From assembly GCA_016840025.1 (NCBI GenBank), contig JAEOTF010000261.1:1-54517 (forward strand): DNA of 54,517 nucleotides, read 5' to 3'. The notes beneath the pieces were generated by a model that saw nothing but the letters and a program-made list of their open reading frames with translations, had not been told where the DNA came from and did not search any database. Of the stretch, positions 1 to 54,517 are shown in pieces; position 1 is the first letter of the stretch; the number at the start of each line of letters is the position of its first letter. A program made the translations under genes and the position numbers. The DNA comes from Candidatus Hodarchaeota archaeon. Its GTDB lineage: Archaea > Asgardarchaeota > Heimdallarchaeia > Hodarchaeales > YT1-039.

Positions 1-359
1 GCATGCCAATTGGATCAGTATTAGTACTGGATGGTAAAATAATTGGCCGTGGAAGAAATCAACGCCATCAAAAAGGAAGTGTTATTCTTCATGCCGAAAT
101 GGACGCAATAGAGAATGCAGGAATATTATCACTTGAAGAATATCAAAGATCTGTGCTCTATACGACTCTTTCACCCTGTCTAATGTGTTCTGGAACCATT
201 GTTTACCTGCAAATCCCACGAGTAGTTATTGCGGATAATGAAACAAGCACGGGTGCGGAAGATTTCTTAAAATCTCATGGTGTAATCCTTGAATACCAGG
301 ACAGCAAAGAATGCAAAGAAATGTTATTTAAATATCAATCCCTTAATGTGATTCCGTGA
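1..359 (+). CDS. Fcy1-like cytosine/nucleoside deaminase (5' end cut by window)
   Basis: The visible part is the zinc-deaminase core. It has an HAE motif (zinc His and proton-shuttle Glu) in the stretch SVILHAEMDAIENAG and a PCxxC zinc motif in TTLSPCLMCSGTI. The surrounding text (GRGRNQRHQKGS, YTTLSPC, IPRVVIADN) follows yeast cytosine deaminase Fcy1 more closely than tRNA adenosine deaminase or dCMP deaminase, so hydrolytic deamination of cytosine to uracil in pyrimidine salvage is the best guess. The first visible ATG aligns with an internal PIG segment of Fcy1, so the true start and about 25-30 residues lie left of the window. A guanine-type or generic nucleoside deaminase remains possible. 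Substrate is inferred; the fold is certain. Confidence 0.85.
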   Translation, partial: MPIGSVLVLDGKIIGRGRNQRHQKGSVILHAEMDAIENAGILSLEEYQRSVLYTTLSPCLMCSGTIVYLQIPRVVIADNETSTGAEDFLKSHGVILEYQDSKECKEMLFKYQSLNVIP

Positions 360-441
360 ATGCAATAACGAGAAAATACTAGCAAAAATAAGAAGCGAGC
401 AAGAGTAAGAAAGACTTCGGAAAGCTTGGTATGGGGTAAAA

Positions 442-855
442 ATGGTTGGAATATCAGATTTAAAAGTCTTATTAGGATCGATGAATCCAGAACTTATTGA
501 TTGTGAATACATATTTAGTACAATATCAGAAAAAGACTTGTCATTGCTTAGAATAAAGCCTCTTCTCTTATTTAGGGAAAATGAAGGGATAACTATAATC
601 GTCAAGAAAGAAGATGCAGATAACTCTTCCATACCGTATGATACGTTATGGAGTCTTATCACTTTAAATGTTCACTCCGATTTGCAGGCTGTTGGCTTTT
701 TGGCTGTAATTACAAAGGAATTAGCAAAGGAAAAGATCAGTGTTAATGTAGTGTCGGCTTTTTATCATGATCATCTATTTGTACCCGTTAATAAGGCAGA
801 AAAGGCAATGGAAGTATTAAAAAATCTATCAAAGGAACTAAAACTAGATTTGTAA
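442..855 (+). CDS. ACT-domain protein (tandem ACT-like, amino-acid sensing type)
   Basis: A 137-residue protein built from two ACT-like halves. The second half (about residues 70-137) has the signature LITLNVHSDLQAVGFLA followed by SVNVVSAFYHDHLFVP, typical of small stand-alone ACT proteins (ACT_3/ACT_7 families) found in bacteria and archaea. These proteins are thought to bind amino acids, but no reaction is established for them. No catalytic domain is fused. It follows the deaminase by 82 bases on the same strand, with no strong ribosome site seen, and may be expressed alone. Family confident; ligand unknown. Confidence 0.8.
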   Translation: MVGISDLKVLLGSMNPELIDCEYIFSTISEKDLSLLRIKPLLLFRENEGITIIVKKEDADNSSIPYDTLWSLITLNVHSDLQAVGFLAVITKELAKEKISVNVVSAFYHDHLFVPVNKAEKAMEVLKNLSKELKLDL

Positions 856-975
856 CTTTTCCAGAATACCTCGGTAAATTTTTTGAATATTTTAAGCGTA
901 TTTTTATTACTACGGAGTATATGTGCACCTTTTTATGTTATTTAAAAGATATACCTATAAATAAGGTTTTCAGGC

Positions 976-1515
976 TTATTGGTCAAGGATAACGATCGTA
1001 CCTGCCATATGATCTCCAATTCGACGTCCTTCTTCATCAACAAGAACCATCAAGTAACAACAACAGGGATCAATGCAACCACAAACGCAATTTCTAATAC
1101 ATGATTGTTCACATGTAGCAGGCATTCCGGTTTCATAGTCTACTACACGCAGTCCAAATGCGCCTTTTCCATAAGATTGTCCTTCTCTAATACTATCCTT
1201 TGCAGTACCATACCAAATACCTGGACAATAGCAAAAACAACTGAGAATATTTGTTATACAGTCATCAATACAGTAAGCGCAACATCGTTCCAAGCAGGGG
1301 GCTTCTGTATATCGTAGATGGGGTTTATATTCAGGGGAAGCTAGGAAAGGAGGTGGTTGAGTGGGTTTGGGGGGATAAAGTTCTCTAGATCGGGTTGGTT
1401 CTCTAATAGATGGTTTATGTTTAGGAGCTGTAGTTGATGTAAGTCTAGTACCACAACTCCCGCAATAGATGCTATCTAATTCCACTTCGCTTCCACAATT
1501 AGGGCAATAAGGCAA
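976..1515 (-). CDS. Zinc-ribbon + cysteine-rich RDD-family protein
   Basis: Residues 4-21 form a zinc ribbon (C4, C7, C18, C21). A Pro-rich linker covers about 30-66. The C-terminal part follows the RDD consensus: an AYxID start, then EGQSYGKGAFGLRVVD, then GRRIGDHMAGTIVI at the end. In ordinary RDD proteins the segments between these motifs are transmembrane helices. Here they carry 16 cysteines in two clusters of eight (74, 78, 79, 82, 86, 93, 95, 97 and 135, 139, 143, 145, 147, 151, 152, 153), including CCC. This would suit metal binding, disulfides or lipidation. The start is TTG behind AGAGGAAG. It is convergent with the ACT gene and divergent from the thiolase. Function unknown. Confidence 0.75.
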   Translation of the reverse strand: MPYCPNCGSEVELDSIYCGSCGTRLTSTTAPKHKPSIREPTRSRELYPPKPTQPPPFLASPEYKPHLRYTEAPCLERCCAYCIDDCITNILSCFCYCPGIWYGTAKDSIREGQSYGKGAFGLRVVDYETGMPATCEQSCIRNCVCGCIDPCCCYLMVLVDEEGRRIGDHMAGTIVILDQ

Positions 1516-1892
1516 AATGAAGTCTTCCTCTCTATTAATTAGTGTGTTTGTTATATAGCTGTGTCAGTACTTAAATTTTATTAAATGCTTTGAGTTGTTA
1601 TGATAAATTGGGAGTGGATAAACAAAGTTTTTCCTAATTCTCCAGCTTATCTATATCTTTAGTTAATCTCTTCCTCTCAATTTGATAATTATAAAATAAT
1701 TTTTTGTATTTCTTTGGATTGTATAGTTTAATCTCCACATTGATTCTTATTGCTTATATAATCCTGATGAAATTAAAATAATTATGTTCGTGTAAGAATA
1801 CACATGAGTGTTTATTAACATAAATAAAATCTCTATACAGTTAATATCGTAAAAACACAAAAATTTGAAATGAGAAATAGGTAGGATGAGAC
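1516..1892. promoter_or_regulatory. 377-bp divergent intergenic region with a candidate TATA box
   Basis: AT-rich spacer between the divergent RDD-type gene and the thiolase gene. TGCTTATATA at 1751-1760 resembles an archaeal TATA box for the thiolase direction; a start about 25 bases downstream would leave a leader of roughly 105-110 bases. A purine-rich stretch AGGATGAG at about 1883 precedes the GTG start at 1893. No RNA gene or decayed ORF was recognised. Confidence 0.35.
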
Positions 1893-3143
1893 GTGAGGAA
1901 TAGGGTCTGTATGGTAGCTGGCGCTACTACACCATTTGATTATGGACCAACTGGATTCGAGTCGATAGAAGAGGGAGCGGTGATGACTTTGCGTGAAATT
2001 CGTCAGGATGTTCCTGACTTTTCAATGCGTGATATTGACTTTGTAGTCTACTCACACTTCAGTGTGCATTTTGGTCATCAATTAGCTCCCGAATGGATCA
2101 TTCATGACCATCTAGGGCTAGTTGGAGTCCCTCATATTAGAGCGGAGAATGGCGGAAATACTGGTGGGTCAGCGCTATATGCCGCGTGGTTAGCAGTGAA
2201 ATCGGGACACCATCAAGTTGTTCCTGTTATTGGCTGGGAAACGATGGACAGTGTTTCTCAAAGCCAGGGTAGTGAATTTATAGCCATAGCTGCAGATATG
2301 CGATATGAATTGATGGTTGGTGGGATTTATCCTATTTTCTATGCCGCAATGGCCTGGAAGTGGATGAAGGACAATAATGTTACAGAAGAAGATGTTGCTA
2401 GAATAGCTGCAAAAAACCGAAATAACGCTATGGAGAATCCAAAAGCCCAATGGTATCGGAATGAGCATAAGTATCTTACCGTAGATGATGTGTTGAACTC
2501 AAGACTGATCAGTTGGCCAATCAAGAAATACGATTGCTGCTTGATGACTCGTGGGGTTGCTACAGCGATTATATGCTCAGAAGAATACGCTAAGAAAGTG
2601 GCTCCTGATAATTATGTAGTGATAGACGGTATCGGACTTTCAAGCTGTACGATTAGAGCCGGTGATCGGCTAAACTTCCCGGGTTGGACCGAACGATACG
2701 GTGCTGGTTATCCTGAAATGACCGAATTTGCTGCTTGTCGAAACGCAGCTGATGCAGCTTATAAAATGTCAGGGATAGATAATCCTCTAAAACAAATTGA
2801 TGTAATGGAGATTCATGATGCTTTCTCAACATCCGAAGCGCAGATCTACAAAGCGCTTTATCTATGTGATAAAGATAATGTCGCTCAATTCATTCGTGAT
2901 GGAGTCGGAGAAGTCGACGGTTCATTACCTATTAATCCAGGTGGGGGACTCCTGGGTTACGGGCATCCGGTAGGTGCAACAGGCGTTATGAGCCTTACCG
3001 AGTGTTTCTATCAATTAAATGATATGATTAATAAGAAGCATCTAAGTAAAAAGGGTCAGGTTCCTGATGCAGAAGTGGGATTAATCAACAGTCATGCTGG
3101 GACCGGAACTAGCATTTCTAATTTCATTATTAAGAAACCTTAG
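1893..3143 (+). CDS. SCP-x-type thiolase-like protein lacking the nucleophilic Cys
   Basis: A 416-residue thiolase-superfamily protein of the archaeal/SCP-x (lipid-transfer) type. It has EIHDAFSTSEA (the HDxF site), GYGHPVGATG with the catalytic His near 358, and a glycine-rich C-terminus near 399. The usual nucleophile motif CATG/CASG reads GNTG here (Gly88 in place of Cys), and the late Cys position reads NSHAGTG. It may therefore not make an acyl-Cys intermediate. Known Cys-less relatives that partner DUF35 proteins include Ltp2-type retro-aldolases, so C-C bond cleavage or condensation by another mechanism is possible. The start is GTG; an in-frame ATG lies six codons on. It is followed 11 bases later by its DUF35 partner, so the two are almost certainly one complex. 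Confidence 0.85.
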   Translation: MRNRVCMVAGATTPFDYGPTGFESIEEGAVMTLREIRQDVPDFSMRDIDFVVYSHFSVHFGHQLAPEWIIHDHLGLVGVPHIRAENGGNTGGSALYAAWLAVKSGHHQVVPVIGWETMDSVSQSQGSEFIAIAADMRYELMVGGIYPIFYAAMAWKWMKDNNVTEEDVARIAAKNRNNAMENPKAQWYRNEHKYLTVDDVLNSRLISWPIKKYDCCLMTRGVATAIICSEEYAKKVAPDNYVVIDGIGLSSCTIRAGDRLNFPGWTERYGAGYPEMTEFAACRNAADAAYKMSGIDNPLKQIDVMEIHDAFSTSEAQIYKALYLCDKDNVAQFIRDGVGEVDGSLPINPGGGLLGYGHPVGATGVMSLTECFYQLNDMINKKHLSKKGQVPDAEVGLINSHAGTGTSISNFIIKKP

Positions 3144-3154
3144 GAGGAATCGAG

Positions 3155-3811
3155 ATGACAGAGCACATTAAAAAACCGAAGTTTACCAAAAAATTTGATT
3201 ACCGCCCAGAAGGAGTAGCTGAGACTGGTTTCGCGTTTGTAGGGCATGAGATTTCTGAAGATGGAACACAAATTAACCATAAGCTACACTACGATCAATT
3301 ATATACCTTAAGACACGGAAGTAACAGTAAACATTTCTTAGGCTTTCTAGAAGGTAAAATTTACGGAACGAAATGTCCTAAATGTGGTGATAAGTTTTTT
3401 CCACCACGAATTTCTTGTTGGAATCTCGATTGTGATCTAGCAGAATGTGAATGGGTTGAACTAAAACATGAAGCCTATGTTCATACCTATACTATCGCAG
3501 GTTGGTCAGGAAGGTCTTCATTGACAAGACTCCCCATTGTATTGGTGTATGGAGTCGTCGATGGTTGTAAAGTTGCTGTTGCTCACGAGCTTCATAGGAT
3601 TGATCCTTGGGATGTAGAGTTCAATATGCTACTAAAAATCGTTTTTAAACCGAAAGAAGAGCGAACAGGAACAATATCGGACTGGTGGTTTGAACCTGCA
3701 GATGATTGGCAACCTTCACCCATGAACCCTGAAAAAGATCGGATTAAAAAGCTTGTAGAACCTGTTTACAAATGGGTGGAATCACTGAAGGAAAAACAGG
3801 CAAATTTATAA
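3155..3811 (+). CDS. DUF35 / OB-fold zinc-ribbon partner of the thiolase-like protein
   Basis: A 218-residue acyl-CoA-associated DUF35 protein. A zinc ribbon (C74, C77, C88, C93, in GTKCPKCGDKFFPP) is followed by an OB-fold stretch with HTYTIAGWSG and LPIVLVYGVVDG. The region before the ribbon and a C-terminal tail of about 60 residues make it longer than minimal DUF35 proteins. In archaea such proteins form complexes with thiolases (for example with HMG-CoA synthase), and in actinobacteria with Ltp2 aldolases. A strong ribosome site (AGGAGG) overlaps the end of the thiolase gene 11 bases upstream, so the genes are co-translated. Binding role inferred from family and neighbour. Confidence 0.88.
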   Translation: MTEHIKKPKFTKKFDYRPEGVAETGFAFVGHEISEDGTQINHKLHYDQLYTLRHGSNSKHFLGFLEGKIYGTKCPKCGDKFFPPRISCWNLDCDLAECEWVELKHEAYVHTYTIAGWSGRSSLTRLPIVLVYGVVDGCKVAVAHELHRIDPWDVEFNMLLKIVFKPKEERTGTISDWWFEPADDWQPSPMNPEKDRIKKLVEPVYKWVESLKEKQANL

Positions 3812-3830
3812 TTTAGTGCAGGAAAGATCG

Positions 3831-3851
3831 TTTCTTCTTTTCTTTTTTTTC
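3831..3851 (+). terminator. T-rich archaeal terminator after the thiolase/DUF35 pair
   Basis: About 20 bases downstream of the DUF35 stop lies an almost pure pyrimidine tract (TTTCTTCTTT then TCTTTTTTTT), without an obvious hairpin. This matches oligo-T-dependent archaeal termination. Confidence 0.55.
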
Positions 3852-4029
3852 TAATTACGTCTTATGGATCTCTCTAGATATCTTTATGGAAGGAAAAGAG
3901 AATAGCTTTTACAGTTTATATGAACAAAAACCAATATTTTTGCATGTTTTTGACTATTTTCCTGCACCATTTTACAAAAAAGGAAGAAACTTAAAGAGTT
4001 GAAACATATTTATCTGAAGGAGATAAACA

Positions 4030-4356
4030 ATGTCATCATCTTTCCGTTCTATCATTGATACACTTGATGTAATTCTGATTATTCTAACATACTTACTCCT
4101 TGGCTTTCTTATCTCATTTGCTTCTGATTGGGAAGGTATTCTCCTAATAGGAGTTCTCCTATGGTTTTTTGATATGCTCCCAGAATGGTTGAGCTATATT
4201 TTCATCGTTGGTTTTCTTGTTGATTTTATTGAGGAAGATTTAGCCCTACAGATCTTTACTGTTCTACTTGGAATCTGGATTCTACTTCTTTGTGCAAATA
4301 TAGCATTAAGAATCCTGGAATACCTTTCAAATAAAGAAAACGCAGAGAATTTTTGA
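4030..4356 (+). CDS. Small three-helix membrane protein, unknown function
   Basis: A 108-residue protein with three hydrophobic stretches (about residues 12-32, 36-65 and 73-97), separated by short acidic loops (SDWEG, DFIEEDL). The C-terminus is short and polar. A clear ribosome site GAAGGAG sits about seven bases before the ATG, supporting a real gene. No family recognised. It is 277 bases upstream of the first actin-family gene on the same strand, but the repeat-rich gap suggests separate transcription. Confidence 0.65.
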   Translation: MSSSFRSIIDTLDVILIILTYLLLGFLISFASDWEGILLIGVLLWFFDMLPEWLSYIFIVGFLVDFIEEDLALQIFTVLLGIWILLLCANIALRILEYLSNKENAENF

Positions 4357-4461
4357 ATCCAGCATTATTAGGGATATTTGAACCAAAATTGGTAATTATA
4401 AGTTAACAACTCCAAATAATAGTTGTAATTGAAGAAATATATTCCAAAAGGGGATTAAGTT

Positions 4462-4578
4462 GGGTTTGTTATAAATTTCATATTGATATCGATGATATGA
4501 AACCTAAAAACAGTAATCATTAAATGTTAGGTTTATAACATATCAGACGAAAACTTCAACACATGAGGTTAAAAACCT
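4462..4578 (+). promoter_or_regulatory. Repeat-rich control region upstream of the actin-family cassette
   Basis: Three inverted repeats sit within 117 bases. TTTCATAT (4476-4483) pairs with ATATGAAA (4495-4502). AAACCTAA (4500-4507) pairs with TTAGGTTT (4527-4534). AGGTT (4566-4570) pairs with AACCT (4574-4578). The core GGTT(T) occurs five times, counting both strands (4463, 4500, 4529, 4566, 4574). TTTATAA at about 4532 could double as a TATA box. A ribosome site AAGGAG lies about 11 bases before the ATG of the next gene. It could be an operator or a centromere-like site bound by a protein from the cassette. Confidence 0.45.
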
Positions 4579-4632
4579 TAATAATAGATCTAAAGTAATT
4601 ATCACATTAATCCAGAAGGAGTTTCTTCTAAA

Positions 4633-5907
4633 ATGTCAATGAAAGGTATCCACGGCATTCTTGTTTGTGATGTAGGTACAAGTGATGTGAAAGCAAGTGT
4701 ATATTATCTAGAGGGTAGCGCAGCTAATCAATGGGAATCTAACTTGACTTTCAAGAACGAAATCACTAAAATAACCGACAAAGATGTTAGACAGATGCAA
4801 GCGACGGGACAAGAAGTTCCTGAAATATTCCGATTTGAAGGAAAGCATAAATTATTCACACCTTTGGAGTTGGGCAAGCTAACGATGTTCGGAACTCCGA
4901 TGGATGTCTTGGATGGAGCTACACATACGGATACTAGCTACTTACATGCGTCATACATGCATATATGCCAGAAATTAACTCAAGAATTTAAGATGGCGAA
5001 TAAAGTAGGATTTGGATTAGATAGCAAACCTGAAAGACGAAATTGGGGTGTTTTCTCGACAATAACACAGTTTGATCCCAAAAGAAAAGTCAAAGAAGAA
5101 GAATTACTCAATCTCCATAAAAAAATCATCACGGATTTAGGTTTCGGATATTTTTATGCTCGTAACCAAACAACTTTAAGTGTTATTGCTAACGGAACGA
5201 AAATCAAACAAACCAATCCCGAAATGGACTGCATTTTAATCGATGTGGGAGGTGGGGATATGAAAGGATTTGGATTAGTCACGGAAGTTATTTCTGGAAG
5301 ACCCCAAATGGTTCCTTTACCGGGTTCTATGCGACGAGAGACTCTTGCAGGTAAACGAATCGAAGATTTTTTTGTGGAGAATGCTAGAGAACTTGTCAAA
5401 CGTGGTGGAGAACTACGAAATACTACACCTTTCCTAAATTACTTGTATGGTAAGTCAGGTAGAGCTTGTGGTGTCAAATGTCATGACACCTCGAAGAATG
5501 ACTTTCTTAAGAATCCACCTCCAATGAAAATACTTCGAGAAGAAGTTAAAGTACCTGAAAAGTTGCGTGCTACACCAACAATGTTATTTGAACCTGAAAA
5601 CTATAATTTACCCGATCTAAACGGTATACAGACGGTTTGTGATCAAATTATCGAAGAAGCAGAGGTGCAAGGGTCATCTGCGGAGAGCTTATTGAAATGT
5701 GTGCTTCTTGTCGGGGGCACCGTTAAGTATCATAATGTTGTTCCACGTATGGAAGAAGAATTACGAAAATTATATTCGGGAATTCGGGACATTAATGTCG
5801 TTTTAGCGGATGTTCCTAAATATTCTGTAGTAGTAGGTCAGCGATTAACTCTGAACACTGTTTTACGGAAGCAGAGATTCTTTGATGTATTTGAAAAGAT
5901 TAATTAG
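4633..5907 (+). CDS. Divergent actin-family ATPase (first copy)
   Basis: A 424-residue actin-fold protein. Phosphate-1 loop CDVGTSDVK at 12-20, phosphate-2 loop LIDVGGGDMKG at 202-212, and adenosine motif LVGGTVKYHNVVPRMEEE at 359-376. Between them, NQTTLSVIANG (178-188) aligns with the QAVLSLYASG segment of eukaryotic actin, placing Q179 at actin's hydrolysis-promoting Gln137. LAGKRIEDFF (238-247) matches actin's LAGRDLTDYL. LFEPENY (318-324) sits where actin has LFQPSF. This ties it to the actin/Arp/crenactin family rather than Hsp70 or FtsA. It is far from the very actin-like Lokiactins. It probably polymerises with ATP. It heads a one-strand cassette with a coiled-coil protein 58 bases downstream. 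Partner role inferred from gene order. Confidence 0.88.
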   Translation: MSMKGIHGILVCDVGTSDVKASVYYLEGSAANQWESNLTFKNEITKITDKDVRQMQATGQEVPEIFRFEGKHKLFTPLELGKLTMFGTPMDVLDGATHTDTSYLHASYMHICQKLTQEFKMANKVGFGLDSKPERRNWGVFSTITQFDPKRKVKEEELLNLHKKIITDLGFGYFYARNQTTLSVIANGTKIKQTNPEMDCILIDVGGGDMKGFGLVTEVISGRPQMVPLPGSMRRETLAGKRIEDFFVENARELVKRGGELRNTTPFLNYLYGKSGRACGVKCHDTSKNDFLKNPPPMKILREEVKVPEKLRATPTMLFEPENYNLPDLNGIQTVCDQIIEEAEVQGSSAESLLKCVLLVGGTVKYHNVVPRMEEELRKLYSGIRDINVVLADVPKYSVVVGQRLTLNTVLRKQRFFDVFEKIN

Positions 5908-5965
5908 GTAAAAGGCATTTGTCGGCAGATTCTTCATGAATATTAAATAAAATGTGGTATAAACT

Positions 5966-6415
5966 ATGGCTCAACAAAATGAAGTTCGTGGCAGACGTGT
6001 GGGCCCTCCTGAAAGAGAACGAAAAACACCTTCTCAACTATCAGCTTTGATTGGGATACCGCTCATGGAATACGTGGACGAATTACCAGGTAAAAATCGC
6101 ACTGAAAAAGTTAAAAGGATCATTGTTGAACATAGAGCTTCTAAACATGTACGCCAACGTATGGATCAGCATGACCGAATCCTTAGCCAAATTCGAGATA
6201 GAATGAACGATTTAACGACAACTCTTAGCAAATTGATGGAAAACGTTTCTCAAATTGAGAATAGATTAGCATCTGGGCAGTTCGCAGTAGTAGCTGCGGG
6301 ACAACCAGTAAGTGGAACACCTGCTCCTGCGACAGCTACTGGAACAACTTCAAGAGAAGTAGGAATGAGCGGAGAAACTGCTGAAGAAGAAATGGAATTT
6401 CTAATGGGATTATAG
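5966..6415 (+). CDS. Small possible RHH-like + coiled-coil protein, candidate actin adaptor
   Basis: A 149-residue protein without a recognised family. Residues 1-23 are basic and polar. Residues 24-57 (SALIGIPLMEYVDELPGKNR, then TEKVKRIIVEH) read like a short strand, helix, GKNR turn and second helix, the layout of a ribbon-helix-helix DNA-binding motif. Residues 60-103 are a heptad-like coiled coil (RMDQHDRILSQIRDRMNDL...). Residues 104-135 are a flexible Ala/Pro/Thr/Gly linker, and the end is an acidic peptide EEEMEFLMGL. An acidic/hydrophobic C-terminal tip is a plausible filament-binding peptide, as in ParR-type adaptors. No ribosome site is evident; it sits 58 bases after the actin-family gene. 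The RHH reading is an inference from pattern only. Confidence 0.65.
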   Translation: MAQQNEVRGRRVGPPERERKTPSQLSALIGIPLMEYVDELPGKNRTEKVKRIIVEHRASKHVRQRMDQHDRILSQIRDRMNDLTTTLSKLMENVSQIENRLASGQFAVVAAGQPVSGTPAPATATGTTSREVGMSGETAEEEMEFLMGL

Positions 6416-6431
6416 GAGAGTTGTATCAAAG

Positions 6432-6872
6432 ATGGCTAAAAAGAAAACAAAATCCAAAAAACCACCTAGATTGGACGGACTCAGGCTGGTTGAAGAAGAA
6501 GTTAACAAATTGTTACAAAAATTGACAGAAAGTAATATCTGGAAACAAGAAAACATCGATAATGTTGCGTGGGTTTTTAGAGAACCGGTTGTAGGAGCTT
6601 CAAAAGAAGAGTCACATTCTGTTTTAAGCAAAGAAGTATTGCATATCGAACGTAAAAAACTAGCTGATGGATCTGTTCAAGAAATTTTCCGTACAACAAG
6701 GGTTGTATATCTAACTATACTAAATGATCAATCGGACAGGTATAAACTAAGATTCATCGTCCAAGATAAGAATAGTTATGACACAGGAACCATTCGAGAT
6801 ATGTTTACCCGTAAAAATGCAGATAGTCTTCGTGATGAAGTCCTTAACGCATTAGGCCACTTAGTTAGTTGA
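6432..6872 (+). CDS. 146-aa conserved-looking unknown in the actin cassette
   Basis: No family recognised. The N-terminus is strongly basic (KKKTKSKKPP), followed by a helix-prone stretch (about 16-40) and a beta-rich middle (EIFRTTRVVYLTILND, YKLRFIVQD). The C-terminus ends with a helix (SLRDEVLNALGHLVS). The size and alternating strands suggest a compact alpha/beta fold. Only 16 bases separate it from the coiled-coil gene, with AGGAG overlapping that gene's stop, so the two are co-translated. It could bind nucleic acid through the Lys-rich tail, or the filament; both are guesses. Confidence 0.6.
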   Translation: MAKKKTKSKKPPRLDGLRLVEEEVNKLLQKLTESNIWKQENIDNVAWVFREPVVGASKEESHSVLSKEVLHIERKKLADGSVQEIFRTTRVVYLTILNDQSDRYKLRFIVQDKNSYDTGTIRDMFTRKNADSLRDEVLNALGHLVS

Positions 6873-6893
6873 TAACAATATAGATAATCAGGG

Positions 6894-6913
6894 GTTGGTA
6901 AATATCTACCAAC
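6894..6913 (+). promoter_or_regulatory. Perfect inverted repeat before the second actin-family gene
   Basis: GTTGGTA (6894-6900) and TACCAAC (6907-6913) flank AATATC, in the 107-base gap between the 146-aa gene and the second actin-family gene. AT-rich sequence follows, so this could be an operator for a second promoter or a weak hairpin. A T-rich run lies at about 6941-6950 and a GCGGAGAAG ribosome site sits before the GTG start. Confidence 0.4.
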
Positions 6914-6979
6914 TTTAATAACAATAAGAGACCAATTAGTTCTTTTTTCTTAACTTAAGCAAAAAAGCGGAGAAGCGTC

Positions 6980-8350
6980 GTGAATCCGGAAGATCTTCAT
7001 GGAATAATAGCTACCGATGTTGGAGACTCCTACATCAAAGTAGCTGTCTATTACCTCAAGGGGTGGCACCAAGACCATTGGGATGATAATATCATTATTC
7101 CCAATGAAATTTCTTCTGTTATACCTAAAGGAATTAGAAAAAGTAAACTACAACTCCGTTTTTTTATGGATCTTCCTTTCTCTTCTAAAGATAATCTGAA
7201 TGATTCAGCTGTTTCTCCTGTTGATAACTCACTACAACCTAAATCAGATACACCGATTGAATCCAATCAGATGCAAGAAATGTATGATCAACTCCTTGGA
7301 ACTTTGCGTACTCATTTCAACATTGAAGCACCTTCCCTAAAAAAATTCAGCCGTTTTACTCAACCTATTGAAAGTTTGTATATATGGAGTGTCTATGAGT
7401 ATCTGTGTCGGAAAGTAAGTGAAAAATTAGCAATAGGTGAAAAATTGGAAGGATGGGGTCTAGATGCTCCTTTTGAACGACGATATTGGGCAATTTTTAT
7501 AGCTGTGCCACATCATGACCTTAAACGTGACCAAAAGCGTACTAATGAGATACATCGCTGGCTTCTAAAGCAATTGGGGTTTGGTTTCTATGTTGTTAGA
7601 GAGCAACACATTCTTAGTGCATATGCTCATTTTCCGAAAATACAATCTAAATTACCTTGTCCTGGGTTTCTTATTGATGTTGGTGGCGAATCCATAGTCA
7701 CAACAGCTTTGAACTTCTCAAATAATCCTGTAAGTTCAATACGTTTTTTTAAACCTGCAATAATTTCTCAAACAACTTATAACGGAAAAGCAGCTGGAAA
7801 AAAAGTCGAAAAACGGTATATGGAAGCTAATGAGGCCCATTTTGAAGAACTTTTCCCTAATCTTGTGGCAGCGTTGGAAAGGTTTCTTTTTGAAGGTGGT
7901 TCTATATTCCGATGTCATGATTCAACAACACACCAAGATTCCCAGTTGTTTTCTGTTAAAGTAGGGGATATTGAACATCAACTTCCAGAACGAGCGAAAT
8001 GGGTGCCTACATTGATATTTGAACCCGAAAATTATGAATTACAAGATTATAATTCTCTTCAACAGGTTATGAACGCAACAATACAGGCTACGGAATTGGC
8101 AGCAGGCTATGATATTGAAAAAATCTTAAAAATAGTGATTATATCGGGTGGGGGTGCCAAATTTCCAAGCTTTAACGAGCGTCTTAAGGAAGAAATTCAT
8201 GCACGTTATGCAGTAAATGAAGTCGAGTTTATAACAACTCATAATCCCCAATTTAGTGTTATTGAAGGTGAAAAGAAATTAGTTGAGGCTTTTCTTCCCC
8301 CTCAATCCTTTAAAAGGCTATTTAGCTTTCTAAAACCTCGATGGGTTTAG
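6980..8350 (+). CDS. Divergent actin-family ATPase (second, larger copy)
   Basis: A 456-residue paralogue of the upstream actin-family protein. Phosphate-1 ATDVGDSYIK (11-20), phosphate-2 LIDVGGESIV (231-240), adenosine motif IISGGGAKFPSFNERLKEE (387-405). EQHILSAYAH (208-217) keeps the Gln (Q209) equivalent to actin Gln137. Both copies share FERRYW/PERRNW, an RCHD/KCHD motif and IFEPENYELQDYN, showing one family and a duplication. This copy has a polar Ser/Asp/Gln-rich insertion at about 67-100 and lacks the LAGKRIEDFF stretch, so its filament contacts should differ. The start is GTG with GGAGAAG just upstream. It may copolymerise with, cap or regulate the first copy. Confidence 0.85.
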   Translation: MNPEDLHGIIATDVGDSYIKVAVYYLKGWHQDHWDDNIIIPNEISSVIPKGIRKSKLQLRFFMDLPFSSKDNLNDSAVSPVDNSLQPKSDTPIESNQMQEMYDQLLGTLRTHFNIEAPSLKKFSRFTQPIESLYIWSVYEYLCRKVSEKLAIGEKLEGWGLDAPFERRYWAIFIAVPHHDLKRDQKRTNEIHRWLLKQLGFGFYVVREQHILSAYAHFPKIQSKLPCPGFLIDVGGESIVTTALNFSNNPVSSIRFFKPAIISQTTYNGKAAGKKVEKRYMEANEAHFEELFPNLVAALERFLFEGGSIFRCHDSTTHQDSQLFSVKVGDIEHQLPERAKWVPTLIFEPENYELQDYNSLQQVMNATIQATELAAGYDIEKILKIVIISGGGAKFPSFNERLKEEIHARYAVNEVEFITTHNPQFSVIEGEKKLVEAFLPPQSFKRLFSFLKPRWV

Positions 8351-8359
8351 GCGATTTAA

Positions 8360-8908
8360 TTGAGCGATAAAAATCAAGTTAACCAAGAATTAATCGATGG
8401 ATTTATTGTAGCATTATTTTCAGATAATGGTCCTACTGTCATTTTTAATGATTCACCATTGAATGAGTCGGTAGCATTTAACCTTGTAATCAGTATGTGG
8501 ATCGTCTTGGGAGGGAGCGCGATCGCTGATAGACAATTATGGGGACCATTACCTATTCCTGACGAAGACCTTGGAGAGTACAATACTCTTGCCTTTGTTT
8601 TTTCTATAGCTGCTATGAGAACAAATGAAGATGGTAAGTTGATTTTAACAACACGAGATGATAGGTTAGCAGTAAGCGGACGTCCCATCTCATTTTGGCT
8701 TATCTTCCACAGCAAGAAAAAACGAGAAATCATGAACGCACAAGGAATACTTCAGGAATTTCTTGAGAAAAACCTCAGTAATTTTAAAAATGAGGATGAT
8801 CTAACAGTAGAAAATATGCAAAGAATAAAACAGAAATTAGATCGGATTAAACACATAGATGCCTCGGAGCTATTAAGTAAATTCAAGAAAATCATTGGAT
8901 CAACATAG
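8360..8908 (+). CDS. Longin/roadblock-like protein with helical tail, unknown
   Basis: A 182-residue protein starting with TTG nine bases after the second actin-family gene, so translationally coupled. Residues 10-120 have an alternating strand pattern (IDGFIVALFSDNGPTVIFND, then NTLAFVFSIAAM, then GRPISFWLIF) that resembles the longin/roadblock-type small alpha-beta domains common in Asgard archaea. Residues 125-182 are a charged helical region (KKREIMNAQGILQEFLEKNL, then a second amphipathic helix). Homology is not certain by eye. Its position as the last gene of the cassette suggests a membrane or GTPase-linked partner for the actin-like proteins. Confidence 0.6.
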   Translation: MSDKNQVNQELIDGFIVALFSDNGPTVIFNDSPLNESVAFNLVISMWIVLGGSAIADRQLWGPLPIPDEDLGEYNTLAFVFSIAAMRTNEDGKLILTTRDDRLAVSGRPISFWLIFHSKKKREIMNAQGILQEFLEKNLSNFKNEDDLTVENMQRIKQKLDRIKHIDASELLSKFKKIIGST

Positions 8909-8939
8909 GCTACATAGCATTCTCCAGAAAATTTCCACA

Positions 8940-10526
8940 TCAAGAAGAAGATTCTATTACTTTTTTGAATTTAGTATACAAATCTTCTCGTTTGGATGGT
9001 AATAGTGCGATTTTGGATGGTTTTTTGTCAGAAAGTTTGGTTAACAGATCAGCATATAATTTAGCAAAACTTTTCTTATCAATTCCTGGTTTAGGTCGAT
9101 AAGCTTTAGAACGAAATAGGAATTCGGAGGGAAAACCTTCATGTGGTTCTGCTGGGTTAATTCCACATGTCAATTCTTGTAAATATAATTTCTCCACATG
9201 CGGTAATTCAAGAATTTTCCTTGCATAATTGGCAGATTCAGATAATAAGGAAATAACTAAACTTCGTTTGATATAATCATAGGATTGTTCATAATCTTCA
9301 ATTGTATTGATTGTTAAAAAGGGAAAAGGTAGCTCTAATCCAAATAAGCGTGAATTTTTTCCATTTTCACAGAGAAAAACACTCGGTAATAAATAATAAA
9401 CATCATTTAAGACTTGTAAGCGTGAGGTTTCTCTTACTTTTTCTACAAGATCAATATCTCTTCCTTTATTGCTTTCTATAAACCTATTGATCTTCTTAGC
9501 GAGATTATTATCCACAAATGCTGCTAATTTCGCTTTTTCCGAAAAAATATCTTGGGGAATGATATTCGCTAGTTCTACTGCTATCTCAAATGCAATATCT
9601 TCTGCAACTGTTTCTGCATTTTTTCCAACTACTAAAAGACTTGAAGCATTGATACAGCTCTTCCCACCATCAAATAGGGTTGATCCAATGATCATATCAC
9701 AAATATCTGACGAATCATACTGTTTCACATAATTTGTATCCAAAATAATTTTCGATCTACCCGGCCCATATGTTTTTATTTTTGTTTTGTTGGCATAGCG
9801 CCTTGTCGTTGTTTCATCCCCAAATATGATGCCTAAATCCGAATTCATCAAAAATGAAGCTATGAATTTATGATTCATCGGTAAGTAATGTAATGCTTCT
9901 TTTGGTAAACCTGCTTTGTATAATGCTTGAATATATCTATAGGCAAATAAGCCTTCTCTAATAGAAGGTCGCACGAGCGTAGGAAATTTCATAGCAGCCA
10001 TGATCGCCCATACAGTATTTACTCCAGGATGGTTGCTAGGTGCTACTACAGCTAGATTTTTACCACGTCTAATCCAACCATACATTAAATACCCTTTCTG
10101 AACAATGTGGGTATCATAAATCGAAACCGAATTATTGGGACTTAAAATTTCTAAAATTTCTCGTATGTTTTTCATAGATTGAGAGAATGGAATAAAGCTA
10201 TTTCTTACGAAAATGATGGGCATGCCTGTGGTTGCCGTAATAAACTGTTGTGTCTCCTCAAGGCTAATTTCTGTACTTATTCCGAGGCTTTGTGTTGATG
10301 TAAAAATATCACTCGCTTCAATAATGATTTCTAGGAAATTATCAATTGTTATCTCAGAAATATAATGATATCCTTTTGTGTTTGTATCTTTTAAAGATTG
10401 ATTAATAATTATTTCGGGAGCTTGGGAATAAGATATTTGAAAATGATTGAGGGCATTTGGTGTAGCTCTTTTTGACGTAAAATATTCTTTTCCTCCACGA
10501 AGTAGAGGAATTTCAAGTTCAATCAT
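8940..10526 (-). CDS. Aldehyde dehydrogenase superfamily protein
   Basis: A 528-residue ALDH-fold enzyme. AVVAPSNHPGVNTVW (about 160-175) is the cofactor-binding strand and loop, and GGKSCINASSLLV (about 290-302) carries the catalytic Cys with its GxxC context. KTYGPGRSKIIL precedes it. The N-terminal 130 residues are divergent from ordinary ALDHs, and the protein has some flavour of acyl-CoA reductases (LuxC-like), which use the same fold to reduce acyl groups to aldehydes. The substrate cannot be told. Convergent with the actin cassette (32-base gap). A 20-base palindrome lies about 136 bases upstream of its ATG. Confidence 0.78.
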   Translation of the reverse strand: MIELEIPLLRGGKEYFTSKRATPNALNHFQISYSQAPEIIINQSLKDTNTKGYHYISEITIDNFLEIIIEASDIFTSTQSLGISTEISLEETQQFITATTGMPIIFVRNSFIPFSQSMKNIREILEILSPNNSVSIYDTHIVQKGYLMYGWIRRGKNLAVVAPSNHPGVNTVWAIMAAMKFPTLVRPSIREGLFAYRYIQALYKAGLPKEALHYLPMNHKFIASFLMNSDLGIIFGDETTTRRYANKTKIKTYGPGRSKIILDTNYVKQYDSSDICDMIIGSTLFDGGKSCINASSLLVVGKNAETVAEDIAFEIAVELANIIPQDIFSEKAKLAAFVDNNLAKKINRFIESNKGRDIDLVEKVRETSRLQVLNDVYYLLPSVFLCENGKNSRLFGLELPFPFLTINTIEDYEQSYDYIKRSLVISLLSESANYARKILELPHVEKLYLQELTCGINPAEPHEGFPSEFLFRSKAYRPKPGIDKKSFAKLYADLLTKLSDKKPSKIALLPSKREDLYTKFKKVIESSS

Positions 10527-10661
10527 TTGATGCTACCATTATATGATATGATGCGAACTGGATTAATAAAACTCTTCAAATTAAATCGAAATTACCTTAA
10601 CAACGACAAAATTAGGTTCTCAATTAATCCAATTGTTACAGTAAAAATGCTGTTATAACTC

Positions 10662-10681
10662 ATCTATCAGATATGATAGAT
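10662..10681 (-). promoter_or_regulatory. 20-base palindrome upstream of the ALDH gene
   Basis: ATCTATCA (10662-10669), spacer GATA, TGATAGAT (10674-10681): a perfect 8-bp inverted repeat. It lies in the 300-base gap between two leftward genes (Rab-like GTPase ending at 10827, ALDH starting at 10526). The short spacer and full symmetry suit a dimeric repressor site. Nothing else was recognised in this gap. Confidence 0.4.
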
Positions 10682-10826
10682 AAAAAATACCTCGAATTCT
10701 ATTTATCTCTACTAAAATTGATAGAAGTTCAAAATAAAAATTAAATTTCTTAACTTCCCTGAATAAAGAATAAAAATCTATTATAAACGCTATCAATAAT
10801 TAAATAGGTCACTTAAACCTGATCGA

Positions 10827-11393
10827 TCACTTATTTTCCATTTGTTTGTCTAATATTTTCTTTCCTAGAGTGAGAAATGCTTGATTAACATTTTCTCCAG
10901 TAAGAGCGGAGGTTTCATAGTATTCCACTTCAAAACCAAATCGTTTTGTTATTTCATTTAATTTTGAAGCATATTTTTGCCCCTGTTCTGCAGAAATTCC
11001 TGTAGGTGACTGACTACGAATATCTAATTTATTACCTATCAAAAGAAACGGCACTACAGTCCTAAGAGAGCCTTGTAGTTCATTTAACCAACGTCCACAA
11101 TTATTAAATGTATCGGCACGGGTGAGATCGAAAACAAGCAGTGCTCCACGGGCGCCTTTGTAAAATCCGCTCCGAATCTGACCAAAACGTGGCTGCCCCG
11201 CTACATCCCAGATTTGGTAGGTAATTTCGATGTCATGCTCTGGAATTATTTCTCTTTTTACAGAAAAGTCAGCGCCTATAGTCATTATGTAGTTCGAATC
11301 AAGTCTTTCTCCCATATATCGGCGTCGTAGGGTTGTTTTACCAACTGCTCCGTCTCCAATAAGAAGAGTTTTTATGAAATATCTGCCGCTCAA
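10827..11393 (-). CDS. Ras/Rab-family small GTPase
   Basis: A 188-residue small GTPase with all G boxes: GDGAVGKTTL (13-22), switch-I Thr38 in TIGADF, IWDVAGQPRF (61-70), GNKLD (120-124) and ETSALTG (160-166). The WDVAGQ form with Gln67 (Ras Gln61) is intact, so GTP hydrolysis is expected. Closest in style to Rab/Arl-type GTPases of Asgard archaea. There is no C-terminal Cys for prenylation; the tail is KKILDKQMENK. The start is TTG with AAAGGAG about ten bases upstream. The nearest downstream gene is the ALDH, 300 bases away, so it is probably monocistronic. Confidence 0.92.
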   Translation of the reverse strand: MSGRYFIKTLLIGDGAVGKTTLRRRYMGERLDSNYIMTIGADFSVKREIIPEHDIEITYQIWDVAGQPRFGQIRSGFYKGARGALLVFDLTRADTFNNCGRWLNELQGSLRTVVPFLLIGNKLDIRSQSPTGISAEQGQKYASKLNEITKRFGFEVEYYETSALTGENVNQAFLTLGKKILDKQMENK

Positions 11394-11546
11394 TCTATCT
11401 GTCTCCTTTCTGATGATAAAGTTATTTCTGACAATTTTGGAAGTGCTGCTCTAATCTCTTAAGTCCGTAGGTTCTTACTCTTTAATCCGAGTTAAATTTT
11501 TTGTTAGTGAAAAACTTATTCAATTCTTATTCATCTATAAATTTCG

Positions 11547-12503
11547 GTGGTTAAAACGCGTTTCGGTCTTTATCTTCGTAATGCAAAGACATATGATATC
11601 ATGCTTGAATGGGCACAGCTAGCTGAAGAGAAAGGATTTTACGGTGGTTTTTTAAATGACCATGTGCATGGTTTCGCTAATAAGGGAAGAGAACCATACC
11701 TAGAAGCATGGACAGTAATGACAGGAATTGGTGTGCAAACCCAAACTCTTCGTATTGGTCACATTGTATTATTCAATTCCCTACGAAATCCTGCACTTCT
11801 AGCTAAGATGATCACCACACTCGACCATATGACAAATGGACGAGTGGAAGTGTTAATTGGAGCTGGGTGGAACGAATCGGAGTATATAGGTTATGATCTT
11901 ATGGAGCGAGGACGTGGGATACCCTCTGCTGATGAACGAATTCGACGACTCATAGAAGCAATTCGGATACTTAGATTAATGTTTACACATGAAGTAACTG
12001 ACTTTGAAGGTACTTTTTGGAAGTTAAAAGAAGCAATTAACATGCCTCAACCGATTCAAAAACCAATAAAGCTTGTAATTGGAGGTGAAAAACCTCGAAT
12101 GATTCGAACAGCAGTTAAATATGCAGATGGGTTGAATATTCCGGCATTTGATGGCCCCAATAAAGTAAAGGAAAAAATTCCAATAATCAGCGAAGCATTC
12201 GATCGTTTTGGAAAAAAAGAAACTTCATTTGAGATTTCTGTGTTTGCAGGTCTACCAATCCTGGAGACCAAAGAAGATGTACGAAAATATGCGGAACGAT
12301 TGGCACAACGTCAACAAAAACCTGTACAAACCATCCTAGATAATAGCTTTTTAGGAACACCTGAAGAAGTAGTTCAAAAGGTAGGCATTATTAAAGATCT
12401 GGGAGTTGAGATGATTGTTGCAGGGACATCATTACCAATGCGAGAAGTAGGTATCAAAGAAACCCTTGAAAGGTTTAGGGATGAAATTATATCTAAAGTA
12501 TAA
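11547..12503 (+). CDS. LLM-class (luciferase-like) F420/flavin-dependent oxidoreductase
   Basis: A 318-residue TIM-barrel enzyme of the bacterial luciferase-like monooxygenase family. Typical elements are the N-terminal strand RFGLYLRNAKTYD, the LNDHVHGF loop, LRIGHIVLFNSLRNPALLAK, DHMTNGRVEVLIGAGWNESEY-type sequence, and QKPIKLVIGGEKPRMI. Archaeal members mostly use coenzyme F420, which fits a host with a beta-RFAP-like gene, but FMN cannot be excluded. The start is GTG; no ribosome site is visible. Substrate unknown. Confidence 0.88.
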   Translation: MVKTRFGLYLRNAKTYDIMLEWAQLAEEKGFYGGFLNDHVHGFANKGREPYLEAWTVMTGIGVQTQTLRIGHIVLFNSLRNPALLAKMITTLDHMTNGRVEVLIGAGWNESEYIGYDLMERGRGIPSADERIRRLIEAIRILRLMFTHEVTDFEGTFWKLKEAINMPQPIQKPIKLVIGGEKPRMIRTAVKYADGLNIPAFDGPNKVKEKIPIISEAFDRFGKKETSFEISVFAGLPILETKEDVRKYAERLAQRQQKPVQTILDNSFLGTPEEVVQKVGIIKDLGVEMIVAGTSLPMREVGIKETLERFRDEIISKV

Positions 12504-12583
12504 GAACCAAATTGTACTACTTATAACCAACCTTAATACGACCTTAATTTAAATGCTGGAAACTGAACTACTGGTGGCTTTTA

Positions 12584-14395
12584 ATGAGACTCTCAAGGTA
12601 TTGTATTCTATTAATTTTCTTAAGTTTTAGCCCCTTTAATACCTACCATTCTTTATCTAGTCCTCTTATAGTGGACTCTGCCCCTAATTCTTGTTCTCTA
12701 ACTATTGGATTGAAATTTCTAAATTTTGACTCACGTTTAAAAGTCAATTCCTTATCAGAAATTCTTCCTACTGATTTAGAACACAATATTACCAAATATG
12801 ATCTATCCTATGTTGTTGAGTCACTTGATTCATCGATAAATGATTCGATAACAACATATTGGGACACACATGGAACATTAAAAGAACATACTAATGTAGA
12901 CTATGACTCTACATTATTTGGAAGTACCACAGATGTTTTTGTGAATCGAACAGGTCGACAAGTTGATGCTAGAGAATTTGAGAGTTTTTTACAAACTATT
13001 ATGCCTATTCCTACTACAGACTACACACTTTATATTTTCAATTTCACCCAATTAGATGCTGCAGGTTATTCCCATTGGTATTCTCTGACACCAATTAATC
13101 CTGATTCAAACACAATTACAACTAACTTTTTCAGTGAAACTACAAATCTGAATACGCGTCCAGTTCCAGGTTATGGCGGTAATATTGGTCGATTTTATTT
13201 CTTAGATTTATCAGCGTATCATTGGTTTCCTAAATTCATAGAAACTGCATGGACGGGATATGGTTTTGTCGCTGATGCACATTTAAATCAAACTATTCAG
13301 GATATTGTCCTTCAAAATGATCCCAATACTTCCGAAGGTCGAGAAGTCATTCGTTATTGGATTGGGGATTGGATCTTGGATATTGTTGGAAATAATTTTA
13401 TTGGTTTAGTTATTCCACCTATCGTTTTAAATAATGAAAAACCTAGAATCCACCCCACAGTAGATCTACCGGTTCTATTCCTCACAAACCTGAGTGATTA
13501 CGGCTATTCTATTCAAAAATTAGAATGGTTGAGCTCAATGGATCGAATCTATACTCCATTAGATGAAGTTGCCCCTTTTTATAATTGGAATATCAATATT
13601 AAGTGGAAATTCTTGAGTAGTTATCAAGGGTTATATGACGAATTTCATTTGGAATACAAAAACGGAGGAAGAGTTATTGAAGTCATGGATGGATTCCGAG
13701 ATTATGTAGAGAGTCAATTTGATGTCTTGTTTCCTTCTTTTACTGGAGATTTATTTTATCCAACGATTATTTTTCTTTCAAATGATACACAAATGACTTA
13801 TTATGGAGGCGCGTTTACAGGGTTAGCTGGAATGGGTTGGCAACTCATCAATTTAGTTCCTTCAAAGATTTTTCGGTTTAATGATACCAGTGGTTTCTAT
13901 GATATCAAAGATAAAGGAATAACGCGAACAATTGTCCATGAAATTGGTCATACACTAGGCTTTCCCCACCCACACGATAACTACGGTTGGGGTGGTGACT
14001 ATGTTGAAAGTGTCATGAGTTACTACATATCCGCAGTCAATTTCTCTACCTATGCTATAGATCGCTTCATGAGATCCTCAACTGATAATTTCTTCGGACT
14101 ATATGATAATATTTATACAGAAGTAATTCAGTTGTATGGACAAGTTGCCAATCCACCTGAAATTGTAGACAGAAAAATTGCTTATGCTCTAGCAAACTAC
14201 TCAGCTGCAATCCTGACGTATAATGATTTAGATTATTTATCAGCATATAATAATATAACAAATGCATGGACAGAATTAAATAATGTAGGACAAATGTTAG
14301 AGGAAATTATTCCAGAATTTCAAATCCCATTAATGTTTGTTTTTATAATAATCTTATGTTCACTTGTTCCACTAATCCACGATCCTAAATCTTGA
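12584..14395 (+). CDS. Secreted, membrane-anchored metzincin-like protease
   Basis: A 603-residue protein with an N-terminal signal peptide (about 1-26, RYCILLIFLSFSPF). A long uncharacterised ectodomain leads to HEIGHTLGFPHPHD at 452-465, the HExxHxxGxxH zinc site of metzincins (H452, E453, H456, H462), followed by a SVMSYY Met-turn. The C-terminal end has one helix (IPLMFVFIIILCSLVPLI) and a short polar tail. The protease therefore faces outside, tethered to the membrane. Substrates may be surface proteins. No assignment to a named metzincin family is possible by eye. Confidence 0.8.
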   Translation: MRLSRYCILLIFLSFSPFNTYHSLSSPLIVDSAPNSCSLTIGLKFLNFDSRLKVNSLSEILPTDLEHNITKYDLSYVVESLDSSINDSITTYWDTHGTLKEHTNVDYDSTLFGSTTDVFVNRTGRQVDAREFESFLQTIMPIPTTDYTLYIFNFTQLDAAGYSHWYSLTPINPDSNTITTNFFSETTNLNTRPVPGYGGNIGRFYFLDLSAYHWFPKFIETAWTGYGFVADAHLNQTIQDIVLQNDPNTSEGREVIRYWIGDWILDIVGNNFIGLVIPPIVLNNEKPRIHPTVDLPVLFLTNLSDYGYSIQKLEWLSSMDRIYTPLDEVAPFYNWNINIKWKFLSSYQGLYDEFHLEYKNGGRVIEVMDGFRDYVESQFDVLFPSFTGDLFYPTIIFLSNDTQMTYYGGAFTGLAGMGWQLINLVPSKIFRFNDTSGFYDIKDKGITRTIVHEIGHTLGFPHPHDNYGWGGDYVESVMSYYISAVNFSTYAIDRFMRSSTDNFFGLYDNIYTEVIQLYGQVANPPEIVDRKIAYALANYSAAILTYNDLDYLSAYNNITNAWTELNNVGQMLEEIIPEFQIPLMFVFIIILCSLVPLIHDPKS

Positions 14396-14505
14396 ATGCT
14401 ATGTATCGACATGTTCATTCCATCTAGATAGACTAAAAGTGATCGTATTCATCTGATTACATTCTAAAGTTTATCTGACCTTTTGTATTAATATACTGAG
14501 AGATT

Positions 14506-14715
14506 CTATTTTCTTCTTTTAGAATAAACAATTAATAGAATTCCAATGATGAACAAACCAGCAATGAAAACATAGCTAGTGAATTCTGGTAGAATATTGG
14601 TATTTGTTGCTCCAATTGTTGGATCAGCATCGACTATACCTGAAGTAAAAAAGTTATAGCTATTGTTAGTTCCACCTGTACCATCTGGAAATCGTTGGGC
14701 TGGGATGTTAACATC
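14506..14715 (-). pseudogene. Orphan C-terminal anchor of a lost surface protein
   Basis: A stop-to-stop reading frame of 69 residues with no start codon before its final helix. It reads as the tail of a surface protein: a Gly/Thr/Asn-rich stem (DVNIPAQRFPDGTGGTNNSY), then LPEFTSYVFIAGLFIIGILL and the basic end YSKRRK. The upstream in-frame stop is at 14716-14718, and the next gene occupies the space where the rest should be. It is best explained as the last remnant of a deleted gene. The LPEF motif before the helix resembles archaeal C-terminal sorting signals. Confidence 0.5.
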
Positions 14716-14763
14716 TTAATATACTGTATTCTTTTTATACTTCGTTAATAATACTTCATTTTA

Positions 14764-15867
14764 ATGCTAGAAATCGAGCTTATTATTATCGTTATAACAT
14801 CAATCATCTTTTTTGTAAGTTCTCTACTAATATTTCATCAATCTAAAGGAAGCCCTATCCTTGAAATGAAATTTTTAGGTATGACTTTTACTTTATTTAC
14901 AATTAGTATTGTTCTTAATTCCCCTCTTCCATTACAACCTACTACCATCAATCAGTCAATAGTTCAAGCTTGTCATCGGCTAGGAACTTTCTGTGGTCAG
15001 ATCGGAATACTTTTATTTTGTTTCAGTATAATTTTACCTAATTTCAAGCCTAATTATCGTTCGATCGCTTTAAACACAACAATAACCACAGTAAATATCG
15101 CTGCAGCCTTTATCAATCTAATAACATTAGAGAATAAAGTCATAGATGACTCTATCATAATCCAATTTCATCCCTTAGGCATTTTTTTTATGGCTTTAAG
15201 CTTTTTCTTGTTAGTTGTAGTTGTACGAAAAAGGATAATCGAAGTATCTAAGATAATTAAACAAAAAGAAAGTCCGTTTACAACAACACGTTCCCTTTCT
15301 ATCTTATCGATTCTCTTAACACTAACTTTAACGTTTATGATACTCTCCAGGGTTGATATGATTCATGGAGTACCTACATATGCTTGGTTAATCCCGGCTT
15401 CTCTAACAGCTTTCTATTTCTCCTTTAGTTTCACTAAGGACAAAACCTTTTTCTTTGTTACTCCTGCACAGCTAGATACCATCATAATTACCGATAAAAA
15501 ATCTGGAGTGACTCTCTTTTCTTATGCGTTTAATAAGGAAGCACTAATGCATGATTTAGTAGGATCAGTCTTCTCAGCGCTTAAAACATCAATTAAAGAA
15601 TTAATCAAGAGCAATAGCGATACGGAATTAAATCAAATTAGTTTTGGAGACAAATTTGTATTATTAGCTCCTGGGAAATGGACCACAACTCTAATGATAG
15701 TATCGGAGAATAACTTGATCACTCAAAACGTTTGTAAATATTTAACTAGAGAATTCGAGTCACATTTCGAGCAATTTCTTATCAGAGAAAATAAATCTAT
15801 AAATACGAGTAGTTATGAAGTATTTTCTGCTGTTATTGAAGAAGTTCGTCAATACATTCCTTTATGA
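14764..15867 (+). CDS. Multi-pass membrane protein with a longin/roadblock-like C-terminal domain
   Basis: A 367-residue protein. Residues 1-235 contain about seven hydrophobic helices (starting LEIELIIIVITSIIFFV). Residues 240-365 are soluble: AQLDTIIITDKKSGVTLFSY, then a helix, GDKFVLLAPGKWTTTLMIVS, then another helix, the strand-strand-helix-strand order of longin/roadblock small-GTPase-associated domains. Asgard genomes encode many such domains, and membrane tethering would place a GTPase platform on the inner face. The C-terminal call is by pattern only. A TTG-started membrane protein follows 17 bases later. Confidence 0.65.
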   Translation: MLEIELIIIVITSIIFFVSSLLIFHQSKGSPILEMKFLGMTFTLFTISIVLNSPLPLQPTTINQSIVQACHRLGTFCGQIGILLFCFSIILPNFKPNYRSIALNTTITTVNIAAAFINLITLENKVIDDSIIIQFHPLGIFFMALSFFLLVVVVRKRIIEVSKIIKQKESPFTTTRSLSILSILLTLTLTFMILSRVDMIHGVPTYAWLIPASLTAFYFSFSFTKDKTFFFVTPAQLDTIIITDKKSGVTLFSYAFNKEALMHDLVGSVFSALKTSIKELIKSNSDTELNQISFGDKFVLLAPGKWTTTLMIVSENNLITQNVCKYLTREFESHFEQFLIRENKSINTSSYEVFSAVIEEVRQYIPL

Positions 15868-15884
15868 ATTAGACGGGCCTTGGT

Positions 15885-16320
15885 TTGTTCCAGTTTAGTA
15901 GATCAGCGATCGAAGTGAATTCATTGACATCTGGTTTAGAAAAAGAAGAAGATAGTACTTCGGGTTTACTTTTTTTTTTGATATTCATTGGAATTTTCTT
16001 ACTATGTCTAATATTTGTACTTTATGATCCTTATGGCCTTCTACCGCTGTTAATGATTTCAGGATTCTTCCTCGCATTATTATTTGTAATTATATTATCA
16101 GGATATCGGATGGATTTCATAAATTCTGTCACGAAAACACAAATTACTATAGACTATAGAGGATGAAGGGGAAATTACTCTCTCTCAGCGCAACTTTTTT
16201 CTTGATAATCCTCTAGTCTATGCAGCTATAGCCTTATTACTTATTTATAAGGCAATGACATTATTTCTAGATTTATTATTGCAATATAACAAATTAATTT
16301 CAACAAGGAAACAAATCTAA
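15885..16320 (+). pseudogene. Small membrane-protein gene frameshifted by a 7-bp tandem duplication
   Basis: As it stands the frame from TTG 15885 ends at 16166, giving 93 residues with two helices. ACTATAG is tandemly duplicated at 16146-16152 and 16153-16159. Removing one copy joins the frame to a downstream open frame that ends TAA at 16318-16320, giving about 142 residues with a third helix (NPLVYAAIALLLIYKAM). The restored frame uses almost all of the gap before the threonine aldolase gene. It lies 17 bases after the longin-tail membrane protein, probably one operon. Either the short form is real (a reversible switch is possible), or this is a recent mutation or assembly error. Function unknown. 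Confidence 0.55.
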
Positions 16321-16340
16321 TGTAGATGTTGTAGACTATC

Positions 16341-17381
16341 TCAGTTAGTCAAAACTGTGAATGTTTCTCGTAAAATTTCATTTACTTCTTTTATGTCATC
16401 CATGGTAATGCCATAATGGGTAGTAAGTCGAATGAGTGTAGGACCAAATTTACTCCCTAGACATCCTTTCTCTCGTAATGCAGCTAAAACTGTATCTGTT
16501 GTTAGATTGAGACCACTAAGGTCGAATACAATGATATTGGTACGGCAAGGAAATATGTTAATTCCCTCAAATTCTTTCAATGTTTTCACTATCAATTGCG
16601 CATGCTGATGATCTTCTTCTAATCGAGTTATCATAGATTCTAATGCTACAAGTCCAGGAGCTGCTATAATCCCCGCTTGTCTCATCCTACCGCCAAGTAA
16701 CTGCCGATTCCTTCGTGCTTGTTCAATGAACTCTTCCGTTCCTACCACAATTGAACCAACGGGACATGACAATCCCTTTGATAGACAAAATTGTGCTGAA
16801 TCTGCAGGTTGAACCAATTTAGCTGGGTCTTCATTAAGGGCAATAGCAGCATTAAAGATTCGTGCTCCATCTAAATGAACTTTCAAATCATTATCGTGAG
16901 CAATATCGGCCATTAGTCGAGACTGGTCAATAGTTATTACCGCACCACCATGACGATTATGGGTATTTTCAAAAGTAAGGAGACTAGTCATAGGTTGATG
17001 AATATCTGTGGGCCTTATCGCAGTTTGAATATCTTCTGGACTTATAAATCCATCTGTAGTTTTGATTGATCGTACCATTAGTCCACCAATACGAGAAACG
17101 CCTCCAACCTCGTAGAGAACTGTATGCGAATCAGCATCACAGATAATTTCTTGACCAGGTACCGTATGTGCCATAATAGCACAGAGATTTCCCTGTGTTC
17201 CTGAACAAACTAATAATCCCGTCTCTTTGCCTAATTTCTTTGCTGCTACCTCTTCAAGTTTTATGACAGTTTCATCTTCTCTCCAACCGTCGTCACCTAA
17301 TTTTGCTGTTGTTATTGCTTCCAACATCTCACGGGTGGGTAAAGTTACTGTATCAGATCTGAGATCAATGATTTTATTCAA
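16341..17381 (-). CDS. ltaE: Low-specificity L-threonine aldolase
   Basis: A 346-residue PLP enzyme of the threonine aldolase/beta-eliminating lyase family. IDLRSDTVTLPT opens the protein. HLDGARIFNA (169-178) supplies the cofactor-contacting Asp and Arg, and FCLSKGLSCPVGS carries the Schiff-base Lys202. It cleaves L-threonine or L-allo-threonine to glycine and acetaldehyde. Length is normal for the family and no key residue is missing. The start is TTG preceded by AAGGAAG about eight bases upstream. Convergent with the membrane-protein pair on the left. Confidence 0.93.
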   Translation of the reverse strand: MNKIIDLRSDTVTLPTREMLEAITTAKLGDDGWREDETVIKLEEVAAKKLGKETGLLVCSGTQGNLCAIMAHTVPGQEIICDADSHTVLYEVGGVSRIGGLMVRSIKTTDGFISPEDIQTAIRPTDIHQPMTSLLTFENTHNRHGGAVITIDQSRLMADIAHDNDLKVHLDGARIFNAAIALNEDPAKLVQPADSAQFCLSKGLSCPVGSIVVGTEEFIEQARRNRQLLGGRMRQAGIIAAPGLVALESMITRLEEDHQHAQLIVKTLKEFEGINIFPCRTNIIVFDLSGLNLTTDTVLAALREKGCLGSKFGPTLIRLTTHYGITMDDIKEVNEILRETFTVLTN

Positions 17382-17565
17382 GAGGAATCTTCCTTAACTA
17401 TTTTAAAAGCGCTATTGTTCAAATGAATGGATTTAAAGGACAATATAAGATATTAAGAACAGCTTATATGAATCTTAATCACAATCATTTACATTTTAAA
17501 ATAATTTGAGAACCTGCTGTATTTAGTAAATCAGATAGATCTCGTTTGGAAGACATATAATTTCT

Positions 17566-18204
17566 TTATAAACGGATAGAAACGCAGAGACCATCTCTCA
17601 CAGGAATCATAACCGATAATACTCGTGTATCTTCAAAAGCGAGACGGTTGTACTTCTGTACCCCAAGTGTTGCTTCATCGGGTGTAGGTTCAATAATTTT
17701 TCCATACCACAGACTATTATCTGTTATTAAAAGACCTCCTTTACGTAACCGTGGAACAGAAGCTTTAAATGCTTGTGGATATTCTTCTTTGTCAATATCA
17801 TTGAAGATAATGTCAAAATCTCCTTCAATGTTTGATAAAATGTCAAGAGCATCTCCCACATAAAATTTTACATTAATTCTATTTAATATACCTGCTCTTT
17901 CAAGATATGTCAGTGCTAACTTCTTATTTTCTTCAGTAAAGTCAGTTAAAATTATTTCACTATCGTTAGGCATGCCATTAGCAAACCAAAGAGCTGAATA
18001 TCCAAATCCACTCCCTAATTCAAGAATTCGTTTTGCTCCTATTAGTAAAGCATAATGTTGAAGATAATGACCTATTAATGGTCCAATCGCAGGAAAATCA
18101 ATATTTTTCGCATATGATTCAATTTCATCGAATATTGGATTTCTTTCTGGTAATAAATTTATTAAATAATCCTGAAGTCCAGGAATTAAAGGATTTTCGT
18201 CCAT
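17566..18204 (-). CDS. SAM-dependent O-methyltransferase (CCoAOMT-like)
   Basis: A 212-residue class I methyltransferase of the Methyltransf_3 type. Motif I is RILELGSGFGYSALWFA (about 59-75). NDIDKEEYP (about 134-142) replaces the metal-site DADK of caffeoyl-CoA methyltransferases with DIDK. GLLITDNSLWYGKI is the typical following stretch with a second metal ligand. The family methylates catechol-like hydroxyls with divalent metal; the substrate in archaea is unknown. It ends 184 bases before the threonine aldolase start, on the same strand, with no coupling seen. Confidence 0.88.
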   Translation of the reverse strand: MDENPLIPGLQDYLINLLPERNPIFDEIESYAKNIDFPAIGPLIGHYLQHYALLIGAKRILELGSGFGYSALWFANGMPNDSEIILTDFTEENKKLALTYLERAGILNRINVKFYVGDALDILSNIEGDFDIIFNDIDKEEYPQAFKASVPRLRKGGLLITDNSLWYGKIIEPTPDEATLGVQKYNRLAFEDTRVLSVMIPVRDGLCVSIRL

Positions 18205-18538
18205 AATAATCTTTCCATAAATTAATGATGCACAATTGGAAAACTATTGGTACTGTATTTTGAAAAATAAAAAATATACTATTTTTTCCTAAAGAATTAT
18301 TATTAATTCATTCAATTTGTGTAATCTCACTTTCTCTAATTAGAAAGGTTGATAAGTGTTAAAAGCCGTTAAACGCCTGTGGAAAACCTGTAAGATCTAT
18401 AGAATAGGCATGGCTTAAATAAGCAGGAAAATTGCATTGTTATACATAAGTGAATAGATTTTTGTTTGTGGTTAATTATAAACAAGTTAAGTCTAGTAAG
18501 TATCTCCATTTTAGTATCATATGACAAATATGTCATAA
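18205..18538. other. 334-bp gap with a hairpin at its left-gene end
   Basis: AT-rich sequence between two leftward genes. The only structure seen is TATGACA (18520-18526), AATA, TGTCATA (18531-18537), a perfect 7-bp hairpin immediately past the stop of the surface-protein gene at 18539, fitting a transcription-end hairpin for that operon. No RNA gene was recognised in the rest. Confidence 0.4.
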
Positions 18539-19294
18539 TTATTGCCCTTTCCGACGTCTATAGATGATTATAGTAAAAGAAGTTAAAGAAATTATTTGAA
18601 TCACCTCATAACCTGGAATATTAGCTCCTTTACTTCCACTACTTGATATATCCAATTCTGTCAACACAGTACCATTGGCAGCAATTTCTTTATTATATTC
18701 TCTTTCCATCCATCCTGTTTTCCAGTTCCATACAGAAATACGCGCTAATGTACCCCAATCCTCTACATCTTCACTCCTAATTATTACCTCATCTCCTCTC
18801 ACTTCAGCAGACACAATAATATAGCTATGTGCTTTTTCTTCTTCTACATACTTCTCCCAATAAGTTCTATTGTTGATAGTTGGTCTGATAAAACTGTTAA
18901 ATGACCTGTCCAATCTACATACTTTCAGTGTTATATCATCATATGAGATTTTTCCATAGCATTCTTCATAATAAGAGTCCTTATTTCTTTTAATCTCAGT
19001 TATTTCAATCTTAATTCTAGTTCCTTTCTTCCATGTTGCATTTTTTTCGCCACTATCTGTCTCAACAGGAAATTTTGTTTCATTTTTCCCTTCAATATAA
19101 CATTTGGTGAATTCCCATTCCTTTATATCACCTGTTTTGACCTTATATTCATACTCATTGAGATAGTAATTACTAATTGTAGAAGATTCATGTGGATAAG
19201 TATTTATTGTAACAAATTCTCCAGCAATAGGAATTTTCGGAGTTATTAAGAATACTACGGTGAAAATTAGACTGCTAATGATTTTTTTTCTCAT
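18539..19294 (-). CDS. Anchored surface protein (paralogue 2 of a tandem pair)
   Basis: A 251-residue protein with an N-terminal signal peptide (about 1-25), an ectodomain with strand-rich charged sequence, and a C-terminal anchor NIPGYEVIQIISLTSFTIII followed by YRRRKGQ. It shares YKVKTGDIKEWEFTK and WNWKTGWM with the upstream gene's YQVKAGDTQSWIVTK and RNWKTGWL, so the two are tandem duplicates. Four cysteines could form disulfides. Its ATG overlaps the upstream stop (ATGA), so the pair is translated together. The IPGYE motif before the helix resembles archaeal C-terminal sorting signals. Function unknown. Confidence 0.7.
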   Translation of the reverse strand: MRKKIISSLIFTVVFLITPKIPIAGEFVTINTYPHESSTISNYYLNEYEYKVKTGDIKEWEFTKCYIEGKNETKFPVETDSGEKNATWKKGTRIKIEITEIKRNKDSYYEECYGKISYDDITLKVCRLDRSFNSFIRPTINNRTYWEKYVEEEKAHSYIIVSAEVRGDEVIIRSEDVEDWGTLARISVWNWKTGWMEREYNKEIAANGTVLTELDISSSGSKGANIPGYEVIQIISLTSFTIIIYRRRKGQ

Positions 19295-19989
19295 TTTTTG
19301 TCATCCTTATAGAAATTGTTGAAATAGTTTCTATCATGCCATTTTCTGTGGATTATTACAGTAACAAATAAAGCTAATATCAAAGGAAGGAAGGTGTAAC
19401 CAGATACGACTCCATTACCTTCACTTTCATTAGAGATTTCTATTTCATATACTTGGTTATCTTTTGTTGCTTTATACCAGTGGGATACTAACCATCCTGT
19501 CTTCCAATTTCTAACAAGTTTGTCTTCATAACTGTCAAGATCTACATGGTTAGTAAAATCCATTTCCCGAATTATATTATTACCTTCTAGACTCATGGTA
19601 TGTGAATCTTTTACTCTTTCTTCCCAGAAACTTTTGTTGTCTAGGGTCTGATCAATAAAATAATTCGATAATAGGTATTCTTCTCGCCCAGTTACATTGT
19701 CATATGAACGTTTGCCAAAAGCATCCGTTGAATTAACTTTAGTTATCTCTACTTTGATTTTCATACCTTTCTTAAGTTCAATATCCACATAGGTACCATC
19801 TTCTTTCCACAATGGATGACTGTCTAAATGGTAATCAAACTCACGTTTGTATTTTGTAACTATCCATGATTGCGTATCACCGGCTTTCACCTGATATGAG
19901 TGAGATTGCGTATCCATCGAAATAGAAGTTCCTGGAGTTATTAAAAACATTGTAATGGGAATTAGGCAGAATATAATTTTTATTCGCAT
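19291..19989 (-). CDS. Anchored surface protein (paralogue 1 of a tandem pair)
   Basis: A 232-residue paralogue of the overlapping downstream gene. Signal peptide at about 1-24 (RIKIIFCLIPITMFLITPG), ectodomain with YQVKAGDTQSWIVTKY and RNWKTGWLVSHWYK, then a helix SGYTFLPLILALFVTVIIH and an unusually long charged tail (about 20 residues) on the inner side. It lacks the disulfide-capable Cys of its partner. The shared repeats suggest an extracellular binding domain. No known family was recognised. Confidence 0.7.
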   Translation of the reverse strand: MRIKIIFCLIPITMFLITPGTSISMDTQSHSYQVKAGDTQSWIVTKYKREFDYHLDSHPLWKEDGTYVDIELKKGMKIKVEITKVNSTDAFGKRSYDNVTGREEYLLSNYFIDQTLDNKSFWEERVKDSHTMSLEGNNIIREMDFTNHVDLDSYEDKLVRNWKTGWLVSHWYKATKDNQVYEIEISNESEGNGVVSGYTFLPLILALFVTVIIHRKWHDRNYFNNFYKDDKK

Positions 19990-20197
19990 AATTCGTCAAC
20001 CTTCATGAACATACGTACAATTGTTCCATATCAACATTTTATTAGGTGTCAATAACAGTATTTTAGCATGTAGATGATTACTCTCTCTATTTTTGATGAG
20101 ATTTCGGAGTTGATGCTACTTATTAAAGATAAATTATGTAACTAAAATATTAACCTTAGCATCTTTGGAGAAACATGTCTTTGTGAGATAAACTAAA

Positions 20198-21490
20198 TCA
20201 TCTTTTTCTCCTTCGTTTATGTCGTCTTCTTCCTCTTTCCGCAGTTTTTAGCTTTTTCAATCCTTTTTCAGTTATTCTAATTGCATTTTGATCATATTCT
20301 AAGAGTTTATCGCCAATAAGGCGGGAAAAATGCTGATTTAAACTCTCTTTTGTGTGATATCTTTTCATTACTTCTTGTTTTTTGTCTTCTGCGACCATAG
20401 TGAGTGATTGAAAATCGTGGTTGAAATCGATTTCAACCTGAGTGAATGTATTACTCCCTTTGTAAATACGCCATAGAATCCATTTTTCTAACATTTCTGT
20501 TTGCATTTTTTCATAACCTCGTGCAATCCCAAGTTTATATTTCTCTAAATCTAGTTCTTCCCCCTGACTTGCTGCACGGACATCTTGCCATAATTCATAG
20601 GATCCCCGTAGAATTAAACCGCCGATTAAACAACCTACAACTCCATCAAGAACATATAATTCAAAGAAATTAGCAATAATTGCGACTAATACTAACGATC
20701 CGACCAAAACATGATTTTTACTATCTTCAGACTGTGCAAGTATAGCTAGATTTGAGGTATTTACTCCAATAAACCGTTGGTAGAAATAGAGGAAACCACA
20801 TAGGATTATTGAAACTAAAGCAATTGAAATAGCTACATTTTCCTCTTCAAGTGCAATAGGATTAAGTAAACGAGTGATGCTTTCAAATAATATTCCGACA
20901 CCACTTAAAACCATTAATCCTATTAATAGATAGGTAATAGCAACTTCTTTCTTGATTCTGATTGCAATGGTAACAGCAATTGCTGAAATTCCATCTATAG
21001 CTGAATCTATACCATCTCCGAGAAGTCCTACACTTCCTGTGATGGTAAATCCAATTAATTTAATCAATCCAAGGAAAAAATGAAAAATAAGAGAAAGAAT
21101 CGAAGGAATTGTTGGTGAGCCTAGCTTTTGAATGATACTGAATACAGTAAACATACCCTTAGAGAATCTGCTAGCAATCTCTTTTCCTTCTTCAGTTAGA
21201 TGAAACAGCTCTTCTTCTTCTTTTATAAAATGGTGGGTCAATAGAAAATCTATTTGTTCTTCTATTGTATCAGCAATCTCTGTAATTTCCTCAGTAGCTT
21301 TGGGTTTCTCTAAATCTTCCACTATTGCTTCATAGGTGCCAAATCTAAGACCAATCCTTCTCATTTGATCTTTAATATCTTTTCGACTTAGAGGTTTTTC
21401 ATTAAGCAAAACTAAAACCATTCTTGCATGACCATCTATATCTCGATGAGAGAATTTTTTCTTAGTATTAGTCATCCATGAACCATCCAT
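20198..21490 (-). CDS. CDF-type cation transporter domain fused to N- and C-terminal winged helices
   Basis: From the ATG at 21490 (a TTG four codons earlier and an ATG at 21475 are alternatives) the protein has about 430 residues. Residues 10-110 look like a winged-helix DNA-binding domain (SHRDIDGHARMVLVLLNEKP, then FHLTEEGKEIASRFSKGM). Residues 125-305 are a six-helix CDF core: TGSVGLLGDGIDSAIDGISA holds the TM2 site (DxxxD, about D162 and D166). In TM5 the usual HxxxD reads DSKNH, i.e. DxxxH. Residues 330-430 form a second helix-turn-helix-like domain ending in RITEKGLKKLKTAERGRRR, with a very basic tail. A membrane metal transporter or sensor that also binds DNA is implied. Confidence 0.75.
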   Translation of the reverse strand: MDGSWMTNTKKKFSHRDIDGHARMVLVLLNEKPLSRKDIKDQMRRIGLRFGTYEAIVEDLEKPKATEEITEIADTIEEQIDFLLTHHFIKEEEELFHLTEEGKEIASRFSKGMFTVFSIIQKLGSPTIPSILSLIFHFFLGLIKLIGFTITGSVGLLGDGIDSAIDGISAIAVTIAIRIKKEVAITYLLIGLMVLSGVGILFESITRLLNPIALEEENVAISIALVSIILCGFLYFYQRFIGVNTSNLAILAQSEDSKNHVLVGSLVLVAIIANFFELYVLDGVVGCLIGGLILRGSYELWQDVRAASQGEELDLEKYKLGIARGYEKMQTEMLEKWILWRIYKGSNTFTQVEIDFNHDFQSLTMVAEDKKQEVMKRYHTKESLNQHFSRLIGDKLLEYDQNAIRITEKGLKKLKTAERGRRRHKRRRKR

Positions 21491-21581
21491 GAAACACAAC
21501 AATATTTCTACAATCTAAATATTATTGACGTATTTTAAACTGAGAAACACAACAAGAGTGATAAAAATCTTGATTTGGGTA

Positions 21582-22811
21582 TTATGTTCCAAAGACGGGC
21601 ATATACCTATTTTTCACTTGAAATAAAATTGATTTTCCTTGTTTACTTTTTGTCACCACATCTTTTTGTGCAAGTGTTGTAAGGATACGATGACAGGTTG
21701 GATAGCTCATATCTAGTTTTTGAGAGAGTGGCATCGGTGAAATTGGACCTCCCCCGAAATCCTCAATTAATCTGAAAAATAAATTCATCTCTTGATCAGA
21801 TAAAGTTGTTCTTAATTCTTCTCGGAGACGACGCGCTTCCTCTTCACGTGCTATTAGTTCTCCACTAGAAATTATTGTTTCATCGACCTCATTAAGTTGT
21901 TTCTTAAGAGCAATCTCTAAGGTTTCATACATTATTCGCAAAAGATAACGAGGATTTCCTTGGGCTAACTCATTAGCTCGATTAATTACCTCGGGTTTGA
22001 AGGGTTCTAATCCTTTCATAGAGGAGTCGGTCCGATAATATTCTAGTCTTTTCTGTATTAATTCTCGAGCATTTTCATCAGACATTGGTCGTAATTCAAC
22101 TTCTGTGTGTACTCCACCTCTTAGTTCCTGAGAAACAGAAACATTGCTGCAAAACATTAACATATGCTTTTTTGTGCCTAAAGAAAATCGAGTAAGCTCA
22201 GCAATAATATCTATGAATCCTGGAGCAGAAATTGCTTCTTCAAAGTCATCTATGATAAAACAGGAAGGAATTCCTTCGTCAGCAATGTATTTGAAGACTT
22301 TTCCGATGTCTTGACCGAGTTTATATGAATCTAGCTCTTTCTCTGTATCCTCTGTATTATAGGATTCAAGAAAGGGGTGTATTATATCATCAATTCTCTG
22401 TCTAGATGTTTCCCCAATGTCGAATTCATTTAAGTGCGCTCCAATGCTGTTGAGTAGGCGAAATGTAAGTAGCCCAACATCCTTCGATTCAGCTACTTTC
22501 CAAACAAATGCCAACCCTTTTTGTTGTTGAAAAGTGGTTTGAATTGCATACCCTCGTGATGATTTGCCCATCCCGTGAGGGCCTTCAATAGAAAAGATGA
22601 TTCCTGCTCCGCCCAACACGCGTTTAAGCACTTGGGCAATTTGAAAATCAGCTTCAGTTGGTGTCATTGTCTTAAGGATCTCATCAAGATTGAGTTTGCC
22701 GTCAGCTTGATATGCAAGCATAGTTTCAGCTCGAATCTTTTCAAAAGGATTATCTCGAAGACCGAATGTCCCGTAATCCATCGTATCCATCAGAGAACCA
22801 TAAAATCCCAT
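21582..22811 (-). CDS. AAA/STAND-like ATPase with C-terminal winged helix
   Basis: A protein of about 409 residues (ATG at 22811; a GTG three codons earlier is possible). FGLRDNPFEKIR near the start resembles the entry of ExeA/Orc-type ATPases. Walker A is EGPHGMGKSS (about 76-85), Walker B CFIIDDFE (about 184-191), followed by sensor-like SNVSVSQELR. The last 65 residues (LSDQEMNLFFRLIEDFGGGP, then LSQKLDMSYPTCHRIL) form a winged helix. The layout matches Orc1/Cdc6-like or archaeal STAND ATPases, so a regulator or DNA-loading role is possible. Three ATGATATC copies lie just upstream, suggesting autoregulation. Confidence 0.78.
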   Translation of the reverse strand: MGFYGSLMDTMDYGTFGLRDNPFEKIRAETMLAYQADGKLNLDEILKTMTPTEADFQIAQVLKRVLGGAGIIFSIEGPHGMGKSSRGYAIQTTFQQQKGLAFVWKVAESKDVGLLTFRLLNSIGAHLNEFDIGETSRQRIDDIIHPFLESYNTEDTEKELDSYKLGQDIGKVFKYIADEGIPSCFIIDDFEEAISAPGFIDIIAELTRFSLGTKKHMLMFCSNVSVSQELRGGVHTEVELRPMSDENARELIQKRLEYYRTDSSMKGLEPFKPEVINRANELAQGNPRYLLRIMYETLEIALKKQLNEVDETIISSGELIAREEEARRLREELRTTLSDQEMNLFFRLIEDFGGGPISPMPLSQKLDMSYPTCHRILTTLAQKDVVTKSKQGKSILFQVKNRYMPVFGT

Positions 22812-22830
22812 CAAAATCACACATTATAGA

Positions 22831-22894
22831 ATGATATCTTTTTCTCTAATGATATCTCGAATATCAATAGCGATAATCATTCTCTTATGATATC
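22831..22894 (-). repeat. Three ATGATATC direct repeats upstream of the AAA gene
   Basis: ATGATATC occurs at 22831-22838, 22849-22856 and 22887-22894, spaced 18 and 38 bases start to start, with a one-base variant (ATGATATA) near 22954. TATCTCGAAT also occurs twice nearby (about 22853 and 22926). They occupy the first part of the 304-base gap before the leftward AAA/winged-helix gene. They look like operator half-sites. The rest of the gap is AT-rich and featureless. Confidence 0.4.
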
Positions 22895-23124
22895 CTAGTT
22901 TCTACATATATATAAAATTTACATGTATCTCGAATTTTCTCTAACTTTTTTAAATGATATAAGATACTCTAATTGCGCATTAATCTGATTTTCTATAGAA
23001 ACCTCGTATAATTTCTCTCCTTCTATTATTTTGACGGATCATTTTACCGATTATTCTGTTTTCTTTAAACCTAGAACATAAATTCTGTAATAAAGTGAAA
23101 AAAAAGTAATCTTCAGAAATTAAT

Positions 23125-24120
23125 TCATTTTCTTCTTCTTTCTGAAAATTTCGGTTTCCATTCTCTCCAATTTGCCCATTTTTGGCTTTTCTTCTCATCT
23201 AAACTCGGTCTTGTATTAAGATAGACATCTATAAGTCTTGAAAATGCCATTTGAAGATTATCAATATCTCTTGTGCCTACTAAGAGAATTGTATTAGCTT
23301 CCAACAAAGTAAAAGCTATATTATAGAGGGATAAAGAAATGATGTACATTTCTGTATCGAATACCTGTTCTTTTGGTTGTTTCATACCCTTCTGTATATC
23401 AGATTTATGTTGCAGTAAGTAATTAATCAGATCTTTTGAAGAAGGTAGATCTAGCTCTTCATCAAGTGTAATATCCACTATTTGCATACCCGTTATTGTT
23501 AGGACTCTTATCAACAATAAGTCTAATTCTTGACCTATTTTCATGAATTCTTCTTTAATTATACTAATTCTAGACCATAATTGGCCTAAAAAAGTTGCTG
23601 TGGCATTTAATAGAGAGGAATCAAATACTGATGTTCGAAAAACTTTAAATTCATTGGTATTATTGTTCAATAAGGTAAAAATGTCTTTTCGATCTGTACT
23701 AATGTCCCATTTATGAAGAAAGACTACATTGATTGCATCTGGAGAGTATCTCTTTACAGTGTTGAAGATTCGTTGGACATTCTCATTATAAGGATTCTCT
23801 TGTTTTAATATTGAAGGGATGTCAATTACGAAGATACAACCATTTAAATTACGAAAAATCATTTCATGTTCATATTGAGTGCTTTGACGATCAACTATAG
23901 CTTCAAAATCTTGTTCAAAAAATATAAATTCTTCTCCAAGAAGAAGTAAATGTAATGGTGATTTATTAGGATTTAATACACTGTTTTTATCCTTAGTTTG
24001 GTCATTCTTAGGCATCTTCCCGCTAATTTCAGAAATAATACTTGATTTTCCGCTTTGTGCAGGTCCAATAACAAGAATCCGCCGTACATCTTCTATCATG
24101 GGACTTACGTTATTACTCAT
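23125..24120 (-). CDS. Rag/Gtr-like GTPase with degenerate switch II
   Basis: A 331-residue protein. P-loop VIGPAQSGKSSI (17-28). The middle follows eukaryotic RagA closely: EHEMIFRNLNGCIFVIDIPS, then RYSPDAINVVFLHKWD with the Rag-type HKxD box (136-139), then FKVFRTSVFDSSL, matching RagA's FRTSIWDETL. The expected DCGGQ of switch II is replaced by FFEQDFEAIVD (67-77), so nucleotide hydrolysis is doubtful and it may be a nucleotide-locked partner. Residues 185-310 (IIKEEFMKIGQELDLLLIRV onward) would be the roadblock-type dimerisation domain of Rag proteins. Rag GTPases control TORC1 in eukaryotes; the archaeal role is unknown. Monocistronic by spacing. Confidence 0.8.
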   Translation of the reverse strand: MSNNVSPMIEDVRRILVIGPAQSGKSSIISEISGKMPKNDQTKDKNSVLNPNKSPLHLLLLGEEFIFFEQDFEAIVDRQSTQYEHEMIFRNLNGCIFVIDIPSILKQENPYNENVQRIFNTVKRYSPDAINVVFLHKWDISTDRKDIFTLLNNNTNEFKVFRTSVFDSSLLNATATFLGQLWSRISIIKEEFMKIGQELDLLLIRVLTITGMQIVDITLDEELDLPSSKDLINYLLQHKSDIQKGMKQPKEQVFDTEMYIISLSLYNIAFTLLEANTILLVGTRDIDNLQMAFSRLIDVYLNTRPSLDEKKSQKWANWREWKPKFSERRRK

Positions 24121-24274
24121 GCGGATTCATTCCATAGGTGTGTAACAAATCAAATAGGTTGGACAACCTGAAATATCTTATAGGATATAACTCATCAAAA
24201 TACTAATCAATTAACTTATTAAATAACTCCTCGATAAGAGAGCTGGGTGTTTGTAGTAGATCGGGGTATGTGAA

Positions 24275-24555
24275 TTGATAACTCAGGAAGAGTATTTGCA
24301 ACGACGTAAGAATTTACAGAAAAAGGTAGCTGAACACAATCTTGATGCATTCTTAGTTTCTGTTGAAGAAATTATATACTATTTAACTGGTGTCTCTTAT
24401 AAGCCATTGGAAAGACCCTTTTTATTATTGTTTGGCCTGATTCAGATCCTACTCTTGTAGTTCCAACTTTAGAAAAAGAACATATGAAAAAAACAGGAAT
24501 TGGTGAAGTAAGCTCTTTTTTGACGGGAGAAGGACATGAATTGTTCAGTAGTTAG
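24275..24555 (+). pseudogene. M24 Xaa-Pro peptidase remnant (frameshifted N-terminal domain)
   Basis: The TTG-started frame reads ITQEEYLQRRKNLQKKVAEH and YYLTGVSYKPLERPF, typical of the creatinase N-terminal domain of M24 Xaa-Pro peptidases. After the T5 run at 24419-24423 the match continues in another frame (IIVWPDSDPTLVVPTLEKEH). Adding one T restores a single reading frame. Even so it stops at 24555 after about 94 residues, without the catalytic pita-bread domain. It is a decayed fragment, not only a frameshift. Confidence 0.7.
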
Positions 24556-24648
24556 CCTTAAATATCATTAAGTAGAGATAAATTAAGAACTTCACTAGTT
24601 ATCCCACCAATTGTGATTAATAACAAAATATGGTTGGAGTGAGTTCTT

Positions 24649-24744
24649 ATGGATGGTAGCCAACTTCGTGTAAATCGTAATTTTGAGAAAGAATTAAGGA
24701 ATGCGATTGTCTTGCCTGGAGAAATGAGTTTACTTACGGGGTAA
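24649..24744 (+). pseudogene. 31-aa fragment resembling the start of an ABC-type ATPase
   Basis: ATG-started frame ending at 24742-24744. It reads NFEKELRNAIVLPGEMSLLTG then stop, the context that in ABC ATPases immediately precedes the Walker A loop. No P-loop follows; the beta-helix gene starts two bases later. It could be a truncated remnant next to the M24 remnant, or a chance short ORF. Confidence 0.25.
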
Positions 24745-24745
24745 A

Positions 24746-26464
24746 ATGATGAGTCCCAAAACTAACACTAGAAGGTCTATTAAGATTCTAATCCTACTCA
24801 TTTTGATTAATATGTTCTTGTTGCTGCATTCTTCGACCACTCAGGAAGGAAGTGTTCACCCTGAGCGACCCTTAAGGCTATCAGTGAGTTCTCCAACCGT
24901 GCAAAGTACTTTGTCTTATGCTCCCCACGACCCAATTGAAGTTTCTAATGATATAGAATTGGCTGCAGTTGCTGTAAATGGCTCTGGAAAAGAGAACGAT
25001 CCCTATGTTTTAGAGGGATGGAACATTACCGCACCTGATTCTGATGGAATCTCTGTTATTGGAACAACAGCTCATTTTATGATACAGAATTGCTTGGTGG
25101 AAGCTGGAAGTATAGGAATTTACATTGCTAATATCGCTTCTAGAACAGTGAATATCTTCAACAATTCCATCCAAAATAGTTTCATTGGCATCTTATTACA
25201 TAATTCTGGAAATACGATCCTCAGCAGCAATATCATCCAAAATAATACCCGCGGTATCGTTCTAAGAGATTCTGGAAATTCAATCCTGAGTAATAACACT
25301 TTTCTTGAATGTGGTCTCGGATTTTATGATTTTGATACTTCTCAGGAGATATATCTATCATATTCAATAGAGAATAACTGGGTGAATGGACGTCCTTTAG
25401 GTTGGTTTGCAAATAAGAAAAATCTGACTCTCAGTACTTCTTATGGACAACTATTTCTGATCAATTGCACCAACGTTGTGGTGAAGGACCAAAATTGTTC
25501 TAATATAGAAAGGGGAATAACTCTCTATTTTAGTTCTTTCTGTCAAGTAATTGATAGTCATTTTAACCGAAATCAATTTGAGGGCATCTATCTTCACCAC
25601 TCGGGGAATGCGACTCTCCACAACAATTCCTACCAGAATAATAATGCGGGTATCTTTCTTCTATATTCTGGGAATGCGACTCTCCACAACAATTCCTGTC
25701 AGAATAATAATAACGAGGGCATCTTTCTTTGGTATTCTGGGAATGCGACCCTCAACAACAATAGTTGTGCCAAAAATGGTGGCACGGGTATCTCTCTGCA
25801 AGATTCTGGAAATACAACTCTAAGTAAAAACATCTGTTCCCAAAATCTAGGCAGTGGCATAAGTCTTTACCAATCAGGGAATGCAACCCTCAACAACAAT
25901 ACATCTATCAACAATGATGGTGATGGTATCCGTCTTGACGATTCGAGTAATGCAATCCTTAGCAATAATACCTGCTCCCAAAATCTGGGCAAGGGCATCA
26001 ATTTAGTGAGTTTTGAGAATGCTGTCCTCAGCAACAATACATGCTCCCTAAATCATGGCACAGGCATCTACCTTGTACTTTCTGATGAGTGTTCAATCAT
26101 TTGGAATATAGTAGATTTTAATAGAGATTATGGAGTGTATCTCGAACGGTCAAATGAGAACATTGTTCATCACAATACTTTTATCGCTAATGGACTCTAT
26201 TATGATCGACCATCTCAAGCATATGATGATGGCTCCAATAATCAATGGTACGATTCTTCTACCCTTGAAGGGAACTATTGGTCGGATTATACAGGTTCGG
26301 GTGACTATGAAATCGACGGAAACGCGGAGACTACTGACCCCTATCCCTTGGATGAATTTGGTAATCCTTTAGATGAATATGGTTTCCAAGCTATTTACAC
26401 GTTGGGATTACTCCTAGTTGTTGTTATCCATACTATTCACAAGCGTTCTAAGCATTTGTGTTAG
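24746..26464 (+). CDS. Secreted parallel beta-helix (NosD/CASH-type) surface protein
   Basis: A 572-residue protein with a signal peptide (about 10-35, IKILILLILINMFLLLHSS). LAAVAVNGSGKENDPYVLEG is the opening of NosD/CASH beta-helix proteins. Right-handed helix coils follow from about 90 to 490, including seven near-identical 22-23-residue coils (GNATLxNNSxxxN, then GIxL). NLWY-like text YDSSTLEGNYWSDYTGSGDY, also found in the other beta-helix protein here, closes the domain. One C-terminal helix (about 550-565) anchors it. Such folds usually bind or cleave carbohydrates, or act as adhesins; no catalytic residues are evident. Confidence 0.88.
   Translation: MMSPKTNTRRSIKILILLILINMFLLLHSSTTQEGSVHPERPLRLSVSSPTVQSTLSYAPHDPIEVSNDIELAAVAVNGSGKENDPYVLEGWNITAPDSDGISVIGTTAHFMIQNCLVEAGSIGIYIANIASRTVNIFNNSIQNSFIGILLHNSGNTILSSNIIQNNTRGIVLRDSGNSILSNNTFLECGLGFYDFDTSQEIYLSYSIENNWVNGRPLGWFANKKNLTLSTSYGQLFLINCTNVVVKDQNCSNIERGITLYFSSFCQVIDSHFNRNQFEGIYLHHSGNATLHNNSYQNNNAGIFLLYSGNATLHNNSCQNNNNEGIFLWYSGNATLNNNSCAKNGGTGISLQDSGNTTLSKNICSQNLGSGISLYQSGNATLNNNTSINNDGDGIRLDDSSNAILSNNTCSQNLGKGINLVSFENAVLSNNTCSLNHGTGIYLVLSDECSIIWNIVDFNRDYGVYLERSNENIVHHNTFIANGLYYDRPSQAYDDGSNNQWYDSSTLEGNYWSDYTGSGDYEIDGNAETTDPYPLDEFGNPLDEYGFQAIYTLGLLLVVVIHTIHKRSKHLC
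25604..26083 (+). repeat. Seven 66-69-bp tandem repeats in the beta-helix gene
   Basis: Units start at 25604, 25670, 25739, 25808, 25877, 25946 and 26015. Each encodes one beta-helix coil, GNATL(H/N)NNS...GI.L..S. The first three are nearly identical at DNA level (GGGAATGCGACTCTCCACAA twice), suggesting recent slippage or unequal recombination. Copy number probably varies between strains. Confidence 0.8.
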
Positions 26465-26560
26465 TAATTCATCATTACTTTAAGACAATTTACTCAATTC
26501 TGCTCCCATCGTCCATGGTAGGATCACTAATTGGAGTAGTAGGACATTTATTCTAGACTT

Positions 26561-27315
26561 TTATTGATTTTCAACTTCTATAATACTCAGTAATTTTTCT
26601 TTTAATCTGATGATCTCTTGCATAACCTTGGCAGCAATTTTTTGAGAGGTTTCTTTTCCATGGGGAAGGTTATAATATTCCTCTAAAGGGATTGGATCGA
26701 CAAAAATTATCCGAAGACGACTACCAAAGCGAATCTTCCAAGTACGCGGTGGGAATGCTTGTTTAACTCCATCTAGATAGACAGGAAGGACAGGAACTTG
26801 TGAAAGATAAGCTGCCCACCCTACACCAACCTTGGGGGATAAGAATCCTTTTGTAGAACGTTTTCCTTCGGGGAAGAAGCAGACAGCAGACCCATTTTTA
26901 AGCAAAGTAACTAAATATCGAATCCCTTTTGCAGATCGCATACTCCCAAGGATTTTTTTAGATTTCACAGGACGAATGATGAGCCCACCTGCTAATTTGA
27001 CCCACCTAAAATAAGGTTTATTGAATACATCCTCAGCTCCAGCAAAAAAAAGATGGCGCCGAGGGGGACAAGAGAAATTGGTACAAGAAACCCGTCTAAA
27101 AAACTAACATGATTAGCGGCGAGCAAGACTCCTTGTCCTTCTGGAGGTATATTTTCGATTCCATAGATTTCTACTTTGAAAAGACGTTTAAATATTGGTG
27201 GAAAAGTTAACGTAAAAAATTCATAGATATAACGACGCCAGAAACTCCACCTCTTAGGAGTAGCATGTGATATAAATGCACTTTGAGAGTTCATGGAATC
27301 CCTGCTTAATTGCAT
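26561..27315 (-). pseudogene. PlsC-type 1-acylglycerol-3-phosphate acyltransferase, frameshifted
   Basis: Two adjacent leftward frames make one acyltransferase. The first (27315-26992) holds the catalytic NHVSFLDG (HxxxxD) box. The second (26968-26561) holds FPEGKRSTKG (the glycerol-phosphate EGxR box) and PVYLDGV. In between, the second frame reads RRHLFFAGAEDVFNKPYFRW, a typical PlsC bridge, and it joins the first frame if one base is added in the five-G run at 27063-27067 (an A8 run at 27044 is an alternative). The enzyme would transfer acyl chains onto lyso-lipid, of interest because archaea use ether lipids. Real pseudogene or assembly error. Confidence 0.75.
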
Positions 27316-27481
27316 TCTTTATAATGATATTAGTGAAGTTCTAATACAAATTTTTTATATTTTACAGTAAAAAATCCATGATCATCTTTAGACAGGAAAC
27401 TGATAAAGCAAGGAAGAGTCCAAAAATAAGTATTATTAGTATTTTCAACACGAAGTTCGATAGATTAATTCTCATATTCAA

Positions 27482-29746
27482 GTGGTGATTTCTATCTCTG
27501 ATCTCACACCATTTATTCAGCGAATTCGAGAAAAATTGGATAAAGCAAACCTTGAGTCAGAACCATTACTAGTAAAATCCCGAGAAAGGTTCTCAGATTT
27601 GTTTAAAAACCTAGAATCAGAACAAGAACTGACAAATGAGAATTTAGCTCTTATTTTGATCCTTAGCTTTATGGTAGTCGAAAACCTCGAGCGATTTCTC
27701 AACCTAAATCCTCAGAATCCCCCTTCTATATCATTTGTTTCTAATATGGCAATGCAAAATGGAATTCATATAGATCAAAACGTGTTAAAACTTCTAGAAT
27801 TTTCAATTGATACAATATCCTCAACTAGTTTAGATTTTCATGATATAAGAAAGATTGCTTTAGAATTTTCGACTGATAAATTCATTATAGAAGATAGGCT
27901 AGGTAGCTTTGTTCAAAGTCTTTTACTACCTCAATTACGTAAAACTCTTGCTGCAAATTATACTTCAACTGTTTCTTCTAAATTACTCTCCTCACTGGCA
28001 TTAAACGGTGATCTTAACATGATAATAGATCCTTTCGCGGGTTCAGGGCGTTTAATCACCAGTACTTTAGAAGAAACCGTAATAAAACAAAGAAATATTC
28101 CTGAAATTTGCATTAATGAACTTCATGAAGCTGCGCTTCTGTTAGCCATAGTCCGAGTACTCTATACTTGCCAAAAACACAATATTAAACTCCAGATGAG
28201 ATTTCTTATGGGTGATGCATTTGGTAAGCTATCCCTACTACTTAGTCATAATAATCACACTTTGAAATTCTTTGATACATATGATCTCGTAATTATGAAT
28301 CCGCCCTTTACCAGGTATTTACGTCTAACCCCTAAATTTCTAGAACTCCTCAATGAAAGATATTACAAGTATGAAAAGTTCTTTAGACAACAAATGGGAC
28401 TGCATGTGTTTGCTCTTTTTCTTGGAGATGCGATTTTAAGACCAAGAGGAAGATTAGCTACTATTCTCCCCGCATCAACCTTTTATTCCAAGTATTCTAC
28501 GGGATTAATGAAATTCTTGTTGAAAAACTATTCTAACCTCATACTTGTTGGGATTTCTGCAGAAAAAGCCTTTTCCGAAGGAAGTGACTTTAAAGAGATT
28601 ATTTTTATTGCAGATAAAAGAAATAAGAACGAAGAGGACAAAAAAGAAGTTTTGTTTGCTAATATAGAAAACTCTGTCTCTATTGAGAATTATTCACAAA
28701 TTTCTCAATTGATACAAGCCCGTAGCTCAACAGAAGAGTTGAGGATAAGTTATAATCAAATTTCATATGAAAAACTAGAAAAGGAATGGAATTGGATTCG
28801 ATTTCTAGACCGAGGACATCTTCCAGACCTCTCTTCAAAAATCAAGCAAATGATGAAAATCGTAAGAGCTGAAGATATAGGTCTGAGAATCGTTAGGGGC
28901 TTCGAGATGTATGGTCCAGAGTTTTTCTTTTTGCCGAATAAAACGTGGCTCCTTGATAAAAGAACCGAGGAAGAAACCTGGTTCAAACATAGTTGGACTA
29001 AGGATATTTGTAAATTTCCAAACCAAATTCTTATCCCAGCCCTGAGAAAACCAGGGTTATATGCACAATCAATAAGTCCTTCAATTAATCACTATGTATT
29101 GAGAGTTCCACCCGAGGATACGAACCTTGTACCTGAATCTTATCTTAAAGAACGACATAATGAATGGCAAGTGGCTCGGAAGAGATTTGGAAGAAACTGG
29201 TTAAACCATATTGACAACCAGCTAAAATCAAAGCAACCTTTTTCTCACCTGTTTGTTGCTGATAAGTTCGGAATTACTACTACGGGAACATTTGTGTATT
29301 TCACCGAGGACCGAATTACTGCATCGAAGAACTTCTATATAATAGATTGTGAGAAAGAAGAGGCAGAATTTTTAGCAGCTTGGATGTCTAGTACATTCTT
29401 TCTTTTACTATTTTTGGCTTCACGACGGGAAATCGGCGGTGCTTTTGGAAGACTCCAAATTGTAGATTATAAAGCGGAAGAACTATTCTTCGATCATAAC
29501 ACAATTTCAGAAAATAAAAGAGAATTGATCATAGGAAAGTTCAGAAACCTAAAAAAAAAGCAATTACCCCCAATAAAAACTCAAGTCGCTGAATCTTACC
29601 GACAAACTCTGGATAGAGCGTTCCTTGATGCAATTGACCTTAAAGATTCAAATGAGTTTGAATTACTTGATAAAATCTACTCAGAAATCCAGTCTATCTT
29701 CAATGAAATAGATAATCGAGGTAAAAAGAGACGAGAACGTGAATAA
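27482..29746 (+). CDS. Solitary N6-adenine DNA methyltransferase (type I/IIG-like)
   Basis: A 754-residue protein. An N-terminal helical region (1-130) precedes SAM motif I DPFAGSGRL (183-191) and the catalytic NPPF (273-276) of gamma-class adenine methyltransferases. LRPRGRLATILPASTFYS is a typical later motif. The C-terminal 300 residues, with LRIVRGFEMYGPEFF and SKNFYIIDCEKEEAEFLAAW, look like a target-recognition domain of the TaqI/type IIG style. No nuclease motif was seen in it or in its neighbours, so it may be an orphan methylase. Starts GTG GTG. A type IIG enzyme with hidden nuclease is the main alternative. Confidence 0.82.
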   Translation: MVISISDLTPFIQRIREKLDKANLESEPLLVKSRERFSDLFKNLESEQELTNENLALILILSFMVVENLERFLNLNPQNPPSISFVSNMAMQNGIHIDQNVLKLLEFSIDTISSTSLDFHDIRKIALEFSTDKFIIEDRLGSFVQSLLLPQLRKTLAANYTSTVSSKLLSSLALNGDLNMIIDPFAGSGRLITSTLEETVIKQRNIPEICINELHEAALLLAIVRVLYTCQKHNIKLQMRFLMGDAFGKLSLLLSHNNHTLKFFDTYDLVIMNPPFTRYLRLTPKFLELLNERYYKYEKFFRQQMGLHVFALFLGDAILRPRGRLATILPASTFYSKYSTGLMKFLLKNYSNLILVGISAEKAFSEGSDFKEIIFIADKRNKNEEDKKEVLFANIENSVSIENYSQISQLIQARSSTEELRISYNQISYEKLEKEWNWIRFLDRGHLPDLSSKIKQMMKIVRAEDIGLRIVRGFEMYGPEFFFLPNKTWLLDKRTEEETWFKHSWTKDICKFPNQILIPALRKPGLYAQSISPSINHYVLRVPPEDTNLVPESYLKERHNEWQVARKRFGRNWLNHIDNQLKSKQPFSHLFVADKFGITTTGTFVYFTEDRITASKNFYIIDCEKEEAEFLAAWMSSTFFLLLFLASRREIGGAFGRLQIVDYKAEELFFDHNTISENKRELIIGKFRNLKKKQLPPIKTQVAESYRQTLDRAFLDAIDLKDSNEFELLDKIYSEIQSIFNEIDNRGKKRRERE

Positions 29747-29797
29747 TCAAGTATACTTCAGAAATTACTGGATGCGTTGGGATGTGTATTTCTATAC

Positions 29798-29813
29798 CGA
29801 AATACCTTTATAT
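29798..29813 (+). promoter_or_regulatory. Candidate archaeal promoter for the peptide-binding protein pair
   Basis: CCGAAATACC followed by TTTATAT (about 29806-29813) matches a BRE/TATA arrangement. A start about 25 bases downstream would leave a leader of about 35-40 bases before the ATG at 29874, matching the start of the two-gene run. Confidence 0.45.
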
Positions 29814-29873
29814 CATATCATATTAAGAGATTATCGGAATTAGCTCCCAAATAATGGGGATAGAAGTGCTACT

Positions 29874-31970
29874 ATGAAAATAAGTTTGAAAATTGGGATG
29901 ATAATTTTCCTTCTTTGTATTTTTACTTTTAATTCGCTGATAATTCAACCAACGCGTGTAAATGGATATGATCTTTGCCGGCATAAGTTTGAGTTTGAGC
30001 TATTGACATTAGTTGGTGATGATGCAGGATACATTGCTGGAGCATTGATTGCTTCTTATTTAGGAGCTGTCGGAATGAAAATAAACCAAATACACCAAGA
30101 ATCTGCGGTGATGTATCCTAAACTAGAGGATTTCGGGTACTATGAGAATGCCTCTTCTCATGAGCTAGGTGCTGAGCCCTGGAATACTGTCCGACCGTAT
30201 GATCTCATTTACATGCCTTCACCTAGTTCACCATCCACCCCCACCGATTTAAGTATGCTACACAGCGGGGAAGATTATCCTGGTGGAAAGAATGAATGGG
30301 GGTTCCATAATGCCACCATGGATGCAAATATTGACTTCATGTTCAATATATCGCTTGATATTGTACCCCTCTACCTCAACAGGCAACAGGCAATTTGTGC
30401 AGAAGAAGTGCCTTATGTGCACGTAATTTACCAAAAAGATATGATGCCCATCCGTAAGGGAATAGATGGATTAGTTTATACTCCCCATGGAGTAATCTCT
30501 TGGAAGAACCCACTAACTCCCCTGAACATACATAACACTACAAACCTTCCCGCTACTCGTAATGGTACTGAATGGGTGATGCGATACTTCAAATTTGTTA
30601 TAGATGGAGATCCAGGTGGGCCGCTTTATTATGAAATTAGTAAAAATCGATCAGCTTTCGTGGATTCTCTACTCTGGGAGCCCCTTGTGCAAACTAATGA
30701 GACAGGGGGATTTATTCCTTGGTTAGCTGAGTCATACGAAATTTCCGAGGACGGAATGATCTATAATTTCACTCTCCGGGACAACATCTACTGGCACGAT
30801 GGAACCCTCATGATGCCTGAGGATATCGTCTTCTCGTATAACTATATCAATGACGCGTGGGATGCAGGCGAAGCTATTTATAATCCCTGTGCTGACGTAA
30901 CAAGCTGTATTATTCTTGAGGATGGCATCATTCAGTTTATGATGGAAGAATTGGATCCCTGGGCGATTCCAAATATCTTCACCGAGTTGAAAATCTTCCC
31001 AAAACATATTTTCGAGACAGTGCCTTACAATGATGTCACTTGGCATGACCTAACAAATATGACAACTAAGATCGGCTCAGGCCCCTACAAATTTCAAGAA
31101 GTTTCCATGTGGGCCCCTCCTACGTGGTGGACTTTCGTACGAAACCCCAACTACTGGTTTACGGGTACAAATCCCCATTGTATAACCAGTTTGGAGCCTA
31201 TATATTCTGAGGGTGGGAACAATCCTTCCATTACCCAATATCCTCGTATGGAACGCTTTACGATTCGTGTTATTACTGATGTTGATTCTACTATTACCGC
31301 ACTACGAAATGGGGAAGTAGACCTCTGCCGATACATATGGTTTGATGTTGCTAATGCTGCTCAGGAATATCCTGATGAAATCAAAATGAATACTATTCCG
31401 AGTACTTGGCGGAAAATCCTGTGGATCAACAACAATGTGTACCCACTAAGCGATAAACGTGTTCGGCAAGCGATAGCATATGCAATTGACTATGATGCGA
31501 TTGTAGAAGCATCAGAAGGAAATAAAGCGATTGCTCTGTACAATAATTATCTTCCAATTGAGTACTATGGAACATGGCACAACCCTGCCAGCGACGTCTA
31601 CGACTATAATCCAGCAAGAGCTTATGCCATTCTTGAAGATGCGGGGCATCTAGACACCGATGGTGATGGAGTAAGGGAAGCAGATTCTATTCATACTCCT
31701 ATTTGTGGTGGAGATATGACATGCTCTTCTACAACAGGGGATTATTTTTCTTCTACTGGTTATGATAGTTCTTATACAACCTACCCCTTCTCAGAAGACC
31801 CTGACTCCACCCTATTCCAAAATAGTACAAGCACTCCAGATAATACACGCGCAAGACACCTTGCTATTTTTGACTCGGGATTTTTTATCTTTCTAATATG
31901 TTCTATAACGGCATTAGCAGGAGGAATGGCCCTAGCGTATCTCTATGAGAAAACGCGAAAGTTGACTTGA
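29874..31970 (+). CDS. Membrane-anchored oligopeptide-type solute-binding protein (copy 1)
   Basis: A 698-residue family 5 extracellular solute-binding protein (DppA/OppA type). Signal peptide at about 1-30. Family signatures are LAESYEISEDGMIYNFTLRD, WHDGTLMMPEDIVFSYNYI and VRQAIAYAIDYDAIVEAS. After a Thr/Ser-rich stem, one helix (FFIFLICSITALAGGMALAY) and a KTRK tail anchor it to the membrane. It would capture peptides or other oligomers outside the cell. No permease or ATPase gene lies in the window. The following gene is a tandem copy. A separate N-terminal extension (ELLTLVGDDAGYIAG) is shared by both copies. Confidence 0.88.
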   Translation: MKISLKIGMIIFLLCIFTFNSLIIQPTRVNGYDLCRHKFEFELLTLVGDDAGYIAGALIASYLGAVGMKINQIHQESAVMYPKLEDFGYYENASSHELGAEPWNTVRPYDLIYMPSPSSPSTPTDLSMLHSGEDYPGGKNEWGFHNATMDANIDFMFNISLDIVPLYLNRQQAICAEEVPYVHVIYQKDMMPIRKGIDGLVYTPHGVISWKNPLTPLNIHNTTNLPATRNGTEWVMRYFKFVIDGDPGGPLYYEISKNRSAFVDSLLWEPLVQTNETGGFIPWLAESYEISEDGMIYNFTLRDNIYWHDGTLMMPEDIVFSYNYINDAWDAGEAIYNPCADVTSCIILEDGIIQFMMEELDPWAIPNIFTELKIFPKHIFETVPYNDVTWHDLTNMTTKIGSGPYKFQEVSMWAPPTWWTFVRNPNYWFTGTNPHCITSLEPIYSEGGNNPSITQYPRMERFTIRVITDVDSTITALRNGEVDLCRYIWFDVANAAQEYPDEIKMNTIPSTWRKILWINNNVYPLSDKRVRQAIAYAIDYDAIVEASEGNKAIALYNNYLPIEYYGTWHNPASDVYDYNPARAYAILEDAGHLDTDGDGVREADSIHTPICGGDMTCSSTTGDYFSSTGYDSSYTTYPFSEDPDSTLFQNSTSTPDNTRARHLAIFDSGFFIFLICSITALAGGMALAYLYEKTRKLT

Positions 31971-32007
31971 ATACATGTCCATATTAATCCGCTGTGCAGG
32001 TGAAAAA

Positions 32008-34014
32008 ATGAAAACACTAAAAAAGATCAATATCCTCGTAGTAGCTTTCATCTTATGGGGATTGTCTATTAATTCGACAATGATTCAACCAACACAAGTA
32101 AATGGATGGGATCTAGGACGAATAAACTTTGAATTTGAACTACTTACTCTTATGGGTGATGATGCAGGATTTATTGCGGGAGAGTTGATTACATCTTACC
32201 TTGACGCAATCGGAATGAAAATAAACCATCTTCATCAGGAATCAGCTGTATTATATCCTAAACTTGATAATTATGGATATTATGAGAATGCAACAGCCTG
32301 CTCTCTCGGTGTAGATCCTGTAAACACTATTCGACCCTATGACTTCGTCTACCATGGTCTAAGCAGTGCACCAATCACACCGACCGACCTAAATATGTTA
32401 CGTACAGCGCATGACTATCCAGGTGGTGGTAATGAATTTGGATTCCACAACTCCACCATGGACATAGCTATTAGCAGGATGTATAGCAGCCATATCGATA
32501 ATGTTGCTTACTATATTAACTGGCAACAAGCCATTGCTGTAGAGGAAGTACCTTACATACACGTTTTATATCAGAAAGATGTGATCCCTGTCCGTAAGGG
32601 TATAGATGGCTTAGTCTACACTCCTCATGGCTTAATCTCCTGGAAAAACCCCTTAACACCGCTGAACATTCATAACACCACTAACCTACCAGAAAGTCGA
32701 GAGGGGTTGGAGTGTGTTATGCGATACTTTGCCCCAGTTCGGGATGGCAATCCTGATGGAATGCTTTACTACGAGATTTTGACTGGTCGAACAGCTTTCG
32801 TGGACTGTTTACTCTGGGAGTGTCTTATCCAAGCCAATGAAACCGGAGGTTATATTCCCTGGCTTGCTGAATCCTATTCAATTTCTGAAGATGGATTGAT
32901 CTTCAACTTTACTCTTCGAGATGGGATTTTATGGCATGATGGTACTCCTATGACTCCTGAGGACGTTAAATTCTCTTATGATTACATCAAGAGCGCTGAA
33001 GGAACAGCTAGATATTCTCCTGTTGTTGATATAGAAAGTTGTGAAATTCTATCGGATGGAACAATACAATTCATTAGTTCCAAAATTGACACTTGGGCGA
33101 TATCTTATTGTTGGACAGAACTCAAAATCTTCCCGAAGCATATCTTTGAGACCGTACCTTATAATGATCCTTCTTGGCATGATCTAACCAATATGACTAC
33201 GAAAATTGGCTCAGGCCCATATCAGTTTGACAGCGTAGAGACACAATCGCCACCCAGCTGGTGGAAATTCGTTCGTAATGACAATTACTGGTTCACTGGT
33301 GCAAACACCAATTGTTTTACTAACCTTGAACCCATCTATTCTGAGGGGGGCAGTGATCATACAATTATTCAATATCCTAGGATGGAATGCTTTACCATCC
33401 GTGTCATCACTAGTCCTGACGCAACAGTTGCAGCCTTGCGAAATGGTGAAGTGGATCTACTTAGATATATGTGGTCCCCGATCACTATTGCTGCTCAAGA
33501 ATACCCCGATGACATCAAAATGGTATCTACACCCAGTGTTTGGCGGAAACTTCTGTGGATCAATAATAATGTTTATCCACTGAGCAATAAACATGTGCGA
33601 CAAGCTATTGCTTATGCTATAGATTATGACTCTATATGTGAAGCATCTGAGGGGGGATTTGCTATCCCTCTGTATAATAGATATTTACCTCCAGAAATCT
33701 ATGGGACTTGGTATAATTTTGCCACAGATGTTTATAGCTACAATGTGGATAGAGCTAACGAGATCCTAGATAATCTAGGCTTCTACGATTATGATGGAGA
33801 TGGAGTCCGGGATACTGGACATCCTTGGCCAACATCATGGCCAACTACAATGCTAACACAGTTAACTTCAAAACGAGAAAACGACGTAACAAAAACAATA
33901 ACAGAGACTAGTACATCCCCACGTTTTATAGCAGGATTCACAGTTGTAGAGTCTTTATTGTTCAGTATTTGTACTATTGGAATCTTAAAATTACATAAGA
34001 AACGCAAGATTTAG
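32008..34014 (+). CDS. Membrane-anchored oligopeptide-type solute-binding protein (copy 2)
   Basis: A paralogue of the preceding gene, about 668 residues. The ATG at 32008 is chosen over 31975 because it follows AGGTGA at good spacing and gives a proper signal peptide (KTLKKINILVVAFILWGL) matching copy 1. LAESYSISEDGLIFNFTLRD and VRQAIAYAIDYDSICEAS repeat the family signatures. It has fewer stem residues and an anchor helix FTVVESLLFSICTIGIL before LHKKRKI. It starts 37 bases after copy 1, so one operon from a tandem duplication. Ligand differences are likely but not readable. Confidence 0.86.
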   Translation: MKTLKKINILVVAFILWGLSINSTMIQPTQVNGWDLGRINFEFELLTLMGDDAGFIAGELITSYLDAIGMKINHLHQESAVLYPKLDNYGYYENATACSLGVDPVNTIRPYDFVYHGLSSAPITPTDLNMLRTAHDYPGGGNEFGFHNSTMDIAISRMYSSHIDNVAYYINWQQAIAVEEVPYIHVLYQKDVIPVRKGIDGLVYTPHGLISWKNPLTPLNIHNTTNLPESREGLECVMRYFAPVRDGNPDGMLYYEILTGRTAFVDCLLWECLIQANETGGYIPWLAESYSISEDGLIFNFTLRDGILWHDGTPMTPEDVKFSYDYIKSAEGTARYSPVVDIESCEILSDGTIQFISSKIDTWAISYCWTELKIFPKHIFETVPYNDPSWHDLTNMTTKIGSGPYQFDSVETQSPPSWWKFVRNDNYWFTGANTNCFTNLEPIYSEGGSDHTIIQYPRMECFTIRVITSPDATVAALRNGEVDLLRYMWSPITIAAQEYPDDIKMVSTPSVWRKLLWINNNVYPLSNKHVRQAIAYAIDYDSICEASEGGFAIPLYNRYLPPEIYGTWYNFATDVYSYNVDRANEILDNLGFYDYDGDGVRDTGHPWPTSWPTTMLTQLTSKRENDVTKTITETSTSPRFIAGFTVVESLLFSICTIGILKLHKKRKI

Positions 34015-34057
34015 AGTGATAGAAATTATCAAATAATTGACTTTCACTCATTATACC

Positions 34058-34068
34058 TTTTTTTTTTT
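34058..34068 (+). terminator. T11 terminator after the solute-binding pair
   Basis: An uninterrupted run of eleven T about 44 bases after the stop of copy 2, matching archaeal oligo-T termination. No hairpin is needed or seen. Confidence 0.6.
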
Positions 34069-34133
34069 AACTACTATGAAGTTCAAAAAGTCCTTCAGTT
34101 TTTACAATGATGTTGTTCTGAGGAAGATAAATT

Positions 34134-35126
34134 TTGAATGTTTCCGTTCGTACTCCCAACCGACTCCACTTTGGGCTCATTGATCTCAATGGGAAATTAA
34201 ACCGAGTGGATGGTGGAGTAGGGGTGGCTTTAACTACCCCTAATATTAGTTTAAGCGTTGAAACAATCAATACCAATGAAGTATCAATACAACCAGATAA
34301 CCCTTTGGTTAGAGATTTGATCTATCTTTTTTATGACAAATTTGTCTACGATAAACCCCCTTCAGGTCTTCAAGTTACTCTACATTCTACAATCCCTTCT
34401 CATGTCGGTTTAGGATCAAAAACTCAACTTTCTCTTGCTATAGCTACTGCTCTTTCAAAAATTGAAAAAATCAATGTACCAATTCATAAGCTTGCACATG
34501 GAATGGGACGTGGAGGAACCTCGGGTATCGGTATTGCTGCTTTTGAAGCAGGTGGTTTCATCTTAGATGGCGGGCATAGATTTGGTGACAATGAAGAAAA
34601 AACAGCGTTTTTACCCAGCCGATCTTCCAATGCCTTTCCACCACCTATTCTATTTCAACAAACTCTCCCATCTGAATGGCGATTTGTGCTTGCCCTTCCA
34701 TCAATTGACAAAGGAGCTCATGGCTCTCATGAGGTTAATATCTTTCAGCAATATTGTCCTATTCCTGAAGATGAAGTACGAGAAGTTTGTCGAATTATAT
34801 TGATGCAGCTCTTGCCTGGTGTAATTGAAAGAGATTGCAGTACTGTAGGTATCGCGCTTAACCAATTACAAACCATTGGATTTAAAAAAATAGAAATAGA
34901 TTTACAATCCCCCATAATTAAGGAATTAATAAAGCTAGCACTAGGAGAAGGTGCAACAGGTTCTGGTATGTCTAGTTTTGGCCCTATTGTCTATGCTCTT
35001 ACTGATACTGAAGCTAAGGCAAATCAATTAAGCCAAACTTGGGATAAATACTTTAGATCAGAATCGAATACACAAGGAAAAGTCTGGATCAGTACTGTTC
35101 AGAATTCTGGTGCAGTAATAGAGTGA
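34134..35126 (+). CDS. Beta-ribofuranosylaminobenzene-5'-phosphate synthase family (GHMP fold)
   Basis: A 330-residue GHMP-superfamily protein. RTPNRLHFGLIDLNG and GGVGVAL open it. SHVGLGSKTQLSLAIA is the phosphate-binding loop, and GRGGTSGIGIAAFEAGGFIL with DGGH completes the signature of beta-RFAP synthase. That enzyme joins p-aminobenzoate (or p-hydroxybenzoate) to PRPP in tetrahydromethanopterin synthesis. Length and motif order match. The start is TTG behind GAGGAAG. It suggests a tetrahydromethanopterin-type C1 carrier in this organism. Related GHMP proteins of unknown role exist, so the step is likely rather than proven. Confidence 0.85.
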   Translation: MNVSVRTPNRLHFGLIDLNGKLNRVDGGVGVALTTPNISLSVETINTNEVSIQPDNPLVRDLIYLFYDKFVYDKPPSGLQVTLHSTIPSHVGLGSKTQLSLAIATALSKIEKINVPIHKLAHGMGRGGTSGIGIAAFEAGGFILDGGHRFGDNEEKTAFLPSRSSNAFPPPILFQQTLPSEWRFVLALPSIDKGAHGSHEVNIFQQYCPIPEDEVREVCRIILMQLLPGVIERDCSTVGIALNQLQTIGFKKIEIDLQSPIIKELIKLALGEGATGSGMSSFGPIVYALTDTEAKANQLSQTWDKYFRSESNTQGKVWISTVQNSGAVIE

Positions 35127-35140
35127 ATTTAAGAAAAAGA

Positions 35141-35716
35141 TTATTTTTTCGGCAGCTCGAATGGATTAATTATTTTAAACTCATTGTTTTCCCATTCTAT
35201 GATAGCTCGTGCTCCTGTTAAAATCTCGTCGTGAAAATGAACTTGGGGAAAAGTGCCTAAAAGATATACCCAGAAGAGGGATAAAATGGTACCATGAGAG
35301 ACTAGATAAATGGTTTTTCCTAAATTGGCAGAAATCCTATCTCTGATACAGCTTATAATCCGATCTTGTGCCTGAGTGAGAGATTCTCCCCCTGGTAAAA
35401 ACCAGTCTGGATCACCCCAACTTCTATGCTTATATTCATCAAATTCATTATCGGAAAGGCTTCGTGTGGAAATCTTTCTCTCTTTCAGGTCTTCTATTAT
35501 GTGAACTTGTTGATTATAATGATTAGCTAGTATTTCTGCAGTTTGACGAGCGCGAAGGAAAGGACTAGAGAAGATAATGTCTGGTATGGGAAGAAATTCA
35601 AACAAAACAAGTCTAAGAATCTCTTGTACTCCTTTTGGAGAGAGAGGAGTAGATTCCTCTGGAAATCTGGTTTTACGAATTCTTCCATGCCGAATTAAAA
35701 TCAACTGTGTTTTCAT
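35141..35716 (-). CDS. Histidine phosphatase superfamily protein (phosphoglycerate-mutase-like)
   Basis: About 191 residues from the ATG at 35716 (a TTG five codons earlier is possible). LILIRHGRIRKT is the RHG catalytic motif. SSPFLRARQTAEILA is the typical second motif, GGESLTQAQDRI has the catalytic acid region, and LVSHGTILSL supplies the second catalytic His. Family members include cofactor-dependent phosphoglycerate mutases, alpha-ribazole phosphatase and general phosphatases; substrate cannot be told. Convergent with the GHMP gene, 14 bases apart. Confidence 0.9.
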   Translation of the reverse strand: MKTQLILIRHGRIRKTRFPEESTPLSPKGVQEILRLVLFEFLPIPDIIFSSPFLRARQTAEILANHYNQQVHIIEDLKERKISTRSLSDNEFDEYKHRSWGDPDWFLPGGESLTQAQDRIISCIRDRISANLGKTIYLVSHGTILSLFWVYLLGTFPQVHFHDEILTGARAIIEWENNEFKIINPFELPKK

Positions 35717-35930
35717 GTAGCTTTCGACCAATCACTTTAATGAATGGAATATGCTGGCTTCTTGCGCATTATAGAGGTAATATAGGACGAATTATCGTTG
35801 TTTTCAATCATTTGAATATAAGGTTTGTAATTTCATTTTCGTTCTTTATAGTTCATTAGAAGCACAAAGCAATTGAAGTTACAACTTTTGTGATGAGATT
35901 AAATTTATCTTAATTCGGAGAAGGCTCTTT

Positions 35931-36773
35931 ATGGCTATTCGGCTTTTTTTGCTCATAGACTCCTATTCTGGCATAGGAGAGGCTATTGCTAGGGATCCTT
36001 CGATCAAAATCAAACCTGTTCTTATATCTGCGATGATCTCTGCAATAGAAAGTTATATTGAGCAAGGACTCCATCAACATGTTAAATACACTCAATTTAT
36101 CCTCGGAGGGTGGCGAGTTATAGTCATAGCAGCCCCTGAATTAGGTGAACATCACCAGTTTGTGGTTTTTCAAGATATCTGGGATTCCTTGGAATATACC
36201 CATTTAAAAGCACAAGCAATAAATCGTCTTGTCCAACCTTATGTCTCTGGGATTCGGAAACTCCCCCCTGAGATCGCTAAGCAAGCTAATGATATTGTTA
36301 CTTTTTCCCAGAAATTCCCTCTTAATATCATGAATGAATCGGATGAATATATTTTACAACAAATTAAAACTTTAAGAGCGGATAGTATCGAAGTTTTGGA
36401 TCTTCTTGTAGCTGATGTGGATGAAGGTATCGTCTTAGATTTTATTCCAGGACCTGATCCATATGATAAAACTCCGAATCAACTTTTTTATGAACTTCTT
36501 TCATCGGTGAATTTTGAGCAAGATCTCTTTCTTGAAACTGAAATTACACCAGAAAGTAAAACTAAAGTTGATTACGAGAAGTTCTCTAAACCTGTATTGG
36601 AAGGGTGGTCCATTAGCCCCATTGGTAAACACTCTGATTTTTATTTAATTGGTTACTTTATTTTTCAACCTCAATCGCGAAAATTACTTAGAAGCACGAT
36701 TCTAGAAGTTAATCAACGGATTAATGAGCAAATAAAACCCCATCTTCCACCTTGGCCTTGGAATTCAGTATGA
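35931..36773 (+). CDS. Two-part longin/roadblock-like protein, unknown
   Basis: A 280-residue protein with no named family recognised. The first half (about 1-105) has strand-helix-strand-strand order: RLFLLIDSYSGIGEAIARDP, a helix (ISAMISAIESYIEQ), then WRVIVIAAPELG and QFVVFQD, then a long helix. This resembles longin/roadblock domains. The second half (about 145-275) again alternates strands and helices (IEVLDLLVADVDEGIVLDFI, then SDFYLIGYFIFQP). GGAGAAGG lies about ten bases before the ATG. It could be an Asgard-specific GTPase-associated scaffold; this is pattern-based only. Confidence 0.6.
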   Translation: MAIRLFLLIDSYSGIGEAIARDPSIKIKPVLISAMISAIESYIEQGLHQHVKYTQFILGGWRVIVIAAPELGEHHQFVVFQDIWDSLEYTHLKAQAINRLVQPYVSGIRKLPPEIAKQANDIVTFSQKFPLNIMNESDEYILQQIKTLRADSIEVLDLLVADVDEGIVLDFIPGPDPYDKTPNQLFYELLSSVNFEQDLFLETEITPESKTKVDYEKFSKPVLEGWSISPIGKHSDFYLIGYFIFQPQSRKLLRSTILEVNQRINEQIKPHLPPWPWNSV

Positions 36774-36836
36774 GGAAAATTTTTTTGATTAATAAAAATC
36801 TCAAAGATTATAGATTTCTTAGGAGAATAGCAGATT

Positions 36837-37382
36837 ATGAATGAATCAAAACAAATCCCTCTAACACGGGCTTATCGATGTCTATATCCTCGTTTTACAG
36901 TTTTAGTAACCTCTGGAACTTTGGAAAACCCGAATGTAATGACTGTTGCATGGATTTCTCCTCTTTCTGCGAATCCACCTCTCATTGGTATTAGTGTAAC
37001 TCCGAAACGCTATTCTTATGGATTAATAATAAAAAAAAAAGAATTTTGTATCTGTGTTCCTCCTTCCTCTCTCGCTAAAGAAGTATTACGAGCAGGACAA
37101 CTAAGCGGAAAAACAACACCTGATAAGTTTGTAAAGTGTGGTTTAACACCAGAACCATCAAGAAAAATACAAGCACCTCGAATAAAGGAATGTCCCATAG
37201 CTATTGAATGTGTTCTGGAACAAGAGGTTAGTACCGGTGATCATTCTCTTTTCATCGGAAAAGTTGTTGCCACACGGGTACATTCGAATGCTATTGATGA
37301 CTGGGGGCTTAATCCTGCAATTCGTCCAATATACTGGCGTAATTCACGAGAAATAGATATCTTTATCCCTCAGAAACCATAA
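36837..37382 (+). CDS. Flavin reductase family protein (FMN-binding split barrel)
   Basis: A 181-residue flavin-reductase-like protein. VLVTSGTLENPNVMTVAWIS and LIGISVTPKRYSYGLI are the FMN-binding strands and loops; FCICVPPSSLAKEVLRAGQL continues the fold. CPIAIECVLEQEV and HSLFIGKVVATRV complete it. Archaeal members reduce flavins or act as flavin-dependent oxidoreductases; some are F420/FMN enzymes. AGGAGAA lies about 12 bases before the ATG. It follows the longin-like gene by 63 bases; functional link unclear. Confidence 0.9.
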   Translation: MNESKQIPLTRAYRCLYPRFTVLVTSGTLENPNVMTVAWISPLSANPPLIGISVTPKRYSYGLIIKKKEFCICVPPSSLAKEVLRAGQLSGKTTPDKFVKCGLTPEPSRKIQAPRIKECPIAIECVLEQEVSTGDHSLFIGKVVATRVHSNAIDDWGLNPAIRPIYWRNSREIDIFIPQKP

Positions 37383-37451
37383 TGTATTTCTTAGCATCAC
37401 CACAAAATATATTCATTCAACTAATTCGTCTACTAAAGCCCGTGATTTTTG

Positions 37452-40136
37452 ATGAAGCGAAAGTGTCTACCAATTATTGTAATGTATATGATCTTATTGG
37501 CTCTTCTACCCTCATTAAATACTTTTGTGCCTACAACAACAGGACATACTAACACTACCGTGTTAATAGAAGATATCACAATGTACCAGCAAGCTTCATC
37601 CTATTCACTATCACTACTGACTAATGGTAAATATCACAACCTTTCAGAGGTCTATGCAGAATTAGATTACTTCAATCAATCTGCTCCAGAATTAATTGAT
37701 TATTCAAGTATAGGTGAATCATACTATAATAACTCAATACCTCTTATTACGCTTACTAATGAACTAATTCCTGAAGATACAAAAGGTAAAACCTATATTG
37801 TAGCCCATCATCATGCCAGAGAGCAGTGTACTATCGAACACGCTTTACGTTTAATTCGAGACCTTGTGAATGAGTATGGGAAGAATGAATCTACTACGAA
37901 ACTACTGGATAGAACTATTATCTATATTATTGTTACCTTAAATCCTGATGCGTTAGACTATGTTTTATATCACAATCCGTGGCATAGAAAGACAATGCAA
38001 CCATATGATGAAGATGGAGATGGGGAGTTTGATGAAGATCCTCCGGAAGATGTAAATGGGGACGGAATCATTTCATCATTTGATCTTTGGGATCATAATG
38101 GGACCGAGACATGGGAAGACGATGTATTTATAGATTATTGGCTTGAAGGATACGACAATGATAAAGATGGATTAGTTAATGAGGATCATGTTGGAGGAGC
38201 AGATCTTAATCGCAACTTTCCAGTTCATTGGAACGATAGTAATTGTGATAGTGGAAGTACTTCTGATATGACTGCCGATGATTGGCAAGGACCAGCAGCT
38301 CTGTCAGAAAAGGAATCACAAGCTTTGGTGAATTTTGTACAACAACATAATTTTGTTCATGCTCTTAGTTTACATAGTGGTACAAATGTAACAATATTTG
38401 ACTGGGGGTATACATATGAAGAACATCACTCGGAACTTTACATGTATTATGAGCTTACTTATGAGCTGTATAAGGAAAAGATTCTTCCTGAAAGTTTTTT
38501 CTATGAAGAGATGGCGCTTTATTATACGGTCGCAGGAGATTGGGCAGATTGGACATATGCGGATGAACATATAATCCCTATGACGTTAGAGATTTATACA
38601 AATGGTACAAGTTATTATTATCTAGACAATCCAGCCCAATACTATCAAAGTGAAATTGTCACACAAGAATCTTCAGTTAATCTTAAAGAACCAACTGCTA
38701 CTCGGAATAGAACAGACTATACAGTCCTCTACCTAGATAATAATACTGTGAAAGCATCTTGTAGGCACGATGGGATTTGGAGAGATCCAATATCTATCTA
38801 TAATGGCAATGATACAGATGTACCCTGCTCTATGTCGATTAAACATAATGGTACTCATTTTTTCATTGCTCTTAGTGTTAATACAATCAATACTAGTCAG
38901 ACTGATTATAATTTATATTATTTAGAGGCAGATTCAATTAATTCAGATATTAATAAATCTTCATTCGAACTTATCATTGAAGGTGGGAGTAGTGATATTG
39001 ATCCTACTTATGTAGAGCTCACAACTAAAGAAAACACAGTATTTATTGCGTTTAATGACTTAGCTACTTCCTATAATGAGAATTTTCTAATCTCGAAAAC
39101 AGGCGTTAATGCTTGGGAAGATACAGTAAACCCCACAAAAATTGGTACTTTTGAGAACGAGTCAAGCTTATTAGACCTTTTCTATTCTACAGGCGACAAT
39201 ACTTTCTATACGATGATTGCAAATTATGGAAATACTACGGATGAAATTGTTATTTATTCTACTAATACTCCTCAAAATTCTACTTCCTGGGTAGAAAATC
39301 CCAAATTAAGTCCAATAAGAGCTGGATTTGGTAGAGTTAATGGAAGTGGGGCATTATCAGAATACAAAGGAACACTTAAGGTAGTTTATCCTGCTGAAGA
39401 TGGTCAATATATTTACTTTAAAGAAAAACAAATTTTTGGATGGACAGGTAATGAGACTGTAGCTTCCTTGCAAAGATATGATGATAATATAGACCTTGTA
39501 CTTGATGATTTTGGACAACCCGTGATTTTTACAGTTCAAAATGGAATATCCTACGATATAATTAAGACATATAATCGAAATGAAACTGTTGAGGTCTGGG
39601 AATGGCCGTATATCTATGAAGCATTCAATCCTGAACCAGAAAAATTAGAAGCTCTTCATGCGGATCTAATTGAGTTCGAGAAATTCTGGTTACATTTGAC
39701 ACCTGACATCACATTTAAAGCATATAAAGTAGAGAAGCTCTATAACGATGATATAGCTCTTTATTTAAACTTCACATCAGGTTCCAGATATTTTAATACA
39801 ACTGATAGACCTAAAATTGAAATAGAGGTCTCTCATGAGGATGTAATCACGAAAAATGATAGAAATCTTAACGTTATGGGAGGAGATAGATACAATACTT
39901 CAACCAGCACTTTATTTATACTTACTTCTGAAATACCATCTGATTTCAATTTCATTATAACTCTAAGTTCTGAATATGCGGGTTCTATTAGATTAAGAAT
40001 AGAAACTAAAGATATTCTTGCAGGTATAAGTAAAGAAACCGACCAGATGTACTATGTATATCCGGTGATACTTATTCTATTGATTAATGGCTTAACAGTG
40101 TATTTAGTATTTATAAAGAAAATCTTCACAAAATGA
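37452..40136 (+). CDS. Large secreted, anchored M14 zinc carboxypeptidase
   Basis: About 894 residues from the ATG at 37452 (a TTG lies directly before it). Signal peptide at about 1-32. The M14 domain covers about 60-400. HHHAREQ provides zinc ligands H121 and E124 (carboxypeptidase A H69/E72). DLNRNFPVHW matches the substrate-binding NRNF, LSLHSG the third zinc His, and MTLEIY the catalytic Glu region. An acidic insertion with DGDGEFDEDPPED and DVNGDGIISSFD looks like calcium loops. A beta-rich region of about 450 residues and one C-terminal helix (YPVILILLINGLTVYLVFI) follow. It trims C-terminal residues from proteins or peptides outside the cell, perhaps feeding the peptide-binding proteins nearby. 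Confidence 0.9.
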   Translation: MKRKCLPIIVMYMILLALLPSLNTFVPTTTGHTNTTVLIEDITMYQQASSYSLSLLTNGKYHNLSEVYAELDYFNQSAPELIDYSSIGESYYNNSIPLITLTNELIPEDTKGKTYIVAHHHAREQCTIEHALRLIRDLVNEYGKNESTTKLLDRTIIYIIVTLNPDALDYVLYHNPWHRKTMQPYDEDGDGEFDEDPPEDVNGDGIISSFDLWDHNGTETWEDDVFIDYWLEGYDNDKDGLVNEDHVGGADLNRNFPVHWNDSNCDSGSTSDMTADDWQGPAALSEKESQALVNFVQQHNFVHALSLHSGTNVTIFDWGYTYEEHHSELYMYYELTYELYKEKILPESFFYEEMALYYTVAGDWADWTYADEHIIPMTLEIYTNGTSYYYLDNPAQYYQSEIVTQESSVNLKEPTATRNRTDYTVLYLDNNTVKASCRHDGIWRDPISIYNGNDTDVPCSMSIKHNGTHFFIALSVNTINTSQTDYNLYYLEADSINSDINKSSFELIIEGGSSDIDPTYVELTTKENTVFIAFNDLATSYNENFLISKTGVNAWEDTVNPTKIGTFENESSLLDLFYSTGDNTFYTMIANYGNTTDEIVIYSTNTPQNSTSWVENPKLSPIRAGFGRVNGSGALSEYKGTLKVVYPAEDGQYIYFKEKQIFGWTGNETVASLQRYDDNIDLVLDDFGQPVIFTVQNGISYDIIKTYNRNETVEVWEWPYIYEAFNPEPEKLEALHADLIEFEKFWLHLTPDITFKAYKVEKLYNDDIALYLNFTSGSRYFNTTDRPKIEIEVSHEDVITKNDRNLNVMGGDRYNTSTSTLFILTSEIPSDFNFIITLSSEYAGSIRLRIETKDILAGISKETDQMYYVYPVILILLINGLTVYLVFIKKIFTK

Positions 40137-40739
40137 AGAGCATTTAGTTATTGAATCATTTTTTTGAGTCTAACACTAAATTTTACCTATGAGATATGTT
40201 AAAATTGAGGAAGCGATGATTTAGAGGGGGGAGGGAGGGAGCCTCGAGCGAATTAAAATAATTTAATATAATGCTCGAAGGCTCCACGTCTTTAGATTTT
40301 TAATTAACCTATTAATTAAACCACATTTCTCATATATTTAAGATTTGCCATTATTTAACTGGAACTATAGTGAACAATATTAGATCTGGGATATTCGAGA
40401 GGTAGTTAAGAACAATATTCATCCTTCTTATAATTAAGACTGTCAGGCACATACTGACACATCTAAACGAACGAGCAGTTTCTGGGTATAATTTTTATAA
40501 CAATTCCATGAATATTTAAATGGAAGAATTATATATAATTATCTTTGTCTAATTTATTATATCTGTTTATAAAATTATGATTTGTATATTTATCGAGTTA
40601 TTTGAGCAATATAAATGTCAAAGGAGTAAGAAAATGATCTATAGCTAAAATGGTGGCACTTCTTTCTTAATTTCATATACAAATTTTATAAAAAGACAAT
40701 GAACCAATATTATCGACTATTGCTTTAGGTGGATGAAAA
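40137..40739. other. 603-bp intergenic region with G-rich tract and a strong hairpin
   Basis: The largest gap of the window. A G6-A-G3-A-G3-A tract lies at about 40225-40240, directly followed by an inverted repeat: GGAGCCTCGAGC (40238-40249) against GCTCGAAGGCTCC (40273-40285), with an inner ATTAAA/TTTAAT pair. Two TTAATTAA copies flank CCTA at 40300-40319, and TGTCAG/CTGACA form a small hairpin at 40441-40459. T-rich sequence at about 40157 could end the carboxypeptidase transcript. It could encode a small structured RNA; no known RNA family was recognised. Confidence 0.45.
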
Positions 40740-41249
40740 GTGACAATAGGAGCTGAATCATCTCGTTTACGAGATTATCTTCATTTTTTACTTTCTCATC
40801 ATGAACCTTTAGATTTAGACAGATGTATTTCAGTTTCTTTTTATGGAAAACGTGTTTGGATCTGTGCAAGGTGTTTAGGTTTGGTTTGGGGTTATACAAG
40901 CACCTGGTTTCTTCTTTTAAGTCTTTCAATCTTTAATTATTCTCTTTCATTACCACTCTTTGTTCTCCTTTTTATTATAGGAATTTTCTCATCATTATCT
41001 ATTGTTGATTGGAGCTTACAGACAATTTTACATATAGAATCTACAAACACCCGTAGAATTATAACAGGTTTTTCTCTCGGAATTGGATTAAGGCTTTCTA
41101 GCTTATTAGAGTCAGAATTTTTTATATTAGGTATAGGAATCGCTATTCTTTTCCTCTTTCAAATCGTAATAATACTATTAGGAGTTAGACGTATTTTTCC
41201 GTCTGTGATAAAGAATCATTCATCCAATAAGCAATGGGACTTGATTTGA
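40740..41249 (+). CDS. DUF2085-family membrane protein
   Basis: A 169-residue protein. The N-terminus has DLDRCISVSFYGKRVWICAR then CLGLVWGY, the C...CxRC pattern of DUF2085 proteins. Four hydrophobic helices follow (about 48-66, 70-90, 110-125 and 130-150), with STNTRRIITGFSLGIGLRL between them as in the family. Function is unknown; the conserved cysteines suggest metal or redox chemistry at the membrane. The start is GTG behind AGGTGGATG. The next gene begins one base after its stop, so they are coupled. Confidence 0.75.
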   Translation: MTIGAESSRLRDYLHFLLSHHEPLDLDRCISVSFYGKRVWICARCLGLVWGYTSTWFLLLSLSIFNYSLSLPLFVLLFIIGIFSSLSIVDWSLQTILHIESTNTRRIITGFSLGIGLRLSSLLESEFFILGIGIAILFLFQIVIILLGVRRIFPSVIKNHSSNKQWDLI

Positions 41250-41250
41250 A

Positions 41251-41982
41251 GTGACACAACTGTTATCTCTGGGACCACTTTCTCAACACCTGCTTTCTCT
41301 CAAGTGTGTTTGCAAAGGGGTAATAAAACGACCAGGTCATAGGATTTACTTTAGAGAAACAGCTAAATTTCTCAACTCAGAAGAACTCATTAATTTTAGT
41401 GAAAAAGAAAGAGAAAAAGGCTGTAATTGTCATGGCACGTTTCTTAAAAGAGATGGACAGATAAACTTCTTTGAAATGGAACAATTTAATGATTTTTCTG
41501 ATTTTCAACCATTAATTTGGCACTTGCAGGGCACCGAATCTAATTGTATAGGACAATTACAGCTCTGTCATTTAAAAATACAATACTTTGATTTTATTTC
41601 TATCCAATCTCCATATGATCTGATTAAGTTAAGTTATCATCTTTTTCTGAATGGTTGCACATCAACATTTCTTCATTTTGAATCTTCAATCGCTTATCAA
41701 CCTGAAGAGTTAATTTCAAGAGAAAATAGTTCTGAAACTGTCATTGTGGAAACTCCCAGTGCTATTTTTATTGTAAGCGAACAAACTTGGTATCAAGGCC
41801 GATTAGGAGCAAAATATGCCAATGAGTGGCGGATTGTTGCCGAAGCTTACAGAAATAGCCTTCTTGCACTTTTTAAAAAAGATGGTTTTGATATTTCCTT
41901 TGAATCGGGGTATGATTCACCTCGTACCTATCGTCTCGTATTAGAAAAAAGAAAAAAGAGTTGGATTGAGACGATATGTTGA
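41251..41982 (+). CDS. 243-aa unknown with paired CxC motifs
   Basis: GTG-started, one base after the DUF2085 gene, so co-translated. No family recognised. Two CxC pairs near the start (LKCVCKG, C19 and C21; KGCNCHG, C58 and C60) could bind one zinc. The rest alternates strands and helices (LQLCHLKIQYFDFISIQ, SSETVIVETPSAIFIVSEQT, EAYRNSLLALFKK) and has no membrane helix. A role together with the DUF2085 membrane protein is likely from the spacing, but nothing more can be said. Confidence 0.6.
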   Translation: MTQLLSLGPLSQHLLSLKCVCKGVIKRPGHRIYFRETAKFLNSEELINFSEKEREKGCNCHGTFLKRDGQINFFEMEQFNDFSDFQPLIWHLQGTESNCIGQLQLCHLKIQYFDFISIQSPYDLIKLSYHLFLNGCTSTFLHFESSIAYQPEELISRENSSETVIVETPSAIFIVSEQTWYQGRLGAKYANEWRIVAEAYRNSLLALFKKDGFDISFESGYDSPRTYRLVLEKRKKSWIETIC

Positions 41983-42084
41983 AAAATGTCAGCTTTTATT
42001 CAGAATAATGTTATACTTCTGTGCTATAATACAGATACCTCTTAATATTCTAAATGATACAATTTAGAATTAGAAGGGATTGTT

Positions 42085-44823
42085 ATGAAAAAAACCTACT
42101 CTATTTCTTTCCCGAATTGCGTCCCTTTAACTCTATTTATCTTGTTTATTGTCTTAGTAGGAATCACAGATTGCTATAATCCCTTCTCATCGCTTCATTA
42201 TGAATTTATTAATAAACCAGGTAGTTTAATAAATTCTACTTCTTCAAAAAATTCAGATATAGACTCATATCTAATTAACTACAATTCCTCTCAATCTAAT
42301 CATGTAAAATCAATAATTGCTCTGAAATCATCATTGAGTTATACTCCACATGGGTCTATCCACATATCTAGTAACATAGAGCTTGCTACAATTGCTATTA
42401 GAGGGAATGGTAATAAAACAACACCATACGTTTTGGAGGGGTGGAGTATTACAGCTATTGGAGATGATAACGATTGTATCTATATTCAAGGTACTACAAA
42501 CTATTTTGTTATCCAAAACTGCCTGGTATCAACAGGATTAACTGAGGATACAGGTATTCGTATTGAGGGAGTTAAAGAGGGTACAGCTACAATTATCAAC
42601 AATACATGTTTGAATAGTGGAGTTGGCATTTGGATAAAGAGAGGTAGGAATTCAACAGTAATTAATAACGTATGTAATGATAATATGGAAATTGGTATCA
42701 TCCTTGATCAATCTGAAAATTCAAAGATTATTAACAATACATGCAATAGTAACACACAATGTGGTATCTTATTAGAGGATTCAGCAGCTTCAGTAGTTGA
42801 ACATAACATTTGTTACAGGAATATTGGTTATGGAATTTCTGTTCTAAGATCATGGAATTCTATCCTGACTAACAACACCTGTAACGATACACAAGCAACA
42901 TATTGGGGTATTTATGGAGAGGAATTCTATGGCTGTGGTATTGATATTAAGGAATCCGACAGAATTTATATTACTCATAATAAGTGTCATAAAAATGAAA
43001 TAGGTATTGTTTTTAATAATTCTAATCTTCCTGTGGTAGCTAATAATACCTGTAATCAGAACAAACTATACAATATTGGATTTCGTAATGGTGTTTTTGC
43101 GAATATAGCCAATAACTCTTGTAGTCAGAATTTTGTTTACGGAATTTATCTTGAGAACTTTAATATCTCTCTCTTTAAACACAATACGTTCCAAAAAAAT
43201 TTAAATGGTATTTACTTAACTCATTCTAGTTATTCTCTTATTAGTTGGAATTATTTCCTTGAAAATCAAGATTATGGCATTGAGATATCCTCAAAATCAT
43301 ATTATAATCGGATCCATCACAATTTCTTCCTCAATAATGGTGGTTTGTCTCAAGCATCGGATGGAGGGATCAATAACTTATGGTTTGACAATTCAACTAT
43401 GGAAGGAAATTATTGGTCGGACTATTCAGGTACACAGGTTTATCATCTAAAAGGGATTGCAAATTCTTTTGATCCTTATCCTTTAGACGAATCATTCAAC
43501 ATCATCCATTTGGATAGTGATCAAGATGGAATGCCTGACTGGTGGGAAGATCAATTGGGATTTAATAAAAGCTTGGATGATTCTATAGATGATACAGATC
43601 AGGATGGGTTAACTAATGTTAAAGAATTTCAATTTGGGCTAGATCCATTAAACTTCGATAGTGATCAAGATGAATTATCGGATGGGTGGGAAGTGCAAAT
43701 GGGATTAAATCCAAATTTAGATGATGCCACAAGGGATTTAGACTCTGATGGCATTCCTAATCTCTGGGAGTATCAAATGGGGTTGAATGCCACGAATTCT
43801 CTTGATGCTTTCCTCGATAAAGATGATGATGGATTACTTAATCTCTGGGAGTATGAAATAGGGTTGAATGCTACGAACTCTCTTGATGCTACTCAGGATA
43901 TGGATGCGGATGGGTTACCCAATTTCTGGGAGTATCGAATGGGGTTAAATATTCATAATGCCAAGGATGCTAACAAAGATGCAGATAATGATGGGATGTC
44001 TAATCTCTGGGAATATCAAATGGGGTTGGATGCTTCTAACCCTCAAGATGCTGCTCAAGATAGGGATATCGATGGATTATCCAATCTTTGGGAGTATCAA
44101 ATGGGATTAAATGCCAGGGATCCTCAAGATGCATTAGAAGATGCTGATAAAGATGGATTGACTAATCTAGAGGAATATAATTTTGGAACAAATCCGAAAA
44201 AAGGAGATACAGATGAAGATGGGTTGTCAGACGCATATGAATGGAAATATGGGTTGAATGGATCACTGAATGACGCAGAGTTGGATTATGATAATGATGG
44301 ATTAACAAATTTGCAGGAGTACCGAATAGGTTCTGACCCCCAGAGCCAAGATTCGGACAAGGATTTCTTTCCTGATAAGTGGGACTACGGTTGGTGGGGA
44401 AATCCTCAAAGTAGGTTGGATAATCCATTAATCCGAGTTTTAATACTAGTTATTTTGTTAGGATTGTTTGGATTAGGACTTTGGGGAGGTCTCATAGCGA
44501 TTCAATTACCAAAATTATATCAGAAATTAGAACAAGACTTTCAACAATTCCAACAGCGAATTCATAAGCTTCTAGAGAGTATAAAAATACTCCAGGATCA
44601 AGAAAATCTAGAGGAGATAAATGTTGAAGCTGAATATCTTCACCAAGAATTTCTATTATGTAAGAAACATTTCCTCTTCATGCAATCTTATGTTAATCAA
44701 AAGTGGTTGCCATCTATTTTACGTCCAGATCTCACATCTTGGGAAATATTAGTGACTAAAATGGAACATAATTATGAAGAGTGTCAAAAAAACTGGTCAA
44801 AGCGAATAGAAGCTGAGTCTTAA
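42085..44823 (+). CDS. Beta-helix surface protein with calcium-loop repeats, anchor and inner coiled coil
   Basis: A 912-residue protein. Signal/anchor segment at about 10-35. NosD-like opening TTPYVLEGWSITAIG, then right-handed beta-helix coils to about 460, ending with NYWSDYSGTQVYHL. Residues 475-760 carry DxDxDGLxNxWEY-type calcium loops, like thrombospondin type 3/dockerin loops, in five regular 27-residue repeats and several looser ones. A helix (about 787-812, VLILVILLGLFGLGLWGG) follows, and then about 95 residues of coiled coil and helix on the inner side. An extracellular stalk with a cytoplasmic sensing or tethering tail is implied. Related by layout to the beta-helix protein at 24.7 kb. 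Confidence 0.85.
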   Translation: MKKTYSISFPNCVPLTLFILFIVLVGITDCYNPFSSLHYEFINKPGSLINSTSSKNSDIDSYLINYNSSQSNHVKSIIALKSSLSYTPHGSIHISSNIELATIAIRGNGNKTTPYVLEGWSITAIGDDNDCIYIQGTTNYFVIQNCLVSTGLTEDTGIRIEGVKEGTATIINNTCLNSGVGIWIKRGRNSTVINNVCNDNMEIGIILDQSENSKIINNTCNSNTQCGILLEDSAASVVEHNICYRNIGYGISVLRSWNSILTNNTCNDTQATYWGIYGEEFYGCGIDIKESDRIYITHNKCHKNEIGIVFNNSNLPVVANNTCNQNKLYNIGFRNGVFANIANNSCSQNFVYGIYLENFNISLFKHNTFQKNLNGIYLTHSSYSLISWNYFLENQDYGIEISSKSYYNRIHHNFFLNNGGLSQASDGGINNLWFDNSTMEGNYWSDYSGTQVYHLKGIANSFDPYPLDESFNIIHLDSDQDGMPDWWEDQLGFNKSLDDSIDDTDQDGLTNVKEFQFGLDPLNFDSDQDELSDGWEVQMGLNPNLDDATRDLDSDGIPNLWEYQMGLNATNSLDAFLDKDDDGLLNLWEYEIGLNATNSLDATQDMDADGLPNFWEYRMGLNIHNAKDANKDADNDGMSNLWEYQMGLDASNPQDAAQDRDIDGLSNLWEYQMGLNARDPQDALEDADKDGLTNLEEYNFGTNPKKGDTDEDGLSDAYEWKYGLNGSLNDAELDYDNDGLTNLQEYRIGSDPQSQDSDKDFFPDKWDYGWWGNPQSRLDNPLIRVLILVILLGLFGLGLWGGLIAIQLPKLYQKLEQDFQQFQQRIHKLLESIKILQDQENLEEINVEAEYLHQEFLLCKKHFLFMQSYVNQKWLPSILRPDLTSWEILVTKMEHNYEECQKNWSKRIEAES
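43735..44139 (+). repeat. Five 81-bp tandem repeats encoding calcium-binding loops
   Basis: Units start at 43735, 43816, 43897, 43978 and 44059. Each encodes 27 residues of the form DxDxDGLxNLWEYQMGLNAx, then NxxDAxx, with the acidic loop suited to calcium. A partial sixth unit follows. DNA similarity (ATCTCTGGGAGTATCAAATG recurs) shows recent duplication, and copy number may vary. Confidence 0.8.
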
Positions 44824-44881
44824 TTAGAAAGTAGTTAAGAGATTATTTTTATTATCTTAATCATTGAATCTTAGAGCGGCT

Positions 44882-45103
44882 TTAATGTGATGGGGAAGTT
44901 AAAAATTTTTTAATTTCAGTAGCTATTACATCAAGAGAATCGAGTAAGCTGTGATCTAAATCGAGTTCTATTATTTTTGTATTTGTATGATTTGCAGCAA
45001 ATTGTTGGATTAAATCCAGATCAATCACTTCATCTTTCTGTCCGAATATAATGAGAATAGGCAAATCTCTAAGATCAAAATTGTCAGGAATAAAACATGT
45101 GAT
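44882..45103 (-). pseudogene. C-terminal remnant of an alpha/beta hydrolase
   Basis: The frame from the in-frame stop at 45104-45106 to TAA at 44882 reads FIPDNFDLRDLPILIIFGQK, then DEVIDLDLIQQFA and DHSLLDSLDV. This matches the last third of the intact hydrolase at 46.2-46.9 kb (FITEDFHLRDLPILIILGKK, DHSLLDKLDI). It keeps the catalytic His region but lacks the nucleophile. So it is the tail of a duplicated gene, with the methyltransferase gene lying between. The rest of the 450-base gap (to 45273) holds nothing recognised. Confidence 0.7.
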
Positions 45104-45273
45104 CTATTCCCGATAATTGCTGTTATTTTAGGAATCTACTTTAAGATTGAATTACTGAAGATGGGAAAGTCATTCTTTGTGCTAAATACAACTTTTTTCC
45201 TTCGTGACTATAATGAACCTATTATTATGATCATGATGAATTTCGATTAATTAAATTACTTTAATTTTTAATA

Positions 45274-46086
45274 TTATTGCTTTCTAGCTCTTATGGAGAA
45301 CATCAGGGGAATCTTAACGTAAGATTCTGGTAGGTAATCCCATCCGTCAGCTTTTTTTTCCATGAAGGGAAACATCTTCCAAGCTATATATGGAAATTCA
45401 TGCAAGAATTCAATTTGTAATCCAGCTTCAATTAATGCATTTATTATGTTAGATAAAGAATGTTGCCAACCATACTCTCGTTGATTGACAATCTTAGCGT
45501 CAGGATCTGCATAGCTCACATCACTTTCAAACATTAAAGGCTCCTTTGAATGGAAATATGAATACTTTACAATTAGGTCCTTGTCACTCTCATCATCGAA
45601 AATATGGCATGTGGGATGACTGTCCAAAATGTAAAAGATACCATCTATTTTTAGAAAATATGAAATTATATCTGCCCATTTTTTAAGATCTGGTAGCCAG
45701 TAGATTGCTCCGAGACTTGTAAATACAATGTCGAAACTATTTGGTTCAGGAAGTTTTTCTTTTGATTGATAGATATTGCAATGAATAAAACGTGATGAAA
45801 CACCTATTTCTTTACTTAATTTATTTGCATGATAAATTGCCCGTTCAGAAAAATCAATTCCAGTCGTTATTGCCCCCATTCTAGCCAATGAGAGAGTATC
45901 CATTCCAAAATGACACTGTAAATGAAGAAGTTTCTTGCCATCTACATTCCCTATTTCATTTATCTCGATATCTCTGAGAGAATTTTTCCCTGCCTTAAAT
46001 TCACTTACTCCATACATCTCTGTTGTTGCATGAAGATCTGCAAGCTCATTCCAATGTTTTTTATTGGTTTCAAAGTATTTTTTCAT
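45274..46086 (-). CDS. Class I SAM-dependent methyltransferase
   Basis: About 270 residues from the ATG at 46086 (a TTG six codons earlier is possible). KYFETNKKHWNELADLHA opens a family with motif I LLHLQCHFGMDTLSLARMG and GIDFSERAI (motif II acid Asp), then FDIVFTSLGAIYWLPDLKKW. This is a widespread small-molecule methyltransferase family of unknown substrates. It sits between the two copies of an alpha/beta hydrolase, one broken, so it may have been moved or caught between duplicates. Confidence 0.87.
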   Translation of the reverse strand: MKKYFETNKKHWNELADLHATTEMYGVSEFKAGKNSLRDIEINEIGNVDGKKLLHLQCHFGMDTLSLARMGAITTGIDFSERAIYHANKLSKEIGVSSRFIHCNIYQSKEKLPEPNSFDIVFTSLGAIYWLPDLKKWADIISYFLKIDGIFYILDSHPTCHIFDDESDKDLIVKYSYFHSKEPLMFESDVSYADPDAKIVNQREYGWQHSLSNIINALIEAGLQIEFLHEFPYIAWKMFPFMEKKADGWDYLPESYVKIPLMFSIRARKQ

Positions 46087-46211
46087 AATCAGGCATCTAC
46101 ACAACTTTATGAATAATTTTCTTCATAGACGTCTTATTCTTGATATACAATCCCGTGAATAGTCTTTCCTGTTGGATTCGGATCAGTTGGTTGATGAAGA
46201 AGGAAAATTTG

Positions 46212-46859
46212 TCATATGGTGGAAGATAAAAAGTCTTCCATTGCTGAAGCCATTATATCAAGCTTATCAAGCAAACTATGATCTGATTCGAGTTCAAATA
46301 CTCTAGTATTGGTACGTTTTGTAGCAAAGCGTCGGATTACATCCAGATCTATTACCACGTCTTTTTTTCCAAGTATAATAAGAATTGGTAGATCTCTAAG
46401 ATGAAAATCTTCAGTTATAAATCCTGAGAACAATCCTTCAATAATAGATGGGTGTAATGTGACTTTACCATACACAGGATGTTCTAATGGGAATTTTACT
46501 TGTGGTTGAGTTGTCACTTTCCTCAACTGAGAAGAATGCACTCCTGATAACCGAAAAGCAGGCGCTAAAAGTATTAACCTTTGAACATTGGGATTTCGAG
46601 CTGCAAAAAGGGTGGCTAACATTGCTCCAAAACTAGAACCTATTAATGATACCTTCTTTACTCCACTTTGTTTAACTTCACTTTGAATACGTTCTAATTG
46701 CTCTTCTAAAGTCATTTGTTCGAATGCAGTTTTACTAGGGTTTCGATCAATGACTTTTAGTTCATAGCCTAGACTTTCCATCTTCTCAGTGAGAAATAGC
46801 GCCTTTGGGGATTCTGGAGAGGAAAGTAAACCATGAAGATGAAACCATAACTCTTCCAT
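46212..46859 (-). CDS. Alpha/beta hydrolase (YqiA/esterase-like)
   Basis: A 215-residue hydrolase. WFHLHGLLSSPESPKA carries the oxyanion HGL segment, LIGSSFGAMLATLFA the nucleophile Ser (GSSFG), LPILIILGKKDVVID the acid Asp, and ESDHSLLDKLD the catalytic His. It resembles YqiA-type esterases and small thioesterases. Its C-terminal third is repeated as a remnant at 44.9-45.1 kb. It ends 125 bases before the methyltransferase start and follows cysS by 21 bases on the same strand, so it is probably in an operon with cysS. Confidence 0.88.
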   Translation of the reverse strand: MEELWFHLHGLLSSPESPKALFLTEKMESLGYELKVIDRNPSKTAFEQMTLEEQLERIQSEVKQSGVKKVSLIGSSFGAMLATLFAARNPNVQRLILLAPAFRLSGVHSSQLRKVTTQPQVKFPLEHPVYGKVTLHPSIIEGLFSGFITEDFHLRDLPILIILGKKDVVIDLDVIRRFATKRTNTRVFELESDHSLLDKLDIMASAMEDFLSSTI

Positions 46860-46880
46860 TATTAGTCGCTCGCACAGTTT

Positions 46881-48314
46881 TCAAGCTAATAATTTTCTCA
46901 GTTCTTCATCTTTCTGCTTCCAATCCCGTTCTGGGTTAATTATTATCTGAGGACCTTCCCGTGAATCTTGCACCATGTATCCTTTCTCTTTAATTTCTTC
47001 TCTTAGGGCATCAGCGCGTGTCCAATTTTTTTCTTTGCGTGCATTTTCTCGATTTTTGACCATTTGAATAATTTCTTCAGGAACTGGTTCGAGAGTTTGT
47101 TTTACTAGTTCTTCTAAAGACAATCCTAAGACTTTATCCATCTCGACAATTGTCGCAAGACGATCCTTAGGAGTACCGACATCTTCCCGGAGTACCTTCC
47201 ACGCTATGGTCATTGCACGGGGTAATCCAAGATCATCTCCAATTGCCTTTTTGAATTCATCAATCACGGATGGAATGGATTTCCCAATCTCAGATGTTTG
47301 GCTTCCCAATTGAGATATTGCTGCTCGAAAGTTGTTATAGCTAGTAATTGTATTTTGGAGAACTTTTTCATCATATTCTATGGTTGATCGATAGTGGTGA
47401 TTTAGATACATGAATCTGAAAACTAAAGGATCAATCTCTCTTTCTATCATTGTATCAAGTGTTATGATGTTACCTAATGATTTAGACATTTTTTCTCCTT
47501 TATAGATTAACCAATGATTATGGAACCAGAAACGGACGAATTTTTTACCTGTAACCACCTCTGATTGTGCAATTTCATTGGTATGATGGACAGGAATATG
47601 TTCAATGCCACCAGCATGGATGTCAAGTGTATCTCCTAGATACATTCGGCTCATGACCGAACATTCAAGATGCCAGCCAGGAAATCCACGTCCCCAAGGG
47701 CTATCCCATTGCATAATGTGGTCGGGTTGATTTGAGATCCATAAAGCAAAATCCCAAGGATTTTTTCTGTCTGGATCAACTTCCACTCGTGCCCCAGCTT
47801 GTTGACCTTCCAAAGAAAGCCGTGCAAGGTCGGTATAGTCTGTATATTTACTTGTGTCGAAAATCAAACCTACTGAGGTTTTATAGGTATAACCCTTCTC
47901 TTCTATCTGTTTTACAAAATCAATCTGTTCCTGGATAGTTTCTGTAGCTTTTGGGTTGTGGTGGGAACGAAGAACATTTAAGTGATCCATCGTATAGTAA
48001 AAATGATTCGTGTATTTCTTAGCTAAATCCCATATGGTTATTCCTTCTTTTTTTGCGCCTTTAGCCATTTTATCTTCGCCGAAGTCTTCATCAGACGTTA
48101 AATGACCTACATCTGTGATGTTCATTACATGCTTGACTTGATATTCTAGAAATTCTAATGTTCTACGGACGCAATCGTTGTTCACATACGTTCTCATATG
48201 GCCGATATGAGTGTAAGAATAAACTGTGGGTCCACAAGCATAAAAATTTACAATTGGCGGCGCTACGGGTTCAAAATCGCGAATTTCTCGAGTAAGCGTA
48301 TCGTAAAGTCTCAT
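46881..48314 (-). CDS. cysS: Cysteinyl-tRNA synthetase
   Basis: 477 residues from the ATG at 48314 (a TTG lies directly before it). NFYACGPTVYSYTHIGHMRT holds the zinc Cys and the HIGH motif (about 36-39). HAGGIEHIPVHHTNEIAQSE supplies the other zinc ligands. KGEKMSKSLGNIITL is the KMSKS loop. It charges tRNA-Cys with cysteine. Length and domain order are normal, with the usual anticodon-binding tail region. A hydrolase gene follows 21 bases downstream. Confidence 0.97.
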   Translation of the reverse strand: MRLYDTLTREIRDFEPVAPPIVNFYACGPTVYSYTHIGHMRTYVNNDCVRRTLEFLEYQVKHVMNITDVGHLTSDEDFGEDKMAKGAKKEGITIWDLAKKYTNHFYYTMDHLNVLRSHHNPKATETIQEQIDFVKQIEEKGYTYKTSVGLIFDTSKYTDYTDLARLSLEGQQAGARVEVDPDRKNPWDFALWISNQPDHIMQWDSPWGRGFPGWHLECSVMSRMYLGDTLDIHAGGIEHIPVHHTNEIAQSEVVTGKKFVRFWFHNHWLIYKGEKMSKSLGNIITLDTMIEREIDPLVFRFMYLNHHYRSTIEYDEKVLQNTITSYNNFRAAISQLGSQTSEIGKSIPSVIDEFKKAIGDDLGLPRAMTIAWKVLREDVGTPKDRLATIVEMDKVLGLSLEELVKQTLEPVPEEIIQMVKNRENARKEKNWTRADALREEIKEKGYMVQDSREGPQIIINPERDWKQKDEELRKLLA

Positions 48315-48471
48315 CAATTTGTACTCTATCCTTATCTTTTCTCTAGAGAGAGATCTAGAATCATGCTTTAATAGCTATTTAATTTGTTTACGATAAAAAG
48401 TCGATACACAGACAACTTTCAACTTATTCATTCAAGATAGAGATAAAGAGATGAATAATTGCATCCTTTCT

Positions 48472-49335
48472 CTACATTTTCGTTATTTTACGACTAACAG
48501 AATCATACATTGCTTTCATATCTTTATTGTAAAGCAAATATAGTAATCGTTTTTCTATAGTTATTATCTCTCCGCCTATGCTTTTTGCTAAATCTTCAAC
48601 AGATGCTTCACTTTCAGGAGTCATATTTTGAACGAAATTCGCAATAGAAGTGTCAATGATAGTAGCGGATCTTTCACCTATAAGTGCCTCTATTTGCTCC
48701 TTTTTTGTATCCAGCCTTTGCAGAAGTTGACGTTTTAATTGAATCCACTCTGAACGCAATGGAGTTTCTCCTCCACCTGAAATTTTATCCCATGTTTTCT
48801 CTGTTTTTTGCATCCATAGTACTACTTGAAGACTAAATGTTTGCCATCTTTGTAGGTACCCCACTGTTTTTTTAATTTGAGCAAGGGTTTCACAATTCTC
48901 TATTGTATTGAGAAGACTATCAAGATCCTTTGTACTTGCAATATATTGTTTAAGCTGGTCAATTAATTCTTTATATTTATTTTCAAGTTCCACAGGTCCT
49001 TTGATTGTCTCTTCTTCTTTAATTTGGTCAACTGTTGTGATGACTGTCTGCATCTTTTGTTCCATTACAGTTTCCATTTTTTGTTCTATTGGTGATTCTG
49101 TAGTTACTTCGGATTCATCAACAATGGGAAAGGCCATTATATCGTCAAAAAGAGTAGGAATAGCTGTCATCCGCAAAGCATTGCTTGATGGTGGTCGAGC
49201 AGCATATTCCTCATCATAAACACTTCCTCGTCCCCCACAGTAAGAACAGATATCAATTTTTATCTCTCGACCTACTATTCGTTGAATCTGGCCTTTTCCA
49301 CGGCAAATATGACATTCTTTCACAATTTGTGTCAT
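48472..49335 (-). CDS. DnaJ-type zinc-finger + helical protein, unknown
   Basis: A 287-residue protein. CHICRGKG (8-15) and CSYCGGRG (31-38) form one DnaJ-style zinc centre (CxxCxGxG twice). A disordered linker with acidic and Gln/Met-rich sequence (IEQKMETVMEQKMQTV) follows, and then about 180 residues of long charged helices with likely coiled coil. No family recognised. AAAGGGG lies a few bases before the ATG. It is divergent from the helicase gene with 153 bases between them; a shared promoter region is possible. Perhaps a scaffold for RNA or protein handling. Confidence 0.65.
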   Translation of the reverse strand: MTQIVKECHICRGKGQIQRIVGREIKIDICSYCGGRGSVYDEEYAARPPSSNALRMTAIPTLFDDIMAFPIVDESEVTTESPIEQKMETVMEQKMQTVITTVDQIKEEETIKGPVELENKYKELIDQLKQYIASTKDLDSLLNTIENCETLAQIKKTVGYLQRWQTFSLQVVLWMQKTEKTWDKISGGGETPLRSEWIQLKRQLLQRLDTKKEQIEALIGERSATIIDTSIANFVQNMTPESEASVEDLAKSIGGEIITIEKRLLYLLYNKDMKAMYDSVSRKITKM

Positions 49336-49488
49336 AATCGTACCCCTTTCTTGGTAAAAAAATAGAAACCTTCTTGACTTTGCCTAATAACAAATTAGAT
49401 ATTCAACATTTTTTTATGTTTGTAGATAGCTGAAAAATGTATTGAAAAAACTGCAGACATTCTTGAAATATCATGTAATTAGAGTAGG

Positions 49489-52137
49489 ATGAATAAAAGA
49501 ATGACTATAGAGCTTATTCCACTTCGGAATTACTATGCAATCCTCTTGACTCCACACAAACGTCAATTCACCGCCGAGATCTGGTGTTTTACTAAAGGAC
49601 GATTAGATGGAAGAAAACCTCGTCTATTTGGGGAGATAGCCTTTGATTTCCGAAAAGAGAAATTTTTTCGTCCTCATAGAATCTCTTGGGATGTAGGAGG
49701 GAAAAGACATCCAGACAATCCTGATAAAATTCGTCCTCTTCTGAACATGACAAAAAATATTCTACTTGATAGCCAACTTTCACCCGATTTCATATCAAAC
49801 CTGACCACTTTCTTTAATGATTTTGATATGAATCAGAAAGTCACTGTAATAGAACGATGCCCTACTTGTGCAGCTAAGAAAAAAACTACCCTTTTACGCA
49901 GAAATCATCGCTATAGAATAACTGAGTCAATTGAAGTATGTGCGGATTGTGCAGTCACCGAGATCCAACGGGAATTGAAAGCTAAAAAAATTAATTTTAA
50001 TAATATATTAGAGAAATATGCTCGAAAACTACTTGAAAATAACCGTGATGTTCAAGATGTCCTTGCTGTATTTTTACGGGGATCAGAAAATATTGGTAAA
50101 TCGACTTTAGTAAGGAAAATTCCACAAAATAAAGAATATTGGTCAAAAATATCGAATATCAGTAAATTACCTATTCCACCCGAATTCATCGCTGTATTAG
50201 AAAAAAGAAAAATTTCACGTTTACTTTCAATTCAAGCTTTTGCAATTGAAAAGGGATTACTTCGAGGGGTCTCTCAACTTGTAGTATCTCCTACATCAGC
50301 AGGAAAAACATTAATTGGAGAACTAACTGGTGTACCTAAAGCCCTCAAAGGAAAAAAAATGATCTATTTAGCGCCACTTGTAGCACTAGCAAGTACGAAA
50401 CATGAAGAATTCAAACGTCATTACAAAGATTTAGGATTAAAAGTTGGCTTAAAAATCGGGGGATCACGGATTCTAATAGAGAATGAGATGAAATTACGTC
50501 CTGAAACTCCAGTACCTCAAGCGGATATTATAGTAGGAACATTTGAAGGATTAGATTTCCTACTAAGAAGTCGACCAAAACAATTCAAAGAATTTAACAT
50601 AGCAACGATAATTATTGATGAAATTCAAACAATAGATGAAATTGATCGTGGTCCTACGCTTGATGGTTTAATTATTCGTTTACGAAGAACATTCCCAGAC
50701 TCTCAATTACTTGCATTGTCAGCTACGATTGGTAATCCCGAACAATTAGCTGAAGAGTTAAATTTACGGTTAATTACTCTTCCTGGACGTCCCGTTCCTT
50801 TAGAAGAACATGTAGTTATCTCTCTTACTGAACTAGATAAACGAAATCACTTAATTCGTTTGGTTGAAGAAGAATTGAATCAAAGAGATCCGCTAACAAA
50901 GAAACGTGGACAGACAATTGTATTCACAAATTCCCGGAAAAAAGCACATCAACTAGCTAGCTATCTATCGCATCAAGGATTGAGGGCAGCTAGTTATCAT
51001 GCTGGTGTATCAGGATGGAAGAAGAAAAGAATTGAATTAGATTTTGATTCAGGAGCATTACAGGTAATTTGTGCCACCTATGCTCTTGGTGCAGGTGTAG
51101 ATTTTCCAGCTTCTCAAGTTATATTTGAAACCATGTTAATGGGAATGGATATTCTTTCTCCTAATGTTTTTAATCAGATGTTAGGACGTGCAGGTAGATT
51201 AGGAAAACATTCAAGAGGACGTGTAATTTTTCTAGCCTTAACATCTCCAATCACAGGTTCTAGTTCAAAAACTGAACTTGAAATTGTCTTCGAGTTAATG
51301 AATGCTGATCTAACTCCCATTGAACCAGATTATGGACAAACTGAAGCGGAAGAACAATTACTTGCTTTAACCGCTGCTCTCAACCAACCCTCGGTAGATA
51401 CATTGAAAGAAAGTTATAATGCGTTATTAGGACCTCGTCTAAATTTCGGTGAAGTTGTTCGCAGCCTTCATTCTCGTAAATTCCTTGAGGTAATTAAAAG
51501 GAAGGATAAATCAAAATATGTTAGACTTACTCCAATAGGACGAGCTACGACAATATCCTTCTACAAACCCGAAGAAACAGAGAATGTATTACAGTATAAA
51601 AGGAAGTCAACTCCTATTCCACAAATTGCTTTGATTATTGAACCATTTGAGGCATTATATCTATCCCGTCGACTCCACACTTATCTAGAGCGTAAATATA
51701 ATATGCGTTTCGGTACACGTTTCCTCGCAGGAACGAGTTTAGACGTGATGGACGCAGCTTTGATCGATAAACAGCAGAAACGTAAGAAGATGGATGGAAA
51801 ACTTGATGATTGGGTTTATGAGCTATTTACGAGATGGAGTACCGATTTTTTTAATTGTGACTGTTCTGAAAACCCATATTGTGAATGTGGACGTTTGAAA
51901 ATAAATCAAATTATTCTGGATCTACGATTAAAAGGTCTAAACCCTAGAGAAATTGTTTACGCGCTACGTAAAGAATATGAACTAACCGCTTACCCAGGAG
52001 ATCTATTTAAATGGCTTGATACAATACTTCATCGCTTAGATGGATTAGCCCGAATTTGGAAAGCAGAAGGGGAAAATCCTAAGGTAGTGCGAGATCTTAT
52101 TCGTAAAATCGAGAATCCTACAGTGATTAAACCATAA
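49489..52137 (+). CDS. DEAD/DEAH-type Ski2-like helicase with N-terminal zinc domain (DUF5814-type)
   Basis: An 882-residue superfamily 2 helicase. An N-terminal domain carries CPTC and CADC (C124, C127, C151, C154). Walker A is SPTSAGKT (267-274), motif II is DEIQ (377-380) and motif III SATIGNP (411-417). TIVFTNSRKKAHQLASYL, ATYALGAGVDFPASQ and QMLGRAGRLGK are the domain 2 motifs. A second Cys cluster CDCSENPYCECG lies near 780. The layout matches archaeal DUF5814-type Ski2/Hel308-like helicases, probably acting in RNA processing or DNA repair. The ATG at 49501 has a better-spaced ribosome site (AGGATGA) than the one at 49489, so the start may be four codons later. Confidence 0.9.
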   Translation: MNKRMTIELIPLRNYYAILLTPHKRQFTAEIWCFTKGRLDGRKPRLFGEIAFDFRKEKFFRPHRISWDVGGKRHPDNPDKIRPLLNMTKNILLDSQLSPDFISNLTTFFNDFDMNQKVTVIERCPTCAAKKKTTLLRRNHRYRITESIEVCADCAVTEIQRELKAKKINFNNILEKYARKLLENNRDVQDVLAVFLRGSENIGKSTLVRKIPQNKEYWSKISNISKLPIPPEFIAVLEKRKISRLLSIQAFAIEKGLLRGVSQLVVSPTSAGKTLIGELTGVPKALKGKKMIYLAPLVALASTKHEEFKRHYKDLGLKVGLKIGGSRILIENEMKLRPETPVPQADIIVGTFEGLDFLLRSRPKQFKEFNIATIIIDEIQTIDEIDRGPTLDGLIIRLRRTFPDSQLLALSATIGNPEQLAEELNLRLITLPGRPVPLEEHVVISLTELDKRNHLIRLVEEELNQRDPLTKKRGQTIVFTNSRKKAHQLASYLSHQGLRAASYHAGVSGWKKKRIELDFDSGALQVICATYALGAGVDFPASQVIFETMLMGMDILSPNVFNQMLGRAGRLGKHSRGRVIFLALTSPITGSSSKTELEIVFELMNADLTPIEPDYGQTEAEEQLLALTAALNQPSVDTLKESYNALLGPRLNFGEVVRSLHSRKFLEVIKRKDKSKYVRLTPIGRATTISFYKPEETENVLQYKRKSTPIPQIALIIEPFEALYLSRRLHTYLERKYNMRFGTRFLAGTSLDVMDAALIDKQQKRKKMDGKLDDWVYELFTRWSTDFFNCDCSENPYCECGRLKINQIILDLRLKGLNPREIVYALRKEYELTAYPGDLFKWLDTILHRLDGLARIWKAEGENPKVVRDLIRKIENPTVIKP

Positions 52138-52230
52138 CAGAATTAAATAAATAAACTGGCTTATTTAAATTTCATTAGACTTAAAGTGGCTTTACCTTCC
52201 GTTTCTAACCATTTGGAGGTATGAATCAAA

Positions 52231-52668
52231 ATGAAAGTTAAACAAAGCATCACATGTGACGGAATAATGTTAGATAAAGGAAATAGCGCTGTTCTTCTTA
52301 TCCGACGTGGCCATTCTCCTTTTCAAGACCAATGGGCTTTACCCGGCGGCTATGTTGACGAAAATGAAAGAGTCGAACAAACTCTTATTCGTGAAATGAA
52401 AGAAGAAACAAGTTTAGATGTAATTCCAAAATTTATCCTTGGTGTTTATTCTGATCCGCAGCGTGATCCCAGAGGACACATTATAAGTGTAGTTTTCATA
52501 TGTGAATGGCAGGGTAACCTTCAAGCTGGAGATGATGCAAGAAACATCCGATTTTTCCCGTTGTCAGACATTACTGAATTAAATCTAGCTTTTGATCATA
52601 ATAAAATTATTACTGACCTTATCAAATGGCTCCAAGACCCCAAGACGACATATTGGTCAGAAAGATAG
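52231..52668 (+). CDS. Nudix hydrolase (ADP-ribose pyrophosphatase-like)
   Basis: A 145-residue Nudix protein. The box GGYVDENERVEQTLIREMKE then ETSL fits GX5EX7REUXEEXGU, with Thr-Ser in place of the last Gly. YSDPQRDPRGHIISVVF is typical of ADP-ribose/NADH-type Nudix enzymes. It would hydrolyse a nucleoside diphosphate derivative. GGAGGT lies about 11 bases before the ATG. It follows the helicase by 93 bases and may be transcribed with it. Confidence 0.92.
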   Translation: MKVKQSITCDGIMLDKGNSAVLLIRRGHSPFQDQWALPGGYVDENERVEQTLIREMKEETSLDVIPKFILGVYSDPQRDPRGHIISVVFICEWQGNLQAGDDARNIRFFPLSDITELNLAFDHNKIITDLIKWLQDPKTTYWSER

Positions 52669-52693
52669 TAATCAAGCTTGATTATGCTTTTTT

Positions 52694-52876
52694 TCAATTC
52701 TCTTCTTCTATAAATTTCTCTTTGGATGCTTTTTTCCGATAACGTATAATAGGAATTGTCGTAAATATGAGAATCACTGAAAGTAATGTAAACCCTGGCA
52801 TATTATTCATCTTCTGGCTAAATAATTTGTCTTTGTGTAGAATTCTTTTAGAAATAATAAAAATGCTTCGTATCAA
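52694..52876 (-). pseudogene. Orphan C-terminal anchor fragment (PGF-type tail)
   Basis: A short TTG-openable frame bounded upstream by a stop at 52880-52882. It reads NNMPGFTLLSVILIFTTIPI then IRYRKK and an acidic end, i.e. the sorting/anchor tail of a surface protein with no ectodomain. It lies just past the end of the clostripain-like gene in the same direction, so it is likely the remnant of a second anchored protein. A tiny real membrane protein cannot be excluded. Nothing else was recognised in the 306-base gap it occupies. Confidence 0.35.
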
Positions 52877-52974
52877 TAATTAATAATTATTCATTACCTT
52901 TGTTTACCGATTAGAATAAGTATTAAGCTAATTCTTATAAATATTCCATCCAATTAAGAACCCCCGAGTTTAAT

Positions 52975-54517
52975 CTAGTGAGTTTTATTTCGTTTTTTTA
53001 ATCGGATAAAGCCTGTAACTGCTATGAGAACGCCAAAACCAATACCAAATTCAAACCCTGAAATAAGTTCTGTGCTTGTTTTCCTAGGTCCTTCTTTAAT
53101 ATCAATTAATAGTGAATATTCCGCATTACCTAACCACTCACCATACGGGTATGCTAATATGCACATATAATGCCAACCTGTTTTTTCAACAATGTATTCC
53201 ATTTCATCAGGATATTTCACATCAGTAGCTTGAGCTATAACATCAAGATAACCTTCTGAATCGGGGAAAAAGAGATAAAGATCAAAATCTGATCTATTTT
53301 TTGGTCCAGAGAGAGAAAAAAAGATAACATCTTCTTCCCAAATGTATAGAGAATACCAAATTTCACCACCATCAGGGTAACCATCTTCATTAAAGTCCAA
53401 TGATTCCCCAGGACCTGGAAGAGCCCCAATAATGAGCTCTTCAGATGAAAGCTCGATAGCATCATTAGGATTAGCACCGCCATTGTATGAGCCACCTGTA
53501 CCCAATTTTAGAGTTAGTACGAATGGTTTATCGCCGGTATGTAGTGCTACTAAAATAAGATACTTGCCTGAAATAGGTGCAATAACTCCAGGAGTCTCAT
53601 CTGGATAAGAAGTTCCATTTGCATAGTCTAATAGTTCATAATCAGTATCATACAAAAATACATCATAATCTGTACTTGATGGTGCGGTAATAGAAATAGT
53701 AATTAATGTTCCTTCTGCAATCTGAGTTTTATACCACATTGTCGAGCTATAAGTACCCCATTCTCCCCCGGGTAATGGAAGATTGCCCGTTGTATTTCCT
53801 GCATAGAATGTTATCGCTGTAGAAGGATCCGAGCCATCATTTAATGGTAAACCACTACTATAATAATAGGAGAAGAGAAAATCATCCCATTTAGTATCTG
53901 TTGTAAAATCTAAAACTGTTCTATAAGACGCTAGAAACTTACCACTTGTTGTTGGGAAATAAATCGCTAAACCATGAGTATCAGCATGTTGTGTTAGGTG
54001 AGTTTCAGCAATAACTGCATCTGTGATAGCATTCATGACCGAATAACAATATGCTTTGACTGTGTCGTTTGTTGTTAATGAATATAATTCTTCAACAAAA
54101 TCATAGAGATCTATTTGTTCTGAATATTCAAATTCTTCGGTAACAGCTCTTGCTGAAGCGATATGATTTCCAAAAGTTGCAATCTCATCTATAAGAGATT
54201 GAGCTAAAGTATCTAGACTAGTAGCAATAGCCGTAACTTCACTACAATCAATTGCAGAAAGAGTGATCTTATAATCAGGATAATTAGCAGACCCACCTAC
54301 TGTGTATGAAGCTTCATATTCTGTTACTATTCTCTTTGCAAACGTTGTAACCGGCATAGAGGGATTCACCGAGAGAGCGTTTAGAATATCATCATAAGGC
54401 CAACCATCACTGGGTTCATATTCCTCAGAAAATACAATTACATCAACTAAATCCCTGAAGTCATATGCAACTTCTATTAAACCCATCAAACATGCATCCA
54501 TGCCAAGTAGATCGATA
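52975..54517 (-). CDS. Clostripain-like (C11) surface protease, N-terminus beyond window
   Basis: The visible 513 residues open with IDLLGMDACLMGLIEVAYDF, where the DACLMG Cys is the C11 (clostripain) nucleophile; the catalytic His lies outside the window. VFSEEYEPSDGWPYDDIL is typical of the family. Two PPC-like beta domains follow (about 225-345 and 350-475), then a C-terminal helix (FGIGFGVLIAVTGFI) and a RLKKRNKTH tail, so the protease is tethered to the outer surface. It cleaves after basic residues if like clostripain. The reading frame is open to the right edge, so the ATG at 54501 is internal. Confidence 0.88.
   Translation of the reverse strand, partial: IDLLGMDACLMGLIEVAYDFRDLVDVIVFSEEYEPSDGWPYDDILNALSVNPSMPVTTFAKRIVTEYEASYTVGGSANYPDYKITLSAIDCSEVTAIATSLDTLAQSLIDEIATFGNHIASARAVTEEFEYSEQIDLYDFVEELYSLTTNDTVKAYCYSVMNAITDAVIAETHLTQHADTHGLAIYFPTTSGKFLASYRTVLDFTTDTKWDDFLFSYYYSSGLPLNDGSDPSTAITFYAGNTTGNLPLPGGEWGTYSSTMWYKTQIAEGTLITISITAPSSTDYDVFLYDTDYELLDYANGTSYPDETPGVIAPISGKYLILVALHTGDKPFVLTLKLGTGGSYNGGANPNDAIELSSEELIIGALPGPGESLDFNEDGYPDGGEIWYSLYIWEEDVIFFSLSGPKNRSDFDLYLFFPDSEGYLDVIAQATDVKYPDEMEYIVEKTGWHYMCILAYPYGEWLGNAEYSLLIDIKEGPRKTSTELISGFEFGIGFGVLIAVTGFIRLKKRNKTH

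Follow-up and report, generated by a model that had tools for sequence, protein, structure and literature searches.

What would an Asgard archaeon do with two very divergent actins encoded side by side, together with a set of small proteins? Among known archaea, the Asgard group is considered nearest to eukaryotes, and studies of Asgard actins center on Lokiactin and proteins close to it. The locus studied here lies in a contig of a Candidatus Hodarchaeota archaeon (JAEOTF010000261.1, assembly GCA_016840025.1), all 54,517 nucleotides of which were analyzed and are referred to as the window. An initial annotation, made from the sequence, had described five genes on one strand with short gaps at positions 4633 to 8908. 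The list of open reading frames (ORFs) agrees exactly, with gaps between successive ORFs of 58, 16, 107, and 9 nt. The features are as follows.

4357-4632, + strand: region ahead of actin1, rich in A+T (26% GC) and probably holding the promoter; no direct-repeat array was found in it
4633-5907, + strand: actin1, 424 amino acids, ATG start; divergent actin-superfamily ATPase, the slowly evolving copy
5966-6415, + strand: g2, 149 amino acids, ATG start; adaptor candidate
6359-6412, + strand: final 18 residues of g2 (codons of VGMSGETAEEEMEFLMGL); proposed actin-groove-binding helix
6432-6872, + strand: g3, 146 amino acids, ATG start; basic N terminus
6891-6916, + strand: hairpin between g3 and actin2, core GTTGGTA-6-TACCAAC; possible terminator or operator
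6980-8350, + strand: actin2, 456 amino acids, GTG start; divergent actin, the faster-evolving copy
8309-8347, + strand: C-terminal tail of actin2 (codons of FKRLFSFLKPRWV), basic and amphipathic; candidate membrane-binding helix
8360-8908, + strand: g5, 182 amino acids, TTG start, 9 nt behind actin2

Two divergent actins and their gene company

Sequence comparison shows actin1 and actin2 to be homologs and highly divergent members of the actin family, as the annotation had proposed. They align over their length with 26% identity (E = 3e-47), and a joint profile of five family members retrieves PDB actins best (E = 6.2e-6), the best 60 of its 141 matches all being actins. A phmmer search of PDB sequences with actin1 gave a best E of 0.031. 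The Pfam Actin model (PF00022; cut-off, 27 bits) matches both window actins below its cut-off (19.8 bits, E = 3.3e-4; 24.4 bits, E = 1.3e-5). The fold that defines the actin superfamily was found together with its phosphate and adenosine motifs. Over aligned columns, the five members are 16.8 to 22.0% identical to human beta-actin; identity is 16 to 18% with ParM and 13 to 14% with FtsA. Actin2 also has weak matches to MreB (Pfam, E = 0.34) and MamK (NCBIfam, E = 0.0061, 15.6 bits versus a cut-off of 400); neither Pfam nor NCBIfam gave an FtsA family match for the actins. Salactin (PF25229) matches the actin2 relative P0004 below cut-off (15.6 bits, E = 0.0086, versus 27.1) and is absent from the Pfam matches of the window actins. 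The AlphaFold2 model of actin1 (mean pLDDT 46.7) is too poor to place the protein among the actin classes (crenactin, ParM, and others). Actins rank first when that model is compared by Foldseek, with TM-scores of at most 0.28; sugar kinases and PPX/GppA also appear in the list at weaker E-values (8e-4 and above). The actin tree that the annotation had called for, with nine rows and none for Lokiactin, Asgard actin-related proteins, or crenactin, sets the family apart from actin, MreB, ParM, and FtsA (98/98).

A private sequence signature had been claimed for the pair, and part of it stands. RR-x-W and PT-x-x-FEPE-x-Y show no variation across the five aligned members, but the KCHD/RCHD site varies (KCYD in P0001, RCHF in P0004, missing in P0002), and LFEP is the family form of a general actin motif that reads LFQP in human actin. 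The equivalent of actin Gln137, said to be kept, is indeed present in both window actins, but P0004 has Arg at this position. In actin1 it is Gln179 (codon 5167-5169, + strand), which accompanies the adenosine motif GGT in a normal-looking nucleotide site; these equivalents were read by motif, as the wider alignment with reference actins leaves that column gapped and the loop misplaced.

The two copies have evolved very unequally. Between the window and a related Promethearchaeota MAG, actin1 is 92% identical and actin2 61%, which corresponds to 0.088 versus 0.60 changes per column, or approximately seven times faster in actin2. The phosphate loop of actin2 is altered: Asp16 stands at the equivalent of Ser14 and Glu237 at that of Gly158, and both substitutions occur in the window copy and in P0004. 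The duplication itself is old, as judged from the placement of P0002. This protein is 35 to 37% identical to actin1 and groups with actin1, not actin2 (92/94 in the nine-row tree).

The family is rare. Of 5.8 billion proteins searched, the relatives found fall into three clusters, two on the side of actin1 and one on that of actin2. In the MAG, relatives of actin1, g2, g3, and actin2 carry the consecutive locus tags ACFFCQ_12665, 12660, 12655, and 12650 and are each recorded on a contig of 5838 bases. These tags, rather than the DNA, imply the order actin1-g2-g3-actin2 in the one related genome where order can be read. The g3 relative (P0010) is 74% identical, and we infer that g3 is a further component of the module; it matches no known family above chance level in Pfam, NCBIfam, or PHROGs, and its best E in a PDB profile search was 0.99. 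No relative of g5 was found with the pooled protein query, whose simulated power drops at about 50% identity, nor any family in Pfam, NCBIfam, PHROGs, or PDB sequences, leaving its earlier label of 'longin-like' without support. The conserved company thus covers four of the five genes, which supports a four-gene core, actin1-g2-g3-actin2, rather than five.

Searches elsewhere were negative within their scope. A tblastn search of 72,556 plasmid records with actin1 (E = 10) returned nothing, and no relative was confirmed in the viral contigs scanned. In GTDB genome contigs, 80 stretches fitted the pattern from the actin1 alignment and 40 that from the neighboring Ras-like GTPase, with none confirmed in either case; this search needs short exact stretches and is weak evidence of absence. 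None of the titles and abstract openings listed from 5.39 million open papers describes this arrangement. By a Pfam scan of its neighbors, the cassette sits among genes that look chromosomal. No FtsZ or Cdv gene was recognized among 18 window proteins scanned with Pfam, and a PADLOC scan for defense systems returned weak matches alone (g5 to '2TM effector', E = 0.0011).

The adaptor candidate, the actin2 tail, and noncoding DNA

The gene behind actin1 is a candidate for a filament adaptor. Its start lies 58 nt downstream, and the MAG tags imply the same order. The g2 protein consists of a conserved N-terminal domain, a long helix, a variable linker (residues about 110 to 129), and an invariant C-terminal end: 16 of the last 18 residues are identical in three sequences, and the final 11 are invariant. 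AlphaFold2 predicts a helix at residues 45 to 102 (pLDDT block means of 80 to 94 for residues 61 to 100) and a C-terminal helix at 139 to 147 with low pLDDT (about 51 to 55); its N-terminal domain is modeled at low confidence with no strand. The likeness to ParM-ParR and crenactin-arcadin modules that the annotation had seen is supported by the variable linker and invariant C-terminal helix, but a ribbon-helix-helix (RHH) DNA-binding domain at the N terminus is a mere hint. Pfam gave no RHH match for g2, and searches of PDB sequences, NCBIfam, and PHROGs were of no help. With an RHH model that we built from six proteins, a g2 segment scored 5.3 bits, a value matched by 3 of 468 scored shuffles (500 made), a result in favor of RHH. 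Across the window, this model placed g2 (5.3 to 5.8 bits) second among 43 ORFs, behind a thiolase (6.7 bits), and does not single it out. Alignment of g2 to ParR with hhalign was not significant (probability 1%) and is uninformative, since known RHH control pairs did no better. An NCBIfam SMC match (E = 0.019, 12.7 bits versus a cut-off of 729) is at the level of a coiled coil. A C-terminal pattern seen by eye in g2 and ParRs, phi-x-x-[LI]-[IFM], ends 3 of the 43 window ORFs including g2, so it adds little.

The tail of actin2 is a candidate for membrane binding as in FtsA, judging from its composition and conservation. Of the 15,074 13-mers in the window, no other equals it in hydrophobicity and D factor at once (HeliQuest scale and formula). 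The C-terminal 13-mers of three other window proteins exceed its D factor but are less hydrophobic. P0004 keeps 12 of the 13 residues, versus about 60% identity overall. Alignment with reference sequences shows the E. coli FtsA tail to be like that of actin2 in position and character, and a passage in PMC7613929 identifies the FtsA C-terminal tail as its membrane helix. Alternatively, the tail of actin2 could simply be the C-terminal helix normally present in actin subdomain 1.

We found no excess of centromere-like direct repeats in the 276 nt upstream of actin1 or the 107 nt upstream of actin2; in 8300-9000, 5 and 18 of 30 shuffles attained the repeat count. Note that this test is weak: on four real parM loci, the count exceeded the shuffled mean in all four and beat all 30 shuffles in two, and one locus was reached by six or more shuffles at both word lengths. 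The hairpin at 6891-6916 is not significant (z = -1.40; 19 of 200 shuffles fold equally well). Scans for promoters and terminators gave counts like those of shuffles; sigma-70 promoters do not apply to archaea.

A candidate mechanism and its rivals

Our preferred reading, held tentatively and with less than even confidence, is that the cassette encodes a dedicated actin-type filament module whose likeliest job would be to position or move DNA relative to the membrane. Actin1, with its normal-looking nucleotide site and strong conservation, would be the ATP-driven polymerizing subunit. The g2 protein would dimerize via its long helix and hold cargo, most likely DNA, with its N-terminal domain. 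Its invariant C-terminal helix would bind actin1 in the hydrophobic groove, in the way that arcadin-2 binds crenactin and ParR binds ParM. Actin2, with its altered phosphate loop, would be a degenerate partner: it would cap actin1 filaments or become part of them, and its basic amphipathic tail may anchor them at the membrane. The cargo moved would be the chromosome or a low-copy element. A more ambitious version, which we regard as unlikely, is a two-actin machine in which a catalytic actin polymerizes, a membrane-docked degenerate sister caps or co-assembles with it, and an adaptor bound in the groove couples the filament to DNA; actin would then move the nucleoid or tether it to the membrane. 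This would be an undescribed class of Asgard cytoskeleton.

The strongest rival, itself on the unlikely side, keeps the membrane and drops the DNA: a membrane-bound system for cytoskeleton, division, or shape, with actin2 as an FtsA/MreB-like anchor, actin1 as the filament, and g2 as an arcadin-2-like depolymerizer or cap. The conserved, FtsA-like tail fits such an anchor, no centromere repeats were found near the genes, and passages of PMC5173319 describe arcadin-2, a depolymerizer, with the same linker-plus-helix layout as g2. However, actin2 lacks an FtsA match and its MreB and MamK matches are weak, no FtsZ or Cdv was recognized among the scanned window proteins, and the tail may belong to the actin fold. 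A chromosomal ParMRC system in the strict sense, with actin1 as ParM, g2 as ParR, and a centromere nearby, seems to us improbable. In its favor, g2 directly follows actin1; in four plasmid loci the gene behind ParM likewise encodes a partition/stability protein, taken as ParR. It also accords with the faint RHH signal and helical C-terminal tail of g2, and a passage of PMC12270681 reports chromosomal ParMR systems whose ParRs are predicted to be of the RHH type. Nevertheless, a ParMRC system would not account for the second actin or for g3, neither actin has a direct-repeat excess upstream (by a count that is weak on real parM loci), and the plasmid records held no match to actin1.

Two further rivals reinterpret the actins themselves. 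It is very doubtful that they form an obligate heteropolymer of a catalytic and a non-catalytic paralog, a counterpart of Asgard alpha/beta-tubulin. In keeping with this, the genes are neighbors, one of the two actins has an altered site, and the duplication is old; part of PMC13371889 describes a precedent in an operonic Heimdallarchaeales tubulin pair with one non-catalytic partner. However, actin2 changes about seven times faster, whereas obligate partners should differ less in rate, and the window actin2 retains its Gln. The least probable explanation dispenses with filaments, making these actin-fold ATPases enzymes or chaperone-like switches with small regulators. Both actins are very divergent, and sugar kinases and PPX/GppA do occur among the Foldseek matches; yet actins come first by sequence profile and by fold comparison alike, and actin1 carries GGT and the Gln.

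Known systems and significance

The filament module that we favor resembles several known systems. Like the crenactin-arcadin cluster of Thermoproteales, it sets an archaeal actin beside small partners. According to passages of PMC5173319, arcadin-2 has a non-conserved linker and a conserved C-terminal helix that binds the crenactin groove, with ParM:ParR named as a like case; g2 shows the layout described there of core, linker, and helix. However, that cluster has one actin and ours two, and no Rad50/SMC-like arcadin-4 was found by Pfam among the five cassette proteins and their five nearest neighbors. ParMRC likewise pairs an actin-fold ATPase with a small adaptor bearing a C-terminal helical tail, but without a second actin or g3, and our module lacks detected centromere repeats and a plasmid relative of actin1. 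Plasmid location is a non-strict feature of ParMRC, as chromosomal ParMs are reported in part of PMC12270681. With FtsA the likeness is the basic amphipathic tail that ends both actin2 and the E. coli protein, and the differences are the low identity, the missing FtsA domain match, and the absence of a recognized ftsZ among scanned window proteins. Salactin, according to passages of PMC10746226, is an archaeal actin proposed for DNA partition, with the sub-cut-off match to P0004 as a further likeness, but it is a single actin with poor synteny.

Lokiactin and the Asgard actin-related proteins are Promethearchaeota actins too, with several copies per genome, as a passage in PMC9834061 states. 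The family described here is 17 to 22% identical to human actin, which we used as a surrogate for Lokiactin. The Asgard actin survey in PMC9834061 retained BLASTp matches to Lokiactin at E 1e-10 and 25% identity or more, and would thus probably have missed this family.

If our reading is true, some Asgard cells run more than one actin machine, the second made by highly divergent actins that have partners of their own. Little is known of how archaea move their DNA, and a module of actin and adaptor would be a candidate open to direct test. In eukaryotes, actin and Arps share out such work, and the module could show how duplicated actins divide labor.

Layout and surroundings of the module

The locus comprises five ORFs on the + strand, encoding two divergent actin-family proteins (actin1 and actin2) and three small proteins beside them (g2, g3 and g5), with successive intergenic gaps of 58, 16, 107 and 9 nt. 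The coordinates given in the initial annotation match the ORF listing exactly.

Genes of the five-ORF locus (coordinates from the ORF listing) and two GTPases of the window
4633-5907, +, actin1
5966-6415, +, g2
6432-6872, +, g3
6980-8350, +, actin2
8360-8908, +, g5
10827-11393, -, Ras-family GTPase
23125-24120, -, RagA-like GTPase

A possible hairpin between g3 and actin2 (6891-6916), which is not significant, might divide the module into two transcripts. A 108-aa hydrophobic protein lies on the same strand (4030-4356, +), 276 nt 5′ of actin1, and could be a further component; read by eye it is probably membrane-spanning, and its only family match is a weak one to TraX (E = 0.035). g5 has a weak PADLOC match to the '2TM effector' model (E = 0.0011, 16.6 bits).

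The genomic surroundings look chromosomal from their gene content, which includes a cysteinyl-tRNA synthetase, a thiolase, a DEAD-box helicase, a solute-binding protein and the two GTPases. No tRNA genes were found in the window by ARAGORN. Two proteins with no Pfam match at E = 0.01 (14764-15867 and 35931-36773, both +) have longin/roadblock-like stretches by eye. Visual inspection also suggested a C-terminal membrane anchor in both of two similar tandem proteins (29874-31970 and 31975-34014, +; the first a family 5 solute-binding protein). The repeat-rich proteins at 24746-26464 and 42085-44823 (+) are, again by eye, probably beta-helical and secreted, the latter with an additional series of Asp-rich repeats.

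Rarity and gene order

Relatives of the two actins are few in searches that depend on shared five-residue words. Among 5978 candidates for actin1, two clusters fell under E = 1e-3: P0001 (92%; three member sequences) and P0002 (35%; four member sequences). For actin2, 2 of 5923 candidates passed, one being the window itself and the other P0004 (60%). Actin1 matched none of 72,556 plasmid records, and actin2 found nothing better than E = 2-3 in 50,697 phage records. No relative was confirmed in the viral contigs scanned or, in a low-sensitivity scan, among GTDB contigs.

A pooled g2, g3 and g5 query returned six proteins at E up to 1 from 1782 candidates, three of them the window's own. Relatives were P0009 (g2, 74%), P0008 (g2, 81%, on an 803-base contig) and P0010 (g3, 74%); relatives of the module proteins carry the name 'Promethearchaeota archaeon'. 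These names, along with the Ras-type GTPase, point to a probable Asgard source for the window, with which the RagA-like GTPase agrees. In one such genome, a MAG, order can be read from locus tags rather than from DNA: ACFFCQ_12665 is actin1, 12660 g2, 12655 g3 and 12650 actin2. These consecutive tags, together with the listing of each of the four proteins on a 5838-base contig (presumably one and the same), imply a four-gene core in the single related genome where order was readable (1/1), the genomes of P0002 and P0008 being outside this count. Of the five-gene cassette in the initial annotation, actin1, g2, g3 and actin2 are thus supported as a unit by that genome; g5 had no relative at E up to 1 among the 1782 candidates, with a profile whose power falls below 50% identity (in simulations omitting the word pre-filter, 3/3 proteins at 50% identity, but 1/3 at 40%, reached an E-value below 1).

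Divergence of the two actins

We built a nine-row tree from the five family members (actin1, actin2, P0001, P0002 and P0004) and four references: human actin, E. coli MreB, E. coli FtsA and plasmid ParM. The family forms one group (98/98), apart from these four references. The tree is of little use for identifying nearest relatives, since ParM, FtsA and actin form long branches and its rows include neither Lokiactins nor Asgard ARPs nor crenactin. P0002 groups with actin1 (92/94); with a root among the references, the duplication would predate the P0002/actin1 split. The window and the tagged genome differ by 0.088 changes per column in actin1 and by 0.60 in actin2.

The nucleotide site of actin1 is normal-looking. 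In both actin2 copies Asp replaces Ser14 and Glu replaces Gly158, and P0004 has Arg at the Gln137 position. These differences may be signs of divided labour. A two-actin heteropolymer, for which the tubulin pair offers a precedent (PMC13371889), is improbable in our estimation.

The last 13 residues of actin2, FKRLFSFLKPRWV, are kept at 12 of 13 positions in P0004, versus 60% across the whole protein. Among 15074 window 13-mers, none but this tail attains its values of hydrophobicity and D factor together; the terminal 13-mers of three other window proteins have a higher D factor and lower hydrophobicity. The actin2 tail is similar to that of E. coli FtsA, which is a membrane helix (PMC7613929); it may instead be the ordinary C-terminal helix of actin. 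A membrane cytoskeleton that handles no DNA is a somewhat unlikely reading of the module.

A candidate adaptor and the known systems

We tentatively favour an actin-based module with a candidate groove-binding adaptor, for which DNA is the likeliest cargo. Aligned across three sequences, g2 divides into a core that is conserved, a linker that varies (~110-129) and an 18-residue end that is almost unchanged, its last 11 residues being invariant. Its AlphaFold2 model (mean pLDDT 65.8) contains a single long helix (45-102) and a short, low-confidence helix (139-147). In arcadin-2, the crenactin partner, a linker that lacks conservation is followed by a conserved C-terminal helix, which is reported to bind the actin groove and to depolymerise filaments; ParM:ParR uses the same groove (PMC5173319).

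The N-domain of g2 shows a pattern akin to the RHH helices of NikR. It scored 5.3 bits against a homemade RHH model, a value that 3 shuffles also reached among the 468 given a score (out of 500), and ranked second across 43 window ORFs, behind the thiolase (6.7 bits); Pfam saw no RHH in g2. Direct-repeat counts upstream of actin1 and of actin2 were below shuffled means. The test is weak: four of four real parM genes had upstream counts above the mean, but at one word length just two exceeded every one of the 30 shuffles. Given these ambiguous RHH and centromere results, and no plasmid linkage, we did not file the module as ParMRC; nor did we file it as an arcade, because none of the genes nearby was recognised as arcadin-4-like, or as FtsA, because the FtsA domain is absent. 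A strict ParMRC system is unlikely, and a role without filaments is the least probable reading that we considered.

The Asgard actin survey of PMC9834061 chose homologues by 25% identity to Lokiactin. Judging from that threshold rather than from a comparison with Lokiactin, the survey would probably have missed the actin1/actin2 family.
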